A stretch of 35,835 nt of DNA from Gammaproteobacteria bacterium (GTDB taxonomy: Bacteria > Pseudomonadota > Gammaproteobacteria > Pseudomonadales > Azotimanducaceae). The stretch covers positions 1 through 35,835 of the forward strand of contig VXYL01000103.1 in the NCBI GenBank assembly GCA_009846005.1, read 5' to 3'. Of this stretch, positions 1 through 35,835 are shown one piece after another; positions within the stretch are counted from its first letter, which is position 1; each line of letters begins with the position of its first letter. The position numbers were made by a program, and so were the translations under genes. The notes beneath the pieces were generated by a model. It was not told the origin of the DNA. It searched no databases and saw only the letters and a list, made by a program, of their open reading frames with translations.

Positions 1-340
1 GCAGGCCAAGCCGTTTGGCGGAGTTGTCCACGCTTCGTCCACGGCGCCGGTCCCCTCGAAAGCCGGAGGCGCTGTGGGCGAAGGGTGGGCAACTCCAGTC
101 CCGATCCTTCGAGCTGTCCTGCGACGAAGATGGCCACTCCCGTTGGAGCCGTCCCAACACCGGTGCCGGTCATCCATGTTTCGTTTGCGGCCACTCCCCA
201 AGGACGCAAAGTCGGGATGGTCGCTCGGATGGTCCCGAACTCGTCATTGGAGAATGGCTTTCGCGTACACTCGCTCGGCTGACGCGCTCGACAGGACGGC
301 GCGCCGTCAGACTCACCATTTGTCATGAGGGGAGGCAACG
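1..340. other. Gene-free left edge
   Basis: No reading frame here looks like a real protein: the open frames are Arg/Pro/Ser-rich and overlap one another, as expected of GC-rich non-coding DNA. The stretch should contain the promoter of the gene starting at 341. A perfect 14-base palindrome, GACGGCGCGCCGTC, lies at 295-308, 32 bases before that start, and could be an operator or simply a hairpin. I see no convincing -35/-10 pair. Confidence 0.5.
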
Positions 341-1126
341 ATGCAGCAGGCTCAGGACTTGCGCGAGGAAGGCGAAGAACTCTACAAGCTCGTTCGCGGT
401 TTGGCGCCGAGCGATTGGGATCGCCCCACGCCCTTCAAGAACTGGACGGTGAACGACGTCATCGCGCACCTGCACACGACGGATCTGGTCGCGACGGTGG
501 CGTTGGAGGACCCGGACCGGTTTCGCGCCATGGTGCGTGCGGGTGAACGCGCCATCTGGATCGGCGGGGCGGGCGCCAATCCGTCGGACATTCCCGAGGG
601 GTCGGCGCTCGGCGAGCGCTGGTACAGCTACCTGGGCGAATTGTGCGACAAGCTTGCGGCAGTTGACCCCTCGACGCGCGTGCCATGGTTCGGACCGGAT
701 ATGGGCGCGCGGATGTTCGCGACGGCGCGGCAGATGGAGACGTGGTCGCACGGTCAGGACATCTACGACCTGCTCAGGGCGCCGCGGGTGAACACCGACC
801 GTATCAAGAACATCGCCGTGATCGGCGTGCGGACGTTCGGGTGGACGTTCGCCAATCGCCGCGAACCGATCCCGGAGGACATTCCGTATGTGCGGCTCAG
901 TGCACCATCCGGCGAGATCTGGGAGTGGAACGAGCCAGACACGACCAACAAGGTTGAAGGCGCCGCGGTGGAGTTCTGCCACGTCGTGACGCAGGGGCGG
1001 AACATCGCGGATACCGACCTTGACGTGGTCGGCGAGACTGCGACGCGTTGGATGGCCGTGGCGCAGTGCTTCGCAGGTGGTCCGGAAACGCCGCCGGCGC
1101 CGGGCCAGCGGCACTGGACGAGCTAG
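341..1126 (+). CDS. TIGR03084-like / DinB-fold metal-binding protein
   Basis: A 261-residue cytoplasmic protein resembling the TIGR03084 family, which belongs to the DinB / mycothiol-dependent maleylpyruvate isomerase fold. The N-terminal part has the typical pattern: a helix, then 'W..PTPFKNWTVNDVIAHLHTTD', in which the His residues are usual metal ligands of the fold. A second conserved stretch, 'ARQMETWSHGQDIYD', supplies a further His and Asp near residues 130-145. The C-terminal part is beta-rich and probably forms the small family-specific domain. The start is well supported by GGGAGG six bases upstream. It has no signal peptide or membrane segment. The gene stands alone: the next gene is convergent and separated by a repeat. 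The reaction is not established for this family; isomerase or thiol-transferase activity is only inferred from the fold. Confidence 0.8.
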   Translation: MQQAQDLREEGEELYKLVRGLAPSDWDRPTPFKNWTVNDVIAHLHTTDLVATVALEDPDRFRAMVRAGERAIWIGGAGANPSDIPEGSALGERWYSYLGELCDKLAAVDPSTRVPWFGPDMGARMFATARQMETWSHGQDIYDLLRAPRVNTDRIKNIAVIGVRTFGWTFANRREPIPEDIPYVRLSAPSGEIWEWNEPDTTNKVEGAAVEFCHVVTQGRNIADTDLDVVGETATRWMAVAQCFAGGPETPPAPGQRHWTS

Positions 1127-1160
1127 CGAGCGAGCCTCCGCCCAGGACCGACCAGGGATG

Positions 1161-1316
1161 CCGTAGTGGCGGCCCTTGTGGCCGCCCGGTGGTCGGGATT
1201 CCCCTCGGCATTGATCTGGAGGTGCGAGAATGATGCCGCATTCTCGAGCGCGTCCGCAGGGCGTGCCGGGAGGGGACAAGCAAGCCCGCTGCGGGACGGG
1301 ACAAGCACGGGGTCCG
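1161..1316 (+). repeat. Composite intergenic repeat, copy 1
   Basis: Three blocks in order: a hairpin block (GGCGGCC-cttgt-GGCCGCC), a conserved 56-base block (1192-1247), and a block with 'GGGACAAGC' units. A second copy in the same orientation lies at 1936-2086; the 56-base blocks match at 47 of 56 positions by eye. The two copies bracket the diheme cytochrome c gene. It looks like a non-autonomous palindromic (REP- or MITE-like) element and may also serve as a terminator between convergent genes. Confidence 0.7.
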
Positions 1317-1325
1317 CGGCGCAAC

Positions 1326-1919
1326 TCAATAGTCGCCAGCGCTGACGTATAGCTCCAGCAACGCGGCCTTGTCGGACTCGGACAGCGTGTCGAACTTCTT
1401 CTTCATCTTGTCGGCCATGCGCCGCTTGCCGCTCGTGAAATTGCGCAACTCGCGGGCCAGATAGTCGCGCCATTGCCCGGCGAGGAGGGCGTGGTCAGCG
1501 TCCGGTACGCTGCCGCCCTTGGGATGGCACTTGCCACACTTCCGAGAGTGGATCGCTGCGCCTCGGCGTGCCAGTTCGGCATCGAAGACCTGGTCGTGGG
1601 GTCGCCACTCCTGCGCGGAGTAGTAGACCGCTACGGTCTCGATCTCCTCATCCGACAATGCGTCCACGACCTGCTGCATGTCGTTCTCGGACCCGTCGTC
1701 GAGGGTGATGGCGCGCGCCTTGCGGAATCCGAGCCGGTAACTCTCCAACAGGTCCATGATGGCGAACTCGGAGAATCCGCCGATGGACGGAATATCCTTG
1801 GTTTCGCTGCGGCCGAACTCGCCATGGCAGTCGACGCATAGCCTGTCCGCTAGTTGCTCGCCCGTTTCCGCGACGATGCTGGACGCGAGACAACTGGCGA
1901 TAAAGAGCGCCAAACCCAC
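1326..1919 (-). CDS. Diheme c-type cytochrome (cytochrome c4-like)
   Basis: A small periplasmic electron carrier with two covalent haem sites. From a GTG start at 1919 it is 197 residues: a short hydrophobic export segment (about 2-17), CVDCH at 28-32 and CGKCH at 128-132, each followed by a Met-containing region that could give the sixth haem ligand (Met81 in the first domain). This two-domain layout resembles cytochrome c4. The start is uncertain: the GTG lacks a good ribosome site and leaves a signal peptide with no basic end, while the frame stays open into the repeat upstream, giving an ATG at 2003 whose added residues are repeat-encoded. The repeat may have displaced the original start. 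It follows the DUF1501 gene on the same strand and may carry electrons for that locus. Confidence 0.8.
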   Translation of the reverse strand: MGLALFIASCLASSIVAETGEQLADRLCVDCHGEFGRSETKDIPSIGGFSEFAIMDLLESYRLGFRKARAITLDDGSENDMQQVVDALSDEEIETVAVYYSAQEWRPHDQVFDAELARRGAAIHSRKCGKCHPKGGSVPDADHALLAGQWRDYLARELRNFTSGKRRMADKMKKKFDTLSESDKAALLELYVSAGDY

Positions 1920-1935
1920 GCAACGTCGCCCATAT

Positions 1936-2086
1936 CCGTAGGGGCGACCCTTGTGGTCGCCCGCCCGACCCTTGTGGTCGCCCGTCGGGATTCTGCTCGG
2001 CATTGATCCGGAGTTACGAGAATGCGGCAGCCTTCTCGATCGCACCCGTCGGGCGCACTGGAACGGGACAAGCCCGTCCGCTGCGG
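1936..2086 (+). repeat. Composite intergenic repeat, copy 2
   Basis: Second direct copy of the element at 1161-1316. Here the first block is partly duplicated: the unit 'CGACCCTTGTGGTCGCCCG' occurs twice in a row (1945-1984). Then comes the 56-base block (1984-2039) and 'ACGGGACAAGCCCGTCCG' (2063-2080). It fills the gap between the DUF1501 gene and the cytochrome c gene and reaches within 20 bases of the latter's proposed start. Confidence 0.7.
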
Positions 2087-2113
2087 TATTTCGAGCCAAC
2101 TCGCGCAGAGCCC

Positions 2114-3409
2114 CTAGGCGAAGAACGGGAAGTCTTCGGTGTTGTTGAACGGGAAGCGCATCGCCCCGGGCGTGTGCTCGATCCCCAGATACCGACGCAG
2201 TGCCTTGTGGACGTGCTTCGGGTAGATGATCGTGCCATCCCGATCGTGCCGTTCGAGGGTCGCGGGGCTGATGCGCTGGGCGAAATGCCGTTCATCGGTT
2301 TCGCCGACGACGCGGTTTGTCCACGGCTGGTTCTTCTCCATGATGACGTAGCTGCCGATCGGCCAGTGGTCCTTGCCGTACTTCGCGTTGTAGGCGTTGG
2401 TGCGGCCGAAGTCGGAACCCATCACCACGACCAGGCGGTCGGCGACGCCATGCTCCTCGGCGTAGTCCCAGAGGAAGTCCACGGAGTCGGTCAAGTTGCC
2501 CAGCAGCCAGTTGTGGTCGCGATCGTGATAGGCGTGCGTGTCGAAGCCGCCGAGCCAGAGGTCGGCACTCACCGCGACCCCGGTCTTGAAGGCGAGTACC
2601 GTGAGCTGAGCCTGACGACGCAGGTCGCTGTAGTAGTTGTAGTTTGCGCCGGTGTAGGTCTCGGGCTGTTCGAGCTGATCGTTGGGCGGAAGTGCCGCCG
2701 CGTACGCCGCGAGGCCGTCGGCGGCGGCGAAGGCCGACCGGTAGAACTCCCGGTTTCGCGCTTGGGTGGGCAGCAGATCGCTCCGGTCGGCGAGACGTCG
2801 TGCCGCCCTGGACCGATGCGACTCCAATGCCGCCCAATCCGCATCGCTGAAATAGCGCAAGTCTGCGTTCCAATGCGGAATCTGCGGCGTCGCGACGTTG
2901 CGCAGCAGGTCGGGATTGTTCATCCGCGTGAACCGGGCAACCCCGCCGGTTTCGGAGTATCCCCCGAAGCTGAGGTAGGGGACCGAGAGATCGGGTGCGT
3001 AGTGGGAGGCGAGGAGGGCCGTGGCGGTGGGGTAGCCCTCGGAGGTGCGCCCGCTCCAGTTGTGCACCACGCCCACGGTGTGCGAGTTCGTTTGCGCGTC
3101 GACGCCGTTGATGACGAGCATGCGTTCGAAGTACTTCTCGAAGAACGCCTCGTTGTTCGCGAACGGCGCGTAGGGGATGTTCCCCGCTTCACGGATGTCG
3201 GCGCTCTGCGCCCAGTTGTTGATGATCGGCTCGCCCGGGACGTTCGCCTTCGGGTCGCAGAAGCTCGTGGGATCCCAGCCGCCGTTCGCTTGCACGAATA
3301 CGTACAGCTTGCCGTCGTGGTGCGCGGCACTTGCCAACGGCAGGCGGAAGCCCATCGCTGCCGTACCGGTTGCCCCGAGCATGCCCTTGAGGATGGTCCT
3401 TCGGTTCAT
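2114..3409 (-). CDS. DUF1501 family Tat-exported protein
   Basis: A 431-residue protein of the DUF1501 family, which has an alkaline-phosphatase/sulfatase-like fold and no firmly known substrate. The N-terminus 'MNRRTILKGMLGATGTAAMG' is a twin-arginine-type signal. Family features include 'FVQANGGWDPTSFCDP' near residue 40, 'GGFDTHAYHD' and 'GSDFGRTNAYN' followed by 'GKDHWP', a string typical of the family. The start is the ATG at 3409: GAGG lies upstream and overlaps the stop codon of the preceding gene, which ends 11 bases before. DUF1501 proteins are usually encoded next to DUF1549/DUF1592-type haem proteins, as here, and the two are thought to act together outside the cytoplasm. The role in this organism is unknown. 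Confidence 0.9.
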   Translation of the reverse strand: MNRRTILKGMLGATGTAAMGFRLPLASAAHHDGKLYVFVQANGGWDPTSFCDPKANVPGEPIINNWAQSADIREAGNIPYAPFANNEAFFEKYFERMLVINGVDAQTNSHTVGVVHNWSGRTSEGYPTATALLASHYAPDLSVPYLSFGGYSETGGVARFTRMNNPDLLRNVATPQIPHWNADLRYFSDADWAALESHRSRAARRLADRSDLLPTQARNREFYRSAFAAADGLAAYAAALPPNDQLEQPETYTGANYNYYSDLRRQAQLTVLAFKTGVAVSADLWLGGFDTHAYHDRDHNWLLGNLTDSVDFLWDYAEEHGVADRLVVVMGSDFGRTNAYNAKYGKDHWPIGSYVIMEKNQPWTNRVVGETDERHFAQRISPATLERHDRDGTIIYPKHVHKALRRYLGIEHTPGAMRFPFNNTEDFPFFA

Positions 3410-3420
3410 CGTCGCGAGCC

Positions 3421-6400
3421 TCACAGGTACAGGTACCGGTAGTCCATCAACAGGTACGTCAGCACGACGTTCCAACTCCGCACCACTGCGGCGCTGTCGT
3501 ACGGGGCGGCTTCGTCGTACAGGATGCGGTTCACCCGCGGCCAGTCCCAGGTGTAGTAGCTGCCCCAGTCCCGGTCGTGCCTGATGAGCACGTCGTCGGC
3601 GATGCCGTCGAAGTAGCGGATGTCTGAACCCCAGTTGCAGGCGGTGTCGAAGAACCAGTTGTTGCCGGTCTCGCGGCGTCGCTTCCAAACGTCGACGAAC
3701 AGCTGGTATGCGTCTTCAACGTCTGGGGACTGGGCGCTCACCTCGACGCCGAGGAGCTTGCCGTAGAGTTCGGCGAGCTTGTTGCGGATGGCCCATGAAC
3801 CGGCGGAAGTCTCCGTATTCGACTCGACGGCTACATCGAGGAACGGCAATTGGCCACCGGCCAGATCCGCCCAGGCGATGACCTTCACCTCATGTGCGCC
3901 GCCTGACGGAATCGTGAGTGGCACACGCAATTCACAGGGCTGCCACAGGGCTCGATGGTCGGCTTCCGCCGAGCCGTCGCTGCTCTCGCTGGAGCCACAG
4001 CCTTCTTCGAGGTTCTCGAACTCGACTCTCGCCACGGTGGTGCCGCTCGCGTCGACCACCTCAAGGGCGTCCAGGCGCACGTTGCGATCCGCACCCGTTT
4101 CTTCGTTGTAGTAGTCGTTGGGGAACGACAGCCACACGGTATTCGTTCCTGACTGAAGATGGCCGCTCACCGTGATCGTCTCCCGCTCCTCGAAGGACTC
4201 GGCCTCGATCGAGAAGGAACCGCTCGCTTCCGCCACGGGGGAGACGTTCTTGTGGATGCCGCCGAACAAGCGCCGTTCCTGATCGGGCAATAGGTAGAAC
4301 TCCCGGAAAACGATGGGACAACTCGATTCCGCGGCATGGGTTCTTGCCACGCTGGCCATAACCGAGGTCAAGTCCCGGGATCGGTCGGTGATGCCGTTCG
4401 AGTCGATGCCGCCGTACAGCAGTCGGTATCCCCGCACGTCGGCCAGCGCATTGGTGTGCTGGCGGAAAGGTCGGGCGCTGGGGTGCTCCCAACGGCCCCA
4501 TTGGAATCCGGTGATCGTGTCGGTCTTGTGCGCCAGTTCCACCGGCGTCAGCAAACGGCCGGTGCCAGCGTGGGCCAGCGCCGCGCGCTGTATGGCCGAC
4601 GACTCGCCATCAACGGCCTCGGCGCGAGCCCAGTCGGAGAGCGCAATCTCCACCAACAGGTCCTTCAAGCTGTAGGGCTTGCCGTCGCCGAAGCCCACTC
4701 GGAAGCCCTCCGCGAGGTCGCGAACGTCGGCGGCTTGGGCGCTGGCAGCGAGCAGACGGGCGCCGAAGTCCGCATCCTGTTCATCCTGGGGCGGCTCGAT
4801 CACTTCCTTGCCCATGAGTGCGGGCCACCAGAACTTTACCGTCGCCTCCGCGAAACGCGGATCCTCGGCGATCTGCTTGGCGAGCCACTGCAGACCGTTG
4901 CCCGAGTCGCGCAACGACTCCCCGTCGAAGCCGGGCTCGCGCATGTCGCGGTACCACGTGTCACCGGATTGGTAGGGTGTTGCCGCGATCTCGAGTTTGG
5001 CCAATTCGTCGCCGGCTTGGTCGGCCCAGGCGGTAACCGCGGCCTCGTAGGTGTCGGTGGTCGGAATCTCCACGTCGACGCGCACCCCGCATCCGTTCAG
5101 GATGACCCAATGATCCGCTTCGCCGCCGTCTTCCGCGGCGACCGCTTCGCCGCAGTCTTGATTTTCCAAGGTGGCGAGGTCGGCTTCGAATACGACGTTG
5201 CGGTCACCGTCGAGCAGTTCGAGGCTGTCGAGACGCAGGTTGCGATCGATGTCGGTACCGTTTTGCCAGTAGTCGTTGGTGAAGGCGACGTAGACCCGAC
5301 TGTCGCGGTCTAGCCGAAGGCGTGCCGAGACGGTTTCCCGTTCCTCGTAGGAGGCTGCCTCGATTTCGAACTCTTCGCCAACCGGGTTCTTGTAGAACCG
5401 GTCCAGGGCGTCCAGTCCCCCGGGTTCGTCTCGGTACAGCCCGATGTCGCCGTAGTTTTGGAACGCGCCGGCGGCCGGATCGAGAACGGTATGGCAAACC
5501 GTGCAGTTGGCGTTCTTCATCGTCGGGTTGTTGGTATCCGCAAGGGCGACAGGGTCCGTCGTCCGCGAAGCGGCGTTCTCGATGTCCACGCCGAGGAAGT
5601 GGTAGTAGGTCCAACGGGCTCTCGCCCGGTTGCGGTTGGTGGCGGTGGTCGGATAGCGCTTCAGGAACACCAGTGTGTTGAGCACACCGGCGTGGGGAAT
5701 CGCCGTCTTGCCCTCGCCGGGCGAGAGGATTCGAAGACCGATATTGGGCTCGAACCGGGCCCGGTAGCCGGCCTTGTGCGTGAGGTAGTCCGTGATCTGC
5801 GTTGGCCGGAAATCGTGCACGTCTTCCGGATGATCCGGGGCGCCCGTGCCGGTATACGACTCCTTCGTCAACCGGTTCGCCATGACGTAGTCCGCGGTGA
5901 GCACCTCGGTGTACGGCAGGTCGTTCTCGGCGACATGGGCGATCAACTCCAGGGGTGCCCGGGCCACCCCGTACTGGACGGCGTTGTGCCACTCGTTGAA
6001 TTCTCGTCCTGCGCCGTTCTTGACCGCGGCGCCGCGGAGTCGATAGTACTTGTTGTCGAAGTGATAGAAGTGGCCGCGGTTTTCCAATGTGTTTTCGTCC
6101 ACGTACCGGTCCGTAAGCAGGCGATCGTTCGCCGCGCGGAGCAGGAACTCGTGGAACCGCGGCCCGGTCATCAGGTTCCGGATCGTTTCGCGCAACGCGT
6201 CGTCAGTGCCCACCTCAATGAACTCGTACTCGGCCGCGGTGGGGATCCGGCCCGCGAAGAGCAGCGCCGCCCGACGCAGCACCGTGCGCGGGGATGCCAT
6301 GGCGACACCGTCGAAGAGCATGTCGGCCGATGCCGAGACCACGGCCGCTTCGCGGCGCACCAGGTCGAGAAACCAAGCGACGTTCGCGAAGTCCTCGGAC

Positions 6401-8550
6401 CCGCGTGCCACCTGCTCCCCGCCACCGTGGCCGATGCCCTGGATCTTGTCCAGGAGCAGCGCGGCGCCGTCTTCCACCGTGGCGACGAAGTTCTTGACCG
6501 CCTCTAGGTTCAGGGCGCGGTGATCCGAGTTCGCCGTCGAGACGAACACCAGCCGGGTGGTACCGGATGCACCGCCCTCGACATGGCAGTTAACGCATTT
6601 CGACTCCAGAACCGGCGCGGCGACCAACGCTTCGAACACCTCGGTCGACGTCGCGTTCGCACCGCGTGCCGGGGCCGTGGACAGGTTGGTCAAATGACCG
6701 GTCGGGCTCGCGAGCAGGCTCATCACCATGATCGGCTGCTCGGATCGGACGTTGAGCTGCCATTTGCCTTGGCCGTCTCCCAAGGCGCCTTCGAGCCAGT
6801 CGGCGCCCGACTCGAGCTGCTGAGCCGTAATCGTCCGGGATTGCCCGCCGGGTACTGTTAGCCGCACCTCGCTGTTCGATGTTGCGCCGATACCGTCGAT
6901 GCCCGTGACGACGACCTCGGTGGGCTGGTCGGCGACGTTGACGAGCCGCAGTTGACTGACTTGGTCCTGGTTGCTCGCGGGATTGAACACGGCCACGCGG
7001 TGTCGTATGCCGATGCTTGGTGCGACATCGTGCATCGCCGTAAGGAACCCCTGCGTCGTTCGGACGTACGCCAGCACGTCGATGCCGAGGTCGCTTGCGA
7101 GAGCGAGTCGCCAGTCGCCTTGGCCGGAACCGACGCCGCCCGAAAGCCCTTTTTGGGGATTGCCGAGTTCGAGGTCCTCGGAGTTGAAGTGCGCCACCGC
7201 GTTTGCTGCGAGTGGCAACTGGACCTCCGCGTATTCCCAGTCGGAGTCGTCGAACGCGCGGATGCGGATCTCGCCCCGCTCGCCGGAGTGGTTGATGATC
7301 CGAACGAAGCCCTGCCGCTCGCCGCCAGCCGCCGGGAAGAACGGCACCGTGTGGACGCCGTCATGCAGGTTGGCGGGAGTCGTGGACAGGTTGGAAAGGT
7401 GACCCGTGGGGCTCTCGAGGAGACTCATCACTTCGATCGGTTGACCGGATTCCACGTCGAGCCGCCACTTGCCCGTGCCGTCGCCCAGTCCCTGGCGTTG
7501 GTTGCCGCCGAATTCCAGTTGCGTCGCATCGAGCGTCCATGCCGCGCTGGGCGGGATGTTGATCTGGACAACGCCGTGCGACGAGTGGCCGAGGTCGTCG
7601 ATGCCGCGAATGGTCACCTCGGCTTGCTCGTTCGCGGGGTTCACTATGCGCAGTCGGCTAACCTGATCGGCGTTGCTTGCCGGATTGAACGTGGGCAGGC
7701 GATGAACGCCGTCCACCGACCCGACGACATCGTGCATTGCCGTTAGGAAGCCGTCTGCGGTGCGCACGTACCCCAGCACTTCGATGTCGAGGTCGCTTTC
7801 GAGGGTGAGCCGCCAATCGCCGACCCCGGGACCGGCCCCGCTCGCGAGGCCCTTGGCGGCGTTGCCTCGTTCAAGGTCGCCGGAGTTGAAGTGGGCCGTC
7901 GCGCGGGCGTCGATGGCAAGCGTGATTGGACCGTGGACGTGGCCGGCGTCGTCGACTGCGCGGATGCGCACCTCTCCGCCCACGCCGGAGTGGTTGATGA
8001 CGCGTACGAAGCCTTCGCGGAAGCCGTCCGACGCGGACGGGAAGAACGGCATGCCATGGGTCGTGATTGCATTGGTCGACGTGGCGGCGCTGGCTGCAGC
8101 AGCGTGTTGCGGGCTTGCCTGCATCGAGGATGGCGGTTTAGTGGCGAATCCGGTGCCGCCTTTGGCCGCGATTGATCGTGTTCCAGATGCGGAAGGCGAG
8201 GCTATCGATCCTGGGCCGTTATGGGCCTGTAGTACTGGCCTCGACTCGCCTCGTCGCGACGCCGATGATGGGACGGCGCACATCATGACTGCGTCTGCCG
8301 GGCTCGCCGTCGGGGCAAAGAGTGTGTCGTGGACACCGGGATGCATCGGCATCGAACGGGGCCAGGGGGCGATATCCCGGTGCCCGGTCAGCGGAACCGG
8401 CTGGGTGATTTGCCAGGCGTCGGGCCCGGCCATGTCGGCGGGCCAAGAATCGTCGGCATGGTCCGGATCCGCCGCTAGGGACGCACCAACCCAAGCGCCA
8501 GTCGCAGCCGCCACCAGCGTGCGCCACAGAATCGCGTGGACACGGTTCAT
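3421..8550 (-). CDS. Giant secreted diheme protein with beta-repeats and CBM60-like modules
   Basis: A 1,709-residue exported protein of the planctomycete-type cytochrome group (DUF1549/DUF1588/DUF1592-like). Order: Sec signal (1-27); low-complexity linker (about 60-160); four alternating beta-modules A-B-A-B (about 166-628), with A marked by 'INHSG', 'HFNS.DLE.GN' and 'GFLTAMHDV', and B by 'FNPASN.DQVS' and 'PTGHL.NLST'; haem site CVNCH (652-656); a DUF1549-like core ('VLRRAALLFAGRIPTAAEYE'); second haem site CTVCH (1016-1020) followed by DP, as in DUF1588; a CBM60-like module (about 1056-1190, 'FTNDYWQNGTDIDRNLRLD'); more core; a second such module (about 1445-1575). CBM60 modules bind carbohydrate with calcium, so a glycan partner is plausible but inferred. 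The start has AAGGGA just upstream. It is probably co-transcribed with the DUF1501 gene and diverges from the decaheme gene 108 bases away. Confidence 0.9.
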   Translation of the reverse strand: MNRVHAILWRTLVAAATGAWVGASLAADPDHADDSWPADMAGPDAWQITQPVPLTGHRDIAPWPRSMPMHPGVHDTLFAPTASPADAVMMCAVPSSASRRGESRPVLQAHNGPGSIASPSASGTRSIAAKGGTGFATKPPSSMQASPQHAAAASAATSTNAITTHGMPFFPSASDGFREGFVRVINHSGVGGEVRIRAVDDAGHVHGPITLAIDARATAHFNSGDLERGNAAKGLASGAGPGVGDWRLTLESDLDIEVLGYVRTADGFLTAMHDVVGSVDGVHRLPTFNPASNADQVSRLRIVNPANEQAEVTIRGIDDLGHSSHGVVQINIPPSAAWTLDATQLEFGGNQRQGLGDGTGKWRLDVESGQPIEVMSLLESPTGHLSNLSTTPANLHDGVHTVPFFPAAGGERQGFVRIINHSGERGEIRIRAFDDSDWEYAEVQLPLAANAVAHFNSEDLELGNPQKGLSGGVGSGQGDWRLALASDLGIDVLAYVRTTQGFLTAMHDVAPSIGIRHRVAVFNPASNQDQVSQLRLVNVADQPTEVVVTGIDGIGATSNSEVRLTVPGGQSRTITAQQLESGADWLEGALGDGQGKWQLNVRSEQPIMVMSLLASPTGHLTNLSTAPARGANATSTEVFEALVAAPVLESKCVNCHVEGGASGTTRLVFVSTANSDHRALNLEAVKNFVATVEDGAALLLDKIQGIGHGGGEQVARGSEDFANVAWFLDLVRREAAVVSASADMLFDGVAMASPRTVLRRAALLFAGRIPTAAEYEFIEVGTDDALRETIRNLMTGPRFHEFLLRAANDRLLTDRYVDENTLENRGHFYHFDNKYYRLRGAAVKNGAGREFNEWHNAVQYGVARAPLELIAHVAENDLPYTEVLTADYVMANRLTKESYTGTGAPDHPEDVHDFRPTQITDYLTHKAGYRARFEPNIGLRILSPGEGKTAIPHAGVLNTLVFLKRYPTTATNRNRARARWTYYHFLGVDIENAASRTTDPVALADTNNPTMKNANCTVCHTVLDPAAGAFQNYGDIGLYRDEPGGLDALDRFYKNPVGEEFEIEAASYEERETVSARLRLDRDSRVYVAFTNDYWQNGTDIDRNLRLDSLELLDGDRNVVFEADLATLENQDCGEAVAAEDGGEADHWVILNGCGVRVDVEIPTTDTYEAAVTAWADQAGDELAKLEIAATPYQSGDTWYRDMREPGFDGESLRDSGNGLQWLAKQIAEDPRFAEATVKFWWPALMGKEVIEPPQDEQDADFGARLLAASAQAADVRDLAEGFRVGFGDGKPYSLKDLLVEIALSDWARAEAVDGESSAIQRAALAHAGTGRLLTPVELAHKTDTITGFQWGRWEHPSARPFRQHTNALADVRGYRLLYGGIDSNGITDRSRDLTSVMASVARTHAAESSCPIVFREFYLLPDQERRLFGGIHKNVSPVAEASGSFSIEAESFEERETITVSGHLQSGTNTVWLSFPNDYYNEETGADRNVRLDALEVVDASGTTVARVEFENLEEGCGSSESSDGSAEADHRALWQPCELRVPLTIPSGGAHEVKVIAWADLAGGQLPFLDVAVESNTETSAGSWAIRNKLAELYGKLLGVEVSAQSPDVEDAYQLFVDVWKRRRETGNNWFFDTACNWGSDIRYFDGIADDVLIRHDRDWGSYYTWDWPRVNRILYDEAAPYDSAAVVRSWNVVLTYLLMDYRYLYL

Positions 8551-8596
8551 GTTCCCTTCCGTTCAGGGACTCTAGCAGGCACAGCGAGGGCGTGCT

Positions 8597-8625
8597 ACAT
8601 CGTCCGGGTGGCGCTTGGCTACAAT
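8597..8625 (+). promoter_or_regulatory. Candidate promoter of the decaheme/porin operon
   Basis: TACAAT at 8620-8625 is a good -10 match, 34 bases before the decaheme start codon. The -35 region 17 bases upstream (8597-8602, ACATCG) is weak, so an activator may be needed. The 108-base gap must hold promoters for both divergent genes. The same word in the same setting (GCTACAATCG) occurs at 35028-35037. Confidence 0.4.
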
Positions 8626-8658
8626 CGTGTTGTGGGTAGCGGTGTCGGGCTTTCGTTG

Positions 8659-9702
8659 ATGGCTGAGCCGGCGAGGCTCGCGCAGGGGCCGGTGCGGGAC
8701 CCCGCGTCGGCGAGGCGTGCGGGCGCCTTGGGTTGGCTCTGCGCACTGCCCGCCGTTTTGGCCGCCTTGCTTGCCGGCGCCACGGAACAAGCCCACGATA
8801 CGCTCCTCGACAAGCTCGCTGCGGGCGACTATTCCCGGCGCGGTGCCGACACCTGCTTGGGTTGCCACGACGAGGAAGAGCCGTTCCCGACCCTCGACGT
8901 GTTCGTCACCGTGCACGGGCATCCCGAAGTCGACGGTTCGCCATTCGAGATGGACGAAACCGCCGAACTTCCGGCCGGCCTGCAATGCGAGGCATGTCAC
9001 GGCCCCGTCGGGGACCACGCCCGGCAGATGCTGCCGGACGGCGTGGCGCGGGAGCCGGTCCTCAATTTCGGCGCTCGGGGCAACGCGGAGGCCTCCCTGC
9101 AGAACGATCTGTGCCTGCAATGCCACCGCACCTATGAACGAACCCGGTGGGAGGGGAGCGCGCATGAACTTGCCGGTATGGCGTGCGCCGACTGCCATCG
9201 TATCCACAGCGAAACCGATGCAGTCCGAACGATGTCCGGACAGAACGAGACCTGCTGGGGGTGCCACCGCTCCGTTGCTGCCGACGCGTTGAAACGATCG
9301 GCCCACCCGCTGCGCGACTCCCAACTCGTCTGTCGTGACTGCCACGATCCGCACGGCACGGACAATCGCAAACTGAACGTCAGGACCACCGCCAACGAAA
9401 CCTGCTTCACGTGCCACGCGGAACTGCGCGGGCCGCATCTGTGGGAGCATCCGCCTGTCGTCGAGGACTGCACGATCTGCCATGCCCCGCACGGGTCCAA
9501 CCAGCCGGCGCTACTCCTGCGCCGCCCGCCTCAGCTCTGCCAGGCGTGCCACTCCTCGGTAGGCCACCGCAGCTTTGCCCAGGTTCCCGGGCAGCTGCCG
9601 CCCCGGCCCACCTCCGAGTTTCTGCTCGCCAAGGCGTGCCTCAACTGCCACGCCGAAGTGCACGGCTCCAACCATCCTTCGGGCAACCTGTTTCGTCGAT
9701 GA
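8659..9702 (+). CDS. Decaheme c-type cytochrome (MtrA/DmsE/PioA type)
   Basis: A periplasmic multihaem cytochrome that in this family threads into an outer-membrane barrel and passes electrons across the outer membrane. From the ATG at 8659 it has 347 residues, a hydrophobic signal segment (about 22-41) and exactly ten CXXCH sites, at residues 66, 110, 152, 176, 199, 225, 249, 271, 294 and 327. Ten haems and about 330 residues match MtrA/DmsE. No clear ribosome site precedes the ATG; an in-frame GTG at 8632 is too close to the proposed -10 to be likely. The stop overlaps the next start by four bases (ATGA), tying it to the MtrB-type porin. The DmsE/MtrA/PioA choice cannot be made from sequence, because the usual terminal reductase or surface cytochrome is absent from this window. 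Confidence 0.93.
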   Translation: MAEPARLAQGPVRDPASARRAGALGWLCALPAVLAALLAGATEQAHDTLLDKLAAGDYSRRGADTCLGCHDEEEPFPTLDVFVTVHGHPEVDGSPFEMDETAELPAGLQCEACHGPVGDHARQMLPDGVAREPVLNFGARGNAEASLQNDLCLQCHRTYERTRWEGSAHELAGMACADCHRIHSETDAVRTMSGQNETCWGCHRSVAADALKRSAHPLRDSQLVCRDCHDPHGTDNRKLNVRTTANETCFTCHAELRGPHLWEHPPVVEDCTICHAPHGSNQPALLLRRPPQLCQACHSSVGHRSFAQVPGQLPPRPTSEFLLAKACLNCHAEVHGSNHPSGNLFRR

Positions 9703-11789
9703 AACGGCGCACGATGGGTAGCACGGTTTGGGCGATGGCGGTCCTCGCCGTTGCGATGAACGCCTCCGCAGCGAGCCGTGTGTTCGAACCGAACTACGCC
9801 AAGGTGAATACCGATCGCTGGCGCTGCCGCCTGTGCCCGTTTGAGCTGGCATACGGCAGGGAAGCGACGTGGACCGTCGGGGCCGTCCGCGTCGCCGACG
9901 CCAGTGCGCGGTTCGGCCGCGACAGCGGATTGGACGAAGCCGGGGCGAGCGCGGACTTGGGCCTCCGCTATCGGGGGCGCGACGCCAACGGCCGAATGAC
10001 CGAGGTCGCCATGAGCCGAATGGGGCTCGATTCCCGTACCGCGGGCATCGCCGTGGAGGGCAATCGCAGTAGCGTGCGCCTCGACCGTCGCGAGATACCG
10101 CGCAACATCTCGCGAGACAGCGTGACGCCCTTCGCGGGGGTTTCAAACCTGACGTTGCCGCGCGAGTGGCAAGGGGCGTTCGATACGACACGAATGACCG
10201 GGCTTGGCGAAGCCGCCCGCTTCGACCAAGGCACACAGCGTCGCTTGACCTCGGCGCGGGTGCGGGTGGAGCCGCTGCCCGGTTGGTGGTTGCAGGCGGG
10301 CTACTCGCGGGAGACGAAGTCAGGCACGGAGGCGACCTTCGCGGACTTCCTCTATCGGTCGACCGGCCTGCCCAAGCCGGTGGGATACGTGACCGATGAG
10401 TTCACGACCAGTGCCGGCGTTGAACGCGCCGCCTTTGCGCTGGCCGCGGAGTTGCGCAATGCAAGGTTCCGCAACCGGCACGGTGCGCTCGACTGGCAGA
10501 ATCCTTGGCCGGGGTCCGTACTACGGGGTCGGAAAGCGCTGGCTCCGAACAACGATGCCCGTTCGTTGTCGTTGGTTTCGAGAATGGCGATCGGCCCGCG
10601 CGCCGCCGCCCATGCGACGCTGACCTGGGGTGAAGCCCGCCAGGACGACGTTTTCGAGCCGTACACGACGAACCCACGTCTGCGGATCGATCCGCTCCCG
10701 GCGACGAGCCTCGACGGGCGCGTACGATCATTTGCCGGCACGTTCACCCTTGTCGCTCGGCCCACCGACCGGGTACGGCTGATCGTCGCGCGCCGGCAAC
10801 GCGAGCGCGACAACCAGACCGCCGCATTGACGTTCACCCCCGTACGCGGCGATGCGTTCTCTCCCGGTGCGGTCACCAGCCGTGCCCTTGACCTGAACCG
10901 GTCCACGACCGAACTCGGCTTGACATACCGGGTGGCACCAAGGGTCGGACTTGGCGTCTATTCCGAATCGAATCGTGTTCGCCGCGACCCGGCGGAGGTC
11001 ACGGCGAACCGGGAAAGACGGCACCGGATCGAACTCGGGATCAACGGCTGGCGCGGAATTCGCGCCAGGCTGGCGATCGCCGAGGCACAACGCGGGGCGT
11101 CCGAGTTCCGACACACGACCAGCAACAACCCGCTGACCCGGCGCTACCACCAGGCCGCCCGTGACCAGCGCTCGTGGCGGGCAAGGGTCGGGTACGAACT
11201 GGACCGGGTAGGAGCGTTCTTTGAACTCGTCGCCGAGTGCCGCCGCAACGCCTACCGCGAATCCGCGCTGGGCCTGCAACGAGATGGCAACTGCACGCGC
11301 GGCGGCGACGTGACCTACTCACTGACGCGGAACGTGTCCATTGCGGCATTCCATTTTGAGCAGGAGACGAACGCCGCGACGGCCGGCCGGGTCGGGTATA
11401 CAGGATCCGCATGGCGGTACTCGACCGTGGATACGGTGGAAACGGCCGGCATGGGTCTCGAGGTCGGAGAGCTTCTCGATGCCAAGCTCAAGCTCTCGGT
11501 GGACTACGTCAGATCGCTTGGGACGGGAGCCTACGCAACCGAACTGACGCGAGAGTCGTTGCCGTTTCCGGATCTCGTTTCGAACCACACCTCGGTGGAT
11601 GTCCATGCGCGGTACCAATGGCGTGAGCAGAGCGCGTTTGTGCTCCAGCTACGCTACGAGCGCTACAAGGGAGAGGATTGGGCTCTCGTTGACACGCTGG
11701 ACGCGATCCGCAACGTCGTGACGTTCGGCAACGCCTCGCCCCGGTACGCGAACCATTTGATCGGTGTATCTTACGAGGCGTCCTTCTAG
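9699..11789 (+). CDS. MtrB/PioB-type outer-membrane beta-barrel
   Basis: A 696-residue outer-membrane protein expected to form the barrel that sheathes the decaheme cytochrome. It has a signal peptide (1-25, ending NASA-A), then 'DRWRCRLCPF' with a CXXC pair at Cys43 and Cys46; a CXXC near the mature N-terminus is a known trait of MtrB. The rest alternates short amphipathic strands rich in Arg, Tyr and Thr with turns, as in large barrels of this family. Its ATG overlaps the stop of the decaheme gene, so translation is probably coupled, and there is no separate ribosome site. Family members are usually near 680-700 residues. The C-terminus 'LIGVSYEASF' ends in Phe, the usual signal for barrel assembly. 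Gene order MtrA-MtrB is conserved in known conduits. Confidence 0.9.
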   Translation: MKRRTMGSTVWAMAVLAVAMNASAASRVFEPNYAKVNTDRWRCRLCPFELAYGREATWTVGAVRVADASARFGRDSGLDEAGASADLGLRYRGRDANGRMTEVAMSRMGLDSRTAGIAVEGNRSSVRLDRREIPRNISRDSVTPFAGVSNLTLPREWQGAFDTTRMTGLGEAARFDQGTQRRLTSARVRVEPLPGWWLQAGYSRETKSGTEATFADFLYRSTGLPKPVGYVTDEFTTSAGVERAAFALAAELRNARFRNRHGALDWQNPWPGSVLRGRKALAPNNDARSLSLVSRMAIGPRAAAHATLTWGEARQDDVFEPYTTNPRLRIDPLPATSLDGRVRSFAGTFTLVARPTDRVRLIVARRQRERDNQTAALTFTPVRGDAFSPGAVTSRALDLNRSTTELGLTYRVAPRVGLGVYSESNRVRRDPAEVTANRERRHRIELGINGWRGIRARLAIAEAQRGASEFRHTTSNNPLTRRYHQAARDQRSWRARVGYELDRVGAFFELVAECRRNAYRESALGLQRDGNCTRGGDVTYSLTRNVSIAAFHFEQETNAATAGRVGYTGSAWRYSTVDTVETAGMGLEVGELLDAKLKLSVDYVRSLGTGAYATELTRESLPFPDLVSNHTSVDVHARYQWREQSAFVLQLRYERYKGEDWALVDTLDAIRNVVTFGNASPRYANHLIGVSYEASF

Positions 11790-11806
11790 CTGCTCGACGG
11801 GTCGAC

Positions 11807-14800
11807 GTGGCGAGCGAGAACACGTCGGTGGGGTTGTGGCGCCGCGGTCAAAATGGCAATCCGCTGGAATCGAGCCGTTGGCTCGCCTTCGGCTCGGTCG
11901 TATTGGCATGCACGGCGGTCACCACCGCGGAATCGGAACCCAGCCCGGCTAGGGCGCCCGACGACACCGGCCAACGCCGCGGTCCTGCGGGCACCGCCGT
12001 CGAGGAGGTGGTCGTGACCGGTTCGCGCATCCGCCTTGATCCACTGACAGCGCGCGATCTGCTCTTCTACGTCGGCGAGGATGAACGGCACCGATCGGGG
12101 TTGAGCTCGCTGGGGGACCTGCTCGCGCGCTTGCCCGTGTCCGGGTCGCCACTGTCCACGCGCTTCAACAGCAGCGGCAACTTCGGCTTCCCCGCGGACG
12201 GCGGCGGCGTGGCTGCGGGCGCCTCCCAGGCCGACCTGCGCCATCTGGGCGCCAAACGCGTGCTGGTGCTGGTGGACGGCCTGCGCTGGGTGAACGGTTC
12301 CTCCGGCAGCGGCGTATCCGGGGCGACCGACCTCAACACCATCCCGGCGAGCGTGGTTGAACGCATCGAAGTGCTGCGCGACGGCGGGTCGGCGATCTAC
12401 GGTTCCGACGCCATCGCCGGGGTCGTCAACGTCATCACCCGTAGCGCCGAGGGCGCATCGGCCAGCGTGCATGTCGGCACCCACGAGAACGGCGGCGAGA
12501 CGCGCACCGTGGAGTTGTCTGCTGGCGGCGGGTGGGCTGCCACCCGTGCCTCCGCCCATTTCGCCTACACCGACCAAGCGCGGGTCAGCGCCGCAGACCA
12601 CGATCAATCCCGTTGGCCGAAGCCGGGCACCGGCGTGAGCCATGGCAGCACCTTCACCCCGCAGGGGCGGGTCATCTTCGCCGATCCGAATACCGGCCGT
12701 TTCGTGAACTGCGCGTTGAACGCCGGCGTCGTGGGCATGCCGACCTACGATCCGACGGACCCGTGCGGGCCGAACGACGACTACCATCCGTGGAGCAACG
12801 CCGACCGGTTCAACTACGCGACCTACAACCTGGTGCTCACGCCATCGACGCGAACCGGTGTCTTCGGTCGTCTGGAGCACGAGCCGACCGACAGTCTGCG
12901 TCTGAACCTGCGCGCGTTCTTCAACCGACGCGAATCGATCAATCAGGCGGCCCCGGAACCGGTGTGGGCGGGAACGCTCGGGGAGACCGGCAGCCTGATG
13001 GACGAGATCGTCATCGACGCCGACAACCCCTACAACCCGTTCGGGTTCGACGTAGGTCCGGGCGGCTTCCTCACCCGACGGCCCCTGGAGAGCGGCCCGC
13101 GGATCTTCGAACAGGATGTCGCCACCCGCTACGTCACCGTGGGCATGGAGGGGGTGTGGCCCCTGCCTCGGACGTTGCTCTGGGACTTGAGCGTCGTCTG
13201 GTCGCGCAATGTTGCCGAACAGACAAAGCACGGCGCTCACAACGCCCGACGGATGCTCGAGGCCTTGGGTCCGCCCGCGGATTGCGCGCGCGCCTCGGGC
13301 TGCGTTCCTCTCAATATGCTGGGCGGCCAGGCCAGCGGCAGCGGCACCATCAACGAGGCCATGCTGGAGTGGATTGGGTTCGTACAGGAAGATTCGAGTT
13401 CGCAGACCCTTAGAGGGCTCGTCGGCAACGTCACTGGCGAACTGATGGCGTTGCCCGCCGGCACCCTAGACTTCGCGGTCGGCTTCGAGCGGCGCGAGCA
13501 GGAAGGCCGGTTCGATCCGGATCCGGTGGTCGCCGCCGGCGACACCGCGGGCCTCCCGGCACAACCCACGGCAGGCGGATACACGGTGACCGAACTCTAT
13601 GCTGAACTCGAAGCTCCGCTGCTAGCGGACACCGCCGCCGCTGACTTGATCGACGTGTCGGCCGCCGTGCGCCACTTCGACTACAGCACTTTTGATAGCG
13701 GCACCACGGCCAAGGCGGGGATGCGCTGGCGGCCGTTTCCGGCTCTCACATTCCGCGCATCGTGGGCGGAGGGGTTCCGCGCACCCAACATCGGTGAACT
13801 GTACGGTGGCCTGACCCGGCTGGATGCCGCCATCTCCGATCCATGCGCGAGTTTTCTAGGAACCAACGTCGGTCGCAACGTGATCGACAACTGCGTCGCC
13901 CACGGAGTCCCAGCCGATGGCAGCTATACGCAGTTCGGGGGTCAAATCAGCGTGCTCACCGGGGGCAACGAGTGGCTCGAACCCGAGACATCCACAAGCC
14001 AGACACTCGCGCTTGCCTGGAGTCCGTCCTGGCTCGTCGGGCACCCGTGGGTCGACGAGTTTCGCGTCGAGCTGGCCCGCTATGCCCATGATGTCGACGA
14101 CGCCGTCACGGGCTACGATGCCCAGGCCGTTTTGGACGGCTGCTACCGGGGCCGGGTAGCCGTGCTCTGCGACCTCATCGAACGCAACGAACGGGGTGGC
14201 ATCGCCCGGTTCCGCAACACGCTGTTCAACGTCGGGTCGGTGGCGACCCGGGGCTGGGACTTCGGACTGGTCGTCGGCGACGGATCGAAATGGCGGTTGC
14301 AATGGCGAGGTACGCGCCTCGCCGAGTTCACCGAGCGCCTGAAGGACACCGCCGGGCGGGTCGTCGAGACACGTCGGCTCGAAGGCCGGACCGTAGCCGA
14401 CCGCGGTAAACCGCAGTGGAAGTCGTCACTGGCGGTCGAGCGCCGCGGCGAACGGTGGCGTGCGACGTGGACGATTCGCTACATCGATGCCATGACCGAG
14501 CGCTGCAGCGACTTTCTGGACGGCTCACCGGACAGCCTGACGAACCTCGGTCTGTGTTCGATGCCGGACCACGACGACAACACCGCGTCTCGGAATCGGC
14601 TCGCCAGCCGGACGCTGCACGACGTTCAGGCGCGCTACACGTTGCCGCCGATGGACGGTGCCGTGACCGTGACGGTGGGCGTCAACAACCTCCTCGACCG
14701 GGATCCGCCGATCAGCATGAGCGCGTCCCTCAACGGCTACGACGCCTCCGTCTACGACATCCCCGGCGGTCGGTTCGCGTACTTCCGGCTGGAGTACTCG

Positions 14801-14812
14801 AGCAACCGCTAG
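11807..14812 (+). CDS. TonB-dependent outer-membrane receptor
   Basis: A 1,001-residue receptor that would import a substrate across the outer membrane using TonB energy. After a hydrophobic export segment (about 25-40) comes a TonB-box-like '[10 protein letters not shown]' (66-75), then plug-domain hallmarks '[10 protein letters not shown]' and '[19 protein letters not shown]', followed by a long barrel with repeated aromatic strands such as '[20 protein letters not shown]'. The type resembles receptors used for larger substrates such as glycans or peptides rather than classical siderophore receptors, but the ligand is unknown. The start is GTG, 17 bases after the porin stop, with only a weak upstream GACGGG; the spacing suggests one transcript with the porin. 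Its presence directly after an MtrAB pair is unusual. The C-terminus '[10 protein letters not shown]' lacks the usual final Phe. Confidence 0.93.
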
Positions 14813-14840
14813 GCCCGTCCTGTGTTCGGGAAGCCGGCAC

Positions 14841-14862
14841 GGGCGACCATTTAGGGTCGCCC
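14841..14862. terminator. Palindromic hairpin between convergent genes
   Basis: GGGCGACC and GGTCGCCC form an eight-base stem with a six-base ATTTAG loop. It sits between the convergent receptor and dioxygenase genes and could end transcription from both sides, though it lacks a T run. The arms match the hairpin block of the repeats at 1161 and 1936, so it may be a solo copy of that block. Confidence 0.5.
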
Positions 14863-14931
14863 CGACGATTCCGTCATGCGATTCAACGGATTGCGGATTT
14901 GTTCCGTCGAAGGCGTAGCGTCGCTCGATTG

Positions 14932-15516
14932 TCAGATCACGATGTCGAGTTCGGCCGCGACGCTGTTGTCGTCGATGCGTTCGAGGCTCACGGTCTGCAG
15001 GGCGGCCGCTTTCTCCGACCGGGCGAATCCGCGCGCGCCCCCGAGTTCCTCGAAATAGATCTGGCTTGTCAGGAGTTCGGTGCGGTCCCGCCACACCTTG
15101 TAGTGGATATGCTGTGCCGGTCGTGCCGAATATCGACCCGGCACGTAGGTGCGGAATCGGAAGCGCGCCTCGGCATCCGTCGATGCCTCGCCCCAATACA
15201 GGAACTCGTCCATGAGACTGTCCTGTTGGCGGTCGCGCGGGTGCTTGTAGCGACCGTTCGGATCGGCCTGCCAGATGTCGACGAGTACGCCGGGGCGCGG
15301 GCGTCCGTTCGGTGCCAGGACCCGGCCGCTCAAGTGCAGTACTTCGGCCTGCGGTTCACCGACGATCAGGTCGTGGTTCGGGTTTCGGGGTCCACGCGGA
15401 TAGAACGGCCCCGTAAAGTCGCGAGGCGTCTTCGGCAGTTCGGTGCCGGCCGCGACCGGCAGGCCCGGCAGCAAGCCGACGGTCGCGGCCGACTGTACCA
15501 GTCTTCGACGATTCAT
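14932..15516 (-). CDS. Exported intradiol ring-cleavage dioxygenase-like protein
   Basis: A 194-residue protein of the intradiol dioxygenase family (protocatechuate 3,4-dioxygenase beta / catechol 1,2-dioxygenase fold), which opens catechol-type rings between the two hydroxyls using Fe(III). The four expected iron ligands are all visible: Tyr90 in 'DPNGRYKHPRD', Tyr129 in 'PGRYSARP', and His136 and His138 in 'QHIHYKVW'. The N-terminus 'MNRRRLVQSAATVGLLPGLP' has a twin-arginine-type signal, so the enzyme probably acts outside the cytoplasm, unlike the classical pathway enzymes. AGG lies five bases before the ATG. No other beta-ketoadipate genes are nearby. The substrate is unknown; exported members of this family have also been tied to protein- or plant-derived phenolics. 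Confidence 0.87.
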   Translation of the reverse strand: MNRRRLVQSAATVGLLPGLPVAAGTELPKTPRDFTGPFYPRGPRNPNHDLIVGEPQAEVLHLSGRVLAPNGRPRPGVLVDIWQADPNGRYKHPRDRQQDSLMDEFLYWGEASTDAEARFRFRTYVPGRYSARPAQHIHYKVWRDRTELLTSQIYFEELGGARGFARSEKAAALQTVSLERIDDNSVAAELDIVI

Positions 15517-15619
15517 AGGCCTATTCCCGTTGCCGCGCGGCGCCTATGCCGATCATACGCCCATGCGCGGGATTCCCGTCGCACGGCGCCACGACAATCC
15601 CACGACAATGCCGTGCTGT

Positions 15620-15634
15620 ATCGGTTCAACCGAT
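15620..15634. promoter_or_regulatory. Perfect 15-base palindrome, possible operator
   Basis: ATCGGTT-C-AACCGAT is a perfect inverted repeat with a single-base centre, 63 bases before the start at 15698. Size and position suit a dimeric regulator such as a GntR- or TetR-type protein. A CATACT at 15642-15647 could be a weak -10, which would put the palindrome over the -35 region. No regulator gene is nearby. Confidence 0.3.
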
Positions 15635-15697
15635 GCTCTGTCATACTGGCCGATCATTTTTCGACAACCCGCGCACACCGGAGTTAGGGAGAAGGAC

Positions 15698-16003
15698 ATG
15701 AGCGATTTGGACGGCACCTGGGAGACGGTGACCAATACGCCGATGGGGCAGCAGAAGGCGACGGTTGCGCTGCAGACGGACGGCGACAGCCTCTCGGGCA
15801 CGATGTCGAGTTCCCAGGGTACCGTCGACATCAAGGACGGCTCGGTCGATGGCAACACGGCGAGCTGGAAGGTATCGATCACGAGCCCCATGCCCATGAC
15901 CCTGGAGTTCAGCGCCACCGCCGACGGGGACGCCATCAGCGGCAACGTGCAGCTCGGCGCGTTCGGCAGCGCGAGCTTCACCGGAACCCGTGCGGCGGGC
16001 TGA
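15698..16003 (+). CDS. Small beta-rich protein of unknown function
   Basis: A 101-residue protein with no signal peptide. It consists of short alternating strands such as 'TWETVTNTPMGQQKATVALQ' and 'GDAISGNVQLGAFGSASFTG'. The repeated pattern 'DGDSLSGTMSS', 'DGNTASWKVSI', 'DGDAISGNVQL' suggests a small beta-barrel or calycin-like sheet, of a kind often found as a stand-alone protein or a tail on other enzymes. The start is very clear: GGGAGAAGGAC lies directly upstream of the ATG. Nine bases separate its stop from the GST-like gene, so the two are almost certainly co-transcribed. I do not recognise a specific function; binding of a small hydrophobic molecule is only a guess from the fold. Confidence 0.75.
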   Translation: MSDLDGTWETVTNTPMGQQKATVALQTDGDSLSGTMSSSQGTVDIKDGSVDGNTASWKVSITSPMPMTLEFSATADGDAISGNVQLGAFGSASFTGTRAAG

Positions 16004-16012
16004 GCGGCGGTC

Positions 16013-16990
16013 GTGAGCGGCACGTACATCGTCATCGGCTCGGAGGAGTCGCCCTACTCGGTCAAGGTGCGTTCGTACTTCCGCTACAAGGGCATCCCCC
16101 ACGAGTGGCGGGACAGGAGTCAAGCAGCCGATCTCTACGCCAGGCACGCGCGACTTCCGCTCATTCCACTTGTCGTGACGCCGAAAGACACCGGTATCCA
16201 GGATTCGACGCCCATCATCGAAGCGATGGAGGCGAAGTTCCCGGACCCGAGCATCCATCCGGCCGGCCCGGTGTCGCCTTTCGTCTCCGCCCTGCTGGAG
16301 GAATTTGGCGACGAATGGGGCAACAAGTGGATGTTCCACATGCGCTGGGCGCGGGAGATCGATCAGGTCACGGTGTCGCGCCGTTTCGCCGCCAACGGTG
16401 GCGCCGCAGATATCGATGCCACGGCCCAGACCATTCGGGAACGCATGGTCCCTCGGGTCTGGTTCGTAGGCTCAAATGAAGTGACGGCGCCCCAGATCGA
16501 GCAGAGCTTCGCCGACGTGTTGCCGCTCCTCGATGCCCATCTGGCATCGCGTCCCTACCTTTTCGGTGCGCGGCCGTCATTCGGCGACTTCGGCCTTTGG
16601 GGACAGATCTACGAAGCGGGCCGCGACCCCACCGCCGGCGCCTTGGTCGCTGGCGCCGCGAACGTTGTCGCTTGGATAGAACGCATGCTCAATCCGGAGA
16701 ACCTCGGCGAGTTCGAGGACTGGGCGGCGCTTGAGACCACGCTGCTGCCGATCCTCGAGGACCAGGTGGGCGGCGTCTTCCTGCCGTGGGACGTGGCTAA
16801 CGCCAGGGCCATCGCGGATGGCGCGGACGAGTTCGACGTGACGCTCAAGGGCGTGCGTTGGAACCAAAAGCCGCAGAAGTACCACGCCCGGAGCCTTGGC
16901 GCCCTCAAGGCGAAGTATGCCGAGGTCGCAGGCGATGCGGCATTGGATGCCGTGCTCACCGCCAGCGGCTGCAAGCAGCATCTCACGTAG
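16013..16990 (+). CDS. Glutathione S-transferase-fold protein
   Basis: A 325-residue cytoplasmic protein with an N-terminal thioredoxin-like GST domain ('ESPYSVKVRSYFRYKGIPHEW', then 'DSTPIIEAMEAKFPD', the usual glutathione-contact Ser in a 'DST' setting) and an all-helical C-terminal domain with 'RPYLFGARPSFGDFGLWGQ', the conserved helix-cap region of GSTs. It is about 100 residues longer than a typical GST, with the extra length mostly C-terminal. It could conjugate glutathione to a hydrophobic compound or act as an isomerase. The start is GTG, nine bases after the small beta-rich protein, with a weak GAGCGG upstream. Convergent with the barrel-like gene that follows. Confidence 0.85.
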   Translation: MSGTYIVIGSEESPYSVKVRSYFRYKGIPHEWRDRSQAADLYARHARLPLIPLVVTPKDTGIQDSTPIIEAMEAKFPDPSIHPAGPVSPFVSALLEEFGDEWGNKWMFHMRWAREIDQVTVSRRFAANGGAADIDATAQTIRERMVPRVWFVGSNEVTAPQIEQSFADVLPLLDAHLASRPYLFGARPSFGDFGLWGQIYEAGRDPTAGALVAGAANVVAWIERMLNPENLGEFEDWAALETTLLPILEDQVGGVFLPWDVANARAIADGADEFDVTLKGVRWNQKPQKYHARSLGALKAKYAEVAGDAALDAVLTASGCKQHLT

Positions 16991-17066
16991 GGGACGGGCC
17001 AAGGAGTCTGCGCCGCAGGGAAGGGCTCGAAGTGCCGTTGCTGGGCGCGGAGTCCTGGGACGGTGG

Positions 17067-17118
17067 GGGCGGGGGCCAGACGGCGAGTAACGAGCCGTCT
17101 GGTGGTGTTGTCCCGCCC
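17067..17118. terminator. Strong two-part hairpin between convergent genes
   Basis: A perfect nine-base stem, CCAGACGGC / GCCGTCTGG (17076-17084 with 17094-17102), is flanked by GGGCGGG (17067-17073) and CCCGCCC (17112-17118), which can pair as an outer stem. It lies between the convergent GST and barrel-like genes and is a good bidirectional terminator candidate, though it lacks a clear T run. Confidence 0.55.
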
Positions 17119-17144
17119 CGACGGTGGCCGCGCCGAATCCACGG

Positions 17145-17972
17145 TTAGAGACGCAGCCGGACCGACGCAGTCGGCACGATCCGCCGCGTCACCTTGAGCC
17201 GGTTCGGCAGAACCTGCTTGTGCGCATCGTCGTAGCGGAACGCCTCGATGGACGCGCCGACGGCGACACGCAGGTTTTTGGAGAGATCAAGGCCCGCCCG
17301 GGTCTCGGCCGCATAGCGACTACCGGTGCCCTCGATGGCTGGGGAGGCGGCGAAGCGCACGCCTATATGCCAGCCGTTACCGAGTTCCTTGCTGATTTCC
17401 CCGACCAGCCCGAAGGTCGTGACGTGGTAGGCGCGATCGGATTGATGGCGCTCCCCCGTCATACCGAAGTCGAATGCGGTCCATACGATTTCCGGGCCTA
17501 GTTCGACCGACAGTCCGGCACGGAGATCGAACGCCGCGGTCAGGGCCAGGGTCAAACTGTCGAAGGCGACTTCGCAACGAACCGAGTCGCCCGCCTCGAA
17601 GACACCCCCGCGAATCGTGAACGCCTCGGTGACCATCGAGGTGGCGTCATCGCCGATTGTCGTGTGGCGAGCGTATAGGCGCAGGTGAAACGGCGCGGCG
17701 CGGTGGATCCGAGCGTTCGGGCCGAAGTCGACGCGTGCGCCAAGCCAACGGTACCCGCCGCCGTCGAGATCGATCTCCGCCAAGGTCGGCCGCTTCGAGC
17801 TTGCGGTCCCCGGCATGCCGCCGGCAGGCGTCTGTAGATAGCCCGCCTGTTCGGGCAGGCCGAAGCCGTACTCCAGGGAGTATTCGCGACCAGTCGCGGA
17901 CACCGCCAGCACGACCAGTACGGCAAGACCGGCGCGTGCGACGGTGATGTGCGGTTGGCATTGTGGGTCCAT
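17145..17972 (-). CDS. Probable outer-membrane beta-barrel protein
   Basis: A 275-residue protein that looks like a small outer-membrane barrel. The N-terminus has an export segment ('GLAVLVVLAVSATG', about residues 14-27), then many alternating strands: 'GYRWLGARVDFGP', 'FHLRLYARHTTIG', 'SLTLALTAAFDLRAGLSVEL', 'GWHIGVRFAASP', 'GLDLSKNLRVAVGASIEAF'. It ends 'TASVRLRL', a strand pattern seen at barrel C-termini, although the last residue is Leu rather than Phe. No family is recognised. The start is uncertain: ATG at 17972 is chosen because it gives a compact signal peptide; ATG at 17984 adds four residues. The divergent glyoxalase-like gene begins 55 bases away, leaving little room for two full promoters. 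Confidence 0.65.
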   Translation of the reverse strand: MDPQCQPHITVARAGLAVLVVLAVSATGREYSLEYGFGLPEQAGYLQTPAGGMPGTASSKRPTLAEIDLDGGGYRWLGARVDFGPNARIHRAAPFHLRLYARHTTIGDDATSMVTEAFTIRGGVFEAGDSVRCEVAFDSLTLALTAAFDLRAGLSVELGPEIVWTAFDFGMTGERHQSDRAYHVTTFGLVGEISKELGNGWHIGVRFAASPAIEGTGSRYAAETRAGLDLSKNLRVAVGASIEAFRYDDAHKQVLPNRLKVTRRIVPTASVRLRL

Positions 17973-18027
17973 AGGACCGATCATAGCCGCCGCGTTAAGC
18001 AATGCGCGCTTGGGAAGGAGTGCCCTC

Positions 18028-18807
18028 ATGACCATACAACTTCGCCAGATCTGCCTGGTCGCACGCGAACTCGACAGCACCATCGACGATCTCGAGCAGG
18101 TATTCGGGGTTCAACGGTGTTTCGTTGATCCGGGCGTTGGCAGGTTTGGCCTAGTCAACACCCTGTTGCCCATTGGCCGCAATTTTTTGGAGGTCGTGGC
18201 GCCGGTCGAGGAGCACACGGCGGCCGGCCGCTACCTGGATCGGCGCAACGGCGACGGCGGCTACATGGTGATCTGCCAGGCGGACTCCCGTACTAACCAA
18301 CAGGCGGTTCGCCAGCGGGCGCTCGACAACGGCGTTCGCATCGCCTGGGAGGTCGACCGGGAGAACTGGAACATCTGCCAGATACACCCCGGCGACATGA
18401 GAGCCGCGTTCTTCGAGATCGATTGGGACGAGGTCAACGATTTCGACGGCAACTGGCATCCCGCGGGCGGATTGCAGTGGCAGGACAAGGTCGACCAGTC
18501 CGTGACCGTCGACTACGCGGCGGTGGAGTTGCAAGGGCCGGACCCCGTTGGTCTGGCCGAGTTGTGGGGCAAGGTCGCCGGCCTTCCCGTGCGTCGCGAA
18601 GGCGCAACGCTGCACATGGCGCTCAACAACGTCGACATCCGCTTTGTCGAAGCCGTCGATGGCCGCGGCTACGGTCTCGGCGGGCTTGACCTCAAGGTGG
18701 TCGACCGGGAGCGGGTCCTGGCCGCCGCCAAGCAACGCGATGCCTATGTGACCGATGACGAGGTGAGAGTCTGCGGCGTGCGGTTCCGTTTGATCGATGC
18801 CGGCTGA
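18028..18807 (+). CDS. VOC / glyoxalase-like protein
   Basis: A 259-residue protein of the vicinal-oxygen-chelate superfamily, close to the Glyoxalase_3 group. Two beta-alpha-beta-beta-beta halves can be seen: the first opens 'IRLVA-RELD' style with 'LRQICLVARELDSTIDDLEQ' and contains 'GRNFLEVVAPV'; the second opens near residue 150 with 'VDYAAVELQGPDPVGLAELW' and ends 'VCGVRFRLID'. The normal first His ligand is replaced in 'QICLVA', so metal binding may be incomplete and the chemistry is uncertain. The start is strongly supported by GGGAAGGAG nine bases upstream. It is a single-gene unit, followed by a long structured gap and then a convergent gene. Confidence 0.8.
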   Translation: MTIQLRQICLVARELDSTIDDLEQVFGVQRCFVDPGVGRFGLVNTLLPIGRNFLEVVAPVEEHTAAGRYLDRRNGDGGYMVICQADSRTNQQAVRQRALDNGVRIAWEVDRENWNICQIHPGDMRAAFFEIDWDEVNDFDGNWHPAGGLQWQDKVDQSVTVDYAAVELQGPDPVGLAELWGKVAGLPVRREGATLHMALNNVDIRFVEAVDGRGYGLGGLDLKVVDRERVLAAAKQRDAYVTDDEVRVCGVRFRLIDAG

Positions 18808-18833
18808 CGGCAGCGCCGAAATCCCGGAGAAGC

Positions 18834-18902
18834 GAGAACCGTCCGACCGCCTGACGCCAATGGGATCGGCGTCGATACTGCTTGAGCGGCCGGACGGTTC
18901 TC
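18834..18902. other. Nested inverted-repeat element in a convergent gap
   Basis: The arms GAGAACCGTCCGACCGC (18834-18850) and GCGGCCGGACGGTTCTC (18886-18902) pair at 16 of 17 positions. Inside the 35-base loop, GACGCC (18853-18858) and GGCGTC (18868-18873) form a second stem. A long stem with an inner hairpin is more elaborate than a simple terminator. It could be a bidirectional terminator, a structured RNA or a MITE-like palindrome. No match to a known RNA family is evident by eye. Confidence 0.6.
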
Positions 18903-18973
18903 ATAGGCCGATTTGGATAATCTGCACGCAGCGACGACAGTCACTACAGTAGAAAGTAACGCCGTCGCTCCAC

Positions 18974-19011
18974 AACTACTCGAAAGAGTAGTAACTGCTC
19001 GACAGAGTTGG
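18974..19011. repeat. Two tandem 19-base palindromic repeats
   Basis: AACTACTCGAAAGAGTAGT (18974-18992) is followed directly by AACTGCTCGACAGAGTTGG (18993-19011), alike at 15 of 19 positions. The first holds a seven-base stem closed by a GAAA loop. Tandem palindromes of this size often serve as paired binding sites or as stacked RNA hairpins. They lie 65 bases from the end of the MBL-fold gene, downstream of both convergent genes. Confidence 0.55.
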
Positions 19012-19075
19012 AGGTAGGCGCGGGACGGCGAAACCGGCCTAGGGAGCCTCCCGTCGATGCCGTCGGGAGTGGCGT

Positions 19076-19708
19076 TTAGAGGCGGCTCTTGAGGTCGTCG
19101 AAGAACTCGGCCCGGCTCGTTCGGTCGACCTCGACGTAGCAAACGGGATTGTTCGCGCCCGTGTTCGACAGCAGCACGTCGAAGTCGATTCCCGCGAGGA
19201 GGTCCAAGGTCGCCAGCATGGTCTTGCGGTTCTTCCTGCTGACGGGACACATCCAGTTGTCCCCGCCGTGGTAGATCGAATCGCCCGCGAAAAGGCAGCG
19301 CCGCCCACCCACATCCACGAGATACGAAACGGCGCCCGGCCTGTGGCCCGGCGTCGGGATGACCTCGACACCGGATGCGAGCATGTGACGCTCGAACGGG
19401 AAGGTGACGACCTTCTTGACCTTGCGTCGGACATCGCCACCTTCGACCTCGCTGCACATCGTTGCGACGTCGAAGCGCTCGTCCACATCGTCGTTGTACC
19501 GGGCGGCGAAGTGCATATCACCGAGAAGGTGCAGCGCGACGCCGCCTAGAGCGTCCATGACATCGAAGCTGCCTTCGATGCTGCTATGGCCACCAAGGCA
19601 GGAGAACAGCAGGTTGCCGTCGGGACGGACCGCGAACAGGCTCGAGTACTTGGTCGGGGTGATCTTGGTGGGCAGGATGCGGTAGACGTCATCGAATAGC
19701 GATTGCAT
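19076..19708 (-). CDS. MBL-fold metallo-hydrolase-like protein
   Basis: A 210-residue protein with the metallo-beta-lactamase fold. The later metal motifs are clear: 'PTPGHRPGAVSYLVDV' and 'RRCLFAGDSIYHGG'. The first motif, normally HXHXDH, is not: the matching region reads 'LLGDMHFAARYNDDVDERF', keeping one His and two Asp. So it may bind one metal, use different ligands, or have lost activity. Family members hydrolyse thioesters, lactones, phosphoesters and other bonds; no substrate can be named here. GAGGACGG upstream supports the ATG at 19708. It is the last gene of a minus-strand run, 107 bases after the MurA-like gene and separated from it by two hairpins, so it may be transcribed partly on its own. 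Confidence 0.8.
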   Translation of the reverse strand: MQSLFDDVYRILPTKITPTKYSSLFAVRPDGNLLFSCLGGHSSIEGSFDVMDALGGVALHLLGDMHFAARYNDDVDERFDVATMCSEVEGGDVRRKVKKVVTFPFERHMLASGVEVIPTPGHRPGAVSYLVDVGGRRCLFAGDSIYHGGDNWMCPVSRKNRKTMLATLDLLAGIDFDVLLSNTGANNPVCYVEVDRTSRAEFFDDLKSRL

Positions 19709-19771
19709 GGTACAGGTCCGTCCTCATGTTGCTTGGTGGTCGGTGGCGGCGCGCCCGGCGGGCCCGTTGGA

Positions 19772-19813
19772 GAATTCGCGAAGCGGATTCTCGGGCGACC
19801 GCGAAGCGGTCGC
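19772..19813 (-). terminator. Pair of hairpins after the MurA-like gene
   Basis: GCGACCGC-GAA-GCGGTCGC (19795-19813) begins two bases after the stop codon of the MurA-like gene; GAATTCGC-GAA-GCGGATTC (19772-19790) follows, with seven of eight pairs plus a possible wobble. Both share the centre CGCGAAGCG. They may stop or weaken transcription before the MBL gene, or protect the upstream transcript from decay. No T run follows. Confidence 0.45.
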
Positions 19814-19815
19814 GT

Positions 19816-21096
19816 TCACTCGCTGAGTCGCTCGATCCGGGCACCGAGTTTGCCGAGCCTGACATCCAGGCGCTCGTAGCCGCGGTCGATCTGATCCACG
19901 TTGTGGATGGTGCTCGTGCCCCCGGCACACAGCGCGGCGATCACCAGCGCCATGCCGGCGCGGATGTCCGGCGATACCAGGCGTTCGCCGTGTAGGCGCG
20001 TGGGGCCCATGACCAGGGCTCGATGCGGGTCGCACAACACGATGCCGGCCCCCATGTCGATCAGGCGGTCGACGAATACCAGGCGCCGGTCGAACATCTT
20101 CTGGTGGATCAGCACGGTTCCCCGGCATTGGGTGGCGACCACTAGCGCGATGCTGATCAAATCGGGCGGAAAACCGGGCCAGGGCATGTCGTCGATCTTG
20201 GGCACGGCACCGTCGAAATCGGGCATTACCGTCATCTCCTGGCTCGCCGGTACGACGATGTCGTCGCCGTCGTCCTCCCATGCGATGCCAAGCCGGCCAT
20301 ACATGATTCGCGTCATCCGGTGGTCCTTGGGCGCCGCCCCCACCAGCCGGACGTCCGATCCGGTGGCGGCGGCCAGGCCGATCAGCGAACCGACCTCCAT
20401 GTAGTCCGGGCCGATGTCGAAGCGGGCGCCGTGGAGGGCGCCCACACCTTCGACGGTGAGGTCGTGGGTTCCGATGCCGGAGATCTTTGCGCCCATCGCG
20501 TTCAGGCAGCGGCACACGTCTTGAACGTGCGGCTCCATGGCGGCGTTGGAGATATACGTCGTCCCATCCGCGAGAACGGCCGCGAGGAGCGCCTGCTCGG
20601 TGCCGGTGACGCTCATTTCGTCCAGGAACAGGTCGCAGCCCTTGAGGCCCCGTGTCCGCAGAACGTAGTGACCGGGCTCGATGTCGATCTCGGCGCCTAG
20701 GGCCTGCAGGGCGAGAAGATGGGTGTCCAATCGACGCCGGCCGATGCGATCGCCGCCGGGCCGGAAGATTTTGACCCGGCCGAATCGTGCAAGCATCGGC
20801 GCCGCCAGCAGTACGGCGGTTCGGATCCGGCTGCTCAAGCCCGGATCCGGCTGCTCGTCGCGGACCCGTGCGGCATGCAAGGTGCAGGTGTTGGACTCGA
20901 AGCGCCCGTCGATCCCGAGGCCCGCCAACAGCGACAGTTTCGTGCGCACGTCGCCGATGTCGGGGACGTTGCCTATGGTCAGCGGGTCGTCGGTGAGCAA
21001 TGAAGCCGCGAGCAGCGGTAGGGCCGAGTTCTTGTTGCCCATGGGCGCTATGTCGCCGGCAAGCGGTTGCGCCCCCTCGACTCGAAAGTAGTCCAT
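19816..21096 (-). CDS. murA: MurA-type enolpyruvyl transferase, Cys-to-Asp variant
   Basis: A 426-residue enzyme of the MurA family, which adds enolpyruvate from PEP to UDP-N-acetylglucosamine, the first committed step of peptidoglycan synthesis. Length and motifs match MurA: '[12 protein letters not shown]' with Lys22, 'WPGFPPDL' with the catalytic Asp, '[13 protein letters not shown]' with the conserved Arg, and 'HIDRGYE'-like 'QIDRGYERL' near the end. In the active-site loop the usual Cys115 is Asp116 ('[11 protein letters not shown]'), as in mycobacterial and chlamydial MurA, where this change keeps activity but gives fosfomycin resistance. The 'R-R-R' after the loop replaces the usual 'RP'. 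It lies in a run with RibB-, PdxA- and alcohol dehydrogenase-like genes, not a usual murA setting, so a paralogue acting on another sugar is possible. Start ATG at 21096. Confidence 0.83.
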
Positions 21097-21124
21097 GCCC
21101 GTGTACCGCGGGGCGGTTGCCGTG

Positions 21125-22210
21125 CTACGCGTCGAACACGATAACGCTGCGCGCCACCTCGCCCGTGTCGAGCGCTTGCAGGGCGTCGGTGACGTCGCCG
21201 AGACCGACGCGTTGGGAGATCATCTCGTCGAGGTGCAGGCGTCCTTGGAGGTAGAACTCCACGAATCGCGGCATGTCCACCCGGAACCGGTTCGAGCCCA
21301 TCATCGAACCCTGGATCTTCTTCTCGGAAAGGAAGTCGGGGCCATGCAGGGATACCATCTCGCCCGGTGGAATCATGCCGATGATGGTCGCAGTACCGCC
21401 GGGACGGACCATGCGGAACGCCTGCTCTGCGGTGACCTTGAGACCGATGGCTTCGAAGGAGTAGTGCACGCCGCCGCCGGTGATTTCGCGAACCTGCGCG
21501 ACGGGGTCCCCGTCGGAGGCGTTGACGACATCGGTTGCCCCGAAGTTGCCCGCCAGTTGCAGCTTCGACGATACGGTGTCCACGGCGATGACCCGGGATG
21601 CGCCTGCGATCGCCGCGCCGTTGATGCAGGACAGGCCGACGCCGCCGCAGCCGATCACGGCGACGGTGGCGCCGGGCTCCACGTCGGCGGTGTGAATGAC
21701 GGCCCCGACGCCGGTGGTCACGCCGCAGCCGATCAGCGCCGCTCGGTCCATGGGCATGTCGTCGCGGATCTTCACGACCGAATGCTCGTGGACCAGCATC
21801 TGTTCAGCGAACGAACCGAGGTTGGCGAATTGGCTGAGCGCGGCGCCCGCCTTGGATAGCCGCGGCTCGTCCGCGGCACCGCGTCTGACCTCGGGCTCCT
21901 GGCAGAGTGACATGTGGCCGGTCAGGCAGTATTCGCAATGGCCGCAGAACACGGACAGGCAGGTGATCACGTGGTCCCCGGGCTTGACGTAGCGCACGGC
22001 CGAGCCGACTTCCTCGACGATTCCCGCCGACTCGTGGCCGAGCACGCAGGGCACTGCGCCCGGATAGGTGCCGTTGAAGAAGTGCATGTCCGAGTGGCAG
22101 ACACCGGCCGCGGCGGTGCGAATCAGCACTTCCCGCGGACCGGGCTTGTCGATCTGGATGTCTTCGACGTCCATGCGCGTGTTAACGGCGCGGAAGACGG
22201 CTGCTTTCAT
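21125..22210 (-). CDS. Zinc-dependent alcohol dehydrogenase (MDR superfamily)
   Basis: A 361-residue NAD(P)-dependent alcohol dehydrogenase of the medium-chain family. Catalytic zinc ligands are Cys38 ('AGVCHSD'), His59 with Glu60 ('LGHESAG') and a later Cys in 'LIGCGVTTG'. Four structural-zinc cysteines are present at 89, 92, 95 and 103 ('[15 protein letters not shown]'). The cofactor fold is marked by '[10 protein letters not shown]', followed by '[11 protein letters not shown]' whose Asp suggests NAD preference. It resembles the class III-like group that includes mycothiol- or glutathione-linked and general primary alcohol dehydrogenases. It is 83 bases downstream of the PdxA-like gene and 28 bases upstream of the MurA-like gene, on the same strand. 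The substrate cannot be named. Confidence 0.92.
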
Positions 22211-22293
22211 CGGGCTTCTCGAATGGCGTCGCGAACGTCAGTGTGCCAAGTGCCGGGGTGCGCCATCAAGCACTCGCGTGCCGGAACGGAAAG

Positions 22294-23262
22294 TCACAGA
22301 CGCGCTCGGGTGTGTCCGAACGTTCCTTCCGCCAACGACACGGCGGCGCGAAGGGCGGCAATGGCACCGGTCGCGTCTGCGACCCCTTCGCCGGCGATGT
22401 CGAAAGCCGTGCCGTGGTCGACGGACGTTCGGATCAGCGGGATGCCCAATGTCGCGGTCACGCTCTCGTGGAAGTTGTGCACCTTGATCGCGATGTGGCC
22501 TTGGTCGTGGAACATCGCCAGCACCGCGTCGAACTCGCCGGTGATCGCGCGGTTGAAGATCGAGTCCGCCGGAAGCGGACCGGTGGCGTCGATGTCCAGG
22601 GCCCGGGCTTCCTCGACGGCCGGCGCGATCTCGTCGATCTCTTCGCGACCGAGCAGTCCGCCCTCGCCGCCGTGCGGATTCAGTGCCGCAACCGCGACGC
22701 GCGGGTTGGCCAATCCCCACGCGGCTAGCGAGTCGTGGCACAGGCGAAGCTTGTCGAGGACGTTCGCGCGGGTGACGAACCGTGCCGCCTCGATGAGCGA
22801 TTTGTGCGTTGACAGGTGTACGACGCGCAGGCCCGGCGTCATGAGCATCGTCGCCGTGGTCGTCGCCCCGGTCAGCCGGGCGAGAATCTCCTGGTGGCCG
22901 ATGTCGTCGACATAGCCCGCAGCATGGATCGCCTCCTTGTGCAAGGGGCAGGTCATCATGGCCGCGACGTTGCCGGCGATCGCATCTCGGGCGCAGCGTT
23001 CCACGGCGCTGACGCTCGCTTCGCCGCATGCCGCGGAGATCGTGCCGACCCGAAAGTCGGCGGCACGGGGAACATCGACATCCACCATCTCGCAGCCGTC
23101 GGGAAGGGGCAACCCAGCCTGTTCGGCACCGAGGTCGAGCGCCCATGCCGGGCCGTACACGACATAGTCGGCCAATGGCCGGTCGGCGGCGTTCAGGGCC
23201 TTGACGGCCACCTCCGGACCGATGCCGGCCGGGTCGCCCAAAGTTATGCCGATCCGGGTCAC
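22294..23262 (-). CDS. PdxA family dehydrogenase (PdxA/PdxA2-like)
   Basis: A 322-residue NAD-dependent, metal-using oxidative decarboxylase of the PdxA family. It opens 'RIGITLGDPAGIGPEV', the family signature, and has metal-site His residues in 'LSTHKSLIEAA', 'MFHDQGHIAIK' and 'TSVDHGTAFDIAGEG'. True PdxA oxidises 4-phosphohydroxy-L-threonine in vitamin B6 synthesis and usually reads HDQG followed by Leu; the HDQGH form here is more like PdxA2 enzymes, which oxidise 4-phospho-D-threonate or D-erythronate. The DUF1537 kinase that normally partners PdxA2 is not in this window, so both readings stay open. The GTG start overlaps the stop of the RibB-like gene by four bases (GTGA), indicating translational coupling. 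Confidence 0.88.
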   Translation of the reverse strand: MTRIGITLGDPAGIGPEVAVKALNAADRPLADYVVYGPAWALDLGAEQAGLPLPDGCEMVDVDVPRAADFRVGTISAACGEASVSAVERCARDAIAGNVAAMMTCPLHKEAIHAAGYVDDIGHQEILARLTGATTTATMLMTPGLRVVHLSTHKSLIEAARFVTRANVLDKLRLCHDSLAAWGLANPRVAVAALNPHGGEGGLLGREEIDEIAPAVEEARALDIDATGPLPADSIFNRAITGEFDAVLAMFHDQGHIAIKVHNFHESVTATLGIPLIRTSVDHGTAFDIAGEGVADATGAIAALRAAVSLAEGTFGHTRARL

Positions 23263-24356
23263 AACAGGTCGGTGGCGACCACCGTCAGCCCGAAGCCTTC
23301 GAGGCCGACGAAGTCGACTTCCCGGCCCGCGAGAATGCGTAGCCTCGTAACCCCGAGATTGCGCAGGATCTGCGCGCCCACCCCGATCTCCAGCCAGTCG
23401 CGGTTGCGCACCCCCGCCCGGCTGTCATCGCCACCCGCCAAGTTGTCGAGCGGGACACCGGCGAAACCGCTGCGCAGGTAGATCAAGACGCCGCCGCCGA
23501 GTTCGCCGAGCCGGTTGAGCGAGGCTTCCAGCAGGCTCTCCTCGTGCCGCGTTTGGGAACCGAAGACATCCTCGATCAGCTTCTCGCGATGGATCCGTAC
23601 CACCACGTCGTCGCCCGGCTGCATGTCGCCGAACACCAGCGCCAGGTGTTCGGCGTCTTCGAACCGGGTCCGGTAGGCATAGCCCCGGGCGCGTCCCGCA
23701 GCGGTTTCAACGTCGAACTCACGTGTGCGTATCACGAGTTGCTCGCGGTGTTGGCGATAGGCGATCAGGTCGGCAATGGAGATGATCTTGAGGCCGAACT
23801 CGCTGGCGAACTCGCGCAATTCCGAGAGTTTCTTGGGGTTGCCGTCGTCGTTGACGATCTCCGCCAGGACGCCAACCGCCGGTAGCCCGGCGGCATGCGC
23901 CAGGTCGACCGCCGCCTCGGTGTGGCCGGAGCGAACCAGCACGCCGCCCTGGCGCGATACCAGCGGCAGGACGTGGCCGGGTCGGGCGAAGTCGTCGGCG
24001 GCCGTGTTGTTGCTCGCCAAAGCCTGGACGGTATTGGCGCGTTCGTCGGCGGAGATTCCGGTTGTCAGCCCGACCTTGTAGTCGACCGTCACCGTGTAGG
24101 CTGTCGCCAATGGCGCTTCGTTGCGGGCCACCATGGGGTCGAGATGCAGGCGCTTCGCCTGGTCTTCAGTGATGGAGGCGCACAGCAGTCCGCTGGTGTG
24201 CCGGATCATGAAGCCGATCTTGTCGGATGACGCCTTTGCGGCCGCCATGATGAGGTCGCCCTCGTTCTCGCGGTCGTCATCGTCGACAACCACCACGAGG
24301 TCGCCGGCGGCGATGGCCGCGATGGCATCTTCGACGGTGTCGAACTCGGTGGGCAT
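23259..24356 (-). CDS. ribB: 3,4-dihydroxy-2-butanone-4-phosphate synthase with degenerate GTP cyclohydrolase II domain (RibBX type)
   Basis: A 365-residue protein in two parts. Residues 1-205 are a complete RibB domain, which turns ribulose 5-phosphate into dihydroxybutanone phosphate plus formate for riboflavin synthesis: 'DDDRENEGDLI', 'RHTSGLLC', 'TGISADERANT' and 'SGHTEAAVDLA' are all intact. The second half aligns with GTP cyclohydrolase II ('RIHREKLIEDVFGSQ', 'GGGVLIYLR', 'GAQILRNLGV', 'GLEGFGLTVV') but has none of the three zinc cysteines and lacks the 'C-D-C' and 'GRGIGL' motifs, so it cannot be an active RibA. This matches the RibBX form described in proteobacteria. Start ATG at 24356. 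First gene of a minus-strand run. Confidence 0.93.
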   Translation of the reverse strand: MPTEFDTVEDAIAAIAAGDLVVVVDDDDRENEGDLIMAAAKASSDKIGFMIRHTSGLLCASITEDQAKRLHLDPMVARNEAPLATAYTVTVDYKVGLTTGISADERANTVQALASNNTAADDFARPGHVLPLVSRQGGVLVRSGHTEAAVDLAHAAGLPAVGVLAEIVNDDGNPKKLSELREFASEFGLKIISIADLIAYRQHREQLVIRTREFDVETAAGRARGYAYRTRFEDAEHLALVFGDMQPGDDVVVRIHREKLIEDVFGSQTRHEESLLEASLNRLGELGGGVLIYLRSGFAGVPLDNLAGGDDSRAGVRNRDWLEIGVGAQILRNLGVTRLRILAGREVDFVGLEGFGLTVVATDLL

Positions 24357-24423
24357 GTCGTGACTGTCCTAGCCGGGTCGGCGTGGTGAACGAGACTAGG
24401 TTCCCGAATACCGGCCGGTCGGA

Positions 24424-24449
24424 ATTGTATCAGCCGGGACACGCGCCAA
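24424..24449 (-). promoter_or_regulatory. Candidate promoter of the ribB-led run
   Basis: On the minus strand TACAAT (24429-24424) is a good -10, 68 bases before the ribB start. TTGGCG (24449-24444) is a partial -35 but with only 14 bases between; AACTTG at 17 bases is a poorer match. A ten-base palindrome, ACCGGCCGGT (24410-24419), lies just downstream in the leader. I looked for an FMN riboswitch here and did not find its conserved parts. Confidence 0.35.
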
Positions 24450-24589
24450 GTTTGGTTCGAAGTCCCTTTGCGACAGCGACTGGGCAAGTGTCTACGTCGG
24501 CCACTCAACTCGAATCGTTCGAGAGTCGAGTCTGTGCTGACGTGCCAACGCGAGCTGGCGGCGCGCTGGCGGGGACCTGCGGCGGGGCG

Positions 24590-24595
24590 TAGAAT
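24590..24595 (+). promoter_or_regulatory. Candidate -10 of the tRNA-Arg gene
   Basis: TAGAAT lies 11 bases before the first tRNA base, the right distance for transcription to start just ahead of the mature end. The -35 region is GC-rich and weak. A GC-rich stretch right after the -10 would fit a stringently controlled stable-RNA promoter. Confidence 0.35.
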
Positions 24596-24606
24596 GCGCT
24601 GCTCAA

Positions 24607-24683
24607 GCGCCCGTAGCTCAACTGGATAGAGTACCAGGCTTCGAACCTGGGGGTTCGGGGTTCGAGTCCCTGCGGGCGCGCCA
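24607..24683 (+). tRNA. tRNA-Arg (anticodon UCG)
   Basis: A complete 77-base cloverleaf with CCA encoded. The acceptor stem GCGCCCG pairs perfectly with CGGGCGC (24673-24679), followed by discriminator G and CCA. The D arm begins 'GCTC' and closes with 'GAGT'. The anticodon stem CCAGG/CCTGG encloses CTTCGAA, with anticodon TCG at 24641-24643, reading the Arg codon CGA. The T arm is CGGGG-TTCGAGT-CCCTG. The 5' half closely matches bacterial tRNA-Arg. It lies between divergent ribB (minus, upstream) and a minus-strand CoA transferase gene that ends 20 bases past the CCA. No integrase or duplicated tRNA end was seen. Confidence 0.97.
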
Positions 24684-24703
24684 TTCCCTCGATGCGCCGG
24701 GTT

Positions 24704-25891
24704 TCAGATGGCGCCGGCGTTCTTCAGCGACGCCACCTCGTCCGCCGACAACCCGAGTAGATCGCCGTAGACCTTCAGGTTGTCGGCCCCGGTGTTTCGC
24801 GGCATGGATACCGGCGGCGGATCGACGTCCTGGAAGCGCAGCGGCGTGTTCGGTAGCGTTACCTCGCCGTAGCGTTCATGGGCGACCCTGGAAAGCGCGC
24901 CGCGTTCCAGCAGATGCGTGTCGTTCAGGACGTCGGCGAGGGACTGCACCGGCGCGCAGGGCACTTCGTGTTGCTGGCAGACCTCGAAGACTTCGGCTTT
25001 GGAGAGGGTCGATGTCCAAGCCTCTACGACGGCGTCGGTCGCCGCCATGTTCAGGGCTCGCGTTGCCCGGTCCGCGAAACGAGGATCGTCCGACAGTTCG
25101 GGTTCGCCCATGGCATCGAGTAGTCCCAGCCAGTGCCGTTCGCGAACACAGATGATCGCGACGTGGCCGTCGCTGGCGGCGTAGACGTTGTAGGGCGCCA
25201 CGGCCGAGGCGTGGTGATGGTTGCCGGTTCGACGCGACTTGCCATCGGATACGTACCACGCGCCGAGGGCAGAGGTCAGCGACGGGAAGACGGCGTCCTG
25301 CATGGCAACGTCGAGTACGGCGCCGCGACCGGTACGCTCGCGGCGCACGAGTGCCGTTGTGATGGCGGCATAGAGGTGAACACCGCCCAGGATATCGCAC
25401 ATGGCGGGACCGGCCTTCAGGGGCGGTTCGCCGTCGTGCCCCGTGATGGCCATCACACCGGTCATGGCTTGGACCGTGATGTCCATGGCCCGGTAGTCGC
25501 GGTGCGGACCCGTCCGGCCGAACCCCGTCCCGGAGGCGTAGATCAGGCGCGGGTTGATCGCCGTCAGTGCCTCGCCGCCGACACCGCGGCGGTCGAGGGT
25601 TCCCGGCGCGAAATTCTCGAGCAGGACGTCGGCATGCCTGGCCAGGTCGCGCAGCACCTCGCGGCCGGCATCCGACTTGAGGTTCAGCGTCACGGTCTCC
25701 TTGTTGCCGTTGAGCATCATGAAGGGGTAGCTCAAGGGTGGATCGCCGCGCCCGCGCATGGCTTCGCCGCCGGGCGGTTCAACCTTGATCACCCGCGCGC
25801 CGGCCATGGCCAGCAGGTAGCCGCAATAGGGTCCGTTGTAGATCTGTCCGAGGTCGAGGACCGTGATGCCGGCGAGAGGTTGGTGTTGCAA
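24704..25891 (-). CDS. CaiB/BaiF family (class III) CoA transferase
   Basis: A 395-residue class III CoA transferase, which moves CoA between carboxylic acids. The catalytic Asp is visible at 137 in 'DYRAMDITVQAMTGVM', the position of Asp169 in formyl-CoA transferase. Other family marks are 'VLDLGQIYNGPYCGYLLAMAG' near the start, 'VIKVEPPGGE', 'LLENFAPGTLDR' and 'RTGPHRDYRAMD'. Length is typical. The start is TTG at 25891: no ATG or GTG lies upstream in frame, and the next internal Met would remove the conserved N-terminal strand. There is no clear ribosome site. It diverges from a glyoxalase-like gene. The acid it activates is unknown; nearby genes hint at breakdown of small organic acids. 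Confidence 0.92.
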   Translation of the reverse strand: MQHQPLAGITVLDLGQIYNGPYCGYLLAMAGARVIKVEPPGGEAMRGRGDPPLSYPFMMLNGNKETVTLNLKSDAGREVLRDLARHADVLLENFAPGTLDRRGVGGEALTAINPRLIYASGTGFGRTGPHRDYRAMDITVQAMTGVMAITGHDGEPPLKAGPAMCDILGGVHLYAAITTALVRRERTGRGAVLDVAMQDAVFPSLTSALGAWYVSDGKSRRTGNHHHASAVAPYNVYAASDGHVAIICVRERHWLGLLDAMGEPELSDDPRFADRATRALNMAATDAVVEAWTSTLSKAEVFEVCQQHEVPCAPVQSLADVLNDTHLLERGALSRVAHERYGEVTLPNTPLRFQDVDPPPVSMPRNTGADNLKVYGDLLGLSADEVASLKNAGAI

Positions 25892-26070
25892 CGGCGTGTC
25901 CCAGGCGTCCGAAAGGACGAACGATGAAGGTTCGGCCCTGCCCGCTCAACCCCGACGTGCCGGTCGGCGGCGTCGGCGCGTCAGTGCGCTTGCTGGGCAG
26001 GTCGTTTCGGGTCTTGACAGGTCGGCCGGATCGCTCAGGCTTGTACGGCACTCTATTCCAGTGATTAGTC

Positions 26071-26469
26071 ATGGCCGTCGCCGCGTTCGATCACGCAGCC
26101 ATCCCCATCGCTGATGTGGATGCGATGCTCCGGTTCTACGGTGCCCTTGGATGCGAGGTCCACGAGGTGCTTCCACCGCTGTTCTACTCTGTCGCGTTCG
26201 GCGACAACAAGATCAATTTCCACGGGCCCGGAACTTGGTGCTCCTCCGAGTTCACGCTCCGCGGTCCATCGGCTAAACCCGGCTGCGGCGACTTCTGTTT
26301 CGTTTGGGACGGAACGGCGGGGCAACTGGCCGAAATGCTGGCGCGCCTCGACGTGCCGATCGTGGAAGGGCCGGTCGCGCGGGTGGGAGGGCGCGGCCTA
26401 ACCGGCCAGAGCACCTACATTCGAGATCCGGACGGCAATCTGCTCGAGTTCATCGTCTACCCGGCATGA
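26071..26469 (+). CDS. VOC / glyoxalase-like protein
   Basis: A single-unit VOC protein of 132 residues. 'FDHAAIPIADVDAMLRFYG' at the start gives the first His ligand, 'KINFHGPG' the second-strand region, and 'TYIRDPDGNLLEFIVYP' at the end the conserved C-terminal Glu. All expected metal ligands of a glyoxalase/dioxygenase-fold protein are thus plausible. Such proteins act as dimers on varied substrates: methylglyoxal-glutathione adducts, ring cleavage or antibiotic modification. The ATG at 26071 has no clear ribosome site. The stop overlaps the start of the amidohydrolase gene by four bases (ATGA), so the two are translated together and may act on the same compound. Confidence 0.87.
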   Translation: MAVAAFDHAAIPIADVDAMLRFYGALGCEVHEVLPPLFYSVAFGDNKINFHGPGTWCSSEFTLRGPSAKPGCGDFCFVWDGTAGQLAEMLARLDVPIVEGPVARVGGRGLTGQSTYIRDPDGNLLEFIVYPA

Positions 26470-27923
26470 ATGCGACCCTGCCTACAGTTGCGGCGGGGAT
26501 TTTCCGCGCGACGACTGCAATTGTGGGAGTGGTGTTATTCGTCTGCTGCCCCTGTGCGGCCGAAGTAACGGCAATTACGGGCGCGCAAATCATCCCGATG
26601 ACGTCAGAGGCCGTGCTCGACGATCACGCCATCGTCATCGAGAACGGTCGCATTTCGGCGCTCTGTCCCGTCAGCGTCGGTTGCATACCAACTGGTGCCA
26701 CTGTCATTGATGGGACAGGCATGTTCCTCATCCCGGGCCTCATCGACTCGCACAACCACTTCGGTGGCGTCGCCTTCGACGGTCGTGACGAGACCCGGAT
26801 TCGCACGCGGGATCAGCACCTGCGCCAGTACGTCATGTTCGGTGTCACAACGGTGCGCGACCCCGCAGGCAATCCCCTGGTCCTGCAGGCGCGCGACCAG
26901 ATCAACCGCGGCGAGTTGTTCGGCCCGCGGATATTCACGTCGTGGGGCGTGATGGACGGCGATCCGCCGCTTTTCACCGGGGCGCCGGCGTTCGCCGAGC
27001 CCGAACGCGCCGCCGAATTCGTGCGCATGACCAAGAAGTTCGGCTATGACTTCGTCAAGGTCTACTCAACAATGGATACCGAGGTCTTTGACGCCGTCAT
27101 GGCCGCTGCTCGCGAGACGGGCTTGACCGTTGCGGCGCACGTGCCAATCCGAGTGCCGCTGGAGCATGCGCTCAAGAAGGGCCTGCGGTCGATTGAACAC
27201 CTCACCGGCTACGACGTCGCCTGTGCGTATCCCGAGCGGATCATGCGTCCGATTGTCGAGGACATCTACCAGGGGTGGGCTTGGTGCACGCCCGGGAAGG
27301 TCAAGGTGCTGGCGGCGATGACTGCAGCGTATGAAGTCTGGAACGTCCCCACGCTTTCGCTTTGGGACAACACGGTGACCGAGTTCGACCGGCCGCGCCG
27401 CGCCACGGAGGGGCTCCGTCGCTTCGAACATCCGTTGACGCGTGCCGGTTTCGACTGGTTGTACAGCATCTACGGTCCTCGCGCCCGGGCCGGAATAACC
27501 GGTACTCGTTCGACGCGCCTAGGACTCGTCAAGGCACTGAGCGATGCCGGTGCGCCGGTGCTGGTGGGCACGGACGTCTCTGCCACGGGCTACACCGTGC
27601 ATCGGGAGATGGGATTGTTCGTGGAGGCGGGTCTGACGGCGTACCAGGCGCTGCACGCCGCGACCGCCGAAGCCGCCCGCTACCTGCGCAAGGAGGGTGA
27701 GTTCGGGACCTTGGTGCCCGGCGCGAGTGCGGACATGGTTCTGCTTGAGGCCAATCCCCTTGTCGACATCGCCAATACGCGCTTGATCCGGGGCCTCATG
27801 ATTCGTGGCGAATGGTGGTCGAAGCAAATGATCGATGCCGAGATTGCGGCGATCCAGCGCGAGTACGCCGAGGACGCGGCACGACTGCGGCAACTTGGAA
27901 TCGACGCGCCGGCCGAGCGGTGA
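26466..27923 (+). CDS. Exported metal-dependent amidohydrolase
   Basis: A 485-residue amidohydrolase-superfamily enzyme with an N-terminal export segment ('AIVGVVLFVCCPCAAEV', about 18-33); the Cys residues there leave open that it is a lipoprotein. The metal site is well formed: H96-N-H98 ('GLIDSHNHFGG'), a Lys in 'YDFVKVYS' that can be carbamylated, His in 'AAHVP' and 'IEHLTG', and the Asp in 'VGTDVSATG'. The pattern resembles imidazolonepropionase-, prolidase- and organophosphate-hydrolase-like members, which cut amide, ester or dipeptide bonds. The C-terminal 'FGTLVPGASADMVLLEANPL' is the usual closing sheet. It overlaps the preceding VOC gene. Convergent with the next gene, only 33 bases apart and with no obvious terminator between. 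Confidence 0.9.
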   Translation: MNATLPTVAAGIFRATTAIVGVVLFVCCPCAAEVTAITGAQIIPMTSEAVLDDHAIVIENGRISALCPVSVGCIPTGATVIDGTGMFLIPGLIDSHNHFGGVAFDGRDETRIRTRDQHLRQYVMFGVTTVRDPAGNPLVLQARDQINRGELFGPRIFTSWGVMDGDPPLFTGAPAFAEPERAAEFVRMTKKFGYDFVKVYSTMDTEVFDAVMAAARETGLTVAAHVPIRVPLEHALKKGLRSIEHLTGYDVACAYPERIMRPIVEDIYQGWAWCTPGKVKVLAAMTAAYEVWNVPTLSLWDNTVTEFDRPRRATEGLRRFEHPLTRAGFDWLYSIYGPRARAGITGTRSTRLGLVKALSDAGAPVLVGTDVSATGYTVHREMGLFVEAGLTAYQALHAATAEAARYLRKEGEFGTLVPGASADMVLLEANPLVDIANTRLIRGLMIRGEWWSKQMIDAEIAAIQREYAEDAARLRQLGIDAPAER

Positions 27924-27956
27924 AGGCGCAACCCCCACGGTCGCCGGGGATGACTC

Positions 27957-29396
27957 CTATGCGCTCAACACCTGTCGGGCATCCTCGGCCACCCGCGTAC
28001 CGTCGAAGAACGCGGGATTGGTCTTGCCCCAGAAATGCACCGGGTTCTCGAACACGAAGCGCCGGAACCCGCCGGCGTCGATGCGTTCGTCCTCGACCAG
28101 CTCGTAGGCTTCAGTCAGCACCTGGGACATGTCCTGGACGTCGAAATGGCCGATGTCCGAACCGAACAGGGTCTTGATCTCTGCCCCGCCCGGGTTGCAG
28201 GCGCGGTTGAATGCCCAGGCGTTGTTCGAGTCGTCGGCCTCGCAGCCGAAATAGAACGGTGCGACGAACAGCTTCTTGAAGTCGTCGGCCGAGTCGATGG
28301 CGCATGCGGCGTAGTCGTCGAGTTCGTCGATGCCGCCCGTGGTACGCGCGCTGCTGTTCGTGCTGATGCCGTTGCCGGCGCGGATGGCGTCGATCATCTC
28401 GGCCGGCGCGTACTGCTCGGCGAGCGAAATCAGCATCCCGGGGTCGAGATTGGCCGGGTTCACATCCTCCAACGCGTCCCGGTTGCGGATGTGCCAATGG
28501 CCGATGAGATCCGCGTAGAGCAGGCAGGCGAAACCGACGCCGCCTTCCAGAAAGGCGAAGTTCAGTTCGGGAAACCGGCGCGTGACGCCCCCTAGGAAAA
28601 TGGCCTTGCACACCGCCTCCGACGCCGCCGCGAAGTGGCCGATGTGGTTGTAGCAGAAATTCGACGGCGACATTCGAAACGCCCGACCGCGGGAGCCGCG
28701 GTGGAATGTCGGCGACACGCCGAGGTCGCGGCATTTCCGCCAGACGGGGTCATAGTCGTAGGCGCTGTCCAAGCCGATCACGTCGTACCAGACGGCGAGG
28801 TCCGCCGAATCGGGCCGTTCTTCCGCCACCTTGGCAATCGGCCGGTCGATCATGCTGTTCAGCATCACGGCCTTGAGACCCAGTTCGCCCACTGCGTGTT
28901 CGAGTTCCGCGACGGCTTCGTCGGGGTGATGCATCGGAATCACGGCGGCGGGCGTGATTCGATCCTTGAGGGGCTCGAACAGTTCGGCTTGGTAGATATT
29001 GAATGCACGGCACGCGGCGATGCGTGCCTCGGTGTCGTTGACGCGGGGCAGGCCGAGGCCCATGGTCGGGAACAGGATCGCGAAGTCGATCCCAAACTCG
29101 TCCAGGCGTTCGTAGAGCAGCCTCGGCATCATCGCCGTGGCGCGGTCGCGCGTGTTCTTGGTGGGCGCCCCCCAGAACGCCTCCTGGGCGACGTTCTCGC
29201 GACGCCGTTCCGCGGGCGTCATGCGTAGCGAACGTCGAACCCGGCCGCCGTTGATCTCCATGGCGCGCACCGCGGCGTCTCCGCCGATCTTGCGCAACGC
29301 CGCCCCGACCACGGGTCCGTATTCGAGCCAGTGACCGTCCGCGTCGATCACCGGATGGCCGAGACTCTCCCGCAGTCGTGCGCCGTTGTCTGTCAT
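27957..29396 (-). CDS. Amidohydrolase family 2 protein (ACMSD-like)
   Basis: A 479-residue TIM-barrel protein of the amidohydrolase_2 family, whose members decarboxylate or hydrolyse aromatic and unsaturated acids. It opens with 'HPVIDADGHWLEYGP', the D-x-D-x-H form of the metal site common in long members, has 'PTFHRGSRG' and 'NHIGHFAAAS' with candidate His ligands, and 'LFGSDIGHFD' with the catalytic Asp near the end. The protein is longer than ACMSD (about 330) because of insertions in the middle, usual for this subgroup. The ATG at 29396 is chosen because GGGGAGGAG sits just upstream; a TTG seven codons earlier has none. No signal peptide. The substrate is unknown, though a nearby CoA transferase and intradiol dioxygenase fit aromatic-acid metabolism. 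Confidence 0.9.
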   Translation of the reverse strand: MTDNGARLRESLGHPVIDADGHWLEYGPVVGAALRKIGGDAAVRAMEINGGRVRRSLRMTPAERRRENVAQEAFWGAPTKNTRDRATAMMPRLLYERLDEFGIDFAILFPTMGLGLPRVNDTEARIAACRAFNIYQAELFEPLKDRITPAAVIPMHHPDEAVAELEHAVGELGLKAVMLNSMIDRPIAKVAEERPDSADLAVWYDVIGLDSAYDYDPVWRKCRDLGVSPTFHRGSRGRAFRMSPSNFCYNHIGHFAAASEAVCKAIFLGGVTRRFPELNFAFLEGGVGFACLLYADLIGHWHIRNRDALEDVNPANLDPGMLISLAEQYAPAEMIDAIRAGNGISTNSSARTTGGIDELDDYAACAIDSADDFKKLFVAPFYFGCEADDSNNAWAFNRACNPGGAEIKTLFGSDIGHFDVQDMSQVLTEAYELVEDERIDAGGFRRFVFENPVHFWGKTNPAFFDGTRVAEDARQVLSA

Positions 29397-29507
29397 CGCC
29401 TCCTCCCCAATCGGCAACGTCGAGAATCTAGCTTAACCGACGCCAAGGGCGTTGCGTAGCGTGCCGAGTGTCGCGCGCGAGGGGCGCTCGGTCGCACCCT
29501 TGGCAAC

Positions 29508-29528
29508 GGGACGGGACAAGCCCGTCCC
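29508..29528. repeat. Dispersed hairpin repeat, solo copy
   Basis: GGGACGGG and CCCGTCCC form a perfect eight-base stem around ACAAG. The unit 'ACGGGACAAGCCCGTCC' also occurs at 2063-2079, and related 'GGGACAAGC' forms occur at 1273-1306. It is therefore a third location of part of the composite repeat, here in the 220-base gap between divergent genes. The rest of that gap shows no gene. Confidence 0.6.
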
Positions 29529-29617
29529 GACGATGACGTGCCCGCGGGGTCGCGATCCGGCCCGGCTTCCGTGCAACAATTCGAGCGCGCAAGGCGAAGG
29601 AGTAGAAAGGAGAGACA

Positions 29618-31540
29618 ATGCGGAGGTCGGCGGCTTTCGCCCACGCCACGTACGGCGTGCTGTACGTCGCACCCATCGCCGCCGCGGTCTCCTTCAATCT
29701 CGCCTACGCGTATTGGCTGGTGTCGGGGGTGGCGGTTGCCGCCGTCGTGTCGTGGTTGTGGCAACTCGGCGGGTGGCACCGCGTCACGGCATTGGTTGCG
29801 AATTGCACGACGTCGTTCGCCAACCTGCTGCTTGCGGCTTCGTTGTACGTCCAGGGTGTCGGCTTCAACGCCCAGTTCTTCTACCACCTTGACGGCGAAA
29901 CGTTCGCGATCGCGAGGCAAGCCTATTCGGTGGTCTTTTTCGGCGCTTGGGCATACTGGCTAGGTCTTTGTGTTGTTCCGTTTGTCCTCGGCTGGCGCAA
30001 GGCGAATTGGGCGGAGCGCCAACTGCCCAGGGGGTGCATGGTCCTTGCCGGAATCGCGGCGATCGCTGCGTATGCCCCGCTCTTGTCGTTCGCCTCCTTC
30101 GTGCTTTCGGCGGACCATCAACCGGCCACGGTCCGGGAACCCGGTACGCATGCCGTCGCGATCGAGCCGGAAGCGCTTCAAGACCCCAAGAGCCTGGTGC
30201 TGATCTTCGCCGAATCCCTGGAAGCGACGTACAGTCGACGCGACATATTCGGCGACGACTTCACGCCGCGTCTGACTGCCCTGGCGAAACACGGTGTGGA
30301 CTTCGACGACATGCGGCAGGTCGGTCACACGGGGTCGACCATCACCGCGATGGTGGGAGCCATGTGTGCCCTGCCGCTTCGATCGCCCATGCCTTGGCAA
30401 CATTTAAACTCCGTATTGCCGAATGTGGCTGTCCCGGTGCCGGACCAAGCCTGCCTCGGCGATGTGCTCGCCGCGCACGGGTATCGAACCGTATTCATGG
30501 GCGGCGCACCCCTGGGATTCGCTGGAAAGGGCAAGTTCCTCGCGGCGCATGGATTCACCGAACTGTATGGCGCCTCGAATTTTCTGCCCCGCTTGGAGGA
30601 TCCCGACTACCGATCGGCGTGGGGAATCCACGACGACACGCTGTTCGAACTCGCATTGCGGAAACTAGACGCCTTGGCTGACGGAGTTTCGCCGTTCGCA
30701 TTGACCCTGCTGACACTCGACACGCACCATCCGTCGGGTCTGCCGTCGGGGAGTTGCACGAGTCGCCGCCGGGGAGCATCGGACATGGAATTCTCGATAC
30801 GATGTTCGGATCGATTGCTGAGTGGTTTCATCGACGACGTGCGGTCGCGCTACGCGGACGTAGTGGTTGCTCTCTTTTCGGATCATCTTGCGCACCGAAA
30901 CGAGCTTTTCGGCACGTTGAGGCGCCACGGCAACTCGCGACGACTGCGCTTTTCAGTGTGGGGACCCGATGTGGAACCGACGCGCATTGGACGAAAGGGA
31001 ACGCATTTTGATGTCATGCCGACAATTCTCGACTTTCTTGGTTTCGAGGGTTGGTTGAGTCACAATTTCGGTGCTTCCTTGCTCCGCACCGATAGTCCTT
31101 GGTTTGCGCTTGGCGAGAAGGCAGCGACAACCATCACTCAGGATCTCCCTGACATCCGCTTGGAAATGAGTTCGCAAGTCGTGTTCAAAGCCGATGGACC
31201 GTCGATTGAGATCGGCGGACAACGGATATTGGCAACCAACGAGGGTTTGGCATTGACAAATGCGATTTTCGCGATGAAATTTGATGCGAGAGGCAATTTC
31301 GTAGGGTTTCGTGATAGTGAATCTCTGGAGGATTTCCTGCGGGAAGCGAGTGACGGGTTTTGGGTGGGCGTCTCGACTAACGACGGGTTCAATAGACGGT
31401 TTGTTGCCGACGAGCCGTCGAAACTCGCCTTCTTCGGTGGATGTTTCGGCGCGGCCGGATTGATCGCCGAGCCATTGTGGTGGCGTGACAAACTTGATGT
31501 TTCGTCGGCAATGGTGGGCTGCGGATTTGAACAGCCGTGA
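29618..31540 (+). CDS. Membrane sulfatase-fold phosphotransferase (LTA synthase/OpgB-like)
   Basis: A 640-residue inner-membrane enzyme with five N-terminal membrane segments (about 12-30, 34-50, 57-78, 103-124 and 141-164) and a large periplasmic sulfatase-fold domain. Key sites: Glu199 ('LIFAESLEATYS'), Thr241 in 'GHTGSTITAMVGAMC' as probable nucleophile, and 'LFSDHLAHRN' with the metal-binding Asp-His. This matches the LTA synthase / phosphoglycerol transferase I (OpgB) layout; in Gram-negatives such enzymes add phosphoglycerol or phosphoethanolamine groups to periplasmic glucans or lipids. AAGGAGAG upstream is a strong ribosome site. The 3' third (from about 30,900) has clearly more A and T than its neighbours. 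It overlaps the alanine racemase gene by four bases (GTGA), suggesting a joint envelope role. Confidence 0.87.
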   Translation: MRRSAAFAHATYGVLYVAPIAAAVSFNLAYAYWLVSGVAVAAVVSWLWQLGGWHRVTALVANCTTSFANLLLAASLYVQGVGFNAQFFYHLDGETFAIARQAYSVVFFGAWAYWLGLCVVPFVLGWRKANWAERQLPRGCMVLAGIAAIAAYAPLLSFASFVLSADHQPATVREPGTHAVAIEPEALQDPKSLVLIFAESLEATYSRRDIFGDDFTPRLTALAKHGVDFDDMRQVGHTGSTITAMVGAMCALPLRSPMPWQHLNSVLPNVAVPVPDQACLGDVLAAHGYRTVFMGGAPLGFAGKGKFLAAHGFTELYGASNFLPRLEDPDYRSAWGIHDDTLFELALRKLDALADGVSPFALTLLTLDTHHPSGLPSGSCTSRRRGASDMEFSIRCSDRLLSGFIDDVRSRYADVVVALFSDHLAHRNELFGTLRRHGNSRRLRFSVWGPDVEPTRIGRKGTHFDVMPTILDFLGFEGWLSHNFGASLLRTDSPWFALGEKAATTITQDLPDIRLEMSSQVVFKADGPSIEIGGQRILATNEGLALTNAIFAMKFDARGNFVGFRDSESLEDFLREASDGFWVGVSTNDGFNRRFVADEPSKLAFFGGCFGAAGLIAEPLWWRDKLDVSSAMVGCGFEQP

Positions 31541-32613
31541 CTGACCGCAGTCGTGTCGGCGATTCCGATGCGGGTCTTGCCCGGGTGACGGTCGATCTCG
31601 GTGCTCTACGCGAGAACTACCGGCGCATCTGCCACGCTGGCACGCGGACGGCGGCCGTGGTCAAGGCGGACGCCTACGGTCTCGGTGCGATTCGGGTCGT
31701 CGAGGCGGTCGGCCGGGAGGGGTGTCGGGATTTCTTCGTCGCGACGGAGGCTGAAGGAATCGCGGTGCGCGCGGCTAGCAGGGACTCGAATATCTTCGTG
31801 TTCTCCGGGCCACCGGACGCGCGCAGCGCAGCGTCCATGGTGCGCCACGGCTTGACGCCGGTGCTGAACGACGAACAGCAGCTGGATCGGTGGCGGGAAC
31901 ACCGGGAGACGCCGGTTGCCGTGCACGTCGATACCGGAATGCACCGACTCGGTTTCGACCGCGGGACGTTGGCGGCGTCGATGTTCGAGGGATTCAACGT
32001 CGGCTTGGTCATCTCCCACCTAGCCTGCGCGGACGATCCGGCGCACCCGATGAACCAACAACAAGTGGACCGTTTCGACGCCATTCGTTCGTTGTTCCCC
32101 AACGCCCTGGGGAGTCTTGCCAATTCTGCAGGGGCGCTATCGGGAATCGGTGCCGACATGACCCGCGCCGGTATTGCGCTCTATGGTGGCAATCCCTTTT
32201 CGACAAGGCCGAATCCAATGTTGCCGGTCGCGGCCTTGGAAGCTCGCGTCGTCGGGTTGCGGACAGTCGCCGCGGGACAGCCGGTCGGCTACGGCAGCAC
32301 GTACACGACACGACAAGCAACGCGAATCGCCGTGCTCGGGGCCGGCTATGCGGATGGAATCCCGCGAGGACTCTCCCAAGACGCCCGTGTGGCGCTCGAG
32401 GGCCTTCGACTGCCGGTCGTTGGACGCGTGTCGATGGACCTGCTCCACGTTGACGCCTCAAACGTCGAGGGCGGCATTGCGCTTGGTGATTGGGTGGAGG
32501 TCTTCGGGCGCACGGTCAAGATCGATGAGACCGCCGCTTGGGCGGGAACGATCAGCTATGAGCTGTTGACGCGGTTGGGAAGCCGCCTGCAACGGTTCTA
32601 CACCGGCCAGTGA
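31537..32613 (+). CDS. alr: Alanine racemase
   Basis: A 358-residue PLP enzyme that interconverts L- and D-alanine for peptidoglycan. The PLP Lys is Lys43 in 'AAVVKADAYGLG', the family signature. The second catalytic residue, Tyr, is in 'VGYGSTYTTRQ'; other marks are 'VHVDTGMHRLGF', 'ISHLACADDP', 'NSAGAL', 'TRAGIALYGGNP' and 'GRVSMDL'. Length is normal. The GTG start overlaps the preceding stop by four bases, so translation is coupled to the membrane phosphotransferase gene. The next gene, an SDR, starts 40 bases after the stop. It may be the main or a second racemase of the cell; the window cannot tell. Confidence 0.95.
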   Translation: MTDRSRVGDSDAGLARVTVDLGALRENYRRICHAGTRTAAVVKADAYGLGAIRVVEAVGREGCRDFFVATEAEGIAVRAASRDSNIFVFSGPPDARSAASMVRHGLTPVLNDEQQLDRWREHRETPVAVHVDTGMHRLGFDRGTLAASMFEGFNVGLVISHLACADDPAHPMNQQQVDRFDAIRSLFPNALGSLANSAGALSGIGADMTRAGIALYGGNPFSTRPNPMLPVAALEARVVGLRTVAAGQPVGYGSTYTTRQATRIAVLGAGYADGIPRGLSQDARVALEGLRLPVVGRVSMDLLHVDASNVEGGIALGDWVEVFGRTVKIDETAAWAGTISYELLTRLGSRLQRFYTGQ

Positions 32614-32653
32614 GCTATCATCGCCGGTTTGCATGCTTAAGGACGAAGAGAAA

Positions 32654-33466
32654 ATGCCGACGATCAACCCCAAGGGTGTTCTTGCCGGGCAGGTTGCCGT
32701 GGTGACCGGCGCGAGCCGCGGCATTGGCGAGGCGATCGCCAAGCGCTACGCGATGGAGGGTGCCAAGGTGGTCGTGTCGGCGCGCTCGGTCGATCCCGAG
32801 GACCATTTCCTTCCGGGTTCGATCAATGAGACCGTGCAGGCGATCCGCGACGCGGGTGGGGAAGCAACGGCGGTCAAGGCCGACCTGTCCCGGGAGGAAG
32901 ACCGGCACAACTTGATCACCGCCACCGAAGCCGCCTACGGCCCGGTCGACATCCTGGTGAACAACGCAGCGGTCACGTGGTTCATGCCCGTGGCCCAATT
33001 CGCAGAAAAGCGATTTCGCATCATGATGGATGTGCAAGTGTGGGGACCCTTCGAACTGGCCCAGCTTTGCCTGCCGTCGATGCTTGAGCGCGGGGCCGGT
33101 TGGATTCTGAACATCTCGTCGCACGCGGCGATCCATCCCAACGCCAAGGCGCCGGGTGGCCACGGCGGCACTGTCTATGGGATGTGCAAGGCCGCCTTGG
33201 AGCGGTTCACGACCGGATTGGCGCAGGAGGCCTACGGCTCCGGCGTGGGCGTGAACGTGATTTCGCCCGGTTTGGTGGCGACGCCCGGCGTCGTGCACCA
33301 CAAGCTCATCAACGAATCCAACAAGGATCGCGTGACGCCGGTGGAGCACATGGCCGAAGCGTGTCTGCGCCTGTGTCATGGCGACCCCGCCGAGATCACC
33401 GGCCGGATCGACTACGCCGATCAGGTGATCGAGGAGTTCAAGCTGGAACCCGCCGACCTAATCTGA
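32654..33466 (+). CDS. Short-chain dehydrogenase/reductase
   Basis: A 270-residue classical SDR with a Rossmann fold. It shows 'VVTGASRGIGEAIAKRY' (cofactor loop), 'VDILVNNAAVTWF' (NNAG-type motif), 'ILNISSHAAI' (catalytic Ser region), and 'VYGMCKAALERF' (catalytic YXXXK). The Arg in 'VSARSVD' after the second strand leans to NADP. An insertion around residue 50 ('VDPEDHFLPGSINETVQAI') is typical of a bacterial subgroup often linked to lipid or steroid metabolism. ATG at 32654 is preferred, with GAAGAG just upstream; an ATG seven codons earlier (32633) lacks a ribosome site. Same strand as the racemase and the aminotransferase, so probably one transcript. Confidence 0.9.
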   Translation: MPTINPKGVLAGQVAVVTGASRGIGEAIAKRYAMEGAKVVVSARSVDPEDHFLPGSINETVQAIRDAGGEATAVKADLSREEDRHNLITATEAAYGPVDILVNNAAVTWFMPVAQFAEKRFRIMMDVQVWGPFELAQLCLPSMLERGAGWILNISSHAAIHPNAKAPGGHGGTVYGMCKAALERFTTGLAQEAYGSGVGVNVISPGLVATPGVVHHKLINESNKDRVTPVEHMAEACLRLCHGDPAEITGRIDYADQVIEEFKLEPADLI

Positions 33467-33518
33467 CCCGTCGAGTCACACGCGGCGGAGAAGTACGCTG
33501 ACACGCCTGCACAACGAG

Positions 33519-34820
33519 TTGGATCTCGGTGCCTACTGGTTGCCGTTCACGGCGAACCGCGCCTTCAAGGCAGAACCGCGGTTCGTCGTTTCGGCATCCG
33601 GCACCCGTTATCGAACCGACGACGGGCGCGAGCTGCTCGACGGCATGTCGGGCCTATGGTGCTGCAATGCCGGCCACAGCCATCCGCGCATCGTCGAGGC
33701 GATACGCAGACAGGCCGCCGAACTCGACTACGCGACCGCGTTCCAGGTTGGGCACCCGACAGCTTTCCGACTGGCCGAACGGTTGGCGGCGATGGCGCCG
33801 GCCGACCTCAACGCGGTGTTTTTCACCAACTCGGGATCCGAGTCCGTCGATACGGCGTTGAAGATCGCGCTTGCCTACCACCACGCCCGGGGCGAGTCAT
33901 CACGGACGCGTTTCGTCGGTCGCGAGCGGGGCTACCACGGTGCGGGTTTCGGTGGCATGAGCGTCGGCGGCATCGCCAACAACCGCAGGGCATTCGCCGC
34001 GCAGCTGCCGGGTGTCGTGCACCTGCCCCAAACCCACGCCCTCGAGCACCAGGCGTTCAGCCGGGGCCAGCCGACGTGGGGCGCCCACCTGGCCGACGAG
34101 CTCACACGGATCGTCGCGGTAAACCACCCGTCGACCATCGCCGCGGTCATCGTCGAGCCCTTCGCGGGGTCGGCGGGAGTGCTGGTGCCGCCGGTGGGCT
34201 ATCTCGAACGGCTTCGGGAGATCACCAGCCGGCACGGCATTCTGCTCATCTTCGACGAGGTGATCACGGCCTTCGGTCGTTTGGGGGCCGTGTTTGGTGC
34301 AGAGCGATTCGGCGTCGTACCGGACATCATCTCGGTGGCGAAGGGCATCACGAGCGGCGCAGTGCCAATGGGCGCGGTATTGGTCCGCGACGAGATTCGG
34401 GACACGGTCGTCGAAACCGCCCCGGACGCTATCGAGTTGTTCCACGGCTACACCTACTCGGGGCATCCCCTAGCCAGCGCGGCGGCGATGGCAGCACTGG
34501 ATGTCTACGAAGAGGAAGGGCTGTTCGAGCGCGCGAGGTCTCTCGAACCCGTGCTCGAGGAAGCGCTGCATGCCCTGGCGAACAAGCCGAACGTGATCGA
34601 TGTGCGCAACATCGGCCTCGCTGGGGCGGTCGAACTGGGAGCGCGGAATGGCGCGAAGGGCGCAAGAGGCAGCGAGGCCTTCGTGGCGGCTTTCGAACGC
34701 GGCGTTTTGGTCAGAGCCACCGGCGATATCGTCGCCGTGGCACCGCCGCTCGTGGTCGAGGAGGATGAGATCGGGATGATCGCGGCGGTGCTGGGAGACG
34801 TTCTGGACGAACTAGGCTGA
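33519..34820 (+). CDS. Class III omega-aminotransferase (beta-alanine--pyruvate type)
   Basis: A PLP enzyme of about 433-440 residues that moves an amino group from an omega-amino acid or amine, usually to pyruvate. 'AYWLPFTANRAFK' at the start is a hallmark of omega-amino acid:pyruvate aminotransferases. Further marks: 'FFTNSGSESVDTALKIA', 'RERGYHGAGFGG', 'LIFDEVITAFGRLG' (PLP-contact Asp), and 'ISVAKGITSGAVPMGAV' with the PLP Lys. The start is not settled: TTG at 33519 has no ribosome site, while an in-frame CTG at 33498 has GGAG seven bases upstream and would add seven residues. CTG is rare as a start, so this needs proof. It follows the SDR by about 50 bases on the same strand. Confidence 0.92.
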   Translation: MDLGAYWLPFTANRAFKAEPRFVVSASGTRYRTDDGRELLDGMSGLWCCNAGHSHPRIVEAIRRQAAELDYATAFQVGHPTAFRLAERLAAMAPADLNAVFFTNSGSESVDTALKIALAYHHARGESSRTRFVGRERGYHGAGFGGMSVGGIANNRRAFAAQLPGVVHLPQTHALEHQAFSRGQPTWGAHLADELTRIVAVNHPSTIAAVIVEPFAGSAGVLVPPVGYLERLREITSRHGILLIFDEVITAFGRLGAVFGAERFGVVPDIISVAKGITSGAVPMGAVLVRDEIRDTVVETAPDAIELFHGYTYSGHPLASAAAMAALDVYEEEGLFERARSLEPVLEEALHALANKPNVIDVRNIGLAGAVELGARNGAKGARGSEAFVAAFERGVLVRATGDIVAVAPPLVVEEDEIGMIAAVLGDVLDELG

Positions 34821-35261
34821 TACGACGTCTCGACTGTCTACCTTGCAGGGCCGCACAAACGGTCGCAGGAAGCCGATGGAGCGTGCTTGGGCCATCAACA
34901 CGACGCGACGAACAGGCATCTTGGCCTTGCCGCATTCCAAGGCGTCTGTTAGTTTCCCTCGATGCTGGCGGCGGCGACGCCATGCCGTTGAGCGGGCATC
35001 GGCGCACTAGGAGGACGAGCGCATCGTGCTACAATCGGACTGTGGCGGAGGAGTGGTCTTCGTTGACGGTGTTTGGCGTTGCATGAACGGCACCTTGGGT
35101 GCCGTCGCCGGTGCCTTCTCGGGAAGTGCCGGGTATAGTGCCGGGAAATCTGTTCAAGCTACCGGACATGCCAGAAGCTAACCCCGTTCCTACACCCCCC
35201 AGATACATGGTTGACCGGCAACATGACTGAAATAAGCGAAAGCCCGAAGGAGGGCATGAAC
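34821..35261. other. Long gap upstream of the last gene
   Basis: No convincing gene lies here. TACAAT at 35030-35035 within GCTACAATCG repeats the word before the decaheme operon, and TATAGT at 35134-35139 is a second -10 candidate; neither has a clear -35. If used they would give leaders of about 220 or 115 bases before the last gene, enough for regulation at RNA level. AAGGAGG at 35247-35253 is the ribosome site of the next gene. Confidence 0.4.
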
Positions 35262-35835
35262 ATGAACAACTCCCCGGCGAATGGGATAGGCGGTGGGCGT
35301 TCCAGCGTTGGCTCGCGCCTATTGCATGGCTGTCTGCGAACACTGAGCTCGGTCTTGGTTGTAGGCGCTACGTTTTCGGGTGCGAATGCGAGTGCGCAGC
35401 AACCCGTCCTCTATACGAACCAGCCAGGAAACTATGGCGAGGTCGTGGAAGGTGCCGATGCCAAGTTCAGGATATGCCAGAGCAGTAGCCAAGCAGCGGC
35501 CTTGACGGTCAACGTCGGCGTCTCTGAAACCGGTGCCGCAATCAAGGGAACCGTGCCTACGACGTTCGAGTTCGAGGCAGGACAGGCGGGGACTGCGCGT
35601 TGTACGGACTTCACGGTCGAGACGGACGATGACATGACCGACGAGCCTGACAGTGTCATCACGACGGTGCTGTTGGCAGGTTCTGGCTACACACTTGCAC
35701 AGTTCGGGGAACACTCAGCTGACGTTACCGTGACCGATAACGACGAACCTGGCGGCGACGGGGACGGCGACGGCGATGGTGACGGCGATGGTGACGGCGA
35801 CGGCGACGGAGACGGCGACGGCGACGGCGATGGTG
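35262..35835 (+). CDS. Secreted Calx-beta-like protein with Gly-Asp repeat (partial)
   Basis: The 5' end of a large secreted protein, open to the window edge. From the ATG at 35262 it has a basic N-region and hydrophobic core ('LSSVLVVGATFSGANASAQ'), a Sec signal ending around residue 46. Next comes one beta-sandwich domain of about 105 residues beginning 'QQPVLYTNQPGNYGEVVEGA' and ending 'SADVTVTDNDEP', the usual closing motif of Calx-beta domains; it has a Cys pair that may form a disulphide. Then a Gly-Asp repeat starts and runs to the edge, resembling acidic calcium-binding linkers. The ATG at 35262 is preferred because AAGGAGG is eight bases upstream; ATG at 35256 is only two away. A surface or adhesin role is inferred. 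Confidence 0.8.
   Translation, partial: MNNSPANGIGGGRSSVGSRLLHGCLRTLSSVLVVGATFSGANASAQQPVLYTNQPGNYGEVVEGADAKFRICQSSSQAAALTVNVGVSETGAAIKGTVPTTFEFEAGQAGTARCTDFTVETDDDMTDEPDSVITTVLLAGSGYTLAQFGEHSADVTVTDNDEPGGDGDGDGDGDGDGDGDGDGDGDGDGDG
35754..35835 (+). repeat. Six-base tandem repeat coding Gly-Asp
   Basis: GGCGAC, with GGGGAC, GGCGAT, GGTGAC and GGAGAC variants, repeats about 13 times without a break up to the last base of the window. It codes (Gly-Asp)n in frame with the Calx-beta-like protein. Such DNA tends to vary in copy number and often breaks short-read assemblies. Confidence 0.9.

Follow-up and report, generated by a model that had tools for sequence, protein, structure and literature searches.

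MtrAB conduits are commonly interpreted through MtrC and metals. In the MtrCAB complex of Shewanella (PDB 6R2Q), the decaheme cytochrome and barrel genes are adjacent, MtrC is present and CymA feeds the complex. According to PMC7198977, type II secretion takes MtrC across the outer membrane, and when MtrC is missing the last MtrA heme is exposed, so that soluble substrates should then be reducible. According to PMC8805035 and PMC10654088, MtoAB and PioAB, known from Fe(II) oxidation, also lack MtrC, and inward electron flow has been proposed for them. DmsEFAB, which serves extracellular DMSO and iodate reduction, combines a DmsE-family decaheme cytochrome with an MtrB-family barrel. Planctomycete-type PSCyt3/PSD4 cytochromes combine a PSCyt3 domain with a carbohydrate-binding module, and their gene has a conserved partner beside it. 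In Verrucomicrobia, PMC5615132 (He et al.) presents PSCyt genes and porin-multiheme clusters as separate features, the PSCyt proteins being predicted as periplasmic or cytoplasmic and the clusters as not homologous to those of Shewanella. This was the only open-licence paper that turned up on PSCyt and extracellular electron transfer; the same literature yielded no paper on an MtrAB-receptor or MtrAB-PSCyt pairing, and "TonB", "DUF" and "planctomycete" are all absent from the main text of PMC8805035.

Here we describe a locus in a stretch of 35,835 nucleotides from a gammaproteobacterium of the Azotimanducaceae (the window; contig VXYL01000103.1). For comparison, we sampled 150 genomes of the family: 21 with the MtrA of this locus (type I), 25 with another MtrA and 104 without MtrA. 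The type I set comprises 27 related loci, and its 21 genomes belong to six genera.

Table 1. Features of the locus, with window coordinates.
Feature	Position	Strand	Basis
Diheme c-type cytochrome (PdsA-like)	1326..2099	-	two CXXCH; Cytochrome_CBB3 and Cytochrom_C over cut-off
DUF1501 protein, Tat-like (RR) signal	2114..3409	-	PF07394, 52 bits (cut-off 27)
BIG, 1,709-aa diheme PSCyt3/CBM60 protein	3421..8550	-	CXXCH 652 and 1016; PSCyt3; CBM60
H1 monoheme domain of BIG	6325..6657	-	segment common to heme proteins neighbouring this MtrAB type
MtrA/DmsE-type decaheme c-type cytochrome, 347 aa	8659..9702	+	CXXCH count; TIGR03508; 6R2Q chain A
MtrB/PioB outer-membrane beta-barrel sheath, 696 aa	9699..11789	+	PF11854; TIGR03509; 6R2Q chain B
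TonB-dependent receptor, 1,001 aa, GTG start	11807..14812	+	Plug and TonB barrel domains
Intradiol-dioxygenase-like protein, signal-like N-terminus	14932..15516	-	PF00775, 71 bits

The conduit and its proposed electron-transfer partners

A first-pass annotation of this DNA had described an exported protein with ten CXXCH sites and an overlapping barrel gene with the CXXC of MtrB, and had read the two as an electron conduit. All of this holds. The ten motifs lie at MtrA residues 66, 110, 152, 176, 199, 225, 249, 271, 294 and 327 behind an N-terminus that looks signal-like by eye. With 260.6 bits, MtrA passes TIGR03508, the model of the DmsE decaheme family (cut-off 192.2), and its residues 25-347 align at full length with chain A of 6R2Q (E 1.9e-82). 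The ATG of mtrB, from which its length is counted, overlaps the mtrA stop by four bases (ATGA). MtrB has a single CXXC close to its N-terminus, passes PF11854 (335.7 bits) and TIGR03509 (280.1 bits, cut-off 240), and aligns at residues 28-691 with 6R2Q chain B, again at full length (E 2.6e-40). The pair within 8659-14812 is a real MtrAB-type conduit, predicted from these matches to form a membrane-spanning, electron-conducting complex. A plasmid search with MtrB as query matched nothing. A promoter scan returned 0 sites (0.5 in shuffled sequence) and a terminator scan 4 (4.5 in shuffled sequence), so that it is gene spacing which argues for co-transcription across 9,702 and 11,800.

The annotation had also noted the lack of a surface cytochrome, which is true for MtrC. 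In the draft genome of the window (G000, 97% complete), a search with TIGR03507 found nothing at E 0.001, and none of the 21 type I genomes exceeds the cut-off (one sub-threshold match, in G343). Five control genomes of the same family all pass the MtrC cut-off and four of them have CymA; because they were picked for loci already showing MtrC, they validate the search and give no rate for MtrC. Among the fetched loci of other MtrA types, MtrC was seen in 8 of 19. CymA (PF03264) is absent from G000 and occurs in two of the 21 type I genomes, both without the H1 domain described below near MtrA and both branching beside the outgroup. COX1 was found in 20 of the 21, and GspD was over its cut-off in all 11 genomes tested out of this set. 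Unlike MtrCAB, the type I conduits come with no MtrC over cut-off and, in 19 of 21 genomes, no CymA, and have H1/PSCyt heme proteins linked instead. The window further differs from MtoAB and PioABC: a Pfam scan of 24 of its proteins shows no HiPIP domain (PioC), its genome has no CymA, and PSCyt and DUF1501 genes are linked to the conduit together with that of a diheme cytochrome. It differs from DmsEFAB in that the same 24 proteins include no molybdopterin DMSO reductase domain.

The diheme cytochrome (start between 2099 and ~2003) adjoins mtrAB in 25 of the 27 related loci, as does PdsA, likewise a diheme c-type cytochrome, in mtrCAB clusters; the name comes from PMC8805035 and the likeness is one of description. 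In the outgroup loci L024 and L025, its homologue stands beside MtrAB together with a tetraheme protein and a 10-heme protein of MtrC size.

The TonB-dependent receptor beside mtrB

As annotated, a TonB-dependent receptor follows the barrel gene after 17 bases, and its Plug (PF07715) and beta-barrel (PF00593) domains are both over cut-off. Against NCBIfam, none of the 23 families listed passes its cut-off and no named cargo class was reached. The proposal that the receptor is the defining partner of MtrAB fared less well, since the decaheme-MtrB-receptor trio is not generally kept. A receptor lies immediately 3' of mtrB in 5 of the 27 related loci, all five within one six-member syntenic subclade. 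Two of these hold another receptor, 39% and 38% identical to that of the window and 88% to each other, in loci where BIG is 72% and 71% and the dioxygenase-like protein 86% and 83% identical to the window's. In a third, L051, the receptor frame is broken and contains a run of N. The slot of the sixth locus, L052, is an assembly gap in which a run of N is accompanied by scraps of receptor, and we therefore dropped the idea of a clean loss there. The nearest orthologue beyond the subclade (72% identity) is in G076, which has neither MtrB nor MtrA. No receptor was found beside MtrB in 16 order-level neighbourhoods or in the 19 loci with other MtrA types that were fetched from the same family, in searches that might overlook divergent receptors. 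Receptors are also numerous (26 first-look candidates in G105, 50 in G000), so a few would be neighbours by chance alone. On the counts, the two subfamilies and the orthologue in an MtrA-less genome, we rejected the receptor as a conserved general partner.

The receptor could still be a functional third part, at whose side a bound or imported chelate, siderophore or redox carrier would be oxidised or reduced at the mouth of MtrAB. The spacings of 17 bases in the window, 15 in L053 and 8 in L054 would fit one transcript (L051 has 164), a receptor fills the slot in at least five of the six syntenic loci, and the switch of subfamily could reflect a change of cargo. Set against the rarity, the broken frame in L051 and the expectation of chance neighbours, we consider such a role highly improbable. 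We read the receptor as a local, lineage-specific addition. L140 has both a receptor and, with it, a BNR/LRR protein ahead of diheme-mtrA-mtrB in the same gene run, and this single independent case is why we keep a local role for receptors in view.

A conserved neighbour of another kind in the syntenic subclade is the dioxygenase-like gene, present in all six of its loci and in none of the 21 other type I loci, some of which are on short contigs; we do not count it as part of the conduit.

H1-domain proteins near this MtrA

Divergent from mtrA, with 108 bases between, is the gene of BIG, whose N-terminus also looks signal-like by eye. N-terminal repeats (~150-630) are followed by H1 (~632-742) and by a PSCyt3 part with the second heme and two beta-rich inserts. 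The PSCyt3 match passes its threshold (29 bits, cut-off 27), and the heme motif that belongs to it, CXXCH 1016, is invariant across 19 aligned sequences, both sites of BIG being invariant or nearly so. CBM60 matches in two stretches (52.7 bits, cut-off 28.2) and is under cut-off in the L023 homologue, and PSD4 (DUF1592; cut-off 23.3) reaches 18.3 bits in BIG and 26.1 in that homologue. Residues 633-1709 were modelled with a mean pLDDT of 78.3. The five fold-search hits with E <0.001 have TM-scores of at most 0.10, leaving no credible whole-domain match, and lower-ranked ones are weak beta-sandwich similarities. A profile search of the PDB gave one match that is not meaningful (E 0.13). Looking at BIG and H1 for a surface anchor, an MtrA-H1 interface or an enzyme site, we found none, and Pfam scans recognised no reductase domain in BIG.

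The DUF1501 gene lies 11 bases downstream (start 3409 assumed over the longest-ORF start at 3688), and the diheme cytochrome gene closes this divergent run of three. DUF1501 is present in 15 of the 27 related loci, all 14 aligned sequences keep its RR pair, and its model (mean pLDDT 62.9) weakly resembles sulfatase and alkaline-phosphatase folds. By adjoining BIG it supplies the partner gene typical of PSCyt3 cytochromes. Compared with the planctomycete-type proteins, BIG is gammaproteobacterial, has an extra N-terminal repeat region and is linked to MtrAB.

Whole BIG was dropped as a co-occurrence marker, as its repeats match many other proteins (27 matches in G000), and the H1 domain was chosen instead. 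All 21 genomes with this MtrA carry H1, against 0 of 25 with another MtrA and 17 of 104 without MtrA. In 14 of the 21, H1 and MtrA are no more than 10 kb apart, where the copy number of H1 and the size of the genomes would predict 0.39; these statistics ignore shared ancestry. The two also go together within genera: in g3, G076 has neither and G325, G393, G413 and G420 have both, and in g130, G331 carries both and G303 neither. Proteins with H1, or with the PSCyt part after it, are encoded at 19 of the 27 related loci, and the linkage of H1 and mtrA is kept across at least four gene arrangements. These include the divergent one of the window; a REP-H1 protein whose gene immediately precedes mtrA on its strand, in the place of mtrC in mtrCAB (L126, L127); a convergent H1 protein downstream (L134-L137); and one on the same strand further upstream (L133). 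L055 and L056 have no BIG and encode in its stead a PPC-domain protein that carries an H1-like heme. This MtrAB is thus persistently linked to, and co-occurs with, both H1 and the diheme cytochrome. Of the outside partners offered by the first-pass annotation, the large divergent diheme protein fits these comparative data best.

Some observations speak against a tie between H1 and MtrA. In seven of the 21 genomes (G359, G323, G412, G419, G308, G331 and G420), the 10 kb on either side of MtrA contain no H1, although all seven carry it elsewhere and contig ends limit G420, G419 and partly G308. H1 is also multicopy (1-8 per genome), and 17 genomes have it without MtrA. The seven genomes would suit a conduit that has no dedicated surface protein and serves soluble compounds at its exposed heme, with BIG and DUF1501 in a separate periplasmic role on carbohydrates. 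The exposed MtrA heme of MtrC-free conduits, the precedents of MtoAB and PioAB and the predicted location of the verrucomicrobial PSCyt proteins would agree with this, as would the PSCyt-DUF1501 pairs whose fetched stretch has no MtrAB (L042, L046-L049). However, H1 is linked to MtrAB well over chance and in several arrangements, the co-occurrence is 21 of 21 against 0 of 25, and BIG, DUF1501 and the diheme carrier share one run. We therefore regard this explanation as unlikely.

A proposed electron route and its meaning

We favour, with a probability of about one half, an MtrAB conduit in which MtrC is replaced by H1 heme proteins (here BIG with DUF1501), electrons probably flow inward and the receptor is a local feature. 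For H1 and BIG, we infer a surface location, docking, direction and substrate along the following lines. BIG would be exported, possibly via a type II secretion system, and its beta modules would contact a carbohydrate-like matrix. Outside the cell BIG would act as an oxidising enzyme or collect electrons, and its H1 heme would exchange them with the outermost heme of MtrA. Inside the MtrB barrel, MtrA would conduct them to the diheme cytochrome in the periplasm, from which they would reach heme-copper oxidases. Inward flow seems more likely than outward because CymA, the quinol-oxidising feeder, is missing.

The linkage of H1 is also compatible with the opposite direction, in which bc1 or another dehydrogenase would feed the diheme cytochrome, MtrAB and finally BIG, a terminal reductase on a glycan surface, for example for oxygen, peroxide or an organic quinone. 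The arrangement in L024 and L025 is that of an outward system, and L055 and L056 have a propeller protein beside MtrB, the L056 copy of this protein weakly resembling MauG/peroxidases (E 5.6e-4, below cut-off). Yet 19 of 21 genomes have no CymA, the two with CymA have no H1 close to MtrA, and BIG offers no recognised reductase domain, making outward flow quite improbable in our estimation. A more specific form of the inward reading is that H1-domain PSCyt proteins are surface redox enzymes, diheme proteins that bind carbohydrate, attack or tap a glycan or phenolic matrix outside the cell, and are wired via MtrAB and the diheme cytochrome into aerobic respiration. This is a tentative idea, which we consider unlikely. 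If true, the oxidation of polymers would have a direct electrical link across the outer membrane to the respiratory chain, and the PSCyt/DUF1501 gene pairs would gain a first function.

This lineage keeps MtrAB with no MtrC over cut-off and mostly without CymA, retaining PSCyt-type heme proteins instead. The linkage of H1 gives the PSCyt family a concrete hypothesis, namely extracellular or outer-membrane electron exchange. If it is true, porin-cytochrome conduits would serve more roles in aerobic bacteria, which, as the names of the MAGs suggest, are possibly host-associated.

The conduit and its flanking genes

The first-pass annotation placed a decaheme cytochrome (MtrA), an outer-membrane barrel (MtrB) and a TonB-dependent receptor in the window, which is contig C83 in a draft assembly of 4.96 Mb, and all three genes lie at the positions it gave, with domain, cut-off and structural matches in agreement. 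MtrA residues 25-347 align with chain A of PDB 6R2Q, which an excerpt of PMC7198977 describes as the Mtr complex of Shewanella baltica, and MtrB matches chain B from 28 to 691; given that both subunits match over their full length, chance can be ruled out for their identity. The receptor passed none of the cut-offs in an NCBIfam family search.

Divergent from mtrA, across 108 bases, lies the gene of a large diheme protein (hereafter BIG), followed 11 bases on by that of a DUF1501 protein whose N-terminus looks Tat-like (signal peptides were judged by eye) and then by a diheme c-type cytochrome gene. In the model of BIG, two beta-rich inserts (residues ~427-558 and ~808-944, numbered within the modelled part) together with the CBM60 match point to putative glycan binding. 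The N-terminal repeats of BIG (residues ~150-630) form a large family, recurring in many long frames of the window's genome, where BIG has 27 matches and one of the frames reaches 2,471 aa. On its downstream side, the receptor is followed by intradiol-dioxygenase-like and glutathione-transferase (GST)-like proteins, which might tie the redox system to aromatic compounds.

Features of the window and of compared loci (L numbers are fetched loci)
Locus	Positions	Strand	Feature	Observation
window	3421-8550	minus	BIG	1,709 residues, diheme; PSCyt3 and CBM60 above cut-off
window	8659-9702		MtrA	ten CXXCH sites; TIGR03508 above cut-off
window	9699-11789		MtrB	PF11854 and TIGR03509 above cut-off; four-base overlap with mtrA
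window	11807-14812		receptor	Plug and barrel domains; starts 17 bases past mtrB
window	14932-15516		intradiol-dioxygenase-like	retained at 6/6 syntenic loci, window counted
window	16013-16990		GST-like	retained at 6/6 syntenic loci, window counted
L055	10639-13962		diheme protein 3' of mtrB	1,107-1,131 aa (with L056)
L056	13127-16522		diheme protein 3' of mtrB	YncE-like propeller above cut-off; weak hits to MauG and CBM4_9, neither reaching cut-off
L063	13999-14450		fragments 3' of mtrB	like part of MtrB; perhaps duplication remnants
L065	402-2690	minus	frame divergent from diheme cytochrome	start (first residues only) resembles molybdopterin oxidoreductase; no obvious signal peptide
L140 (genome G323)	11482-19457		receptor gene overlapping that of a 1,519-aa BNR/LRR protein	upstream of diheme-mtrA-mtrB run
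L149	12597-13910		ferric-reductase-like flavocytochrome after mtrB	PF01794, FAD and NAD domains (single copy scanned)

A changeable receptor slot

A survey of the order, covering 293 genomes with that of the window among them, matched MtrB in 17. MtrC-size 10-heme proteins occur in nine of the 16 other neighbourhoods, and a receptor label in none, several lying on short contigs. At the sole same-family locus among them (L023), BIG and DUF1501 diverge from the genes of the diheme cytochrome, MtrA and MtrB, and the fetched stretch contains no receptor. At the family level, 46 of 150 genomes hold MtrA at E 1e-20 or better. We defined as type I the 21 genomes (22 loci) with the MtrA most similar to that of the window (at least 58% identity, E ≤1.4e-79), a boundary of our own, the next match being 48% identical (E 1.8e-78); with L051, L054, L055, L057 and L063 the set comprises 27 loci on 28 contigs (one genome, G403, being split). 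From the 25 genomes with other MtrA, 19 loci were fetched (L144-L162), eight with MtrC and none with a receptor. L051-L065, the nearest named relatives found, are MAGs whose titles give Gammaproteobacteria or Pseudomonadales; labels such as RHO, COS and IRC, read purely as names, suggest possible sponge sources.

A tblastn panel (E 1e-6) found the diheme cytochrome at 25 of the 27 type I loci, DUF1501 at 15 and a CymA-type tetraheme at two (L138, L139). The annotation had proposed the conduit plus receptor as a layout of its own; as a general system this does not hold, since a same-strand receptor directly follows mtrB at just five loci (window, L051, L124, L054, L125), with two receptor kinds, in searches that may miss a divergent receptor. 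Elsewhere a receptor lies past a convergent gene (L137), ~5 kb upstream in the same gene run as the diheme cytochrome (L140), or at greater distance (L060/L129, L138).

Synteny extends from the diheme cytochrome through the GST-like gene at six loci: the window, L051, L052 (=L123), L053 (=L124), L054 and L125. The L053 receptor, 15 bases from mtrB, is 78% identical to the window's, and that of L051 87% over 772 of 1,001 aligned residues, its frame broken with a run of N inside. Receptor absence is not claimed for L052, because its slot holds a run of N with receptor scraps. L054 and L125 carry a different receptor (39% and 38% identical to the window's); their two copies share 88% identity and are 61-62% identical to a receptor of genome G255, while their BIG (72% and 71%) and dioxygenase (86% and 83%) resemble the window's. 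Outside the subclade, the best orthologue of the window receptor (72% identical in the genome search, 68% when aligned) is in G076, a genome in which neither MtrB nor MtrA was matched. Given this orthologue and the variation of the slot, the receptor is therefore a local, changeable neighbour. A few receptor neighbours would be expected anyway, because first-look candidates (a loose count, not genes) number 50 in the window's genome and 26 in G105.

The H1 domain beside the conduit

The second alternative of the annotation, the divergent diheme protein as partner, gains strong comparative support from linkage and co-occurrence of H1, a monoheme domain (BIG residues ~632-742) common to BIG and shorter repeat-H1 proteins (L126, L127, L137). 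At L055 and L056 a PPC-domain protein with a divergent form of H1 takes BIG's place. H1 or the PSCyt part following it was found at 19 of 27 type I loci, the other eight including two short contigs (L057, L143) and L131, with only 3.2 kb of upstream sequence.

H1 is present in 21/21 type I genomes (1-8 copies each), 0/25 with other MtrA and 17/104 without MtrA, assuming that both tallies come from the same 150 genomes; the association was assessed by a Fisher test that ignores shared ancestry. Contrasts inside two genera (g3, g130) agree with the family pattern; G404 (g3, 64% complete) has H1 and not MtrA. Moreover, H1 lies less than 10 kb from mtrA in 14 of 21 type I genomes, always within 4.3 kb, where 0.39 would be expected under an independence that relatives violate. 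The seven genomes with no H1 near mtrA are G359, G323, G412, G331, G420, G419 and G308, of which G420, G419 and, in part, G308 are limited by contig ends. In a tree of MtrA+MtrB built from the 27 type I loci and five outgroups, whose inner nodes include several at support of just 53-86, the two CymA loci adjoin the outgroup, H1-linked loci fall among the remainder, and H1 was apparently lost at L129, L130/L131 and L140.

Electron flow and a proposed outer partner

MtrC, the usual surface cytochrome, was above cut-off in none of the 21 type I genomes (one sub-threshold match, in G343) and in all five control genomes, which serve as positive controls and give no rate because they were chosen from loci already showing MtrC. 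CymA, the quinol-oxidising feeder, occurs in 2/21 and in 4/5 of these chosen controls. COX1 is present in 20/21 (missing in G411). According to the excerpt of PMC7198977, MtrC reaches the outside through type II secretion, and the outermost MtrA heme is exposed if MtrC is missing; the type II secretin was above cut-off in 11/11 type I genomes tested (of 21). Given that CymA is largely absent while the diheme cytochrome is retained, gene content favours a putative inward flow of electrons through the type I conduit.

Another MtrAB type of the same family, with no MtrC label close by, has a gene of uniform size after mtrB (435-437 aa in L149, L146, L147, L150 and L152); the one scanned, at L149, encodes a ferric-reductase-like flavocytochrome, possibly a different electron feeder.

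As for an outer partner, He et al. (PMC5615132) predicted a periplasmic or cytoplasmic location for Verrucomicrobia PSCyt proteins, which counts against a surface role of BIG or H1. Among open-licence papers, we found no printed account of a link between MtrAB and PSCyt/H1. MtrAB-type conduits themselves are established knowledge (PMC7198977, excerpt), and the window locus is a variant of this kind, tied to PSCyt/H1 heme proteins.
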